Shown in pieces: positions 1-64,000 of a stretch of 64,000 bases of DNA. Origin of the DNA: Eucommia ulmoides (taxonomy: Eukaryota; Streptophyta; Magnoliopsida; Garryales; Eucommiaceae). The translations under genes were made by a program, and so were the position numbers. Below the pieces are notes generated by a model. It made no database searches. It had not been told where the DNA came from and was given only the letters and a program-made list of their open reading frames with translations. Each line of letters begins with the position of its first letter. The stretch's first letter is position 1. Location of the stretch: NCBI GenBank assembly GCA_016647705.1, contig CM028335.1, positions 1,302,001 through 1,366,000 of the forward strand, in the 5' to 3' direction.

Positions 1-309
1 ACGGGTGGGTGACAGTGGCCGGAAAATTTCCTGCCAAAGAGTGACCGGAGATGGCCGCCGGCTGCGGCGGCGGACGGTGATCGGCCGGCGAATGAATAAT
101 GACCATGTGTTTTGGGAATGAAATAGGAATAATGAGAAATAATTTTTTTTTTATTTCTCATTGTTTAAGAAAAAAGTGGGCACAATTCTCAAATGAGAAT
201 GAAATGGAAACAGAAATAAAAATTACCAAACTCTATTCCCAAACAGAATTCTCAAAAATCTGAGAATAGGATGAGAATTTCTAGAATGGAAACAGTTACC
301 AAGCGGACC
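1..309. mobile_element. Right part of a PIF/Harbinger-like MITE, cut by the window edge
   Basis: The right terminus (GTTACCAAGCGGACC followed by TAA) and the inner A/T-rich arm match the complete relatives at 31690-32245 and 56599-57179, which begin with the inverted counterpart of this end. The core at 1-110 is GC-rich (gccggc/ggcggc), unlike the arms. Family assignment rests on the GTTTGGTAAC-type inverted terminus and a 3-bp TTA/TAA flank; it is inference. No coding capacity is seen. Confidence 0.6.
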
Positions 310-662
310 TAAACAAACGGGCCAAATCTACCATGTACAATTTCTAATTCCATGAAGGCAGTGTTTGGAAGAGCAAAAGTCAAGATTCAAAAATAGAATT
401 CAAAATTAATCATCCCTAATTTCAATTAAATTTGAATTTTATATAAATTCCGTGCAAACAAACACAACCTAACACATTTTTGCTTTTTCACCTATCTAAT
501 ATATCTACCATATTATGCATATACAGACGTTTTAGTCTGGTTGACAAGGACAAGGAGATATGTCATTTTTCTCGTCAACCAAAATTCCACTTTCTTAAAA
601 AACACTCCACCAAGATGATATGAGAAAATGCGTCCTTTAGCCCGCCCGCCGGGAGATGATTG
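310..662. other. Intergenic, 3' flank of the trihelix gene
   Basis: Unique-looking AT-rich sequence that must contain the 3' untranslated region and polyadenylation site of the minus-strand trihelix gene. I recognise no transposon termini or RNA gene here. Confidence 0.5.
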
Positions 663-1976
663 TTACTGCTTTTGAAGATCAATAACCTCCACCTCCTTCT
701 GCTTCAAAAGAAGCACCATCCTCTCATTTTCAAGCCTCAATCTCTCATTCTCAAGCTTCTCCTTCTCCATCTCCCTCTCCTTCTTCCTGCTGTACATCAT
801 CCACCTGAACCTCTTTTTTTCAAGCTCAAACGCCCGAAAATGGCAGCTCATCCTCTGTTCTTCCAACTGCATCAGCCTCGTCCTCAGCCACTGCCTCTTC
901 TCCCACCAACTCTTGCTTCCGTCTTGAACCAGATTCATCAACTCGGAGCTCAGCTGCTGCATCAATGGCGAACCACCACTCGTTGTTGTTTCTCCTCCTC
1001 GCCTCTGTTTCTTCTTCTTCCTCGACGTTCCATCCTCTGTTTCATCCTCTTCCCCAACACCGCCGTCCACCGCCGTATCATCATCCTCGTCTTCATCGTC
1101 GTATTCATCATCTTCGTCGTCTAATTCCTCTTCCCCACTTCCCCCTTTCGCCGATTTCGCGTCCTCCAATGAGTGAAGGCAGGTTTCTTGATTTGACTGT
1201 CGCTGGGGATGGGCTTCCGGCGAAGGATTAGGGGCGGCGGCGGCGCCGCCGCCGCCGTGGTGATAAGCGCACATTTCCCGGAAAAACAGGTGTTTGGAGT
1301 TGAGCAATTTCTTGACCTCCTCCTTCGTCTTCGCCGGTAAATCCATGGTTTCAAGCAGAGACTGATTTTCCACTACCCGGCACGCCGTCCCTTTCCCCAA
1401 AATGTCGTTCACCCTCTTATACCTCTTGTTCAGATCGTTGAATTTGTCCTCGCACTGCTGCGGCGACACATAAAACCCTCTCTCCAGCATCGCCCGGGAC
1501 ACCGATTTCCATTTCCCCTTCTTCTGCAACGCGCCGCCTGCGGCGGCGGTGGCAACCTTCTTCTTCCCCGCCGGATCGTTCCCGTCCGACCCAGCCTCAT
1601 CCCCAACATAAAAAACCACCATTATAAGCAGTTTAACCATCCCATCAGTCCATTTCATTCTCTGCCAAGGAGATGATGAACACTTTCTCTTGCCGTCGGC
1701 GCCGCAGCTCTCGTCGTCGTCGTCGCTCAGCGTTAAGCCCAGCATCTGGGTTTTGGGTTTTGCGGCCGCATATGGATAGCTCTGTTTGACGGAGCTCTGT
1801 TCAGGGTTGGCAAAAGAAACCATGGAGGGATGGGGGTGTTGCTGTATTTGATTAGGGTTTTGAGGGTTCTGATGAGGAAGATGATGGGGGTGATTGTGTT
1901 GCAGAGACATTTCTAGACCTAGCATGCCGGAACCCAAATTGGAGAACATTCCGCCGGCTATACCATTGGACTCCAT
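663..1976 (-). CDS. Trihelix (GT-type) transcription factor, HRA1/At3g10040-like
   Basis: A single uninterrupted 437-residue reading frame from ATG (1976-1974) to TAA (665-663). The N terminus is rich in H, P, Q and N (about residues 28-50). A trihelix/Myb-SANT DNA-binding domain spans about residues 104-212: it starts SPWQRMKWTDGMVKLL, has an Ala/Lys-rich insertion (about 128-151), then KGKWKSVSRAMLERGF, SPQQCEDKFNDLNKRYKRVN and the fourth amphipathic helix. Next comes the clade-typical KHLFFREMCAYH (228-239). An acidic tract (283-314) is followed by a basic patch KKKKQRR (320-326), a plausible nuclear localisation signal, and a C-terminal Lys/Glu coiled coil (about 356-435). From memory the closest type is Arabidopsis HRA1, which restrains hypoxia responses driven by ERF-VII factors, or its relatives At1g21200/At1g76870; the exact orthologue is uncertain. 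It should act in the nucleus. No break is visible. Confidence 0.9.
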   Translation of the reverse strand: MESNGIAGGMFSNLGSGMLGLEMSLQHNHPHHLPHQNPQNPNQIQQHPHPSMVSFANPEQSSVKQSYPYAAAKPKTQMLGLTLSDDDDESCGADGKRKCSSSPWQRMKWTDGMVKLLIMVVFYVGDEAGSDGNDPAGKKKVATAAAGGALQKKGKWKSVSRAMLERGFYVSPQQCEDKFNDLNKRYKRVNDILGKGTACRVVENQSLLETMDLPAKTKEEVKKLLNSKHLFFREMCAYHHGGGGAAAAPNPSPEAHPQRQSNQETCLHSLEDAKSAKGGSGEEELDDEDDEYDDEDEDDDTAVDGGVGEEDETEDGTSRKKKKQRRGGETTTSGGSPLMQQLSSELMNLVQDGSKSWWEKRQWLRTRLMQLEEQRMSCHFRAFELEKKRFRWMMYSRKKEREMEKEKLENERLRLENERMVLLLKQKEVEVIDLQKQ

Positions 1977-2640
1977 TGATTCAGAAAACTAGCTCAAACT
2001 CAACTCAACCCCACCCATTCAAAAACGCCATTTTTAATGGATTTCAACACTCAATTAAAAAAAAAAAATGATACCCAGATTCCAAAATCACACACAGAGT
2101 AAAACCCAGATCAAAAAATTTGCTAAAAACCAGAAGAAATTAAGCTTTGAATAGTTAAATCCACTGATCAATGAATTTTCTATTTCCCAACTCAATCCAA
2201 TGTATTTTCAACACTCAATTAAAAAACAACGGAATTTTAAATTAAAATGACACCCAGATACTAAAATCACACACAGCAAAACCCAGATCACAAAAAATGC
2301 TGAAAACAACAGGAAATTAAGATTTTGAAAAGTTCAATCACCATTTCTTCTTGAGCCAGGCTCTTCTTTTGCAGCGTTTAGAGAGAGGAGAGAGAGAGGA
2401 TTGAATTAGGTTGTTATGGTGGATTTGACCCAAAGCAAGTGATATAGATGGAAGAAAAGAGGACCATACGTTGTATTTGTGTATATACAGAGGGAGAAGC
2501 GCAGCTGGTTTTGTGCATATGGGGGGAGGAGGATCTGGTTTTGGGCTGACACAGAAAGACTGCCCATGGTTTTGCTTTGCTTTTTTTTCTCTTTAGTTTT
2601 TACCCACAAAGGCCGGCTTTTGGAGGCAGTCCACAGATTG
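1977..2640 (-). promoter_or_regulatory. Promoter and 5' leader region of the trihelix gene
   Basis: Sequence upstream of the minus-strand ATG. On the minus strand it holds a CT-rich leader-like tract (2381-2400, GAGAGAGGAGAG on the plus strand) and a TATATA box candidate at 2482-2487. A roughly 163-bp tandem duplication lies between (2041-2340). The transcription start is not determinable by eye; an unannotated 5' UTR intron is possible. Confidence 0.4.
2041..2340. repeat. Diverged tandem duplication in the trihelix leader/promoter
   Basis: Two copies begin with TTCAACACTCAATTAA (about 2042 and 2205) and share ACCCAGAT, AAATCACACACAG and AAACCCAGATCA in the same order. The period is about 163 bp with several indels. 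It lies 65-365 bp upstream of the start codon. Confidence 0.7.
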
Positions 2641-2719
2641 CTTAAAAACTCATACCTCTATTCTATCCACTGTTCATGAATTTTATGGGCCTATAATTTT
2701 CCCTTATCTATCATGGGAT

Positions 2720-3740
2720 TCCCTATATTTTAGGGTCTAATCCGTGATTAGTTCTTTCTTATTATTAGATTTAGAATTAGTCTTTTAAGTTGTATTTCGC
2801 TTTAGTTTTAATCTCACATTACAGGAATATTACAGGGATTGTAAGAAAAAATTGATGAGTAAATTTAATTTTATAATGAATATTAGTTAATATTAATTAT
2901 AATTTAATAATTGTTATATTTTTACATATAGTTGTGTATCTTTTGTTACATGTACTTATGTAATATTAATTACATGTTACAATTACATATATCTTTGTAA
3001 TATTTGTGATATTTAACAAATACTACACACAAAAATTAGTTTAATATTAGTTACATGTATTTGTGTATATTCAGTTATATGTAACTAATTACATATATTT
3101 TGTGTGATTTTTGTTACATTTAACAAAATTTTACACATAAAGTTGTTACATGTTATAAAATACAGTAATATTTGTAATATGTAACAAAATTTTACACACA
3201 GAGTTGTTACATGTAACCGTGCGTGTGCATGACTTCCACATTTTTTAAATAGGCGGGATTAAAACACAAGTTTTTTCGGCCTCGGGGACTTTTTTAAAAT
3301 TAAGGGTGAAATAAGAGACCTCCTACCGAATGACCCTATTTTATTTTGGTTATTATTTTATCTTTTATTTAAAAAAAAAATCCATACATAATTACAATTT
3401 GTATTTTAGTTCTGCACATTAAATAAATGCGGAAGACCCAATACACGCATTGCACTCTTGTAGTTATATATATTTAACTTGTGTGCAAAAAATTTATTAG
3501 ATGTAACAAATATTACACAAGTACATATAACATAATTACATATAATTTCTAACATGTAATTAATATTACACATGTACATGTAACTAATATTACATAGGTG
3601 CGAGCACATGCATGACTAATACATAAGAAAAATTAATTTAAGGTATTAAATTAAAACTTATGTTTTAAATGTCACTAATAATAGATTACACTTGCTATTT
3701 GGACTAATCACAAATTATTCCTTTTATTTATTTATTTAAT
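2720..3740. repeat. TTACATGTAAC-rich repeat family, copy 1
   Basis: A long AT-rich stretch dense in near-palindromic TTACATGTAAC and TGTAACAAATATTACAC motifs. It has side sequences with ATTTTTTAAATAGGCGGGATTAAAACACAAG and 'aagggtgaaataagagacctcc' (split here by other bases). The same order, inverted, is at about 8820-10130, and a shorter version is at about 60765-61170. It behaves like a dispersed non-autonomous element; termini were not fixed. 3400-3740 is a second partial module in the same family. Confidence 0.5.
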
Positions 3741-5084
3741 ATTTTGCACTTTGTATCTTCCAAGTTTAAGAGAATTCCTACTTTAGCTTCTATTTTTTCA
3801 ATTTAAACACATTAAACTCTAAAGTATTCAAATCGTATCAAGATAATCTTCCTGTCATTTTTATGACAGAATTCAACCACGTGAGTGATTTTGTGTTTGA
3901 CAAATAATTAATTTCTACCATAAAAAATCACAGGATGACTTATTTGACATAATTTGAATACTTGAAAGTTTAATGTGTTCAAATTAATATTACAGGAATC
4001 AAAGTAAAATTTATCTAAAATTTCAGGAGTGCAAAATGAAAAAACCTCTAATTTCTTTCATGAATGTTTCAGCCATTCATATTTCATCATAGTAATGGCA
4101 ATAAATAAATGAGACTGAATGCAGATCTCTAACTCAAACGATTTTGATTGTATCGAATTCAATTAGACTAATCAGTAATTTGATTAAGAATTTTGGATCA
4201 TATGAACTTGGTTCAAGATCAGTGAACCACATGAGGCGTTGCATATGGTATGAAAAATGATCGAGACTTATTATTATGTCTGTACATAACCTGTGATTGG
4301 GACTACCCACGAACCATTAATTTGTGGAACAGGGGGAGAATGTGAAATTTGTATCACACACGAACGTTAACGTATAGTGACTGCGGAACTCGAGTCTAAA
4401 CTCTAAAGGTTTTTGGGCTTTGAACTTCTGATCCATACGACTTTTGCTAGGCTAGATGTCTGTGGTCAAAACTTGAATTCTTGATCAAATAGGATTTTGA
4501 TTGTATCGAATTTAATTGGTCTAATATTAATAGATCAGTGGACCATAAGGAATGTTACATATGTTATCAGATTTGACGCAGACCTATTACCATGAGTGTA
4601 GAGGGGTTGCGATAAGGGCCAGTCATGACTCACGAGCTATTAATTCGTGAATTTGATAGCTGACTCTAGGGAGAGTGTTAGGACGCATTGGGAGGAGATT
4701 GCCATTACCCATATGCCGCATCCATGAGCGGCCTTGAAAAATCAGAGACCTTACGAGAAATTTGAAAACAAGACCTCTCAATGTTGAATTAAAACCAATA
4801 TTATTTTTAATTTTTAATTTAACATAGATATTAATAAAAAAATATATTTTCAAATATAGAATTTTTAATGTTTTATCCGAAAGATAATTTAAAAAATTAT
4901 CACCAATTTATTTTAGTTATTTTATTAACTTTCGTTAAATCTAGTATAATTTTAAGTTGTCTATATAATGAACGTTAATTATAATAAAGATTGTATTGCA
5001 TTTTTCTCTTATTGGCATGTAATTTAAGAAATTTTGGATTATGGTACGTTTTCGATTATTAGTTATTTTACTACTAATGCTAAT
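3741..5084. other. Intergenic DNA with a decayed direct repeat
   Basis: AT-rich non-coding sequence. Two diverged modules, about 4130-4400 and 4480-4700, share GATTTTGATTGTATCGAATT, a 'gatcagtg(g/a)acca' block and 'acgagctattaattcgtg'-like sequence, so this is an old duplicated repeat, possibly LTR remnants. No gene or RNA is recognised. Confidence 0.4.
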
Positions 5085-5264
5085 AGCAGTTACGATTTAA
5101 CTTTTCACATTATCAGTAATATGGAGGTCACGGGTTCGAATCGTGGAAACAGTCTTTTGTAAAAAAAAATGCAAGGTAAGATTGCTTATAATAGACCTAA
5201 GTGGCCTGACCCTTTCTTGGATCCCGTGCATAACGGAAGTTTTGTAGTACCAAACTGCCCTTTA
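5085..5264 (+). mobile_element. Au-type SINE, copy 1
   Basis: It contains a tRNA-like B box (GGTTCGAATC near 5133-5142) preceded by GAGGTCAC. It then has the Au SINE body order: GGAAACAG, CTTTTGTA, AGGTAAGATTGC, AATAGACC, GTGGCCTGACCC, GATCCCGTGCATAACGGAAG and a CTGCCC end followed by a T-rich tail. The Au family is known from many angiosperms. The left boundary is approximate and the A box is degenerate. Confidence 0.8.
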
Positions 5265-5442
5265 ATGTTCACTTCATATATATATCGCTACTGCTTCTCA
5301 TAGAACACCATTTTTTGAAAACCAATTTTTATTTTTTGCCAAATAGGTCGCTAAGTAGTTGACTAATTCATTGTGTTTTGACAATGGTAGTTGACGTTTC
5401 TTGGATTTGACTTTTGTTAAATAGAGTCTATATAGCTTGTTC

Positions 5443-5933
5443 CGTGTTTGTAGGGGTGGTCATGAGCCGGGTCAGGCTTAAACTAGGGTATTACAAAAAA
5501 TTGCTAGGCCTGAGCCTTATGGTCGGGCCTTAATTCCATGTCCAAGCCCGACCCTATAAAAAAAATCTAAACCCAAAGCTCAACCCTATACAAAAAAGCT
5601 TAAGCTCGAGAAAATTAAGCCCAAAGCCCTGAAAAAACCTAAAACTAAAGCTCTAGAAAAAATCTAAGGCCAAGCCCTATGGTTGAATGTGTGTGTGTAA
5701 TATAATGTGTACGTGTGTGCGTATATATATATATATAAATTTTAATTATTCTTCGGGCCGAGTCCAAAATATTTTGGCCTTACCCAAATTCGGCCCTAAA
5801 ATTGATCGGGCCCTAACACCTAGGCCCAAGCCCTGCCCATGGGCTTAAAGCCAAAGCCCAATCCCTAAAAAAATAGGGTCATGCCATTCGGGCTGGGCGG
5901 ACCCTGGGGCCCATGACCACCCCTACGTGTTTG
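5443..5933. mobile_element. hAT-type MITE with 8-bp target-site duplication
   Basis: The element 5451-5925 begins TAGGGGTGGTCATGAGCC and ends with the inverted GGCCCATGACCACCCCTA. It is flanked by identical 8-bp CGTGTTTG at 5443-5450 and 5926-5933. The 8-bp duplication and TAGGGGTG terminus are typical of hAT elements. The interior is full of CCAAGCCC/GGGCTT-like blocks, has no reading frame and carries a short TA microsatellite near 5725. Confidence 0.9.
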
Positions 5934-6088
5934 GCCCCTAATAAATAATTTTATTTATTTTTATTTTTTCATAATTCCAAATTTTGCAACTCACTTTTCG
6001 TCCAACCATTAAGTACGATAATTTTTCACAAAATCCAATAATTATGTCAAAAATTCAAAGGCACTGCACTACATAAAAGTTATTGTAA

Positions 6089-6337
6089 TTTTTTATAGGG
6101 TTAATTAAACTTTACCCCCTGTAGTTTAACCGATTTACACTTACCCTCATGTGGTTTGAAAATCGCCACTTACCCCCCCTGTGGTTAGATTTTCAAACCA
6201 CTTACCCCCTGATATAGGGGATAAGTGCAATAAATATCTGACCACAGGAGGATAAATGATGATTTCTAAATCACAGGAGGTAAAATGTAAATTGGCCAAA
6301 TTACAGAGGGGTAAAGTGCTATTAACCCTTTTTTATA
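6089..6337. mobile_element. Foldback MITE with 9-bp target-site duplication (MULE-like)
   Basis: The element 6098-6328 is bounded by 9-bp TTTTTTATA direct repeats (6089-6097 and 6329-6337). The two arms form a long imperfect inverted repeat starting GGGTTAAT, with CTTTACCCC in both arms. The 9-bp duplication suggests Mutator-like mobilisation. A half-element of similar style is at about 10385-10475. Confidence 0.85.
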
Positions 6338-8067
6338 TGGAATAAGTATAGTAACTTTTATGTAGTACATTAATTTTTGCACTTTTGAAAAAATATTGCA
6401 ATGCGTGGATTACATGAGCAAAAAAAATTAAATTTGTGGATTGTTAAAAAAAAATCCTTTTTTTTGGAGAAGGTTTGGTGAACAATTCACAAAAATTAAA
6501 ATTTAGTTCATTCAGTTCACGCGCTACAGTATTTTTTTCAAAAGTCAAAATTACTGCAATACATAAAAGTTACTGTGATTTTTTCATGTGAAAAATTACA
6601 ATATCTTTAATGATGCACGGTAACTTTTGAGCTTTAGACTTCTTAAAAAATTACTATAACGAATAAATTACATAGGCTAAAATTTTAATTGTGTACTGAT
6701 CATTAAAGTGACATTTGATTAGTGTTTCTGTTTCTACTTCTAATAAACTGGAATATGATGAGATGTGAATTATGTTTCCATTCTAGAGTATTCCGTAAAT
6801 AGAAATGTAACAACTCGGTTTCTCAGGGTCACCATTCGGTTTCTCTATTTCTACGGAGAAATATTGGTGAAAGACAAATCACTTCAATACCACGCTTCCG
6901 CTGCGCCACTATAATAAATAACAATAAACGTGGCATCAACTTGCTATTACCCAACCGATAATAAATATAAACTAACTGTCAACTTATACAAATATTAAAA
7001 TTTACTAATTTAAAATTCAACTATACCTATCCAATTTTCCTGTAATACTACAAAAGTTCGAATCCTTGATTATCAACGACAACCTTGACAACCTACTTCC
7101 TCACTTTATCTAATGCCAATAGTGGACTCGTCTCTAGTTGGAGTACCTGAGACAAAATATTTTATCGGTGTACTGTTTTCATAATATAAAAATAATTTAT
7201 AGATCAAATATATTTGTCAGAATCTATTTTCCAAAACAGAATATAATTACAGTGATATATTCCAAAACAGAATATAATCACACTTAACAGTATCAAAATT
7301 CACAGATATCATCAAGTTAGAGCGACTTAATATAAATCAATCAATCAAATCATTTTTTATATAATAAAATACAACAAAATACTTCTCTTCTAACCATAGG
7401 ATCGTTTTACCTCACGATTTGAGAGTTATAACGATACTGTAACTTATACAACTGTATAATCTAAGGTTGCCATCAGTACCAGTGTCATTCAATATCTTCA
7501 ATGATAGGAATCAACAAGCGGTATAGACTACCATATCATGATGATAATCATCATCGTCAACAACAATAACAATCACCACCACCACCTGCAGGACTTACTC
7601 TTTTGTCAGATTACAACACAACGTTCTATATGACATACCCTCCTGTTAGGATCAACAACATCCTGCAGGACATGCTTTCTTGTCAGGATCACATTATGGC
7701 ATATAAGTATAATAATCAAAATCCATTTTTCACATTTAACCATTTACTTGATCCATTTAACATTATAAAATAATCAATTTTAATAAACCTTTTCTTTTTA
7801 CATTTTAATACGAAAATATAATTGAACAATTTACATAGAAAACAGTACATTGACATTGATATTTGCATTGTTTACTACACTACCGTCGTAATATCGACGT
7901 ACACATCGTCACTTGTGAACCTCGATATTTGCATTGCTTACTACGCTACCGTCGTAATATCGACGTAGGCGTCGTTGCTTGTGAACTTGAGATATGGCAA
8001 GCCCAAGGAATGAGAGAGAACAAAAGTGAATGAAAAAAACCGAGGCGGTTTAACTTCTCCATTTACC

Positions 8068-8103
<36 letters not shown>

Positions 8104-8819
8104 AATCGTAGCCACCCAAAATCATTCAATAGTCAATCTGTATATGGCTGGAAAGGACACATATGTCCTTGTCATAGATTTTATATATATATATATTAAA
8201 TATTTATACCAACTACAATATTAATTATATTTCAAAATTATTAAAATTATATTTTAAATAATACAATAATCTCAAAACGTTTAAAAGTCAAAAATAAAAT
8301 TAATATTTAACCCTAAAAATTATTTAAAACTAAATTTTAAATATCCAAGTAACCTGCAAAAATTTTAATACTAAATTATTAAATATCATAATTACCCCTA
8401 AAATTTTAAAGTAAAATTTAAAATAACACACAAAGCCCCAAATATTTTTAAGTGTTATGAAATGCACTTAAAAATATGTACATGCAAAATTAGGGCTTAC
8501 AAGAAACATCTTTGGTAACGATTATTGTCCTAAAATTGTTTCTTTTAATATATGAGATTAGAACCAAGAAACACGTTTGTTTACAATACTTTTTTGGTGG
8601 CCAGCAGGGTGGGGTGATGGTGGCCGACAGGATGATAGTGAGAATAGTTTTGTAGTAAATACGAATCAAAAATTTTTTGTTTCTCATATTCTTAAGAAAT
8701 TTATGAAATAGTCCCAAATTATTCTCAATTTTTGGAACAAAAACATATTTACTAAATATATTTTTATATATTAATCTCAAAATTTTAAGAATACAAAGAG
8801 GAATCAGATAATAGAAACA
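6338..8819. other. Intergenic AT-rich DNA, no gene seen
   Basis: No convincing coding or RNA gene. Visible items are a diverged tandem duplication of about 70 bp at 7850-7990 (two units containing CTACCGTCGTAATATCGACG), a trinucleotide-like stretch near 7540-7590, a 27-T run at 8071-8097 and a TA tract near 8184-8196. Confidence 0.4.
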
Positions 8820-10130
8820 ATGGTCATTTGGGGGGAGGTCCCTTATTTCATCCTTAATTTTAAAAATGTCCTAGAGGCGGAAGAAACTTGTGTTTTAGTC
8901 TCATCTATTTAAAAAATGCGGAAGCCCTGCACATACGCCTACATATGCTTGGTTACATGTAACAACTTCATGTGTAAAATTTTGTTAAATGTAACAAAAA
9001 TCACACAAAATACATGTAACTAAATGTACACAAATACATATAACTAATATTAAACTAATTTCTGTGTATAATATTTGTTAAATGTTACAAATATTACATA
9101 TATATGTAATTGTAACATGTAACTAATATTATATAAGTGTTGATGTCAAAAAGTGATGACGGGTCAACAATATGGTCCGGAAGGATATCGGGGCCACAAG
9201 ACTGCTGATATTGTAATTAACTGGGTGAATTTAGGGGTGATGACGACCTCCGAGCTAAACTCCACTCTTTCACTCCGAGCACCTACACAAAGACCCACCG
9301 GAGTTGTGCTCGGTAAAGTCCCTCTGGCGTGAGAGTAAGTATGTGGGAGAGAAGGGCTAAAAGTATTATGATTTCAGTAGTGAATACGTACGTTTGGGTA
9401 GCAGGTGCCCTGGTGTATTTATAGGCGCCAATGCTCAACTAGTGCCACGAAATTAGGGAGCTGAGCTCGGGTTAATTAACCTAATCTGCTGAGCAGCCAA
9501 TGAGCAGACATATTAGTTCTCTAATCGTCTGAGCTGGGCTTTTGAGCCCATATGTAGAGGCCCACGGGCTGGAATCTCATGACAGCCCGGTGGGGTCTTG
9601 AGTGTGGAGATGGTGAGTAGAGGGTGTCTAAGTTCGTTAGTTCGAATCGTAGTTTATCAACCCGGATTTCTTCACCGAGAAGATCCTCAGCCCGGCCCAG
9701 GGGGCGTCCCAACTCAACACTTGAGGGGATTTCAGCTCCCAGCTCGGCATTGAGAGGATTTCTGCTCTTAGTTCGATATTAGGAGAATTTCAGCTCTCAG
9801 GTCGGCCGTTTTCTCATATTTGGGCGGGAATCAACCACATGGTACACCTGACGAAATTCCCCTATATCAATAAGTACATATATAAAAAAATACACATATA
9901 TATATAAAAATATAACAATCATTAAATTGTAACTATATTCATTACATATAACTAATATTCACTATAAACCAAATTTACTCATCAAGTTCTCCCTACAATC
10001 CCTATAATACGAGAGTAAAACTCGAGTGAAATCCAATTTAAGAGATTAAATCAAAACTTATATCTTAGACGATTTTTTTTTAAAATTAGATCTATTTTTT
10101 AGGACTTCCAGTCGATTAATCCCAGAAACA
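8820..10130. repeat. TTACATGTAAC-rich repeat family, copy 2, split by an LTR
   Basis: Inverted relative of the repeat at 2720-3740. It runs from 'ccttatttcatccttaatttt' (8840s, split), through AAAAAATGCGGAAG and TTACATGTAAC motifs, to TCTCCCTACAATCC and the GATTAATCCC end near 10110. It is interrupted by the LTR-like insertion at 9139-9870. Confidence 0.5.
9139..9870 (-). mobile_element. Probable solo LTR, minus orientation
   Basis: A 732-bp GC-richer block lies between TAAGT direct repeats (9134-9138 and 9871-9875), inside an AT-rich repeat. Ends are GTTGATGTC and TATATCAA, so inner TGAT..ATCA boundaries are equally possible. On the minus strand there is a TATAAATA box candidate at about 9416-9423 and no internal retroelement domain. 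Superfamily not assigned. Confidence 0.55.
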
Positions 10131-11329
10131 ACAACAAAGGGAGCCCTAAAAACACCTTTTTCTTTTATTCACATTGATTTGCATTAAATGGCGTTAGCGT
10201 TCTACGGAATCACTTTTATCATGCGCGCGGTGGAGCCAGGCAAGGAAAAACGTGATTTTCGTTTTCCTCCCATTAAATGGCGGTGGATTGGAAAATCGCT
10301 TCCCGGAGGGGGGGGACCTTATTATGCATGGGGGTAGTAGACTAGCGTTAGTAGTAGGCCGTCTTCATAGTTCGGCGCAAAAAGGGTTAATTGCCTTTTA
10401 CCCCCCCATAGATTTGATTTTATTTCATTTTGACCCCTATACTTTAAAACTCCTACACTTTATTCCGTTTACTTATAAAATAAATTAGAAAAATATTTTT
10501 TTCTTTTATTTTTGAATTAGAATATGTTAAACAAAAATGGTGAAATTACGAGAAAGAAACAAAAAAATTTCATCCGAAACTCAAAATCGTAAAATTTTCA
10601 GACTACATAGTACATTGAAAAATCTCGATTTCGCAATTTTTTGAGCCACTCAAAATCGTGAAATTTTAAAAGACTAACACTCATAAAACTCATTTATTTC
10701 AATACATCAAATAAATCATAAAAAAATAACTAGATATGAGTTAGAATAACTTAAATCTGATAAAGAGAGAACCAGAGAGAAAATGTTAAATTTTTTCTTT
10801 TATTACCACAAAATATTGAATTTAAATTAAAAAATAAAAGATAATTATATTGAATAAATTGTGAATTTCTTTCTTAAATAGCGGCGGAGCTCCGTGCGTT
10901 AGGCCGAGGGAGGACTCCAATCCCCTCTCCCTCAACTTTTGAAATTTTTAATTTTTATCGTTATAAAATTCAATTAAAATCCTTAAAATTTTATATAATC
11001 CCCGATTTTCTAGATACGCTATTGTTCTTAAATCTATAGTAGAACGGGATGATGTGTAGGTTTTTAAAGTAGACGGGTTAAAATAAAACGGCACGGGAGT
11101 TAAAAGGCAATAATTAAACCAAAAAGATGAATAAAATAAAATAAAAATAAAAGGTTGTCCTTTGGCGCTGGCTTTGTATATAACTAGGAACTCTACTACT
11201 TTTGGAAGGCTTAATGAAAGGGAAATGACTTGAGATTTCGTTTTCACTTTTCCCATTCACCGTACAATTTTTTTTCTTCTTGAACCAAGTGCTTAAGTGA
11301 TACCACGTTGATCCATAGGTTCAATAGAG
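10131..11329. other. Intergenic DNA, no gene seen
   Basis: Contains a small GC-richer patch (10190-10390) and one arm of a GGGTTAATTG..TTTTACCCCCC foldback element (10385-10475). The rest is AT-rich sequence. No recognisable gene. Confidence 0.4.
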
Positions 11330-12260
11330 GTACGTGTAATTTTAACATATAGGTCGGTACTGATAATTTAATATTGAATTCAACATAAATCATAAACGAT
11401 CTGATTTAGAGATATCAAGTTGACTCGGGGAAGACTTTTTCTTATTCAATACTATGATAAAATCACAATGGGGGGATACTGTGATAGATATAGTGTAATT
11501 TTAACGTGTAGACTGGTTCTGATAATTTTATGTTGAATTCAACATATATTATAAACAATACACTAAACGAGATGATTTAGAGATGGTCAATTGACTCGAG
11601 AACGGAGGAAGAATTTTTTATTTTTTTTTTCAAATTCAATGCTCTAATAAAATTATGCGGTGATGGGTACAGTATTGAGGGGGTCTAAAAAGATTTTTTT
11701 AGATGTTTATTAGATATTTATATAATTCAAAGGGCGATTTATGTAAAAAATTAATGAATTCATTTGTGTAAAAATGAAAAGTTATAAAATTTGAGGGGGG
11801 GACTTGTGTCCCTCCTAGGCATATAAAGTAAATCCGAGTACAATTTTAGAGTATAATTTATGTTGAATTCAACATAAATTATGAACGACACTTATCAAAA
11901 AAAAAAATAATACATTATGAACAATATACTAAACAAGATGATTGAGAGATGGTCAAATTAACTCCAAAACGGAGGACGATAAACTTTTTCAAATTCAATA
12001 CTATGATAAAACTGTGATAGCTACAACATAGTTTAAGTGTATATACGAGTTTGGGTAATTTTATGTTGAATTCAACATACAGTATAAACCGGGTCGTTAC
12101 AGATACACTAAACGAGATGATTGGGAGGTGACCAAATTGACTCAAGGGAAAAGGAAAAAAAATTCCTTTCCAAATTCAGTATGTTAATATCGTTTTTGAA
12201 GATTTTAATTAAAATCATATATATACTAGTTCTGGTAATCTGATGTTGAATTCAACATAT
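11330..12260. repeat. Degenerate tandem array centred on the palindrome TGTTGAATTCAACA
   Basis: Five units each carry the 14-bp palindrome or a one- or two-base variant, at about 11372-11385, 11531-11544, 11861-11874, 12064-12077 and 12244-12257. They recur with TCTGATAATTT before it, then ATACACTAAACGAGATGATT, GGTCAAATTGACTC, TTTTTCAAATTCAATACT and AT(G/T)ATAAAA. Spacing varies (160, 330, 203, 180 bp) because some units are shortened or fused. A sixth decayed palindrome is near 12420. Confidence 0.75.
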
Positions 12261-12591
12261 AATTTAAATAGTCGGTTGAATGCATTTTATTAATTTAAAT
12301 AGTTGGTTGTATGTATTTTATTAATTCCATTTCCTACTTGAAGTTCTTTTTAACTTAAAATCATATATACGTGGTGTAACAATTTTGACATCTATGTTGA
12401 TTTGGTTACCCGATGTGAAATTCAACATGAACAATATATAGAGTGAATTTAATACATGCATACGATTTTGCAAGCGATTATTGATATTTTCTTAAGAAAT
12501 ATAATATCACATATATACAAGAAGTTCTTATTTAACTAGTCACGCTATCATTTTTTATCTCGTATATTTTCTTTATTAAGGGGAGTTTTAT

Positions 12592-12772
12592 TGTAACGAT
12601 AGAAGCTGTAACTGTGTGACCTAGAGGTCACAAGTTCGAGTCATAAAAACGATCTCTTGCAAATTAAGTTAAGACTACGTACAGTAAATCCAAGTGATCC
12701 GATTTTTTTCCCATCCCGTGCATAGTGGAAGTTTTGTAAAATCGGACTTTTTTTTTTTTTTTTTTTTTTTTA
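12592..12772 (+). mobile_element. Au-type SINE, copy 2
   Basis: B-box-like AAGTTCGAGTC follows GAGGTCAC. Then come AACGATCTCTTGCA, AAGACTACGTACAGTAAATCC, CCATCCCGTGCATAGTGGAAG and TTTTGTAAAATCGGAC, ending in a long T run (12749-12771). The order is the same as in the SINE at 5085, with more decay. Confidence 0.7.
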
Positions 12773-12820
12773 ATTTAAAAAAAAAATGGTCATAGTAATT
12801 GTTGTAGTTTCCTTAAACAA

Positions 12821-13012
12821 TTTTTTTTTACGGTAAGTTGTATCTGGGTTAGTTTACGTGCACCTTGATTAACCACCTTCTCGGACGATTTTAAGGGCGT
12901 ACTCTTTCATATCTGGTGCATTCAGAATTAAATTCAAGATTTAATTTTTACAGTGTTTTTTAAAAAAGTAGAACCTTGATTGGCAAAGAAATCGAACAAC
13001 TCCCCTTGACAA
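12821..13012 (-). mobile_element. Second-family tRNA-derived SINE, minus strand
   Basis: On the minus strand it reads GTTGTCAAGGGGAG..GGTTCTAC..GGTGCACGTAAACTAACCCAG..TTACCGTAA followed by an A-rich tail (plus-strand T run at 12823-12830). It matches the plus-strand copy in HD-Zip intron 2 (about 17276-17500) in order and content. The family name is not assigned with certainty. Confidence 0.6.
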
Positions 13013-13214
13013 CCGGATTTTTTTTACTGTAGCTACTTCATTCAATTTGAATATAAAGGCTTATTTCAAGTTTCAACCTATGATTATTGCCAAATCAGTC
13101 CATTACATTAGATTGTAGATAACTCAAGAAAAAAAGGTATCAATTAATATGTTAAGAAAAAAAGGAAATAAAATGTAAATATCTTCATAAAGTTTACTAA
13201 ATAATCGATTTTCT

Positions 13215-13411
13215 TGGATCCATAACCCTCTCTCTCTTCTAGACCTGACCAATTCATTCAATGCGTTTAAGAGAGAGAGTATAGAGAGAGAGTAGAGAGA
13301 GAGAGGTTTCATGCAGCTTTGTTCTGTGCGACTGCAAGTCAATTAAAAGCTTGAGGGCCGTGGAGGTGGAAACAACAGGATCATGAATTGGCTAATTGTT
13401 TGTAGAGAGAG

Positions 13412-13451
<40 letters not shown>

Positions 13452-13690
13452 ATCATCATCTTCATCTTCCTTTTTCTTTCTTCCTGCTGCAAGATGTGGC
13501 AGTATATGTGGGTGGTACTGATTGCATGTTGCCTTCTTAAGAAACCCAATGTTTCTTCCTATGTTCTCCTTTAATTTGTCCTCATCTAGAGAGGGAGAGA
13601 CTTGCATGTTGGATAGCTTCTCTTCTTTTGTTCTTTTGTTTGCACACAGAGAGAGATCTAGAGAGAGAAACGACTTCTCTTCTTTGGTTT

Positions 13691-13721
<31 letters not shown>

Positions 13722-13885
13722 TCTAGAGAGAGAGAGCAGTGTAGTAGTCAGGCCGAGGCGTGAAAAGGGAAGGCATATTGTCAGTTCTATGTATGCAGGA
13801 TTTTAGGGGACCAGATGGTGACCTTTGATTCCTATTTTTACCCAACCAACGACACCCTTCTCTCTCTCTCTCTCTCTCCCCTTCC
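13215..13885. repeat. Cluster of GA/CT microsatellites upstream of the HD-Zip gene
   Basis: GAGAGA runs occur at 13271-13305, 13405-13448 (longest), 13650-13668 and 13690-13735, with CTCTCT at 13859-13878. They lie 1.5-2.2 kb upstream of the HD-Zip start codon. Such repeats can bind plant BBR/BPC GAGA factors; regulatory use here is inference. Confidence 0.7.
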
Positions 13886-14271
13886 TTTCATATTACGTGA
13901 AAGAAGAATTATATTTTGGTCCCTAAAGTACAGGATGAGTGTTTATGTAGATCCTAAGATTTATCAAATTGTACATCGAGTCTCTCAAGTATCACATTTG
14001 TTTCAATTCAGGAAAATTAAAAAAAAATGAATAATTTTTTAGACAGAAAATGGGTAGTGTTCAGTATGTATATACATGTTTTTCTAACAAGGGTATTTTG
14101 GTACGTGTTCTTCTAATATGGATATTTTGGTCATTTCATCACTTCACTAAATATAAGACGTTTTTTTCTTAATGTTTACCTAGTGACAATTCGTCTGAAT
14201 ACTGAGAAAGAAACATGAATCGTTGTTAGAAAAATATTAGAGAAAACATCTTAAATTTAATGGAATAATAA

Positions 14272-14944
14272 TATTAAGAGGTTCCAACTTAAACCCATAC
14301 GGTGTCAAATGGTGTAACTCCTTTAACTTATATAGTGATTTGAAAACTTTCAAGTGATCGATGTGAGATATGAATCTAACACTCGCTCTTATGTGTAATC
14401 CCTGGTTTGCACGGAGATTTGATTGCGAAAGAATGATAAGAAACGTGTAACCTCCAGCTTGCACAGATGATTTGACTACGAGAGAATGAAAAACAAATTC
14501 TCATAACTTTGATTCTGATACTGTGTTAGAAGGTTTCAACTTAAAACCATATGATATCAATTGGAATAACTCTTTTTTTTTTTTTTCCTGAAAACGAACT
14601 CTTTATTAATGAATTGGAAAAATTACAACCTTAGGTGAGGAAGACCCTTTTGATCCTCACGAGCATAAGAAATTATGTCGTGAGATAATGGACTACCTAT
14701 AAGAAATAACAAAGGGCTGGACGAAACAATGTTAGTAAGACTATCAGCAACAAAATTACATTCTCGATGAACATGAAAAATCTGAATGTCAAATGATAGA
14801 ATCCAAAACCGAACTGTGTTCCAAAGATGGACAATCGACCAGATTGGGCTATCCTTCTTGATTGAATTAACCAAAGTTAACGAATCGCTTTGAGACATGA
14901 ATTTGGAAATTCTCAAGTGATCGATATGAGACATGAATTTAACA
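14272..14944 (-). mobile_element. TRIM retrotransposon (minus strand) with a LINE nested in one LTR
   Basis: LTR-like repeats lie at 14272-14381 and 14524-14944 (the latter split by the LINE at 14573-14898). They share GTTCCAAC/GTTTCAAC, AAACCATA, AACTC and CAAGTGATCGAT, and the right one has TGTTAG..TTAACA ends. Between them, next to the right LTR, GATTCTGATACTG reads on the minus strand as CAGTATCAGAATC, resembling the initiator-tRNA-Met primer-binding site. The internal region of about 140 bp is non-coding, as expected for a TRIM. Flanks AATAA/ATTAA are near-identical. Confidence 0.65.
14573..14898 (-). pseudogene. 5'-truncated LINE fragment with RNase H-like C terminus
   Basis: On the minus strand a frame ending at 14623 contains QSDSLTLVNSI and HVHRECNFVADSLTN. 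The latter fits the H..RE.N..AD.L signature at the end of the RNase H domain of plant L1 LINEs. A 14-T run (14573-14586) is the poly(A) tail in this orientation. Only the last about 90 codons and the 3' end are present, so it is a dead insertion. It sits inside the TRIM LTR, whose partner at 14272-14381 lacks it. Confidence 0.75.
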
Positions 14945-15221
14945 ATTAAAATGACAAAAATATCTTTATTAGAATTTCACGTGTTAAACATAACCCATTT
15001 TTTATCCAAAATAATTAACAACGTTTTCGATTTTACGGGATTGAAATAAATATAAAACTTAAAGGATCAAACGTGTAATTTTCCGTTATTACACATATTA
15101 GAACTCTGTCATATGTAAACTCTGTTCACTTATTGCACCCCAAAGTGAAGTAAAGATCCATAAACATCTCCTTCTCAGTTTCCCTTTCTTGCTCCAAAAA
15201 GGACTATAAACTTTACTCACG

Positions 15222-15378
15222 TTGCTCTATCTCTCTCTCTATACTCTCTCTCCTCTTTCTCTCTCTACTCTCTTTCTATCTCTGTGGTCCAACCAATCTA
15301 TACAGAAGAACTACGAAAACCCATATAATAGGAACAAGGGTTTGTGTTGATTTTTTGTCTTGGCTAGTAAAAAGGGAC
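15222..15378 (+). promoter_or_regulatory. CT-rich leader region of the HD-Zip gene
   Basis: CTCTCT-rich tract (15228-15283) about 100 bp before the HD-Zip ATG. It is typical of plant 5' UTRs and is also a potential GAGA-factor site. A TATA-like 'gactataaact' lies at about 15202-15212. The transcription start is not defined. Confidence 0.4.
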
Positions 15379-18300
15379 ATGGATTGGAATGGAAAATATA
15401 GACCCATTATCTCGCCAGAGAATTCTGGGAGCTTCTTCTATGGCTATAACTATGATCATTACTCAGGTAAACATCCAGTCCCATGTTGTTCTTGTTGTTT
15501 TTTCGACCATTCATATGATTATTTTTCACTGTTTTTTTCTTTCTTCTTGTCTTCCTTTGTCCATTTTAGTGAAAGAAAGAGAAAAATTTGTTTAGGCTGT
15601 ATGTACATCTCTCTCTCCTCTCCCTCTGTAGTTAAAGGTTTTTTTCGATATGGTGTGTCTTGACATGCCTCGACTAACACCTTATAGAGTGTTCCCTAGA
15701 AGAATCAAGCCTTGATTGAAAAGGAAAGGGACACCTATCTTTATCAACCGAACTAACACTTCTTAGATATATAGATGAAGTATGATATATCTTTCATGCT
15801 ATAGTTTGTATTTAAAAAAAATTGTTTTTTTTTTTTTTGTCATTATTTTCTTAGGAAAATCATAAATAAAAGCTAAATCCTTACTCTCTATCACGCCTCT
15901 ATCTATCACGGACGGTTTGAGAAGTGATAAAAAAATTCATGTATCACTAATTTTTGTAGTGATACATGATTTTTTTTTTTTAAAAAAATATATAAATTTG
16001 GAGACTGTTTTAAAAAAGTAATTTTAAAAAATAAAACCATAATTGAAGTATTTTTTTGAAATAAAAAAAAAAAAAGTGTATCTTATTTCTTGGGATGGAG
16101 TTCGGTTGACATCTTCACCTTTTATTTATTTATTTATTTTTATTTTTTTATGATTTATTCATTATCAGGATTGTATTAAGATATTATTTTATTTTATTAC
16201 TTTTCGTTTTAAATAAAACCACCTTTTTGTTAAATAACTTTATATATATATATATATATATATATTGTTGGGTTTATCTCACATCGGATGTAGAAGAGGC
16301 CGGTGGTCAGATTATAAGTGTGAGGGAAAGTCGCATCTCATAAGATAGCTTTTGGAGTCAAGAGAAATCCAAGACCAACGTACATTGATATCAGAGTTCA
16401 TTTTATAACAACTCTGACCTAATAGCCACAAAAGGAGAGACTGGTCGAGAGTTAGCTGACCAAAGACTCAATATATGAGGGAAAAAAACTATTAGGTTTA
16501 TCTTATATCGAATGTGGAAGAGGTTGACGGTCAAATTATAAGTGCATGTGAGAAAAGGTCTCATCTCATGATCTAATTTTTGACATTGAGAGAATCTCAA
16601 GACCACCCTATAACCACACACATATATATATATTGGTATATCCACAAGTGTCTCCACACCCACATAGGGTGTGAGACTAATTTCGTTTGGAGTGCGTGAC
16701 TGTCTTTCCAAACAAGTTTTTTTCTGCAGGCTCCACCCCACACACACACACATATATATATATATAAAGCATTATGAAATGGTGTCTAAAGGATATATAA
16801 AACTAATACTTTTGTTTTTGGTATTTATAAATTTAGGTCTAGAGTTCAAGAACCCAATGCAGACGGCACAGGGCATGGTAGAAGCCGAGAAATACTGCAG
16901 CCTTAACTATGGGATAAATCATCAAGAGAGGAAGAAGAGGTTGACGAGTAATCAACTGGAGTCACTGGAGAGCAGCTTCCAGGAGGAGGTGAAGCTTGAC
17001 CCTGACCGGAAAATGAGGCTGGCCAAGGAGCTCGGCATGCAGCCGCGGCAGGTCGCCGTCTGGTTTCAGAACCGCCGTGCCCGGTGGAAGGCCAAGCAGC
17101 TCGAGTCCCTGTACGACGCTCTCAGACAAGAGTTTACTGTTGTCTCCAGAGAGAAGCAGAAACTCCAAGAAGAGGTAACTCTCTCTCTATATAGTCTCTC
17201 TCTAGACATTTATATCCATGCAAGTTTTGTTTCATTTATGGAATGAGTAGAGATTTTAAAATTTATATCTTTAGTTCGGTTCGCAAGGGGAGGTGCCTCT
17301 TTTCTTGTCAACTAGGTTCGACTCTCCAATGTGAACAGTCTAGGAATTAAATCTTGAATTCAATCATCACTGCACCAAGTCGACGTGGGAGAGTGCGCCC
17401 TTAAGATTGCTCGAGGAGATGATTAGTCGAAGTGTACGTAAACTGACCCGAACACATCTTACCGTAACAAAAAAAATAAAAGAATAAATAAAAATTTATA
17501 AATACAAAAAATAATAAATAAATAAATAAAAATTGACTAAGGGCAATTCTAACGGTGAGCTCATTTGAAGGAGCCAAAATCCATAAGTAATTTGCCTAGC
17601 CAAAAACCAGGTATCTATTCCAACCCAAATAATATTTTGATTAGGCATTTTGACGAGAGAAAAAAAAACGCAACAATAGAAAGAGAGAGAAGATAAAGTT
17701 TCAAATCCACACCGTAAAAGGCAAAAAATTTGGCAAGCCTGTGGAGATTAGGTAGATATAGCTCAAAAAAGAGGAGCTTGGTAATTTGGCGAGTGCGTCG
17801 GAGCTGAATTTTCTTCTTTTGATTAAGCAGAATGGCCACTAACTATTTCGGCGACAACGATAGCTAGCAAGCCCATTAACTAATACATTATATTTATATA
17901 TATAACTTGAAAAAATCCAAACTATAATTAAAGTTAACCGTTTTTAACCATTTTTGTTCGTGAGAGTGAAATTTCTAGAATTTCACTTTGTAAGTGGGGT
18001 GTGCGATTCCTAAATATTTTATCAACTGATCGCAACCATCCATTCTTTTCACATTAATCCAAGCCTTTAATGAAAAAAATATTTTTTTTTAAAAAGGTCT
18101 TTATTTATTAATAGGGATTATCCGTGCCTAAACAATAAAATATATATATATATTAACTTAAATAGTGCAAAATATATTTAAATTTTTCATCTCGAAATTT
18201 TTTGGCCAAATTTTTGTTCTCTCAAAACTTTTATCATCCAGTCATGTCCATCCATTCCGATCAAATCAATTTGAACATTTAATAAAAAAATAATTGAATT

Positions 18301-18675
18301 CAGATTATCATATAATTAAGGGGTTAAAAGTGTAATATACAATCCTATGTATTCTTATCTTTTCCTACGTCGCGTTTATTAATTTATTACACTTTCTTTG
18401 TTTCATTCTGGAAAAAAAAAAAAAAAAAAAAGGTTCTGGCACTGAGAGCCATGCTGAAGGACCAAACCCTGAAAAACTCAGCCGCCGGTTACACGGATAT
18501 CTCCGGCGACGAGACCGCCGAGAGCACGACCTTTCCGGTTCAGAGCCGAATATCAAACGGAACGAGCTGTAGCCGCCACCCGAGTATCGCCGACGTTTTC
18601 GCCGCCTCCGCCGGGGGCAACTCTATTCCGATAATGCCACCGGCGTTTTGGGGTGGTTTCCCTTCTTATCCTTGA
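15379..18675 (+). CDS. HD-Zip class I transcription factor, LMI1/ATHB-51/ATHB-22-like (3 exons)
   Basis: Exons: 15379-15466 (ends ..TCAG|GTAAAC), 16837-17174 (acceptor TTTAG, donor GAG|GTAACT) and 18433-18675 (acceptor AAAG, stop TGA). Phases 1 and 0 join without a break and give 222 residues, close to the about 235 I recall for LMI1. The N terminus starts MDWNGKYRP, comparable to MEW in LMI1. The homeodomain spans about residues 61-117, with recognition helix [18 protein letters not shown]. The leucine zipper follows directly (about 118-153; leucine positions in [26 protein letters not shown]), running across the exon 2/3 junction. The C terminus ends WGGFPSYP, like the family's WPSYP. The protein should bind pseudopalindromic CAAT(N)ATTG as a dimer in the nucleus. 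Known relatives control meristem identity, leaf complexity and bud development. Intron 1 holds a TRIM, intron 2 a SINE; the last acceptor follows a 20-A run. Assignment to LMI1 rather than ATHB-22 is open. Confidence 0.92.
16266..16612 (+). mobile_element. TRIM retrotransposon in HD-Zip intron 1
   Basis: LTRs lie at 16266-16384 and 16490-16612. They share GGTTTATC, GTGGAAGAGG-type sequence, GGTCA(G/A)ATTATAAGTG, CATCTCAT and AAGACCA. The first LTR is followed at once by TTGATATCAGAGTTCA, a degenerate tRNA-Met primer-binding site, and the second is preceded by a polypurine tract GAGGGAAAAAAA (16478-16488). The internal region is only about 105 bp and non-coding. TA microsatellites flank it (16240-16265 and 16622-16632). 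No 5S-like block, so not Cassandra by eye. Confidence 0.75.
17276..17500 (+). mobile_element. Second-family tRNA-derived SINE in HD-Zip intron 2
   Basis: GCAAGGGGAGGTGCCTC is followed by the B box GGTTCGACTCTCC (17315-17327), ATTAAATCTTGAATTCAATC, GCACCAAGTCGACG, GAGAGTGCGCCC, GAAGTGTACGTAAACTGACC, CATCTTACCGTAAC and an A-rich tail. It is the better-preserved copy of the SINE at 12821-13012. It lies in sense orientation relative to the gene. Confidence 0.7.
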
Positions 18676-18745
18676 AGAATCAAATTTATGAGTTTGAGTT
18701 TGTTTATAAAAACTCTACCTATATATTTACTTAAAACTCTTTGGG

Positions 18746-18973
18746 GGTTTTGACACTTTATACCCCTGAAGTTTGATAATTATTTAGTTTTGATCCTCAT
18801 AGTTGTAATTGGAACACATAATATCCTGAAGTTCCATAATCAACCCACTTCAATCCAAATCGATAACTCCATTACAATTTTCGACGATCATTTTTAGGGG
18901 GACCTTATGACCATTTTTAACCTTTTTCTTTCACCCTTTAAAATTTTTACAGAAAAAAAAAAAAAAAAAATCA

Positions 18974-19019
<46 letters not shown>

Positions 19020-19262
19020 TTGAGTATTGGGTTGAGAAGGAAAATGGAAGGGAACGAGGAAGCTGAAATTGTCCATAAAATCTCTTAAAAATAGTTAGGT
19101 GCATGACATGTGACTCTTTTTTGTCCAAAATTGTAATGGAGATAATGAGTTGGATTGTAATGGGATAATTAAGAAACTTTAAGGTGTAATATGTTCAAAT
19201 TGAAAATATGGGGGACTAAAGTGATTTTTTGTCAAACATCAAGGGTCCAAAGTGTCAAAACC
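18746..19262. mobile_element. Foldback MITE immediately downstream of the HD-Zip stop codon
   Basis: The left arm begins GGTTTTGACACTTTATACCC and the right arm ends with the inverted AAAGTGTCAAAACC. Complementarity continues for roughly 90 bp (GTTTGA..TCAAAC, GGAACACATAATAT versus ATATGTTCAAATT). The centre holds A18 (18953-18970) and a (CA)n/(TA)n microsatellite (18975-19019). It starts 70 bp after the stop, so it probably overlaps the 3' UTR. The right half is also present at about 53930-54190. Confidence 0.7.
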
Positions 19263-19840
19263 TCCTTACTTAATTTAGGAAATTAAATTAGCTTTTAATT
19301 AGAGGGTAGTAACATAGAATTAATTTTCTCTCTAGAGTGGATGTTATTGGTCCACGTGTCCTTCAAAAAGAAATATTATTATTATTATTACTAGGATGAG
19401 GATGATGACGAGGACAAGGACAAGGACAAGTATGTTTTATTGTTACTTATCTTATAATTATTAATAATTTAAAAAAAATATATATATTAGTATGAAAATC
19501 ATGTTGATTTCCTTGCTGTCACATTAGAAAATATTAATGATATTACAATTTAATTTTGAATTTTGATTTTTTTTTTTTTTTTTTTTTTTTTACGTAAATC
19601 ACCAAGAAAGTCGCTTACCTGTCCAATTTCTAATGAAGCAAGATAGCCATTATTCCGATATAAATAGTAATTATCTGGTCTAAAAAATATATTGATCTGG
19701 GACATATCAAGATTCAGTCTTCAGTTCAAATTTCGTCGACCAATCCTTTCAAATTCGCATATTTGTTGAAATAATTTCTTTTGTAATTCATTCAATAAGG
19801 ATTCAGAAATATTCATACTGAATGTGGTTTGGTGAATGAT
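19263..19840. other. 3' flank of the HD-Zip gene, duplicated elsewhere
   Basis: Non-coding. The section 19263-19550, including TCTCTCTAGAGTGGATGTTATTGG-type sequence (split) and an (ATT)n run at 19371-19391, recurs at about 54190-54610 and its last part at about 56380-56510. A T run lies at 19568-19590. Confidence 0.6.
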
Positions 19841-21180
19841 CACTCCGATAGTAATATCTCGAAAATTTATATTTTTTGAAAATAATATTTTATTTAAAAT
19901 AACTTAAATACTTTTAGGGGACAATTTTGTAATATTATAAAAAATTTAAGGTATAAGTAAATATTAGTTAATTATTAAAGTGTTAAAAGTATAATTTATT
20001 ATTTTATTATATCATATGTGAGGTGTAAAGGTCGGTGTGCATTGTATAAGACGTTAAGTGTGATGTGAGTTCTTAAAAAAAAAAAAAAAAAAGTGTGATG
20101 TGAAAAGAAGAAGAAAAGGGCATTGAAGATAAGGGTGACATAGGTGGATCCACTCTCTATATATTGATATGCATGTGTATTGTGTTTGGGGCAGTCCGAT
20201 CCTACAAAATCCCTGTTATGCACGGGATTCGAAAAAGAGTCAGACCATTTGGGTTTTTTCTTTGATAAGAAGGAGTTCCGCAGCGAAGAAGAAGGCACAC
20301 AAGAATATTTGTGTTTAACTTCTCCATTTATTGTATATTTTATACTATAACAGTTGTTTAATTATAATTGTTTATTCTTCGAAATATTTTCGATCATGTA
20401 TTATGTGGAGAAAATGTGAGATAAATATCTACGTATCACTTGTTAGATTAGTTGCATACACGTACTGATCGGTCAAATTTAATTCATAATTTAAGCGTCA
20501 ACTATCGTAGTATAGTACTTAAGTACATGTGTCGAAATAAAAGGATTGAATTGTAATTATTAATTTTTGTTTTATTCTTCAGTTGAATTTAACAAGATTG
20601 GTTTTGGATTTTTTTAATAAAAAATAAAAAAATAATTAAATTAAAATACTAAATGATAAATGACCGGGTTGAGAGCATGTATTTATTTTATGATTATCCT
20701 AATGCGTTTCACTGCTTGATCTATTTTTTTTATTCTATGTATAATGAAGTAATTTAATTATAAGAAAAGTTACAACGGAAGTTTGATCATTTAATCGACA
20801 TGGACTCTCTTCGGGATTCAGTTCCTAATCTACAATAAACCAATCCCTAAGCATAATACATCATATCAAATGTATCAGTTAATCGATCGTTTAATCGGTA
20901 TAAACTATCTTCGGGATTCGATTTTTACTAATTTACGGTGAATCAATTCCTAAGCATAACCCAACCTATTAAACCGTATTGATTATATTGTTAAACTATT
21001 AGATCTAAACCACAGATATTAGATCTAACATTATAAATACAAATAAATTCAGTTCTAAATTTCTACAAGATAATTTAGATCGTAAATTTATTTAGACAAA
21101 TATTTACGATCAAATCCTCGTTTTACAATCTTACACACAAATAAAATAAATCAAGAAATGAAAACTACATAAAAATAATT
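19841..21180. repeat. Dispersed repeat block, copy 0 (lacks later insertions)
   Basis: From TGAATGTGGTTTGGTGAATG to about 21170, this block matches the starts of the two large copies at 21181 and 34345. It has intact sequence at the hAT MITE site (ATTGTGTTTGGGGCAG, about 20177-20192) and at the LTR site (AAATCCTCGTTTTACAATC, about 21113). At 20186-20250 it carries an antisense fragment of an Au SINE (GGGCAGTCCGATCC..ATGCACGGG..GTCAGACCATTTG). No gene. Confidence 0.65.
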
Positions 21181-21459
21181 TAGAACAAATAACTTAAATA
21201 CTTTTAGGGGTGATTTTGAAATACTATAAAAGATTTAGGATATAAGTGAATTTTACTTAATTATTAAAGGGTAAAAGTATAATTTATTATTTTATTATAT
21301 CATTATGTGAGGTGTAAAGGTGGGTGTGCAATGTGTAAAACGTTAATGTGAAAAGAATGAAGAAAAGGAAATTGAAGATAAGGGTCAAAAGGTAATTGAA
21401 GATAAGGGTGACATAGGTGGGTCCATAATCTATATATAGATATGCATGTGTCTACTGTT

Positions 21460-22313
21460 TAGGGGTGTGCGCGGGTCGAAACTCACCGGTATAGCCCTAA
21501 TCCGTCACCCGACTCGACCTTGTTGGGTGTGAAAAAATCAGACCCATCGGCCGACAGTTGGACAAGAAAATCCGATCATTCTCGGGTTCGACGGGTGTTG
21601 GGCGGTTACAGGTTGGTTGAAGCAGAAATCAACCAACAATCAAAGCAGAAATCAATTCTCTAATCAATACAGAGTACCCTAGATCTTCCAACATTAATTC
21701 TCTAATCAATACAGAAATCAAACGAAAACTCTAATCAAAGCAGAAATCAAAATCGAAGATAAAAAACTTTACTGCTAAACATCAACCTCAAAGAACAAAT
21801 CGAACTCACCGTCGGTCCATGATTGTCGCCTCCGTTTCTGTCTCTCATCGTCACAGACGAAACAGAAACAAAAGTACCATCATCGATTGTCGCCGTCGTT
21901 CCCGCTTCTGTCTCTTACCGTCGGTCCATCAGTTTTTCGGAAAGCGAAACGAAATGAAGAAGAGAGGAAATCGAGATGAAGAGTCGGAAATGAACAGCCA
22001 AATCAAGACGAAACGAAGAAGGAGATCGTCCATTGGAGTTGAAGAGCCGCTCCTATGAAAACAAGATAGAGGCTAAGGCGGCGTCGGCGGGGGCATGCAA
22101 ATGAAACCCTAACCCTATAAAAATGAAGGTTGTTCGGTCGGGTCTAGTTTGGGTGGAGGAACCCAAAATCCGAATACCGACCGAGCTTAAGGGCTATTCG
22201 GATCGGGTCTTACCCGATCCGAAACAAAACACATAACAGGCCCAAAAATTTCAAACAGAGCCCGATCGGTTTGTTCGGGCGGGCCAGGCCGTCGGGTTAT
22301 TTGCACAACCCTA
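21460..22313. mobile_element. hAT-type non-autonomous element, copy in segment 1
   Basis: Ends are TAGGGGTGTGCGCGGG and the inverted GTGCAAATAACCC..TTGTGCACAACCCTA type (right end TTTGCACAACCCTA). The 8-bp target duplication is ATTCTGTT at 22314-22321 with a decayed left version CTACTGTT (21452-21459). The empty site is at about 20177. The interior has repeated CAAAGCAGAAATCAA blocks and a GC-richer stretch (21810-22060) whose 79-codon open frame is not family-conserved, so I do not call a gene. Confidence 0.85.
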
Positions 22314-22321
22314 ATTCTGTT

Positions 22322-22392
22322 TGGGGCAGTCCGGTGCTACAAAGCTCCTACTATGCGCGGGATTTGAAAAAGAGTCGGACCATTTGAGTTTC
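22322..22392 (-). mobile_element. Antisense Au SINE fragment
   Basis: GGGGCAGTCCGGTGCTACAAAG, CTATGCGCGGGAT and GTCGGACCATTTGAG (22323-22390) are the reverse complement of the 3' half of an Au SINE. The tRNA-like half is missing. Equivalent fragments are at 20186-20250 and 35594-35662, so it predates the segmental duplication. Confidence 0.65.
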
Positions 22393-23273
22393 AACTCAAA
22401 GTAAGAAAAACGAAGAAAATGACAAGAAGGAGTTCGGCAACGAAGAAGAAGGCACACAAGAATATTTGTGTTCAACCTCTCAATTTATTATATATTTTAT
22501 GCTATAACAGTTATTTAATTATAATTGTTTATTCTTTGAAATATTTATGATCATGTATTATGTGGAAAAAATGTGAGATAAATGTCTACATGTCATTTGT
22601 TGGATTGGTTGGATACACGTAGTGATCGCTCAAATTTAATTCCCAATTTAAGCGCCAACTATCGTAGTATAGTATTTAAGTACCGGTGTCGAAATACAAG
22701 GATTGAATTGTAATTATTATTTTTTATCTTATTCTTCAGTTGAATTTAACAAGATTGGTTTTGAATTTTTTAATAAAAAATAGAAAAATAATTAAATTAA
22801 AATATTAAATGATAAATGACCGGGTTGAGGGCATGTATTTATTTTATGATTATCCTAATGCATTTCACTAATTGATCTATTTTTTTATTTTATGTATAAT
22901 GAAGTAATTTAACTATAAGAAAAATTACAACGAAAGTTTGGTCATTTAATCGGCATGAACTACTTTCGGGATTCGGTTCCTAATGTCGATGAACTAATCC
23001 CTAAACATAATACATCCTATCAAATGTATCAATTTATCGATCGTTTAATCGGTATGGACTATCTTCGGGATTCAATTCCTACTAATTTACGGTGAATCAA
23101 TTCCTAAGCATAACTCATCCTATTAAACCATATCGATTGGATTGTTAAACTATTAGATCTAAACCACATGTAGTAGATCTAACATTATCGATACAAATAT
23201 ATTTTGATCTAAATTTCTACAATACAATTTAGATTGTCAATTTATTCAGACAAATATTTATGTTCAAATCCTC

Positions 23274-25615
23274 GGTTGATCCTAAGATTTTGATAGACAA
23301 TTAAATATTGATGTTTTTTGTGAAACTAACGAGTTTATTAAGTGTTTCAGTATAAAAGTTCAATTGATGATATTATCATGAAGAAATTGTTGAAGATGCT
23401 AAGGATGCTAAGAGACTTTCAAAGAATTGGACATTAAAAGACGGAAGATTTTGAAGAATCTAGGTGAAAATAACTCAGATTAATTTTTACTCTTAATGTA
23501 TCTCGATTAAAATCACACATTTATTAGGGTCCTAATTAATTAAAATATTTGCTCCAAAGTGAAATTGAAGAAGAGATATTGACCTAAGAAATATTAGTGT
23601 TTCAAATTGATTAAAAATGTCAATTAACTTAACCGAGAAAAGAAATCGGTTAAAGGAGTAAAAATATCAAAATTTAGAGTTAAAATTAATTAAGGAGAAA
23701 GTGTTCCACCAATAATCGGTCAACTAACCTGGGAGGACCAGTCAACCGATGGGAAGTAGCTAGGAAATAGAAAAGTCTCTGGATCGATCAATCAACCGAC
23801 CAAGGGAAGATCAGTTAACTTATGACCTATACCTAAACTCTCTGAATAGATTAGTCGACAGATCATTGATGATCGATCGACAGACCATGGCCGAAAAATG
23901 GCCTGGGGTGTATCCTGAATCGATCGGTCAACCGACACATAAAGTATCAGTCGACCGACTGGCGAATAATTTTGGCTTGGGCTACAAACTAAATCGATCG
24001 GTCGATTGATAGGGTTTGGTCGATCAACCGATGGTGCTGTTTCGAGATTTGAGGATTTTGTGGATTTAATCAAAAAGTAGCTATTACTAGCCCTTTTTTG
24101 GTTAATATCTTGGAGGTATTTGCGGGATTTGAGTATATTATAGATATATTGTTGTTATTTTGATATCCCTAAAAATATGGTGCATATATTTTAAGTATTT
24201 CTCAAATTGATACATTTAATACTTTCTATTCAATTGATTTGAGATTAAGAAATATTTTAGGAATATAATTGAATGATTTGAAAGTTATAATTAAACGAAT
24301 TGAACCAGGATTAAGTCATATCAATATATAGGGTCTATATAAGTAATTAAATGTCATGACATGTGGAAACTAGCCGTTGGAGGGCCTGTTTAAAATCACT
24401 ATTTATAGTCCTGCGTTTTTTTCACTTGTGAGAATCTCAATCAATCATTCTATCAAGAGCTATTCAGTTCCTAAGTTTTATGAGAGTCATTATTCTGAAA
24501 TTATACTGAGAGTATAGTGTGAGATTATTTTTTAGAAAAGTTCTTGAGGAAGTATGCTGAAATTGTTGCTGTCACCGATCTAAATTCTTACTTCGATTAA
24601 GTTTTCATTTATTCGGTGGTATCCTGGTGAGATCGTTCCAAACTTTTGTTTTTAATTGATATTTGATATTATTATTTATTACTTGGAGTTTTGATCTTTA
24701 TGAAATCGTTTTCTGAACGTTAAAGTGCTTGAAAATATTTTAAAACATTTTTTTTGTGTGAAAATATGATTACGTGCTAAATTATGTGCTACCCACTTCT
24801 TTTAGAATCAGATTTTGAATTTCTCACTTTATTTATTCACTAATATTTATCGGGACATTAATTGAGTTTAAATTAATTTAAGGTGGTAAAAGCTCCGAGT
24901 AGGAAAAACTTATCAAATATAATTGGTAAGTTGCGTGCGGATTATATATTGTTGGGAATATCTAATTGGGGGTAACTGGATTTCAATCTCTTTCGGTAAA
25001 GAGATTGAGGATTGATCTTTTCCTAAACTATAAAAAGATTAGGTTACTATTTTCCTTTAAAAAGAGATAGGCGTAATTCTTCCTGATTAGAATTAATTTT
25101 GAGTTATTTTATAACAGTTCAATCCTTACTGGTAAAAATGATACTTAAAGTGATTTTGGTGAGATTTAATTCTCAGTCTAAGTATAAAAGAATTAGGTTA
25201 ATCTTTAACCTGTGAAAAAAATAGAAGTTTCTCTTAAGCCTGTGAAGGAAAATTGTAAAGGTTGATTCTGAATCTGTGAAAAGAATCATTATGTAAAGGT
25301 TTGGTTCCTACCTGGTTAAAGGAATCTTAATGGTTTCGTGGGTGCGACTCTCTGTGAAACTTGGAGAACTGGATTAGCTAAGAGTAGCTTGGTGAACCAG
25401 TATATATCGTGGTGTACTGCATTTTTAATTTATTTATTTACAGTTGTTTGGGTGTACTCTAGAGCTAATTACATTTATCCGAGCTATATAAAGAGATAAT
25501 AATTAATTTAGGATTAAATCAATTATTTGAATTTAAGTGTTAAAAAGATAATTATTTGTGTTAATTTTATAACTACCCAATTCATTTTCCTCTTGAGTAG
25601 ATCGCTTGGCCAACA
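23274..25615. mobile_element. Solo LTR (TGTTGATCC..CAACA type), copy 1
   Basis: 2342 bp between TCCTC direct repeats (23269-23273 and 25616-25620). The first base is mutated to G here but is T in the second copy (36549), giving canonical TGTTG..CAACA ends. The empty target is preserved at about 21113 (AAATCCTCGTTTTAC). The interior has repeated CGATCGGTCAACCGAC-like motifs (23700-24040) and a CTATTTATAG box near 24398, but no gag, pol or other domain. A copia affiliation is plausible from the ends but unproven. Confidence 0.8.
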
Positions 25616-25650
25616 TCCTCGTTTTAAAATCTTACACACTAATAAAATAA

Positions 25651-26676
25651 GGGGCATGCACCATTTAGTCACAAAACACAAAATAATTTTGAATGTAACA
25701 TCAAAATTATTAATTTTTTTTTTTAATACTATTTTTTTCTGACCAAAATACCCCTCATGTGGATGTTGAATGTAACATTCAACACCTGTTGATGTTGAAT
25801 GTAACATCAATTGTTTGTTTGTTTGTTTTTTTATTTTTATTTTTTTAATTTTTTTTATGATGCTATTTTTTTCTGACCAAAATAGCCCTCATGTGGATGT
25901 TGAATGTCAACATCTGTGGGTGTTGAATGTAACATCAATTGTTTGTTTGTTTGTTTGTTTGTTTTTTTTTTTAAATTTTATGATGCTATTTTTTTCTGAC
26001 CAAAATACCCCTCATGTGGATGTTGAATGTAACATTCAACACCTGTGAGTGTTAAATGTAACATCAATTGTTTTTTTTTTTTTTATGATGTTTTTTTTCT
26101 AACCAAAATATTCCTCATGTGAATATTAAATGTAACATTCAACACCTGTGGATGTTGAATGTAATATCCATTATTCTCTTATTTTTGTATGCAGAGTAAA
26201 ATACATATGATATTCCATTGAATACCTGTGGATGTTACATTCAACACCTGTAAATGTTAAATATAACATCAATTGTTCTCTTATTTTTACGTTACGTTTA
26301 GTAACGATTTTATCCTAAAATCAATTTTTTTTTTTTGGAACATATAAAAAGTGACAAAAAGTCATAAAGTTTGGGGTGAAAGCTGTAATTTATGGCGGCG
26401 GCGACCGGAGACCGGCGATTGGCGGCGGCGGCTGCTGACAGCGGTGGTGCACCAGTTTGACGACCTTCCTTCTCGATGTAAAACTCACGGGAGGGTATTT
26501 CGGTAAACTCAATTCTCACCATTTTTTAAAACGAGACTAATTGGTGTAAGAAAAGATGTTGATAGGACTAATTCGTGCAAAAAAAAAGGTGTTGATGGGA
26601 CTAATCGGTGTAAAGAAAAATCGATGGAAGTAAGTGATAAATAATTTTTTTTTTGGGATTAATAGGTAATTTTCCC
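25651..26676. mobile_element. MULE-like MITE containing a minisatellite
   Basis: 1026 bp bounded by identical 9-bp ATAAAATAA (25642-25650 and 26677-26685). Segment copy 2 has the empty site at about 41610-41625. Ends GGGGCATGCACCATTTAGTC and the inverted GGGAAAATTACCTATTAATCC are a degenerate terminal inverted repeat. Inside, 25730-26180 holds four imperfect units of about 105-130 bp with TTTTTTTCTGACCAAAATA, CCTCATGTGGATGTTGAATG and TAACATTCAACACCTGT. A GC-rich patch is at 26392-26460 (ggcggcggcg). Confidence 0.85.
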
Positions 26677-26963
26677 ATAAAATAAATCAAGAAATGGCCG
26701 CGGCCGAAGTTTATGTCTTTCTCCTTAGTTCCATTTACGGACCAACCATAAATGGTCATTCCCCACCTTTCTGTTTTCAATATCCTATGAATTGCCAATC
26801 AAATGGTCCATTTGTATCCCCACTTCAAAACAATGTTTTTCCCTCCCTACAATTCCATATATCCAATTAAATTCCCCTTTTAATTTGTTACCATTCTCTG
26901 AATTTGATTCCAAAAGAAGCCCTTTAATTCCCTTAATTCTTCACGATCAATCACATCCAAATT

Positions 26964-27446
26964 TGTAACGATTTTGGATCACGGGCGTGACCGAGTCGAC
27001 AGATCAGATCGCTGATATTGCTATGTTTTCGCTATTTTTTACACATTTTTTTATTTTCGACTCTAATCCCGTGAAAATAATAAATCGTATTTTTACTAAT
27101 TAAAAATTAATAAAAAAGACTATCAAATGTGTAGATTAAGAGTCTAAATTTGGTATAAAATTGAGAACGATCACGTGAGCATTGACTCTTATCCCTACAG
27201 TAGTTGTTGCAGGATCTACGAGAAAAAAAATTGGGCCAAGAATTATATTTGGATTTGTATTCAATTCTGTAAAAGTATATTTATTGTTAATTGTTGTAAA
27301 ATTAGTTAAATTAATTAGAGTTTGGGATGTTACAGTTGTGAAATTGATCCCGATTTATCTGTATTGAAATATTCGTGGAAGAATTTTTAGTTTTAATTCT
27401 CTTCAGAAGAAACCGATTGGCGGTTTTAAGAGACCGGGTCGTTACA
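26964..27446. mobile_element. LTR-like element with TGTAACGA..TCGTTACA ends, copy 1
   Basis: 483 bp with perfect 8-bp inverted ends TGTAACGA/TCGTTACA. Relatives are at 32277-32580 (truncated), 33030-33534, 41911-42416 and 58705-59161 (diverged). I see no direct target duplication at the ends. Reading from the right on the minus strand it starts TGTAACGACCCGGTCTC, resembling many plant gypsy LTRs. The 61-codon open frame inside (27182-27367) is not treated as a gene. Confidence 0.6.
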
Positions 27447-27529
27447 TCGATTGTTTTCGCTCATCTTAGGATTTGTTCAACGTTTTTTGATTGTTTTGAA
27501 ACATTGAGTGAACATTGGAAATGGCTGTT

Positions 27530-27911
27530 TGTAATACCCCGAAAATTTATATTTTTGAAAATATTATTTTATATAAGTTTAATATTTTTGGGACTGTTTT
27601 GTAAATTTATGATATAAATAATATTTGATAATTTTTTGAGTTAAATGTTAATTTTAAATTGACGTTTAAAATTTTTGAGACAATTGTGTAATTTCAAATA
27701 TAATTTTAAGAATCTTGGGTTATAATTAATATTTTTTTTATTTCAAGAACGATAATTAGTGTAAATAAATAAAAACTATAAAAAATTATTTAAAATAAAA
27801 ATAAAAATAATAATAATGTGGATGGAGTGGTTGTCTTCCTAAGGATGACACATATCAAATCAAAAAAAAAAAAAATGGAAGGGAGGCGGTGAAAGCAATT
27901 AGTTGTGTTTT

Positions 27912-27972
<61 letters not shown>

Positions 27973-29801
27973 TAGTGTATAATCCGTGCCTGAAGGCACG
28001 GGGGTAAAACATACATAATTATTTGGGACAATTATATCAATTTGTTTTGCTATTCAAGCCAACAATTTATTTTGCTATTTAACCTGGTTCTACAGCCGCT
28101 TCCCTCCCTCGTCGCTAGCTTGTCTTTTCTTCCCTCTAATTCTACAATAGAACAAAAAATAAATTAAAAAAAAAAAACAAAAAAAAAAAAACATTGAAAT
28201 AATATGTTCTCAACAACATGGCAAAGGACATACACAAAAACAGAAACATAAATAGAAACAGGGAACATAAACAAAAATAAAAACAAAAACAGGGAACACA
28301 ACATAAATCAACTAAATAGAAATCTGAGTTCACAACAAACGACAAATAGTTTTGTATTTAAAAAAAACAAACACGTTTAGAATAAAAAAACAAAAACAGA
28401 GAACAGAAACAGGATCAGAAACAAAAAAACAGAAACAGGGAACAGAGCATAAACAGGAACATTAACCATTTGATATCGAACGGGAATACCGTCAGCATGT
28501 TTGTTTCTACATTTCAACATCCAAAACATAAAATTGAGCTTGTACCTGCACATAGCCAGTATCAAAAGTTTGTTCCCAGATTTCTGCAAAATCCATCACG
28601 ACTTTACAATACTCTTATCAACAAAACTTATAGCAAAGTGTTTCGATTTAAACATAAAAAGGTAAAAAAATAATTATCCTATTAAAGATATAATTTTTAA
28701 GGAAATTTCTTATAAATAATAAAAAATAAAAAAAAATTATTAACTTAGTAATATTACTACCGAAATAATTTAGGAATGATCGTAAAATCTACTGGGATAT
28801 GGGATGGAGTCATTGTCTTCCTAACAATGACACATGTCAAATCAAAAAAAAAAATGGAAGGGAGGCGGTGAAAGCAATTAGTTGTGTTTTGACATATATA
28901 TATATAATAAGGATAATAGGAAGGGAATATATTTTCTAATTGTTCCGTGTATTATTTCGGTGAATTTTTAACTTTTTTTAATATATGTATTTAATTTATT
29001 TTTTTTGTGTGATTTATATTATTATTATTGTTGAATATTTACTGATAAATTTTATGAAATAATTATGATTATGTGAAAATTATGTGGCAATTATGTTAAG
29101 GTATTTTATTTGTTGCATTAAATTAAATATACGTATTAGAAGGATTAAAATTCTACTGAGCGTTGATTCACAACCCCACAGTTTTGATTGTAGGATCGGT
29201 GAGAATGAAACGGTGCAAAAAATTATATTAGAATTTCTATTTATAATAATTGTATTTATTATTTACTGTTGTAAATAATAAACCAGATTATCAAATATTA
29301 TGCTAAAATTTAATCATGTGGAAATCAAATTATCAAATGAAATATTTGATTTTAGGGATAAATTAAGTTATTTAATAACTTAATAATAATATGAAAATTT
29401 GTATAAGTTCCATGATATTATGATCTTATATATATTATTATAAGTAAGACGTATAATATCATAAAATTTTTCCCTATCAAATATAACCACCGTACTGCGT
29501 CAAATATATATATATATTTATTATTTCTTTTCGATTATAGTTGTATTTGAAATTAAAATAATTGTGTCAAATTTTTACTGTGTTAAAATTAATTCAATGA
29601 ATTTGATAATAGTAATTATCGCCGTAGCATCGTATTGTAAAAATTTCTCGAATTTTATAAAATAATGAAAATATAATTGTCGCCGTAGTTGTCAAATTTT
29701 TATTAGATCTTTACGAATTGAAAAATTGGTCGTTCAGGGTAAGCGTTAATTTCTCCAAGGGGAGAAATCTAGTGGCGGCCCTGAGAGACCGGATCGTTAC
29801 A
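27530..29801. mobile_element. Solo LTR (TGTAATACCCC..CGTTACA) with nested Helitron-like insertion
   Basis: 2272 bp with TGTAA..TTACA ends. The right target duplicate is ATGTT (29802-29806), decayed to CTGTT on the left. An unoccupied relative is at about 33605-33620 (GGGATGTTGAGC). The partner at 42500-46049 has intact ATGTT on both sides. The right end read on the minus strand, TGTAACGATCCGGTCTC, resembles the shorter LTR family nearby. No internal retroelement domains. Confidence 0.75.
27973..28910 (-). mobile_element. Helitron-like element, minus orientation
   Basis: Next to a TA microsatellite (27918-27967), ACTAGTGTATAATCCGTGCC..GGCACGG reads on the minus strand as hairpin CCGTGCCTTCAGGCACGG, an 8-nt spacer, then CTAGT. 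This is the layout of a Helitron 3' terminus (hairpin + CTRRT, insertion at A/T). The other end was not identified. A module of about 100 bp (GGATGGAGT..GGAAGGGAGGCGGTGAAAGC) is present on both sides (about 27820-27925 and 28800-28900). No Rep/helicase coding is seen. Confidence 0.5.
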
Positions 29802-29880
29802 ATGTTGATCGCTCAAAAATAATACCCTTAAATCGTATCGCGATACTGATGTAGTACGGAGTTTAAGTAGGGTGTCAACG

Positions 29881-31689
29881 ACATTGGTTTTGAAATTTTT
29901 TAGTGAAAAAAATTAAATAAAAATACTAAATGATAAATAACAGGGTTAAGGGCATGCATTCGTCTTTCGATTATCGTAATACGTTTTAATTCTATGTATA
30001 ATAAAATAATTTAACTACAAGAAAAATTACAACGAGAGCTTGATTATTTAATCGGCATGAACTATTTTCGGGATTCGGTTCCTAATCAATAATGAACCAA
30101 TCTCTAAACATAATTCATCATATCAAATACATCGATTAATCGACCATTTAATCGGTATATACTATCTTCGAAATTCGAATTATACTAATTTACGGTGAAT
30201 CAATCATTAAATATAATACATCCTATTAAACTGTATCAATTCTAATAAATGCAGATTGTATAACGGTTAGATTTAAACCACAGATATTAGATATAACCAT
30301 AAAACATCAATAAATTATTTCTAAAATTTATAAAATGATAAAAGCAAAATTTGATTTCAATAACAATGTAAGAACGCGCATTCCTTGTCATACAATCTTA
30401 TACGTATATAAAATAAAATAAAAAATTAAATTAAATTACGAAAATTTTACAACAAATACAGTCTAATTTGGATTTGTCTTAGTTGTTCGAGCATGATAAT
30501 TGCTCGAGCGATATTCAACCTAGTGCCCACGAACATAAATGGCCATTAAACCATAAATGGTCACTCCCCAACTTCTGCCCCAATATTTGTTTTCAATTTC
30601 CTATTAATTGTCAATCAAATGGACCATTAAATGGCCATTTGTATCCCCCAACCTCTCTATTTATTGTATATTTTATGCTATATTAATTATTTAATTATAA
30701 TTATTTATTTTTTGAAATATTTATGATTATATATTATATAAAAAAAAATGTGAAATAAATGTTTACGTGTTGCTTGTTAAATTGAATTGATTGGATATAT
30801 GTACTGATCACTCAAATTTAATTTCCAATTTAAACACCAACTATCGTAATATAGTGCTTAAGTACGAGTGTCGAACCACAAGGATTGAATTGTAATTATT
30901 AATTTTTATCATATTCTCGTTGAATTTAACAAGAATGATTTTGGATTTTTTTTAATAAAAAATAGAAAAATAATTAAATTAAAATAATAAATGATAAATG
31001 ACCGGATTGAGGGCATGTATTTATTTTATGATTATCCTAATGCGTTTCACTACTTAATCTATTTTTTTATTTTATGTATAATAAAGTAATTTAACTATAA
31101 GAAAAATTACAACGAGAGCTTAATTATTTAATCGGCATGAACTATTTTCGAGATTCGGTTCCTAATCAATAATGAACCAATCCCTAAACATAATTCATCA
31201 TATCAAATACATCGATTAATCCACCATTTAATCGGTATATACTATCTTCGAAATTCGAATTATACTAATTTACGGTAAATCAATCACTAAGTATAACACA
31301 TCCTATTAAACCATAGGGATTAGATATAACCCCAAAAACATCAATAAATTATTTCTAATATTTAAAATTTGATTTCAATAATAATGTAATAACATGCATT
31401 CCTTGTCATACAATCTTAGTACATATTTAAAATAAAACAAGAAATTAAACTACCAAAATTTAACAATAAATACAGTCAGATTTGTATGAGTTGTTCATGG
31501 ATTGTTATTGCTCGAGTGATAGTCAACATCGTGAGTACGAACATAAATGGACATTAAACCATATATGGACATTAGACCATAAATAGTCACTCCCCACCTT
31601 TCTGCCCAATATTTGTTTTCAATTTCCTATGTTTAAATGGTCCATTTGTATCCCCACTTCAAATCAATGCTTTTCCTCCCTTAATTTAA
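29881..31689. repeat. Mixed repeat modules, two tandem-like copies
   Basis: Two related stretches (about 29885-30680 and 30750-31560) share AATTACAACGAGAGCTT, TTAATCGGCATGAACTATTT, GGTTCCTAATCAATAATGAACC and TTTACGGT(G/A)AATCAATCA, as do 55190-55990 and 57815-58480. They end in a module with AAATGG(A/C)CATTAAACCAT. No gene. Confidence 0.6.
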
Positions 31690-32245
31690 GCGTTTGGTAA
31701 CTGTTTCTGTTTCCATTCCAGCAGTGGGATGAGAATGGAATGAGAATTTTGTTTTCTTTTTGGGAGTAGAATCGCGTTTGGTAACGATAATTTTTTTTTT
31801 TGTTTTGGGAAGGGAATTGTGTTTGGTAACGATTTTATCCTAAAATCTTTTTTTTTTTTTTTTTTTTTTGGCCTGACGGCGGTGGCGCCGTCGCCGGCTG
31901 GCCGGCCGGCGGTGCTCTGGCTTCGGAGACGGCGGTGGCGCCGGTCGGAAGACAATGGTGCCGTCACCGGCGACGGACGGAAGTGGGCGGCGGGCGGCGG
32001 CGGTCGGTGGTCGGCTGGTAGGTGAATAATGACCATGTGTTTTGGGAATGGAATAGGAATAACGAGAAACAACTTTTTTTTGTTTCTCATTTCTTAATAA
32101 AAAAGTGGGCACAATTCTCAAATGGGAATGAAATGGAAACGGAAACGGAAACAAAAATTACCAAACGCTATTCCCAAACAGAATTCCCAAAAATCTAGAA
32201 ATGAAATGAGAATTTCTGGAATGGAAATGGTTACCAAACGGGGCC
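31690..32245. mobile_element. PIF/Harbinger-like MITE, copy 2
   Basis: The left arm starts GCGTTTGGTAACTGTTTCTG and the right arm ends GGAAATGGTTACCAAACGGGGCC followed by TTA. The core 31868-32015 is GC-rich (ggcggtggcgccg) and differs from the other copies. An internal repeat of GTTTGGTAACGAT occurs at 31774 and 31820. The sequence without insertion (CCCTTAATTCTTCACGATC) is seen at 26931. Confidence 0.7.
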
Positions 32246-34389
32246 TTAATTCTTCAAGATCAATCTCATCCAAATTTGTAATGTTTAGGGTCGACGACAG
32301 AACCCAGTGGGTCGGCGGGTCGGATCGCGGATATTCCTATGTTTTCGCCATTTTTTGCACATTTTTTTTTTTATTTTCGACTATAATCTTGCAAAAATAA
32401 TAAATTGCATTATTATTAATTAAAAATTAATAAAAGATAATCAAAAGTGTAAATTAAGGGTGTAAATTTGGTATAAAATTGAGAACAATCACGTACTAAA
32501 GCGATTAAAATTTTACTGAGCATTAACTCATATCTCTACAGTATTTGTTGCAGGATTTACGAAAAAAAAAGTTGCTCCAAGTGAACATTGGAAAAAGATG
32601 TTTACACGTGTTAACACATGATTTTCATGAATGTTAACGTGTTATGTCCCCGCTCCTAAGTTTAAATATGATACGTGAATATTCAAGTACCATTCAAGTA
32701 ATTAAATATTTCTAGGTTTACATTTGCTCGAGTGATAGTCAACATCGTGAGTATGAACATAAATGGACATTAAACCATAAATGGACATTAAACCATAAAT
32801 GGTCACTCCCCAACTTCTGCCCCAATATTTGTTTTCAATTTCCTATTAATTGCCAATCAAATGGACCATTAAATGGTCCATTTGTATCCCCACTTCAAAA
32901 CAATGTTTTTCCCTCCCTACAATTCCATATATCCAATTAAATTCCCCTTTTAATTTGTTACCATTCTCCGAATTTGATTCCAAAAGAAACCCTTTAATTC
33001 CCTTAATTCTTCACGATCAATCTCATCCAGTAACGATTTCGGATCACGGGCGTGACCGGGTCGACAGGTCGGATCGCGGATATTGCTATGTTTTCGCTAT
33101 TTTTTACACATTTCTTTATTTTCGACTCTAATCCCGTGAAAATAATAAATCGTATTATTACTAATTAAAAATTAATAAAAAAGACTATCAAAAGGGTAGA
33201 TTAAAAGTCTAAATTTGGTATAAAATTGAGAACGATCACGTACTAAAGCGGTTAAAATTCTGTTGAGCGTTGACTCTTATTCCTACAGTATTTGTTGCAG
33301 GATCTACGAGAAAAAAAATTGGGCCAAGAATTATATTTGGATTTATATTCAATTCTGTAAAATTATATTTATTGTTAATTGTTGTAAAATTAGTTAAATT
33401 AATCAGAGTTTGGGATGTTACGGTTGTGAAATTGATCCCCATTTATCTGTATTGAAATATTCGTGGAAGAATTTTTAGTTTTAATTCTCTTCAGAAGAAA
33501 CCAATTGGCGATCCTAAGAAACTGGGTCATTACATCGATTGTTTTCGCTCATCTTAGGATTTGTTCAACGTTTTTTTATTGTTTTGAAATATTGAATGAA
33601 CATTGAAAAGGGATGTTGAGCACTAAAAAATAATACTCTTAATTGGTACCGCGATACTGATGTAGTACGGCGTTCAAGTAGAGGTGTCGAACCACAGAGA
33701 TCGATCTTATAATTATTAATTTCTAATTATTTTTCTTTTTGAAATGAAAATGAGATTTGATATTTTTTTTTTCAAAAAAGAAAAATAAAACACTAACTCT
33801 ACAAACAAAAGAAAATAGAGAACCGGGTTAGAAATTGTGGGTTTAGTAATTTGGATATTATTTTTTGTCTTGAATTTTTATTCAAATCGGATTTGTGTAA
33901 GCGAATGTTCCCAACTACAAGGCGAAATTACTCAGAAAGATTGGATTGTTATTCTCTAGTATGATTTATCTTCAATATTTAATTCCTACACTACATTAAT
34001 CTAACTAATCTAAGGTGAATTAATATCTAGGTATAAACCATTCAAATAAAAAATCAATCCCCAAGAATACGATTGTGTGACCGTTAAATCTAGACCACAA
34101 CTACTAGATCTAACGTTTTTAGTAGTAATTGGATTTAGATCAAAATCTCTACAAGAATATTTTTAAAATAAATCCAACCACAATAATAACAAAATCAAGA
34201 ACACAAATTCTCATGCTCGCCGCGGTGCTTCTCGTGCTCCATGCTCGCCGTTCACCGCTCCATCTCCCTCAGATCTGGAATTTTCAAGATTTTGAAATTT
34301 CAGATCTCTGAATATTCATGTTAATTTTGGTAGATTTTTTGTGAAATGTTCATATTGAATGTGGTTTGGTGAATGTTCACTCCGATAGT
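32246..34389. repeat. Rearranged copies of local repeat modules
   Basis: Contains a truncated TGTAA-type LTR (32277-32580), a 125-bp fragment of the tandem-array element (about 32592-32718, TTAACACATGATTTTCATG), the AAATGGACATTAAACCAT module (32755-33025), a further LTR (33030-33534, TAACGATTTCGGATC..TCATTACA) and a 'gatactgatgtagtacggcg' module (33650-34200). No gene; 34200-34310 is slightly GC-richer but unrecognised. Confidence 0.55.
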
Positions 34390-34749
34390 AATACTTTAAA
34401 AATTTATATTTTTTGAAAATAATATTTTATTTAAAATAACTTAAATACTTTTAGGGGGTGATTTTGAAATACTATAAAACATTTAGGATATAAGTGAATT
34501 TTAGTTAATTATTAAAGGGTTAAAAGTATAATTTATTATTTTATTATATCATTATGTGAGGTGTAAAGGTTGGTGTGCCATGTGTAAAACGTTAATGTGA
34601 AAAGAATGAAGAAAAGGAAATTGAAGATAAGGGTCAAAAGGTAATTGAAGTTGAGTGTAATGTGAAAAGAAGGAAGAAAAGGGATTTGAAGATAAGGGTG
34701 ACATAGGTGGATCCATAATCTATATATAGATATGCATGTGTATTCTGTT

Positions 34750-35587
34750 TAGGGGTGTGCGCGGGTCGAAACCCACCGGTATAGCCTTAACCCGTCACCC
34801 GACTCGACCTTGTCGGGTGTGAAAAAATCAGACCCGTTAGTCGACCGTTGGACAGCAAAATCCGATCATTCTCGGGTTCGACAGGTGTCGAGCGGTTACG
34901 GGGGGGTTGAAGCAGAAATCAACCAACAATCAAAGCAGAAATCAATTCTCTAATCAATACAAAGTACCCTAGATCTTCCAACATCAATTCTCTAATCAAT
35001 ACAGAAATCAAACGAAAACCCTAATTAAAGCAGAAATCAAAATCGAGGATAAAAAACTTTACTGCTAAACATTAACGTCAAACAACAAATTGAACTCACC
35101 GTCGGTCCATGATTGTCGCCGCCGTTTCCGTCTCTCATCGTCACAGACGAAACAAAAACAAAAGCACCATCATCGATTGTCGCCGCCTTTCCCGTTTTTG
35201 TCTCTCACCGTCGGTTCATCAGTTTTTCGGAAAGCAAAACGAAATGAAGAAGAGAGGAAATCGAGATGAAGAGGAGAGGAAATGAACGGCCAAATCAAGA
35301 CGAAACGAAGAAGATTTGAAGAGTCGCTCCTATGAAAACAAGATAGAGGCTGAGGCGACGTCGGCGTGCAAATGAAACCCTAACCCTAACAAAATTAAGG
35401 TTGTTCAGTCGAGTCAAGTTAGTTCGGGTGGAGGAACCCAAAATCCGAATACCGACCGAGCTTAAGGGCTTTTCGGATCGGGTCTTACCCGATCCGAACA
35501 AAACGCATAACAGGCCCGAAGATTTTGGGTCGGGCCCGGTCGGTTTGTTCGAGCGGGCCGGGCCGTTGGGTTATTTGCACAACCCTA
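34750..35587. mobile_element. hAT-type non-autonomous element, copy in segment 2
   Basis: Counterpart of 21460-22313. It has TAGGGGTGTGCGCGGG and TTTGCACAACCCTA ends. Target duplicate ATTCTGTT is at 34742-34749, with a decayed GTTCAGTT on the right (35588-35595). An antisense Au SINE fragment follows at 35594-35662. Confidence 0.85.
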
Positions 35588-36548
35588 GTTCAGTTTGGGG
35601 CAGTCCAGTGCTACAAAGCCCTTACTATGCGCGGGATTCGAAAAAGAGTCAGACCATTTGGGTTTCAACTCAAAGTAAGAAAAACGAAGAAAATGACAAG
35701 AAGGAGTTCGGCAACGAAGAAGAAGCCACACAAGAATATTTGTGTTTAACCTCTCAATTTATTATATATTTTATGCTATAACAGTTGTTTAATTATAATT
35801 GTTTATTCTTTGAAATATTTATGATCATGTATTATGTGGAAAAAATGTGAGATAAATGTCTACATGCCACTTGTTGGATTGGTTGGATACACGTAGTGAT
35901 CGCTCAAATTTAATTCGTAATTTAAGCGCCAACTATCGTAGTATAGTATTTAAGTACGGGTGTCGAAACACAATGATTGAATTGTAATTATTATTTTTTA
36001 TCTTATTCTTCAATTGAATTTAACAAGATTGGTTTTGAATTTTTTAATAAAAAATAGAAAAATAATTAAATTAAAATACTAAATGATAAATGACCGGGTT
36101 GAGGGCATGTATTTATTTTATGATTATCCTAATGCATTTCACTAATTGATCTATTTTTTTATTCTATGTATAATGAAGTAATTTAACTATAAGAAAAATT
36201 ACAACGAAAGTTTGGTCATTTAATCGGCATGAACTACTTTCGGGATTCGGTTCCTAATGTATGATGAACTAATCCCTAAGCATAATACATCATATCAAAT
36301 GTATCAATTAATCTATTGTTTAATCGGTATGGACTATCTTCGGGATTCGATTCCTTTTAATTTACGGTGAATCAATTCCTAAGCATAACTCATTCTATTA
36401 AACCATATCGATTGGATTGTTAAACTATTAGATCTAAACCACATGTATTAGATCTAACATTATCGATACAAATAATTTTTTGTCTAAATTTCTACAGTAC
36501 AATTTAGATCGTAAATTTATTCAGACAAATATTTATGATCAAATCCTC

Positions 36549-37422
36549 TGTTGATCCTAAAATTTTGATAGACAATTAAATATTGATATTTTTTGTGAAA
36601 CTAACGAGTTTATTAAGTGTTTCAGTGTAAAAGTTCAATTGATGATATTATCATGAAGAAATTGTTGAAGATGTTAAGGATGCTAAGAGACTTTCAAAGA
36701 GTTGGACATTAAGAGACGGAAGATTTTGAAAAATCTAGGTGAAAACAACTCAGATTAATTTTTACTCTTAATGTATCCCGATTAAGATCACACACTTATT
36801 AGGATCCTAATTAATTAAAATATTTGCTCTAAAGTGAAATTGAAGAAGAAATATTGACCTAAGAAAGGGGTACAAACGTCAAAGTTTAGACTTAAAATTA
36901 ATTAAGGAGAAAGTGTTCCACCAATAATCGGTCGACTAACCTGGGAGGATCAGTCAACCGACGGGAAGTAGCTGGGAAATAGAAAAGTCTCTTAATCGAT
37001 CGGTCAACCGATTGAGGGGAGATCAGTCGACCTATGACCTATACCTAAACTCTCTAAATAGATTAGTCGACAGATCATTGATGATCGATCGACAGACCAT
37101 GGCCGAAAAATGGCCTGAGGTACATCCCGAATCGATCGGTTAATCGACACATAAAGTATCGGTCGACCGACTGGCGAATAATTTTGGCTTGGGCTACAAC
37201 CTAAATGTAAGACCCCGATTTTTGTATACGAATAATTTTAGTCGCATTTTAAGATATCTCAAAAATATTGCGGTGGATTGCGATATTAATTGTGTGATTT
37301 AAAATTTTAAGGGTCGAATTATAATTTTCAAGTGCATTGAAAGTAGAATATGAGTTTAATTAATATCCTAACTAAAAAGAAGGGAGGGTTAGTGTAATTA
37401 CAAAAAATATATTTTATATCTT

Positions 37423-37459
<37 letters not shown>

Positions 37460-40400
37460 TCGTGCGTGTGTCGGGAGAGGAGCCGAAGGATCGAGAAGAA
37501 CGGAGAGGGAGTCGAGTTGGTGAGCATTATCTCTCTTTCTCTATATATATACAGTTACACATATATACAGATGGAGAGGGAGAGGAAGAATCGAGAAACA
37601 AATCAAAAGAGAGAGAGAAAGAAGGAAGTGGCCGGCGGTGTCACCTTTCGGCTGTGAGGAAACCGGAGAGAGAGAGAGGTTCAGGTGGTTATCCGGTGGT
37701 GTTCGGTCGGGCGTTCCGCATGTGTGTGAGCGTGGGAGTGCTCGTCGGAGTCGTCGCCGGCGGTGGGTTAGAGAGAGAATATGGTTCGTCGACGATTTCA
37801 AGTGGGCGGTGTGTGGGTGCCGCTGTGTAAGTGTGAGGGTTCCATTCGGCAGCAAGTGGGTGTGTGTTGTTGCTCGTCGTCCGGTGTTGGTGTGTGTGTG
37901 TAGGTTTGGTCCGATGGTGGTTCGGACGTGGTGTGTGAGGGTGTCGCTCGGCCGTCGTCGTTGGACCGCTGTGAGTGTTTAGTTGTGGGTATGGGTGGAG
38001 GTTGTTCATATGTTGTGTGTGTATGATGGTGTGGGGTGTCGCCGGAGTTGACGCCGGAGTGGAGTGTAGAGAGAGAAAGAGAAATGGGTGTGTGTGAAAC
38101 TATTGGGGTGTGTGTGTGCTCCTCTGCTTGGTCTACGTTTGTATGTGTGTGTGTGTGTGTGTGTGCAGTTGTAAGTGGTTGTGGTTCGTTGTGGATGGCC
38201 GGCAAGCGGTGGCGTGATCGGAGGGTGGTTGGCCGGGGCTGTAACAGGAACCGAAACAACAAACAAAATAGGAAGAAGAGAAAACACGGGAAAATGAAGG
38301 AGAAAAATAAAAGAAAAAAGGGATAAAAATTTGGGGGGGGGGGGGGGGGGGGAGGGGGGGAATTCGCACAAACCACCCCACTAAAATTAATGATCCAATC
38401 TCACGGCCCTCGAAAAATATTGGAAAATGTAGAATTTCGAACTTCCTTAATATATGTATTTAAGTGTCTAAATTGAAAAATGACGATAAGAAATAGATCG
38501 ATATAATAAATTTTATATTAAAGCGCGAGAAATTGGAAATTACGAAATTTGGAGTCTACAATTTCTGATTTAATTATGTTTACATAAAATATTAATTTAG
38601 GTCTGTCCTTATTAGGTTCGTAGGCACAAGAGTACCGGTAAAGGATAGTGGGTAAGAGTTTACGGAAATGGACATCCAGGTGAGTGTACTGTCTTCTTGT
38701 CAAACTATTTATACATATATAAATGCGTGTGTAAAATGGTTTTACTTGAACTGTATGATTTTGTAAATGATATGGATCAAACCAGTTATGGGTGAGTTGG
38801 TAAAATAGATTTCCATTGAATTGTTTGGGTTTTAAAAAAAAAAGACTTTATAAATAATCTGTTGGATTTAGTGGTTTTAATAAAAGGTGGGAAAAACATG
38901 ATTTTTGAATTAAATCGGTTTTGGAAATGAGGTGGATGTTGGTAATTTGACGGTGGTGATTATCTGCTTCGGTAGAGTGGTGATTATCTGCTTGGGCAGA
39001 ATGGTGATTTTGTTTGTAGTTTTACGACGACGTTATTGATTTGACGATGTTGTTGGTTGGTCTGTCTGGAGGGTAGTCCAACAGATGGATATTGATTTGT
39101 GATTTGATGATGATATTATTGAGTTGACTATGCCATAGTTTATATCATGTCCAGAGGGTGGTCTGGCAAGTGGTGATTCATATTATGTCCTGTCCGGATG
39201 GTGGTCCGGCAGGTTGTGATTGATATTATGTGGTGATTTATATTATGGCCTCTGGAGACGTCCAGAAGGTGGTGATTTGCGCAGTTAGGTTCACTAGGAA
39301 GACATATCCTATGGATGGTTACGGTACCGTTGCAACTCCCGATCGTGACGTTAAAACGATCACTATGGCTAATCGGTGTGTGTTGTGGTGGAGGGGTGTT
39401 TTGAGATGTAGTGTTTTAACTTATACTGGGTGATTTATTTTTTATTATGGTGATTGGTATTATTTTATGCTAGATGGATTTGAATGGAACTTATACTTAT
39501 TGCTTTATTTTCACTGCTTATATTATGGAGATTTTTACTTGCTATGTGATGTTTATATACTTCCGCTTGATCCATTTAGATGTTATAGAATGAATTATTA
39601 TTTTAAAAATATTTTTTTTACTAAGAATGCAGTACACTCGCAGGTGGAGCGGATAGGAGGGTCGGTCCCCTACTGGTACTAGATAGAGTTATCCGGGTCA
39701 TGCGTTGGAGTCGTATGAGTGAAATTTGAGACGAGCTGTCAGAAGTGAACCTAAGGGAGGTTCGTGAGTTTTAGTTTATTGTTCCTATTGTTGAAGCGGG
39801 AATATCCTTATAGTTGAAAAATTATGTATATGTTGTATAGATGACAATTTGGTATATCTGTTGTTTTTTTTGTTGATATAGTTGGATAGGTGATGTCATG
39901 TCAACGTTACGTCGGCCCAAGGGTGACGGGTGTCCGGGGTGGGGTGTGACACTAAATCGATCAGTCGACTGATAGGGTTTAGTCGGTCAACCGATGGTGC
40001 TGTTTCGAGATTTGAGGATTTTGTGGATTTGATCAAAAAATAGCTATTACTAGCCATTTTTTTGTTAATATCTTGGAGGTATTTGGGGGATTTGAGTATA
40101 TTATAAATATATTGTTGTTATTTTGATATCCCTAAAGATATGGTGCATATATTTTAAGTGTTTCTCAAATTGGTACATTTAATACTTTCTATCCAATTGA
40201 TTTGAGATTAAGAAATATTTGAGGAACATAATTGAATGATTTGAAAGTTATAATTAAACGAATTGAACAAAGATTAAGTCATATCAATAAATAGGGTCTA
40301 TATAAGTAATTAAATGTCATAACATATGGAAACTAACCATTAGAGGGCCTGTTTAAAATCAGTATTTATAGTCCTGCGTTTTTTTCACTTGTGAGAATCT

Positions 40401-41585
40401 CAATCAATCATTCTATCAAGAGTTATTCAGTTCTTGAGTTTTCTGAGAGTCATTATTCTGAAATTATATTGAGAGTATAGTGTGAGATTATTTTTTAGAA
40501 AAGTTCTTGAGGAAGTATGCTGAAATTGTTGCTGTCACAGATCTAAACTCTTACTGCGATTAAGTTTTCATTTGTTCGGTGGTATCCTAGTGAGATCGTT
40601 CCAAACTTTTGTTTTTAATTGATATTTGATATTATTATTTATTGCTTGGAGTTTTGATCTTTATGAAATCGTTTTCTGAACGTTAAAGTGCTTGAAAAGA
40701 TTTTAAAACGTTTTTTTTTTTTTTGTGAAAATCTGATTATGTGCTAAATTGTGTGCTACCCACTTCTTTTAGTATCAGATTTTGAATTTCTCACTTTATT
40801 TCTTCATTGGTATTTATCGGAACATTGATTGAGTTTAAATTAATTTAAGGTGATAAAAGCTCCGAGTGGAAAAAACTTATCAAATATAATTAGTGAGTTG
40901 CGTGCGGATTATATATTGTTGGGAATATCTAATTGGCGATAACTGAATTTCAATCTCTTTCGGTAAAGAGATTGAGGATTGATCTTTTCTTAAAGTATAA
41001 AAAGATTAGGTTACTATTTTCCTGTAAAAAGAGATAGGCATAATTCTTCCGGATTAGAATTAATTTTGAGTGATTTTATAACGATTCAATTCTTACTGGT
41101 AAAAAGGATACTTGGAGTGATTTTGGTGAGGTTTAATTCTTAGCCTAAGTATGAAAGAATTAGGTTAATTTTTAACCTGTGAAAAAGATAGAAGTTCCTC
41201 CTTAGCCTGTGAAAAAAAAATTGTAAAGGTTGATTCTGAGTTTGTGAAAAGAATTATTATATAAAGGTTTGATTCCTATCTGGTTAAAGGAATCTTAGTG
41301 GTTTCGTGGGTGCGACTCTCCGTGAAACTTGGAGATCTGAATTAGCCAAGAGTAGCTTGGTGAACCAGTATACATTGTGGTGTGCTGTATTTTTAATTTA
41401 TTTATTTTCTGTTATTTGGGTGTACATTTAGAGCTAATTACATTTATCCGCTGCTATATAAAGAGATGATAATTAATTTAGAATTAAATTAATTGTTTGA
41501 ATTTAAGTGTTAAAAAGATAATTATTTGTGTTAATTTTATAACTACTCAATTCATTTTTCTCTTGAGTAGATCACTGAGTCAACA
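36549..41585. mobile_element. Solo LTR (TGTTGATCC..CAACA type), copy 2, with nested solo LTR
   Basis: Canonical TGTTGATCC and GTCAACA ends with 5-bp TCCTC duplicates (36544-36548 and 41586-41590). Removing the 2751 bp of nested element plus one target copy leaves about 2286 bp, close to the partner at 23274-25615. No internal coding domains. Confidence 0.85.
37206..39951 (+). mobile_element. Nested solo LTR, 2746 bp (TGTAAGACCCC..GGGTGTGACA)
   Basis: Perfect 5-bp target duplicates CTAAA (37201-37205 and 39952-39956) and TG..CA ends. The unoccupied site ACAAACTAAATCG is at about 23985 in segment copy 1. GC-richer, with (TG)n at 37426-37458, GA-rich and GTGT-rich stretches, and a G20AG7 run at 38333-38360. 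There is no primer-binding site, gag or pol. Long LTRs with such ends occur in Tekay/Del-type gypsy elements; that assignment is inference. Open frames inside are low-complexity. Confidence 0.85.
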
Positions 41586-41910
41586 TCCTCGTTTTAAAAT
41601 CTTACGCACTAATAAAATAAATCAAGAAATGGTCACGGCCGAAGTTTATGTCTTTCTCCTTAGTTCCATTTACGGACCAACCATAAATGGTCACTCCCCA
41701 CCTCTCTGTTTTCAATAAATCAAGAATTGCCAATCAAATGGACCATTAAATGGTCCATTTGTATCCCCACTTCAAATCAATGTTTTTCCCTCCCTACAAT
41801 TCCATATATCCAATTAAATTCCCTTCTTAATTTGTAACCATTCTCTGAATTTGATTCCAAAAGAACCCCTTTAATTCCCTTAATTCTTCACGATCAATCT
41901 CATCCAAATT

Positions 41911-42416
41911 TGTAACGATTTTGGATCACGGGCGTGACCGGGTCGACAGGTCGGATCGCGGATATTACTATGTTTTCGCTATTTTTTACACATTTCTTTA
42001 TTTTCGACTCTAATCCCGTGAAAATAATAAATCGTATTATTACTAATTAAAAATTAATAAAAAAGACTATCAAAAGTGTAGATTAAGAGTCTAAATTTGG
42101 TATAAAATTGAGAACGATCACGTACTAAAGCGGTTAAAATTCTGCTGAGCATTGACTCTTATCTCTACAGTAGTTGTTGCAGGATCTACGAGAAAAAAAA
42201 TTGGGCCAAGAATTATATTTGGATTTGTATTCAATTTTGTAAAATTATATTTATTGTTAATTGTTGTAAAATTAGTTAAATTAATTAGAGTTTGGGACGT
42301 TACGGTTGTGAAATTGATCCCGATTTATCTGTATTGAAATATTCATGGTAGAATTTTTAGTTTTAATTCTCTTCAGAAGAAACCGATTGGCGGTCCTAAG
42401 AGACCGGGTCGTTACA
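41911..42416. mobile_element. LTR-like element TGTAACGA..TCGTTACA, copy in segment 2
   Basis: 506 bp, partner of 26964-27446, with the same 8-bp inverted ends and the same flanking sequence on both sides. Confidence 0.6.
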
Positions 42417-42499
42417 TCGATTGTTTTCGCTCATCTTAGGATTTGTTCAACGTTTTTTTATTGTTTTGAAACATTGAGTGAACATTGGAAAGGGATGTT

Positions 42500-43756
42500 T
42501 GTAATACCCGAAAATTTAATATTTTTAGGACTGTTTTATAAATTTATGGTATAAATAATATTTGATAATTTTTGAAGTTAAATGTTACTTGTAAATTGAC
42601 GTTTAAAATTTTTGGGACTATTGTATAATTTCAAATATAATTTTAAGAATCTTGGATTATAATTTATATTTTTTTTTATTTCAAGAAAGATAATTAGTGT
42701 AAATAAATAAAAAATATAAAAAATTATTTAAAATAAAAATAATAATAATGTGGATGGAGTGGTTGTCTTCCTAAGGATGACACATGTCAAATAAAAAAAA
42801 TAAAAATGGAAGGGAGGCGGTGAAAGCAATTAGTTGTGTTTTGACATATATATATATATACTAGTGTATAACCCGTACTTGAAGGCACGGGCATAAAACA
42901 TACATCATTATTTGGGACAATTATATCAATTTATTTTGTTATTCAAGCCAACAATTTGTTTTGCTATTTAACTTGATTCTACAGCCACTTCCCTCCCTCG
43001 TCACTAGCTTGTCTCTCTTCCTTCTAATTTTACAATAAAACAGAAAATAAATTAAAAAAAAAAACATTGAAATAATATGTTCTCAACAACATGGCAAAGG
43101 ACACACACAAAAAACAGAAACAGGGAACATAAATAAAAACAAAAACAAAAATAGGGAACACAACATAAATCAACTAAACAGAAATCTGAGTTCACAACAA
43201 ACGACAAATAGTTTTGTATTTAAAAAAAACAAACACATTTAGGATAAAAAAACAAAAACAGAGAACAGAAACAGAAACAGGATCAGAAACAAAAAAACAG
43301 AAACAGGGAACAAGCATAAACAGGAACATTAACCATTTGATATCGAACGGGAATACCGTCGGCATGTTTGTTTCCACATTTCAACATCCAAAACATAATA
43401 TTGAGCTTGTACCTACACATAGCCAGTATCAAAAGTTTATTCCCAGATTTCTGCAAAATCCATCACAAATTTACAATACTCTTACCAACAAAACTTATAG
43501 CAAAGTGTTTCGATTTAAACATAAAAAGGTAAAAAAATAATTATCTTATTAAAGATCTAATTTTTAAGGGAATTTTTTATAAACAGTAAAAAAAAAAAAA
43601 TTATTAGCTTAGTAATATTACTAACTGAAATAATTTAAGAATGATTGTAAAATCTACTGAGATATGGGATGGAGTCATTGTCTTCCCAACAATGACACAT
43701 GTCAAATCAAAAAAAAAAAATGGAAGGGAGGCGGTGAAAACAATTAGTTTTGTTTT

Positions 43757-43797
<41 letters not shown>

Positions 43798-45722
43798 AGG
43801 ATAATAGGAAGGGAATATATTTTCTGATTGTTCCGTGTATTATTTCGGTGAATTTTTAATTTTTTTAATATATGCATTTAATTTCTTTTTTTTGTGTGAT
43901 TTATGTTATTATTGTTGTTGAATATTTACTGATAAATTTTATGAAATAATTATGATTATTTCGAATATAATTTTAAGAATCTTGGGTTATAATTAATTTT
44001 TTTTTTTTTATTTCAAGGAAGATAATTAGTGTAAATAAATAAAAAATATAAAAAATTATTTTAAATAAAAATAAAAATAATAATAATGTGGATGGAGTGG
44101 TTGTCTTCCTAAGGATGACACATATCAAATCAAAAAAATAAAATAAAATGGAAGGGAGGCAGTGAAAGCAATTAGTTGTGTTTTGACATATATATATATA
44201 TATATATATTTATACTAGTGTATAATCCGTGTCTAAAAACACGGGCATAAAATATACATCATTATTTGGGACAATTATATCAATTTATTTTGCTATTCAA
44301 GTCAACAATTTATTTTGCTATTTAACCTGATTCTACAGCCGCTTCCTTCCCTCGTCGCTAGCATGTCTCTCTTCCCTCTAATTCTACAATAGAACAGAAA
44401 ATAAATTAAAAAAAAAAAAAGAACGTTGAAATAATATGTTCTCAACAACATGGCAAATGACATATACAAAAAACAGAAACAGAAACAGAAACAGGGAACA
44501 TAAACAAAAATAAAAAACAAGGAACACAACATAAATCAACTAAACAGAAATCTAAGTTCACAACAAACGACAAATAGTTTTGTATTTAAAAAAACAAACA
44601 CATTTAGGATAAAAAACAGAGAACAGAAACAGGATCAGAAACAAAAAAACAGAAACAGAAACAGGGAACAGAGTATAAACAGGAACATTAACCATTTGAT
44701 ATAGAACGGGAATACCGTCGGCATGTTTGTTTCCACATTTCAACATCCAAAACATAATATTGAGCTTGTACCTACACATAGCCAGTATCAAAAGTTTATT
44801 CCCAGATTTCTGCAAAATCCATCACAAATTTACAATACTCTTACCAACAAAACTTATAGCAAAGTGTTTCGATTTAAACATAAAAAAATAAAAAAATAAT
44901 TATCCTATTAAAGATCTAATTTTTAAGGAAATTTTTTATAAATAATAATAAAAAAAATTATTAGCTAAGTAATATTATTAACTGAAATTATTTAGGAATG
45001 ATTGTAAAATCTACTGAGATATGGGATGGAGTCGTTGTCTTCCTAACAATGACACATGTCAAATCAAAAAAAAAAAAATGGAAGGGAGGCGGTGAAAGCA
45101 ATTAGTTGTGTTTTGACATATATATATATAATAAGGATAATAGGAAGGGAATATATTTTCTGATTGTTCCGTGTATTATTTCGGTGAATTTTTGATTTTT
45201 TTTAATATATGCATTTAATTTCTTTTTGGTGTGATTTATGTTATTATTGTTGTTGAATATTTACTGATAAATTTTATGAAATAATTATGATTATGTGAAA
45301 ATTATGTGGCAATTATGTTAAGGTATTTTATTTGTTGCATTAAATTAAATATACGTATTAGAAGGATTAAAATTCTACTGAGCGTTGATTCACAACCCCA
45401 CAGTTTTGATTGCAGGGTCGGTAAGAATGAAACGGTACAAAAAATTATATTAGAATTTCTATTTGTAATAATTGTATTTATTATTTACTGTTGTAAATAA
45501 TAAACCAGATTATCAAATATTATGCTAAAATTTAATCATGTGGAAATCAAATTATCAAATGAAATATTTGATTTTAGGGATAAATTAAGTTATTTAATAA
45601 CTTAATAATAATATGATAATTAGTATAAGTTCCATGATATTATGATCTTATATATATTATAATAAGTAAGACTTATAATATCATAAAATTTTTCCCTATC
45701 AAATATAACCACCGTACTGCGT

Positions 45723-45773
<51 letters not shown>

Positions 45774-46049
45774 TCTTTTCGATTATAGTTGTATTTGAAA
45801 TTAAAATAATTGTGTCAAATTTTTACTGTGTTAAAATTAATTCAATGAATTTGATAATAGTAATTATCGCCGTAGCATCGTATTGTAAAAATTTCTCGAA
45901 TTTGATAAAATAATGAAAATATAATTGTCGCCGTAGTTGTCAAATTTTTATTAGATCTTTACGAATTGAAAAATTGGTCGTTCAGGGTAAGCATTAATTT
46001 CTCTAAGGGGAGAAACCTAGTGGCGGCCCTGAGAAACCGGATCGTTACA
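42500..46049. mobile_element. Solo LTR (TGTAATACCC..CGTTACA), copy 2, with duplicated Helitron-like insertions
   Basis: 3550 bp between ATGTT duplicates (42495-42499 and 46050-46054). Two Helitron-like minus-strand termini (ACTAGTGTATAACCCG at about 42860 and ACTAGTGTATAATCCG at about 44213) each follow a TA microsatellite. The interval 42630-43970 is repeated as 43970-45320, with the junction at GATTATTTCGAATATAATTTT (about 43955-43975, split). A long (TA)n lies at 45727-45769. Confidence 0.75.
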
Positions 46050-48760
46050 ATGTTGATCGCTCAAAAATAATACCCTTAAATCGTACCACGATACTGATGT
46101 AGTACGGCGTTCAAGTAGGGTGTCGAACCACAGGAATCGGTCTTGTAATTATTGATTTCTAATTATTTTTCTTTCCAAAATTTGATTTTTGTTTTTTCAT
46201 AAAAGAAAAATAAAACACTAACTCTACAAACAAAAGAAAATAGAGAACCGGGTTAGAAATTGTGAATTTAGTAATTTGGATATTATGTTTTTCTTGTATG
46301 TCTATTCAAATCGGATTTGTGTAAACGAATGTTCCCAACTACAAGCTAAAACTACGCAAAAAAAAACATTGGATTGTTATTCTCCGACATGATTTATCTT
46401 CGATATTTAATTTCTACACTACCCTAATCTAACTAATCTAAGGTGAATTAATATCTAGGCATAAACCATTCAATTCAATAATCAATTCCCAAGAATACGA
46501 TTGTGTGATCGTTAGATCTAGATCACAGGTACTAGATTTAATATTTTTAGTAGTAATTGGATTTAGATCAAAATATCTACAGAAACACTTTGAAAATAAA
46601 TCCAACCACAATAATAATAAAATCAAGAACACAAATTCTCATAACACAATTATTACACAAAATCCAAAATTAAATAGAAAAATACAATATTTCATAAATC
46701 CAAAACACATTACCATTACCATAATTCTAACCTGGTGAAGGAAGTTTATCCTTTCATTGTAATGAAAATTTTCAGATACGATCCTTGAAAATGTCATTAC
46801 CACTTTGCTCTGGATATCTTGATCTTCTACGTTGGAGGGGAGGAGAAGATGATGGAGGAAGATGGAGAAGAAGTTGCCTAAAATTATCTACAAGGAGGCC
46901 TCCATGGTAGGCTCCACCCTATGCCCTAATGCATCAATAAATAAAGAGTGGTTGGGAAAAATACAAAAGCAAATCAAGACAAAACATTAAAAAAAAAAAA
47001 GAAAAAAAAAGCGCATTGTTCATAAGCATGCGGATACTAATCATCCGCTATCACTGTTCACTCATGCATATACTATTCACATATTGAAAATATGTGAACA
47101 TTCGTGTTTGTTCGTTTTTTATCCGTTTTGCATTAATTTAACGCACTTTTGGTTCACTTTAAAAAACCTACAAAAATAAATAAAATAACTTAATTTCTAA
47201 TAATTAATTTATTTAAAAGATTAATAAATCGTAATTTAGTAGTATTAGAACGCACAAAAAATGTAGAAGAAGAAGAAGTTGCCTAAAATTATCTACAAGG
47301 AGGCCTCCATGGTAGGCTCCACCCCATGCCCGAATGCATCAATAAATAAAGAGTGGTTGGGAAAAATACAAAAACCAAAAATGAAAAGCGCACTGTTCAT
47401 AAGCATGCGGGTACTAATAATCCTCGATTACTTTTCATTTGCAGTCATTGTTTACTCATGCAGATACTATTCACGTATTAAAAATATGTGAACATTCGAG
47501 TTTTTTCGGGGTTTTTTTTATCCATTTTGCTTTAATTTAACGCATTTTTGGTCCACTTTAAAAAAATTATAAAAATAAATAAAATAACTTAATTTCTAAT
47601 AATTAATTTATTCAGAAGATTAACAAATCTTAATTTAGTGGTATTAGAACGCACAAAATACGGTGCGATCAGATGTTCACACATGTGTTAACACACGATT
47701 TTCATGAATGTTAACATGTTATGTCCCCATTCCTAAATTTAAATATGATACGTGAATATTCAAGTACTATTCAAATAATTGAATATTTCTAGGTTTACAT
47801 TTGTTATGTCCCCGTTCCTAGGTTTAAATATGATACTATTCAAGTAATTGAATATTTCTAGGTTTACTTAAAAATCAAGAATACGCGAACATTGTAGAAA
47901 ATAACTATTACGTAAATATTCACATAGAATATTTGAGTGAATATTGAGCAGAAATGAAATTGAGTGAACTGAAAAAATTGTTCTCAAATATTAGTGAATA
48001 TTCACGCAATTGTTAGAATGACACATTTTGTAAATAAGAATAAACAGGGAGGACGTTTGTTGGAGACTTTTTTCTATAGTTTTTTTTAGGACTATAAATT
48101 TAATTATTTGAATCAAAAAGTTTTTTTACAATTTACCCATCTTTGGAGGACTAAACAACAATTTTTCCTTTAAAATTATATAGTGCAAGTCCTTTAACTT
48201 ATAAATTAATACTAATAATTAAAAAGTGGAAAGAGAGAAAAGTTTTAATGAGTTTGGAGAATTTTTTTTTTTTCAAGCATTTTGGTGTGTTATTATATTA
48301 CCTTTTATTTTTTTTAATATATAAAATAATTATTTAATTTTTTTTTCTAATTAATGCATAAATATATGATTAATTTTCCTAATGCACATTTTAAATTACT
48401 TAAAAATAATTGTGAGTGAAAAAATATTTCCAACAAAAAAGAAATTAGATACGATATAAATTAATTAAATTAAAATTTATTTATGGTTATTTATTTATAA
48501 TTTTATAATACATTAATAAAAATTAATTTGTAATTTTTAAAAAAAAAATTAATATTATATTTATTTTAGATATTTATAAAATGTCATACTCAATAAAATT
48601 TATGCATACGCTCCTGGATATTGCTATCAAAGTAACAAAATAATACATATGTATTTCATACTTCAATATTAAGAATTTATTATAATTTTTTTAAACCTGC
48701 GCAATGAGCGGGTCTAAACTAGCAAGATTTTATACCCGAGACCCTGTAAAATTTTATATA
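46050..48760. repeat. Tandem array unit 1
   Basis: Begins with GATCGCTCAAAAATAATACCC and ends with the Helitron-like terminus GCGCAATGAGCGGGTCTAAACTAG (about 48700-48722) plus AAGATTTTATACCCGAGACC. Within it, a roughly 405-bp stretch is duplicated (GTTGCCTAAAATTATCTA at about 46874 and 47279). Open frames of 64-77 codons recur in all units but lie in diverged non-coding repeat. Confidence 0.7.
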
Positions 48761-51291
48761 TAAAATAATAAAAATATAATTGTCGCCGTAGTTGTCAATT
48801 TTTTATTAGATCTTTACAAATTGAAAAATTGGTCGTTCAGGGTTAGCGTTAATTTCTCAAATGGGAGAAACCTAGTGGCGGTCCTGAAAAATTGGGTCGT
48901 TACAATGTTGATCGCTCAAAAATAATACCCTTAATTGGTACCGCGATACTGATGTAGTACGGCGTTCAAGTAGGGTGTCGAAGTACATGGATCGGTCTTA
49001 TAATTATTGATTTCTAATTATTTTTCTTTCCGAAATGAAAACGAGATTTGATTTTTGATTTTTCATAAAAGAAAAATAAAACACTAACTCTACAAACAAA
49101 AGAAAATAAAGAACCGGGTTAGAAATTGTGAATTTAGTAATTTGGATATTATGTTTTTCTTGTATTTCTATTCAAATTGGATTTGTGTAAACGAATGTTC
49201 CCAACTACAAGCTAAAACTACGCAAAAAAAACATTGGATTGTTATTCTCTGACATGATTTATCTTCGATATTTAATTCCTACACTACCCTAATCTAACTA
49301 ATCTAAGGTGAATTAATATCTAGGCATAAACCATTCAATTCAATAATCAATTCCCAAGAATACGATTGTGTGATCGTTAGATCTAGATCACAGGTACTAG
49401 ATTTAACATTTTTAGTAGTAATTGGATTTAGATCAAAATCTCTACAGAAACACTTTGAAAATAAATTCAACCACAATAATAATAAAATCAAGAACACAAA
49501 TTCTCATCACACAATTATTACACAAAATCTAAAATTAAATAGAAAAATACAATATTTCATAAATCCAAAGCACATTACCATTACCATAATTCTAACTTGG
49601 TGAAGAAAGTTTATCCTTTCATTGTAATGAAAAATGACGTTTTTTCAGATACAATCCTTAAAAATGCCATTACCGCTTTGCTCTTGATATCTTGATCTTC
49701 TACGTTCGAGGAGAGGAGAAGATGATGGAGGAAGAAGAAGAAGAAATTGCCTAAAATTATCTAGAAGGAGGCCTCCATGGTAGGCTCCACCCTATGCCCG
49801 AATGCATCAATAAATAAAGAGTGGTTGGGAAAAATACAAAAGCAAATCAAGACAAAACATTTAAAAAAAAAAACAAAACAAAACAAAACAAAACCAAACC
49901 AAATCAGCCGTAAAAACAAAAAATGAAAAGCGCACTGTTCATAAGCATGCGGGTACTAATCATCCTCGATTACTATTCATCTGCAGTCATTGTTGACTCA
50001 TGCAGATACTATTCACGTATTAAAAATATGTGAACATTCGTGTTTTTTCGGGGGGGGGGGTTTTATCCGTTTTGCTTTAATTTAACGCATTTTTGGTCCA
50101 CTTTAAAAAAACTATAAAAATAAATAAAATAACTTAATTTCTAATAATTAATTTATTCAGAAGATTAACAAATCTTAGTTTAGTGGTATTAGAACGCACA
50201 AAATACGGTGCGATCAGATGTTCACGCGTGTTAACACACGATTTTCATGAATGTTAACGTGTTATGTCCCCATTCCTAAATTTAAATATAATACGTGAAT
50301 ATTCAAGTACTATTCAAGTAATTGAATATTTCTAGGTTTACATTTGTTTTGTCCCCGTTCCAAGGTTTAAATATGATACCATTCAAGTAATTGAATATTT
50401 CTAGGTTTACTTAAAAATCAAGAATACACGAACATTGTAGAAAATAACTTTTACGTAAACATTCACACAGAATATTTAAGTGAAAATTGAGCGGAAATGA
50501 AATTGAGTGAACTGAAAAAATTGTTCTCAAATATTAGTGAATATTCACGTAATTGTTAGAATGACACATTTCGTAAATAAGAATAAACAGGAAGGACGTT
50601 TGTTGGAGACTTTTTTCTACAGTTTTTTTTAGGACTATAAATTTAATTATTTGAGTCAAAAAGTTTTTTCACAATTTACCCATATTTGGAGGACTAAACA
50701 ACAATTTTTCCTTTAAAATTATATAGTGCAAGTCCTTTAACTTATAATATAATACTAATAATTAAAAAGTGGAAAGAGAGAAAAGTTTTAATGAGGTTGG
50801 AGAATATATTTTTTTTCAAATATTTTGGTATGTTCTTATATTACCTTTTATTTTTTTTAATATATAAAATATTTTTTTTTAATTAATGCATAAATATATG
50901 ATTAATTTTCCTAATGCACATTTTAAATTAATTAAAAATAATTGTGAGTGAAAAAATATTTCCAACAAAAAAGAAATTAAATACGATATAAATTAATTAA
51001 ATTAAAATTTATTTATGGTTATTTATTTATAATTTTATAATACATTAATAAAAATTAATTTGTAATTTTTTTAAAAAAAATTAATATTATATTTATTTTA
51101 GATATTTATAAAATGTCATACTCAATAAAATTTATGCATACGCTCCTGGATATTGCTATCAAAGTAACAAAATAATACATATGTATTTCATACTTCAATA
51201 TTAAGAATTTATTATAATTTTTTTAAACCTGCGCAATGAGCGGGTCTAAACTAGCAAGATTTTATACCCGAGACCCTGTAAAATTTTATAT
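48761..51291. repeat. Tandem array unit 2 (recombinant)
   Basis: Nearly identical to unit 3 at a constant 2532-bp offset up to about 50930. From about 51045 it instead matches unit 1. It starts with the last about 140 bp of the TGTAATACCCC-type LTR (to 48902). A poly-G run is at 50051-50060, shorter in unit 3. Confidence 0.8.
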
Positions 51292-53812
51292 ATAAAATAA
51301 TAAAAATATAATTGTCGCCGTAGTTGTCAATTTTTTATTAGATCTTTACAAATTGAAAAATTGGTCGTTCAGGGTTAGCGTTAATTTCTCAAATGGGAGA
51401 AACCTAGTGGCGGTCCTGAAAAATTGGGTCGTTACAATGTTGATCGCTCAAAAATAATACCCTTAATTGGTACCGCGATACTGATGTAGTACGGCGTTCA
51501 AGTAGGGTGTCGAAGTACATGGATCGGTCTTATAATTATTGATTTCTAATTATTTTTCTTTCCGAAATGAAAACGAGATTTGATTTTTGATTTTTCATAA
51601 AAGAAAAATAAAACACTAACTCTACAAACAAAAGAAAATAAAGAACCGGGTTAGAAATTGTGAATTTAGTAATTTGGATATTATGTTTTTCTTGTATTTC
51701 TATTCAAATTGGATTTGTGTAAACGAATGTTCCCAACTACAAGCTAAAACTACGCAAAAAAAACATTGGATTGTTATTCTCTGACATGATTTATCTTCGA
51801 TATTTAATTCCTACACTACCCTAATCTAACTAATCTAAGGTGAATTAATATCTAGGCATAAACCATTCAATTCAATAATCAATTCCCAAGAATACGATTG
51901 TGTGATCGTTAGATCTAGATCACAGGTACTAGATTTAACATTTTTAGTAGTAATTGGATTTAGATCAAAATCTCTACAGAAACACTTTGAAAATAAATTC
52001 AACCACAATAATAATAAAATCAAGAACACAAATTCTCATCACACAATTATTACACAAAATCTAAAATTAAATAGAAAAATACAATATTTCATAAATCCAA
52101 AGCACATTACCATTACCATAATTCTAACTTGGTGAAGAAAGTTTATCCTTTCATTGTAATGAAAAATGACGTTTTTTCGGATACAATCCTTAAAAATGCC
52201 ATTACCGCTTTGCTCTTGATATCTTGATCTTCTACGTTCGAGGAGAGGAGAAGATGATGGAGGAAGAGGAAGAAGAAATTGCCTAAAATTATCTAGAAGG
52301 AGGCCTCCATGGTAGGCTCCACCCTATGCCCGAATGCATCAATAAATAAAGAGTGGTTGGGAAAAATACAAAAGCAAATCAAGACAAAACATTTAAAAAA
52401 AAAAAAAAAACAAAACAAAACAAAACCAAACCAAATCAGCCGTAAAAACAAAAAATGAAAAGCGCACTGTTCATAAGCATGCGGGTACTAATCATCCTCG
52501 ATTACTATTCATCTGCAGTCATTGTTGACTCATGCAGATACTATTCACGTATTAAAAATATGTGAACATTCGTGTTTTTTCGGGGGGGTTTTTATCCGTT
52601 TTGCTTTAATTTAACGCATTTTTGGTCCACTTTAAAAAAACTATAAAAATAAATAAAATAACTTAATTTCTAATAATTAATTTATTCAGAAGATTAACAA
52701 ATCTTAGTTTAGTGGTATTAGAACGCACAAAATACGGTGCGATCAGATGTTCACGCGTGTTAACACACGATTTTCATGAATGTTAACGTGTTATGTCCCC
52801 ATTCCTAAATTTAAATATAATACGTGAATATTCAAGTACTATTCAAGTAATTGAATATTTCTAGGTTTACATTTGTTTTGTCCCCGTTCCAAGGTTTAAA
52901 TATGATACCATTCAAGTAATTGAATATTTCTAGGTTTACTTAAAAATCAAGAATACACGAACATTGTAGAAAATAACTTTTACGTAAACATTCACACAGA
53001 ATATTTAAGTGAAAATTGAGCGGAAATGAAATTGAGTGAACTGAAAAAATTGTTCTCAAATATTAGTGAATATTCACGTAATTGTTAGAATGACACATTT
53101 CGTAAATAAGAATAAACAGGAAGGACGTTTGTTGGAGACTTTTTTCTACAGTTTTTTTTAGGACTATAAATTTAATTATTTGAGTCAAAAAGTTTTTTCA
53201 CAATTTACCCATATTTGGAGGACTAAACAACAATTTTTCCTTTAAAATTATATAGTGCAAGTCCTTTAACTTATAATATAATACTAATAATTAAAAAGTG
53301 GAAAGAGAGAAAAGTTTTAATGAGGTTGGAGAATATATTTTTTTTCAAATATTTTGGTATGTTCTTATATTACCTTTTATTTTTTTTAATATATAAAATA
53401 TTTTTTTTTAATTAATGCATAAATATATGATTAATTTTCCTAATGCACATTTTAAATTAATTAAAAATAATTGTGAGTGAAAAAATATTTCCAACAAAAA
53501 AGAAATTAGATACGATATAAATTAATTAAATTAAAATTTATTTATGGTTATTTATTTATAATTTTATAATACATTAGTAAAAATTAATTTGTAATTTTTT
53601 TAAAAAAATTATTTATATAATTTTTAATGGTATATTTATTTTCGATATTTATGAAATGCCATTACTCAATAAAATTTATGCATACGCTCCCGGATATTAC
53701 TATCTAAGTAACAAAATAATGCATATGTATTTCATACTTTAATATTAAGAATTTATTATAATTTTTTTAAACCCGCGCAATGAGCGGGTCTAAACTAGCA
53801 AGATTTTATACC
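51292..53812. repeat. Tandem array unit 3
   Basis: Third unit; its end has the best-preserved Helitron-like 3' terminus: hairpin CCCGC..GCGGG at 53772-53790, spacer TCTAAA and CTAG at 53796-53799. Its right part resembles the single copy at 59236-60345 more than it resembles units 1 and 2. Confidence 0.8.
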
Positions 53813-53817
53813 TGAGA

Positions 53818-53907
53818 CCCTGTAAAACTCAACCGCTGGTTACATGGATATCTCTGGCAACGAGACCATCGAGAGCACGACCTATCCGATTCAGAGCCAA
53901 ATATAAA
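53818..53907 (+). pseudogene. Decayed copy of HD-Zip exon 3
   Basis: About 89 bases align without gaps to 18467-18555 of the HD-Zip last exon, with 12 differences. One (A to T) turns the lysine codon after CTG into TAA at 53823-53825. Nine of the 12 are C-to-T or G-to-A relative to the gene, six of them at CpG. The copy stops in a TA/TG microsatellite (53905-53937) and resumes in the right half of the gene's downstream MITE, so about 450 bp including the exon end was deleted. No exons 1 or 2 are present. Non-functional. Confidence 0.9.
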
Positions 53908-54620
53908 TATATATATGTGTGTGTGTGTGTGTACGTATATTTTTTAGTACTGGGCTGAGATGGAAAATGGGAGGGAATGAGGAAGTTAAAATTGTCTATA
54001 AAATCTCATAAAAATAGTTAAGTGCATGACATGTGATTCTTTTTTGGCCAAAATTGTAATGGAGATAATGAGTTGGATTGTACTGCTATAATTAAAAAAA
54101 AATATATGGTGTAATATGTTCAAATTGAAACTATGGGGGACTAAAGTGATTTTTTGTCAAACATCAGGGGTTCAAATTGTCAAAACCTCCTTACTTAATG
54201 TAGGAAATTAAATTAGCTTTTAATTAGAGGGTAGTAACATACAATTAATTTTCTCTCTAGAGTGGATGTTATTGGCCCACGTGTCCTTAAAAACAAGTTC
54301 TATTATTATTATTATTATTATTGAAAGTGACCTAGAAGTTACGGGTTCGAGTCGTGAAAATAGCATTTTGTAAAAAAGTAGGGTAAGACTGCGTACAATA
54401 GACCTAAATAGTCTGACACTTTCTTAAATCCGAATATAGCAAGAGTTTTGTAGTACCGAGCTGCTATTTATTATTATTATTAGGAGGATGATGACGAGGA
54501 CGGCAACTATATTTTATTGTTACTTATCTTACAATTATTAATAATTTTAAAAAATAAATATATTAGTATGAAATTCATGATAATTTCCTTGTTGTCACGC
54601 TATAAAATATTAAGATAAGT
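53908..54620. repeat. Duplicated 3' flank of the HD-Zip gene
   Basis: Matches about 19005-19550: the right MITE arm (to GTCAAAACCTCCTTAC), TCTCTCTAGAGTGGATG, an (ATT)n run, GATGATGACGAGGAC and TTATTGTTACTTATCTTA. It is interrupted by a SINE at the (ATT)n run that is absent from the original. Confidence 0.85.
54323..54464 (+). mobile_element. Au-type SINE, copy 3, inside the duplicated flank
   Basis: GAAAGTGACCTAGAAGTTAC is followed by B box GGTTCGAGTC (about 54344), AAAATAGCATTTTGTA, GGTAAGACTGCGTACAATAG, ACCTAAATAGTCTGAC, GAGTTTTGTAGTACCGAGCTG. It is flanked on both sides by ATTATTATT, the likely target duplication. The original locus (19371-19391) is empty. Confidence 0.85.
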
Positions 54621-56598
54621 ACGACATCATTTGAGTTTTTAAAGGGGGGAAATTATAATTTTTAGTTCTGGTAGATCGTGAGATTTGTCAAATTGTACAG
54701 TTGATCTCTCACGTTTTACATTTATTTCAATCCCATAAAATTAAAAATACTTTTAATGATTTTAAATAAAAAATCAATTATAATCAACCAAAGATATTTT
54801 CGTTATTTGTCATTTCACAAAATTCAATTTTTTTTTTAATAACAATTAAAAATAAAAAATAAAAAAATCAGACAAATGGTTGTTAGAAAAAAAATATCTT
54901 ATATTTAATGATAGAAATATCTTCATTACAAGATCATGTGCGGCGGAGGTTCCGGAACTTCCTTGACCAAAGGTGGCTGTATACATAAAACATATGGACA
55001 TCCCAGTTGTCTACTTAAACATTGATTATTTAACAATTTCAAATTAAAAGAAGTTGCCCTACCCTTTTAAAAGAGAGCTACTGCTGCAGTAGACAAAAAC
55101 CAATTTGGTCCCCACTTTTTTCCTCAATTATTCTTTAGGGTAGCCCCATCTACACATGGGTTGGTCGGTGATCGCTTAAATATAATACTCAAATTTAAGA
55201 GTAAAATATTTTAGTATAATGTACTCAAGTACGGGTGTCGAACCACATGGATTGAATTGTAATTATTAATTATTTTCTTATTTTTCAGTTGAATTCAGCA
55301 AGATTGGTTTTGAAATTTTTTAGTGAAAAAAATTAAATTAAAATATTAAATGATAAATAATGGGGTTGAGGGCATGCATTCGTCTTTCGATTATCTTAAT
55401 GCGTTTTCCTTTTTTATCTATTTTAATTCTATATATATTGAAGTTATTTAGATATAAGAAAAATTACAACGAGAACTTGATTATTTAATCGGCATGAACT
55501 ATCTTTGGGATTCGGTTTCTAATAAATAATGAACCAATCCCTAAACATAATTCATCCTATTAAATACATCGATTAATCGACCATTTAATCGGTATATACT
55601 ATCTTCGAAATTCGAATTATACTAATTTACGGTGAATCAATCCCTAAGTATAATACATCTTATTAAACTGTATCGATTCCAGTAAATACAGATTGTATAA
55701 CAGTTAGATTTAAACCACATGGATTAGATATAACCCAAAAACATCAATAAATTATTTCTAACATTTAAAAATTGATTTCAATAACAATGTAAGAATACAT
55801 CTGTATTCTTATAGTGAATCAATCCCTAAGTATAATACATCTTATTAAACTGTATCGATTCCAGTAAATACAGATTGTATAACAGTTAGATTTAAACCAC
55901 ATGGATTAGATATAACCCAAAAACATCAATAAATTATTTCTAACATTTAAAAATTGATTTCAATAACAATGTAAGAACATGCATTTTTAACTCTGTGTAT
56001 AATAAAGTAGGTCCATTCTCTCAATATATTTTCGTCTGTGTTGTGTTTGGGTTTCAACTGAAAATAAGAAAAAAAAATGATAAGAGGGAGTTCGGCGGTG
56101 GAGAAAATTTTTTAGGGGTTCACTTGATGTTAGAGTATTTGATTCTCTATCTAAGAGCATTTTTTAAAAGATGAAACTTTTTTAGAGGTTCATTTAAAAT
56201 TAATATAAATTAGATGATGAGTATATAAAATTTTAAAGATTGTAATTAATTTTTTGTAAAAATAAAAAGGTGAAAATATATTTTTTCTAAAAATTAGTCT
56301 AGGGTAGGAACATTAATAGCGAAAAATAAAATATAGAATATTGATTTGATAGAAATAAAAAAAAATTATTTTTAGTACTGTATTATTATTATTATTATTA
56401 CCTTTTAATTATTAGTAGCTTAAAAAAAATTAATTTGAAAATCACGATGATTGAGATGTGATTTCCTTGCTGTTACGTTAAAAAAATATTAAGATATATA
56501 AGTCATCATTTGAGGTTTTAAAGGGGAATTACAATTTTATGTTCCGGGTAGGCGTCGAAAGATCTTGAGATTTGTCAAATGGTACAGTTGATCTCTTA
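54621..56598. repeat. Repeat modules, including a 182-bp tandem duplication
   Basis: 54640-54950 is related to the foldback MITE at 13904. 55000-55180 recurs at 57640-57810 (CAAATTAAAAGAAGTTGCCC, GTAGACAAAAACCAATTTGG). 55190-55990 is the ATCGGCATGAACTAT module. 55632-55813 is tandemly repeated at 55814-55977 almost without change. 56380-56510 is a third partial copy of the HD-Zip 3' flank. No gene. Confidence 0.65.
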
Positions 56599-57179
56599 GG
56601 TGGCGTTTGATAATCGTTTCTGTTTCCATTCCAACAGTGGAATGGGATGAGATGAGAATTTTATTTTCTTCTTGGGAGTAGAATCACGTTTGGTAACAAT
56701 ATTTTTTTTTTTTTTTTTGAAAAGAGAATTATGTTTGGTAAAGATTTTATCCTAATTTTTTTATTTTTTGTTTTTGTTTTGGCCGAACGGCAGTGGCTCC
56801 TGCGCCGGCAACCCCGGACGGCGGTGGCTCCGGCGCCGGCGACCCTTGGACGGCGATGCTCTCCAGCGCCGGCGACGATCGGACAGCGGTGGCGGGTGAG
56901 TGACAGTGACCAGCGTCCGGAAGTGGTCAGAAAGTTTTCCGGCCGCTGGCGGCGGACGGTGATAGGCCGGCGGGTGAACAGTGATCGTGTGTTTTGGGAA
57001 AGGAATGGGAATAATGAGAAACAATTTTTTTTTATTTCTCATTTCTTAAGGAAAAAAGTGTGCACAATTCTCAAATGGGAATGAAATGGAAACGGAAACA
57101 AAAATTACCAAACGCTATTTCCAAAAATTTGGGAATGAGATAAGAATTTTTGAAATGGAAACGATTACCAAACGGGACC
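56599..57179. mobile_element. PIF/Harbinger-like MITE, copy 3
   Basis: 581 bp with imperfect inverted ends GGTGGCGTTTGATAATCGTTTC and GATTACCAAACGGGACC, flanked by TTA and TAA. A relative of the surrounding repeat at about 54705 reads straight through (GATCTCTCACGTTTTAC). GC-rich core 56780-56970. The 117-codon open frame spanning the core is not shared in frame with the other copies, so it is not called. Confidence 0.75.
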
Positions 57180-59235
57180 TAACATTCTACATTTATTTCA
57201 ATTCCATATAATTGAAAACGTTTTTAATGATTTTAAATAAAATAAAAAAATAGATTATAATCAACTAGTGATCTTTTATAATCAACTAGTGATCTTTAAG
57301 TGGGAATATTTTCGTCATTTATCATTTCACGAAATTCAAGAAATTTTTCTTTCATAACAATTTTAAAAAAAAAAAATTATTTTCCAGATGAATCGTTGTT
57401 AGAAAAAGATATCTTAAATTTAATAATAAAAATATCTTCATTACAAGGTCATGTGCGGAGGTTCCGAAACTTCCTTGACCTAACGTGTCTGTATACATAA
57501 AATATAGGAAATCTTGTTGAGAGGTCCCAAGACTCAAAAAATCACTTTCTAAGGATCATTTCATGTGTTAAAAAATCACTGTTACATGATCCCACAGAGT
57601 GATAATTTTATAGAATAGAACTTTTCACCAAATTTTTCTAAAACATAAGGACATCCCAGTTGCCTAGTTAAACATTGATTATTTAACAATTTCAAATTAA
57701 AAGAAGTTGCCCCACACTTTTAAAAGAGAGCTACTGCCGCAGTAGACAAAAACCAATTTGGTCCCCACTTTTTTCCTCAATTATTCTTTAGGGTAGATCT
57801 CCACATGGGTTGGTTGGTGATCGCTTAAATATAATACCCAAATTTAAGAGTAAAATATTTTAGTATAATGTACTCAAGTACGGGTGTCAAACCACATAGA
57901 TTGGATTGTAATTATTAATTATTTTTTTTATTTTTCAGTTGAATTCAACGACATTGGTTTTGAAATTTTTTAGTGAAAAAAATTAAATAAAAATACTAAA
58001 TGATAAATAACAGGGTTAAGGGCATGCATTCGTCTTTCGATTATCGTAATGCGTTTTAATTCTATGTATAATAAAATAATTTAACTACAAGAAAAATTAC
58101 AACGAGAGCTTGATTATTTAATCGGCATGAACTATTTTCGGGATTCGGTTCCTAATCAATAATGAACCAATCTCTAAACATAATTCATCATATCAAATAC
58201 ATCGATTAATCGACCATTTAATCGGTATATACTATCTTCGAAATTCGAATTATACTAATTTACGGTAAATCAATCCCTAAGTATAACACATCCTATTAAA
58301 CCATAGGGATTAGATATAACCCAAAAACATCAATAAATTATTTCTAATATTTAAAAATTGATTTTAATAATAATGTAAAAACATGCATTCTTTGTCATAC
58401 AATCTTAATACATATTTAAAATAAAACAAGAAATTAAACTACAAAAATTTAACAATAAATATAGTCTGACTCAGATTTGTCTGAGTTGTTCATGGATTGT
58501 TATTGCTCGAGTGATAGTCAACATCGTGAGTATGAACATAAATGGACATTAAACCATAAACGGACATTAAACCATAAATGGTCAATCCTGCCCAATATTT
58601 GTTTTCAATTTCCTACGATTAAATGGTCCATTTGTATCCCCACTTCTCAATGCTTTTCCTCCCTTAAATTCCCTTAATTATTCGAGATCAATCTCATCCA
58701 AATTTGTAATGTTTAGGGCTGACGACAGAACCCAGTGGGTTGGTAGGTCGGATCGCGGAGATTCCTATGTTTTCGCCATTTTTTGCACATTCTTTTTTTT
58801 ATTTTCGACTGTAATCTTGCAAAAATAATAAATTGCATTATTATTAATTAAAAATTAATAAAAGATAATCAAAAGTGATTAAAATTTTACTGAGTGTTGA
58901 CTCATATCCCTACAGTATTTGTTGCAGGATTTACGAAAAAAAAAGTTGCGCCAAGAATTATATTTGGATTTGTATTTAATTCAGTAAAATTGTATTTATT
59001 ATTAATTATTGTAAAATTAATTAAATTAATCAAAATTTGGGACGTTACAATTGTGAAATTGATCCAGATTTATCTGTATTGAAATATTTGTGGTAGACTT
59101 TTTAGTTTTAATTCTCTTCAGAAGAAATCGATTGGCGGTCTTAAGAGACCAGGTCGTTATACTGATTGTTTTCGCTCATCTTAGAATTTGTTCAACGTTT
59201 TTTTATTGTTTTGAAATATTCAGTGAACATTAGAA
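57180..59235. repeat. Repeat modules and a diverged TGTAA-type LTR
   Basis: 57180-57480 continues the repeat interrupted by the MITE. 57640-58480 matches 55000-55800. 58490-58700 is the AAATGGACATTAAACCAT module. 58705-59161 is a diverged LTR (TGTAATG..GGTCGTTATA). No gene. Confidence 0.6.
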
Positions 59236-60345
59236 AAAAATGTTCACACATGTGTTAACACACGATTTTCATGGATGTTAACGTGTTATGTTCCCGCTCC
59301 TAAGTTTAAATATGATACGTGAATATTCAAATACCATTCAAGTAATTAAATATTTCTAGGTTTACATTTGTTATGTCCTGGTTCCTAGGTTTAAATATGA
59401 TACGATTCAAGTAATTAAATATTTCTAGGTTTACTTAAAAAACAAGAATACGGAACATTGTAGAAAATAACTTTTACGTAAACATTCACACAGAATATTT
59501 GAGTGAAAATTGAGCCGAAATGAAATTGAGTGAACTGAAAAAATTGTTCTTAAATATTAGTGAATATTCACGCAATTATCAGAATGACACATTTCGTAAA
59601 TAAGAATAAACAGGGAGGACGTTTATTGAAGACTTTTTTTTATAGTTTTTTTGAAGACTATAAATTTAATTATTTGAGTCAAAAGGTTTTTTTTACAATT
59701 TACTCATTTTTGGAGGACTAAATAATAAATTTTCCTTTAACTTATAATCTAATACTAATACTTAAAAAATGGAAGTAGAGAAAAGTTTTAACGAGTTTGG
59801 AAAATATTTTTTTCAAGCATTTTGGTGAATTCTTATATTACCTTTTATTTTTTTTAATATAACAAATAATTATTTGATTTTTTTTCTAATTAATGCAGAA
59901 ATATATGATTAATTTTCCTAGTGAACATTTTAAATTATTTAAAAATAATTGTGAGTGAAAAAATATTTCCAACCTAAAAGAAATTAGATACGATATAAAT
60001 TAATTAAATTAGAATTTATTTAGACTTACAAAAATTGATAAAATTAATCATAATTTACGGTTATTTATTTTTAATTTTATAATACATTAGTAAAAATTAA
60101 TTTGTAAAAATATTATTTCGTTTTAAAATTATTTATATAATTTTTAATAATATATTTATTTTCGATATTTATGAAATGTCATTACTCAATAAAATATATG
60201 TATACGCTCTCGGATATTATTACCAAAGTTACAAAATTAATACGTATGTATTCCATACTTCAATATTAAGAATTTATTATAATTTTTTTAAACCCGTGAG
60301 ATGAGCAAGTTTAAACTAGTAAGATTTTATACCCGAGACACCCTA
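59236..60345. mobile_element. Single copy of the tandem-array element with Helitron-like end
   Basis: From TGTTCACACATGTGTTAACACACG to AACCCGTGAGATGAGCAAGTTTAAACTAG (split; about 60290-60320) and AAGATTTTATACCCGAGAC. It matches the right parts of array units 1-3 and serves as an outgroup for them. Its hairpin is mutated. Non-coding. Confidence 0.6.
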
Positions 60346-60764
60346 TATCATTTCAACAAATATTAAGGAAATTTCTGTCATTTTTAATGTCTGAGTTATC
60401 CTTGTAACATAATATTTTTATTATTTATTTTATATTTATATTTATATTTTTTACTCTCTCTTATTTATATATATATATATATATTTTACTTATTATGTAT
60501 TTTTATTCATTTATTTTAATTTTTTTGGTGTACGGAAGTAGAAAATTTAAAAAAAATTAAAAAAATCGAAAAGTAATAATAATAATAATAAAAAAAAAAA
60601 TAGAACTTGAAAATTAAAAACTAAATTTAAAAAAATAAAATAATATCAAAGGAAATACTATTTTCTCTTTCTTTCTTCTTTATTTATTTTATTTAAAATT
60701 TTCTGTTTGTCTTTTCATGTTTTTTGTTTTCTAGTTTTTTACTAATATAAAAAAGGGACAATCG
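60346..60764. other. Low-complexity AT-rich DNA
   Basis: Extreme A/T content with a TA tract (60468-60484) and (AAT)n (60575-60592). No feature recognised. Confidence 0.5.
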
Positions 60765-61170
60765 GTAGGAGGTTCTATATTTCAGCTCTAATTGGTCAAA
60801 AGTCTTAGAAGCGGTAAAAACTTTTGATTTAATCCCGTCTGTTTTAAAAATGCGAAAGCCATACACACGTGTTTGTCGCTCACCGTTTGCATGTAACAAT
60901 TTTATATGTAATATCTGTATTTTGTAACATATAACAATTTTGTCTATAAAAATTTTGTTAGATGTCACAAAATTACACACAATATATATAATTAGTTACA
61001 AATAACTAAAGTTACATGTAACAATTTTGTGTGTAATATTACTGTCCTGCAATGTGGGATTAAAACACAAATGAAATCTAGTTTAAAGGACTAAATCAAA
61101 ATTTAATAATACAAAAGGACTTTTTACCAATTAAACTTTAAAAATAGGATTTTTGACTGATTATCCCAAA
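60765..61170. repeat. TTACATGTAAC-rich repeat family, copy 3
   Basis: Begins AATCGGTAGGAGGTTC and ends TTTTGACTGATTATCCC. It contains AAAAATGCGAAAGCC, ACATGTAACAATTTTGTGTG and GGATTAAAACACAAATG, as in the copies at 2720 and 8820, but is shorter. Probably a deletion derivative. Confidence 0.5.
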
Positions 61171-61526
61171 AAAAAAATAAAGAAATAAAAATAATACAAG
61201 TAAAATAGACCGAATAAAATAAACAATATAAAAATGAGAATTTTTTTTTTTTACGAGGATATATTTTTATTAATAAAATATGATAAGGGATGTACGAGGT
61301 ATTATAAAAATTAATGACGGATGATTTTAGTGGTAGTGAAATGACAGGTTTCTCATTTATAAATTAATTACATCTTCGAGAAAATCAGAATGAAAGGGAG
61401 AACAATCATGGAGTTTGATTGTGACGTTGCGAAGACGTCTACACATGGTGGCATTGATACAAAAATGAGTAGGAGTGAAATTATCAGGTGCAAATTCCAT
61501 CAGAGCGAGATAAGGTAGAGAGAGAG
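61171..61526. other. 5' flank of the CAT gene with a possible LINE tail
   Basis: A T run at 61241-61252 followed by 'acgaggatatatttttattaataaaat' (split) resembles the reverse complement of a LINE 3' end, but no coding domain supports it. 61500-61526 is GA-rich leader sequence (AGGTAGAGAGAGAG). The promoter of the CAT gene should lie here; no clear TATA box was chosen. Confidence 0.35.
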
Positions 61527-61746
61527 ATGGAGAAGGGAGAGATTTCTAGCTGCAGCTCCTCCTCTTTCGTTTCCAATTTCTGGTCATCTGCGCTCAGAAC
61601 CAAATCCATAAGCCAGCGTTCGTCGGAGACCTCCGTTCTGGTTCGCAGTCTCGGCCTCCTCGATCTGCTGCTTATCGGGATCGGCGCATCCATCGGCGCC
61701 GGAATTTTCGTCGTCACCGGCACAGTCGCCCGCGATACCGGTCCCG
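61527..61746 (+). CDS. CAT9: Cationic amino acid transporter (CAT9-like), exon 1 only
   Basis: ATG at 61527 opens a 73-codon exon ending at CCCG|GTTAGT (donor 61747). An upstream in-frame GTG is not a plausible plant start. The peptide starts MEKGEISSCSSSSF. It continues with NFWSSALRTKS (17-27), matching the N-terminal FWSSALR-type segment I recall for Arabidopsis CAT9, then VRSLGLLDLLLIGIGASIGA and GIFVVTGTVARDTGP. The GIGASIGAGIF segment (51-61) is the first-helix signature of the APC amino acid transporter superfamily. The full protein would have about 14 membrane helices and transport amino acids, probably at an internal membrane. Exon 2 is not in the remaining 2.25 kb, which contains repeats and a copia element, so intron 1 exceeds 2.2 kb or the gene is disrupted; the window cannot tell. 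Phase 1 at the junction. Confidence 0.85.
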
Positions 61747-62811
61747 GTTAGTATCGGTTTTCAACTCCTGTACTTTTTTACTGTTCATCGCTTACTATAG
61801 AGCACAGAGCTTAGTTTGATTTAACGTTGACTGATCGTCTATTTGTCACTATTTGGAGATCGTAAATCACAAATCGGAAAATCAAAAATCGAAACGAATT
61901 AGGGGAATTTGTGTCTCTGAAAGGCACGCTTACGCTAAAATGAAGCGGATTCTAGAAATGAAATTCAAATTATTAGTTAAACAGCCTTGTGTTGATACAA
62001 TTCCTTTGTCGTTGAGCTTGATTTTCATTGTTTCATGCCGAAATTTTGATTTACTTTGCTTCTGCCATTTTACTCCTACAGCCAACTGGCAAACAATTGA
62101 TATAAGAGCTTTAATTATATCACCATAAACAGATGCCAGCAAGCCAGTTTATACTCGTATATCAATTTTTTAAGCTAAGATTGAAGGTCTTTTGTTCTTC
62201 TTTTTTTTCTGGATCCAAACTCATATTACAGTCAAAATTTTCTTCAAAAGGTCAAAAGACGGATCACACAATTTTAGGCAGCGTTTGGTAACACCTTTTT
62301 TTTTTTAAAGTAAAAATTACTTTTAAAATTAATAAAAAATAAAAACATGAATTTAAATTATTATTATTTATTTTTATTTTTTTAAAGATTAAGAGATCAT
62401 GTATTGGGATAATATTATGATTTAATCCATACACTATCGAACACTCTTTGGTTTTTCATTTTCACTTTTAAGTAAAAGTATTTTTTCGTTGAGTCACCGT
62501 TTGATAACACTTTTAAAGTATTTTATTTGTTTAAAATTTAAAAACAATGTTTGTTTTGCGCATAAAATAAATTAAAAAGAAAAAAAAAAAAAAAAAAAAC
62601 ATGATTTGAAGTAATTTTTTCAAAAGACAAATAATAGTTGCTTTTTGTTTTTTCAATCTTTCTACTCTAAGAAATAGATGGATATTGATGGACTAGGACC
62701 TTTCTACCTAATTTTTTTCAATTATTTATTAATATTTCGGGAATTAAGAGATCATTTATAGTGGTAATACAAAAATAGAAGCCCTATACTATCAAACACG
62801 CTTTTGGTTTT
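61747..62811. other. Start of CAT intron 1 with two diverged repeat copies
   Basis: Intronic sequence. Two related stretches (about 62280-62460 and 62495-62810) share CGTTTG(G/A)TAACAC, TAAGAGATCAT and ACACTATCGAACAC/TACTATCAAACAC, so a MITE-like element is duplicated. A 21-A run lies at 62579-62599. No second exon was found here. Confidence 0.45.
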
Positions 62812-64000
62812 TGTTGGCGTGAGTCCAATTAATGAGTTCATATTCATTTTCTCCAAACCACCATATTAAATGCTCATCCACCATATTCAATGCTTACCTT
62901 CCCCAACTCTATATTTAATGTGATTTCTCAACCATCCTCTTAAATATAGGTTTGAATAGATTTGTATCTATATATATTGATGTAAATATTATCAAAGTAA
63001 TTAATGAAAATAAGATCTTCTACCTATCCTATCTATCTTTTACATGGTATCAGAGCCAAACACAAACCCATATTTGTAAGTTCTTTTGTGGACTGTTTTT
63101 TTCTCTTTTCTTCAATCTCGGGTCCTCCGTTATAATTTCTGATCATATGTTCCGAAACGTTTTTTCAAAACGATTCCAACTACATATTACCTGATCTTTT
63201 TTGACGTTCCACGCGCCATCACGCGCGAAGTGAAACTTTGCCCAGAAACTTACCGATTTGAGCAACATAAACCTATTTTCGAAACCATTTCTTGGTCCGA
63301 TTTCAAATCTGATACCATATCTGAACTCCTATTTTCAAAACGATTCCAACAACATATTATTCGACAAGTTCCGACGTTTTACGCGCCCTCACGCACCGCT
63401 TCTTTCTTACAGCCTTCTTTTCACGCGCCGTCTTCCCAGGCCCACGCACAACCGCTTCATTTTTTGCCCGGTTCAGGCTCTTTTTGACCGGTTCTTGACG
63501 ATATAAGATCGGTTCCTGGCGTTATTTTGTATTTCCAATCCAACGGTGGCGTCGGTTTTGCAAAATATTGTTTCTACAGTATAGTTCCTTTTATAACTAT
63601 ACAGACTGATTCACTGTTAACCTTTCCTGTCCACTCCACTACCAATTCCTGATGGCTGATACAGACTCCCATACTGATGAATCTCCATCTTCATCCATCC
63701 TAGCTGAATTGAACACATAAATGGTTGAAGTTTTAAGCAAAACTTCAACCCCAACCCAAACTTCCGATAGTACTATTGCACCGATCGGCATCAAGTTGGA
63801 TAACACCAACTATGCTCTTTGGTCCTAGGTGGTCGAGATGTACATCTCGGACAAAGACAAACTGGGATATATAAACGGCGATTTACCCCAACCTCCTCCG
63901 ACGGACCCTACCTTTCAACGATGGTGCACTGACAACGCTATTGTTAAAGGATGGTTGATTAATTCCATGGACTCCTCTCTTATTAGTAACTTCATTTGCT
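62812..64000 (+). mobile_element. Ty1/copia-type LTR retrotransposon, 5' part, in CAT intron 1
   Basis: 5' LTR 62812-63044 (TGTTGGCG..TTTACA, 233 bp). It is followed directly by TGGTATCAGAGCC (63045-63057), the tRNA-Met primer-binding site. A leader of about 600 bp comes next and then a gag-like frame. The element runs off the right edge. It is in the same orientation as the CAT exon. Confidence 0.85.
63652..64000 (+). pseudogene. Copia gag remnant with in-frame stops
   Basis: From ATG 63652 the frame encodes the N-terminal copia gag pattern: a Ser/Thr-rich start, then KLDNTNYALWS (about codons 48-58), KLGYINGDLPQPP and WCTDNAIVKGWLINSM. TAA at 63718-63720 and TAG at 63826-63828 interrupt it. 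Both could arise by a single C-to-T change. Since two stops fall within the first 60 codons, this copy cannot make a full gag product. Annotated as a fossil only. Confidence 0.85.

Follow-up and report, generated by a model that had tools for sequence, protein, structure and literature searches.

A truncated copy of the last exon of an HD-Zip I gene in Eucommia ulmoides, probably the left end of an old tandem duplicate

Introduction

A decayed piece of the last exon of an HD-Zip I gene lies in repeat DNA 35 kb from that gene in Eucommia ulmoides, which raises the question of how the piece came to be there and whether it acts on its parent. The window, that is the whole stretch of DNA analysed here, measures 64 kb and belongs to a genome of 946.7 Mb, to which all genome-wide searches refer.

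Parent HD-Zip gene

The gene and the two corresponding parts of exon 3 are located as follows.

15379..18675, forward strand: parent HD-Zip I (LMI1-like) gene, with exons at 15379-15466, 16837-17174 and 18433-18675, 222 aa
18466..18556, forward strand: source part of exon 3 (codons 154-184), copied at 53817-53907; proposed left breakpoint at about 18466-18468
53817..53907, forward strand: decayed exon 3 fragment, 86.8% identical to 18466-18556

The three joined exons encode 222 aa and a stop codon, and both introns have GT/AG borders. Pfam was searched at a threshold of E 0.01 with the spliced gene and nine of the 32 stop-to-stop reading frames of at least 100 aa. The parent protein gave a Homeodomain match (E 3.8e-18, residues 61-114) and a HALZ match of 26.6 bits (residues 116-150), which is below the cut-off of 28.1. 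Over all these queries, Homeodomain, a Myb/SANT-like domain and an RVT_3 domain were above cut-off, and HALZ, Homeobox_KN, CENP-F_N and DUF5743 were below it. A PDB search returned 111 matches, and the 60 of these that were listed are homeodomain-type proteins. The label LMI1-type follows the first-pass annotation and is putative.

The whole parent protein matched 31 places in the genome, four of which are its own three exons and the fragment, and the ten best of the other matches had 46-59% identity to it; the gene has no second close gene in this genome. With the parent protein, clustered HD-Zip-like reading frames, part of them interrupted by stops, were also detected at G000:C15:57203895-57662298. 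Two further reading frames were observed on the minus strand of the window: an RNase-H-like (RVT_3) remnant about 400 bp upstream of the parent ATG (14623-14976), and a frame of 441 aa with a Myb/SANT-like DNA-binding domain (663-1988), which we presume may be a trihelix-type gene.

Exon 3 fragment

The first-pass annotation had described a gapless match to exon 3 outside the gene, without upstream exons or introns and followed by the gene's own 3' flank, and had concluded that this was a DNA-level fragment, decayed and lying in repeat DNA, rather than a retrocopy. All of this was confirmed. In a BLAST comparison of the window with itself, 53817-53907 was aligned to 18466-18556 over 91 bp with 12 mismatches and no gaps (86.8%, E 1e-24), in the orientation of the parent and on the same chromosome. 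The score of exon 3 against the fragment region was 122; among 1000 Markov-shuffled regions the highest score was 26, and no other place in the 64-kb window scored above 25. When the 90-bp fragment was searched against the whole genome, two matches were obtained, the fragment itself and the parent. Since the exon match is accompanied by a flank match and only these two places exist in the genome, the fragment is a real, unique and truncated copy of exon 3.

No further parent exons were detected at the copy by tblastn of the 222-aa protein, which, besides the fragment and the gene's own three exons, gave a single 12-aa match at chance level (E 3.7); likewise, blastn of 15301-18466 (E 1e-3) gave no match to the right of the parent gene. 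The fragment comprises 31 codons with two in-frame stops and no start codon. Its source codons fall outside the Homeodomain and HALZ matches, and the match takes in 531 aligned non-coding bases, which rules out a conserved motif as the sole explanation. A retrocopy is excluded by the single exon part, the start in mid-exon and the genomic 3' flank that was copied with it. An assembly artefact is unlikely, because the two copies differ by about 9% and by different indels on a contig of 43.8 Mb.

Copied 3' flank

Right of the fragment, the flank of the parent gene can be followed in two blocks, and part of it recurs a third time.

18735..19265, forward strand: foldback MITE with a TTACTTAA site on either side, located after the parent stop codon; only its right part is present in the copy
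53936..54617, forward strand: copy of the parent's 3' flank (right MITE part followed by more flank), interrupted by an insertion at about 54335-54470
56384..56497, forward strand: a third occurrence of the parent's 3'-flank tail, further diverged, with 13 of 97 aligned bases different from the parent

The first block (53936-54320 against 19013-19393) differs from the parent at 33 of 381 aligned bases (90.4% identity by BLAST), and the second (54468-54617 against 19379-19542) at 14 of 150, giving a substitution level of 8.7-9.3%. Between the exon and the flank blocks the parent has 456 bases (18557-19012), made up of the remaining coding exon and the left part of the foldback element, whereas the copy has 28, a loss of about 430 bp. 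The insertion in the copy resembles 5124-5264 and is, we presume from its look, SINE-like.

The third copy was recognised by a local score of 47.5, where 500 shuffles did not exceed 28, and 54510-54709 and 56384-56596 differ at 29 of 189 bases. A left counterpart for it was not found at E 1e-10. The repeats that follow it are of the same kinds as those after the second copy. Since the tail is present at 56384-56497 besides 53817-54617, the 3' edge of the parent appears to have taken part in two or more duplications.

Just right of the copied flank, 54671-54774 matches 13947-14023 and, inverted, 14997-15081, both upstream of the parent gene; because of their orientation and place we take these matches to be dispersed repeats. 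Further right, a direct repeat of 164 bp with 100% identity (55632-55795 and 55814-55977) was observed, which is probably recent.

Joint and repeat units

The left edge of the fragment abuts a repeat unit, here called W, and the features around this joint are listed below.

47673..53818, forward strand: left of the joint, the younger tandem array W1-V2-W2-V3-W3, with CCTGTAAAA at both internal W/V joints
53274..53798, forward strand: Helitron-like element ending repeat unit W3, with hairpin ACCCGC/GCGGGT and a CTAG end; its 5' end is at 53274 or about 53374
53817..53827, no strand assigned: joint between the W3 repeat-unit end and exon 3 (ACCCTGTAAAA)
59240..60339, forward strand: repeat unit Wr and presumed native right context; proposed right breakpoint at about 60339

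Four W ends are present in the window, those of W1 (48742), W2 (51274), W3 (53818) and Wr (60339). After the ends of W1 and W2 come CCTGTAAAA and next unit V, after that of W3 CCTGTAAAA and next exon 3, and after that of Wr GAGAC and next ACCCTATATC; at E 1e-3 the sequence right of Wr (60340-60740) matched no other place in the window. Native exon 3 reads ACCAAACCCTGAAAAACTC at the corresponding site. The overlap at the joint is 2 bp, the 5-mer ACCCT occurs in both parental sequences, and the W/V joints have ACCCTG.AAAA in common with exon 3 (10 of 11 bases). The window thus appears to keep the native left context, the joint and, on this reading, the native right context of a direct tandem duplication.

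A simple insertion of the fragment into the W/V array is ruled out by the lack of any V match right of the fragment. The array itself (48760-53827) consists of 2.5-kb tandem units, the V parts of which differ at four of 1441 bases, suggesting recent amplification.

The Helitron-like element has a hairpin near its CTAG (a CTRR-type end) at 53795-53798. Among the genome matches to W, which were listed from 40 scored of 2330 first-look candidates, 20 of the 91 listed stop exactly at this CTAG, and on the 5' side the dispersed matches listed begin at several places. Of six dispersed loci examined, four cover the end, and each of these has a T after CTAG; two of them have identical flanks. The element with identical flanks is found on contigs C123 and C67 (loci L016 and L017), perhaps redundant unplaced contigs. 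Within the window the base after CTAG is T in Wr and C in W1-W3. Two more Helitron-like ends with hairpin, CTAG and a following T lie in the array on the minus strand (27975 and 44218).

The 20 bases before the joint are common to W1-W3 and Wr with one or two changes. They are local flank and lie outside the Helitron-like element. The fragment starts 19 bp past the CTAG end, so it lies outside the element termini.

Divergence of the duplicated units

Substitution fractions, with gaps excluded, were obtained for units on the right against their partners on the left. The values were 47/531 (0.0885) for the flank and 89/1044 (0.0852) for W3 and Wr; those for X1 (42/484, 0.0868) and X2 (75/841, 0.0892) are against partners that were partly our own choice. 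The four fractions are homogeneous (p 0.99). The flank and W are unambiguous pairs, and the X figures lean on the choice of partner, since X2 fits X1L equally well (57/661, 0.086) and the X tree pairs the copies differently from the partners used.

Other units do not fit this value. Unit T (0.15) and unit Z against its long partners (0.128-0.139) are above the proposed date, and 58503-59370 against 32244-32926 (0.041-0.053) is below it; when T and Z are added to the flank, W and X set, the fractions become heterogeneous (p 1.3e-5). The order of the X and T units also differs between the two sides. The misfit of T, Z and 58503-59370 therefore means that exchange at this locus happened more than once.

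To the left of the joint, those duplications that were measured are younger (0.003-0.067): large blocks 0.046-0.067, V1-V2 0.054, W1-W3 0.044, W2-W3 0.012 and V2-V3 0.003. Plant substitution rates are 6.5e-9 to 1.5e-8 per site and year, at which a K of 0.09 corresponds very roughly to 3 to 7 million years, and to more in slow-evolving trees.

Origin of the fragment

The reading we prefer, with a probability of about 0.6, is that a direct tandem duplication gave rise to a second copy truncated within exon 3, of which the fragment forms the left end. One breakpoint would have been inside exon 3 (about 18466-18468), with its counterpart 20 bp beyond the CTAG of the Helitron-like element, at the point now seen at 60339 with its native right flank. 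Their joining, presumably of the microhomology type, would have given the contact of repeat end and exon 3 at 53817-53827. The copy would have been dead at birth, because it came without promoter, exons 1-2 and introns. Afterwards it would have lost the remaining exon and part of the MITE, gained the SINE-like insertion and taken changes mostly of the C-to-T kind, and later multiplication of the local units left of the joint would have moved it to 35 kb from the gene.

All three breakpoint contexts are present in the window, the divergences of the flank, W and, with the partners chosen, X agree, and exons 1-2 and the introns have left no trace, from which we infer a single event. Within this genome, the right side of Wr is read as native, and changes are read from parent to copy. 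Against a duplication of a single date stand the misfit of T, Z and 58503-59370, the different X/T order and the third flank-tail copy without a left counterpart.

A second question is which junction came first. A TAA is in frame at 53823-53825 of the fragment, and the first-pass annotation had ascribed it to an A-to-T change in the exon copy. The T and the stop are indeed there, but the T lies inside CCTGTAAAA and is also present at the two exon-less W/V joints (after 48742 and 51274), so that a change within the fragment is not clear; the window contains CCTGTAAAA at one further place, 41021, which makes four in all. The W/V joint may thus have come first and the exon been joined later, the T at 53823 being derived from the repeat and the stop being no mutation. 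This order is compatible with a duplication of the whole gene as well. V copies at 29656 and 45905 carry TTGTAAAAATTTC just upstream, so TGTAAAA could be native to V; aligning that stretch, however, requires a deletion of about 9 bp (by eye). The divergence of the exon copying (about 0.085-0.09 from the flank and W pairs), set against 0.044 for W1-W3 and 0.003 for V2-V3, makes the exon joint look older than the W/V amplification, and CCTGTAAAA at the W/V joints then reads as a scrap of exon 3 carried along. We regard the W/V-first order as somewhat unlikely. The divergence ages fit an early change in the exon copy, with the 9-base scrap later carried into the W/V units, and this is the order that we tend to favour. 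The locus also cautions against taking a stop codon beside a duplication joint for a sign of decay.

An unlikely alternative is that a whole second gene copy arose by tandem duplication and that a later deletion removed its promoter, exons 1-2 and introns. This would yield the same fragment and the same flank divergence, the motif ACCCTG.AAAA shared by the W/V joints and exon 3 is a plausible deletion microhomology, and RCO, a functional duplicate of LMI1 (PMC5131777), gives a precedent for full duplication. It needs two events, the first of which leaves no trace, and neither tblastn nor blastn detected a piece of exons 1-2 or the introns right of the gene.

It is offered only tentatively, and we consider it rather doubtful, that the 3' edge of the parent is a recurrent duplication breakpoint used in at least two events of differing age. 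The locus would then represent failed attempts at an RCO-like duplicate, and the younger W/V joints would keep a 9-base scrap of the exon.

Capture of the exon piece by a transposon of Helitron or MULE type, which then dropped it here, is very improbable. The Helitron-like 3' end just left of the fragment, and plant-gene fragments documented inside Helitrons (PMC2702305), speak for it. It was rejected as the main reading since the exon lies beyond the CTAG end and not between the element ends, the 20 bp in between recur at the end of Wr with one or two changes and no exon after them, and the copied piece brings along the 3' flank with part of the MITE in native order.

Most of the marks of a truncated, unprocessed duplicate are thus found in the fragment (copied flank, same chromosome and orientation, identifiable joint, lost coding capacity), and it has the marks of neither a retrocopy nor a Helitron capture.

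Decay of the copy

Besides the TAA at the joint, the end of the match contains another, where the parent has TCA; neither stop matters much, because the copy has no upstream exon. From parent to copy, nine of the 12 exon differences are C>T or G>A, the direction expected for methylated DNA. By site these unpolarised changes were found at 6 of 22 CG, 3 of 17 CHG and 0 of 13 CHH positions; the excess of CG and CHG over CHH (9/39 against 0/13, p 0.09) is not significant alone, and neither is the faster rate of the exon (p 0.13). Of 11 changed codons, two are synonymous, seven are replacements and two are stops. Because nine of the 11 are replacements or stops, the fragment shows no sign of constraint, and its coding capacity is lost.

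Small RNA and the foldback element

The fragment had also been put forward as a source of antisense or small RNA against the parent, which was not borne out and which we hold to be very unlikely. In its favour, 69 of the 365 windows of 21 columns in the flank alignment show no difference from the parent. The fragment, however, has the orientation of its parent, and its exon part contains no 21-, 22- or 24-mer with fewer than two mismatches to the parent, the longest exact run being 14. About the first 280 bases of the copied flank belong to a dispersed MITE family, for which 40 of 1404 first-look genome candidates were scored, and Rfam at the gathering threshold gave no match in the whole window. 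As far as can be seen from the sequence, the fragment would be inert.

The foldback MITE begins about 60 bp after the parent stop codon and consists of an inverted repeat (18743-18885 and 19123-19265) bracketed by TTACTTAA at 18727 and 19266. The predicted RNA fold of 18733-19283 has -156.9 kcal/mol (z -7.5), and 0 of 100 shuffles were as stable. If the gene is touched by small RNA at all, the MITE hairpin would be a likelier source of double-stranded or small RNA than the fragment. The element (18735-19265) is also a candidate regulator in the 3' UTR.

Comparison with known duplicates

The locus is a real, well explained and ordinary genomic relic, and nothing points to function. Fragments of GIGANTEA carried in Lolium Helitrons (PMC2702305) are similar in that a decayed piece of a developmental gene lies near a Helitron-like end with hairpin and CTAG. 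There the fragment is within the Helitron (PMC2702305), whereas here it is outside, past the 3' end. HvARM1 of the Triticeae, a functional partial duplicate of HvPUB15, is likewise a partial DNA copy of a plant gene; it has the needed ATG, signs of constraint and a function (PMC6092874), whereas the present fragment has 31 codons that include two stops, lacks a start and shows no sign of constraint.

The left context, joint and right context of an old tandem duplication seem to be preserved in one window, and the flank and W pairs agree in divergence, which makes the locus mostly a clean worked example. RCO stands in tandem with LMI1. In crucifers, RCO is a functional duplicate of LMI1 (PMC5131777), so that there, as here, an LMI1-type HD-Zip I gene was duplicated. 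RCO is complete and neofunctionalised (PMC5131777), whereas the copy described here starts in the last exon, and for that reason nothing functional would have been made. A recurrent breakpoint, if real, would be relevant to the way in which leaf-shape regulators such as RCO start out as duplicates.
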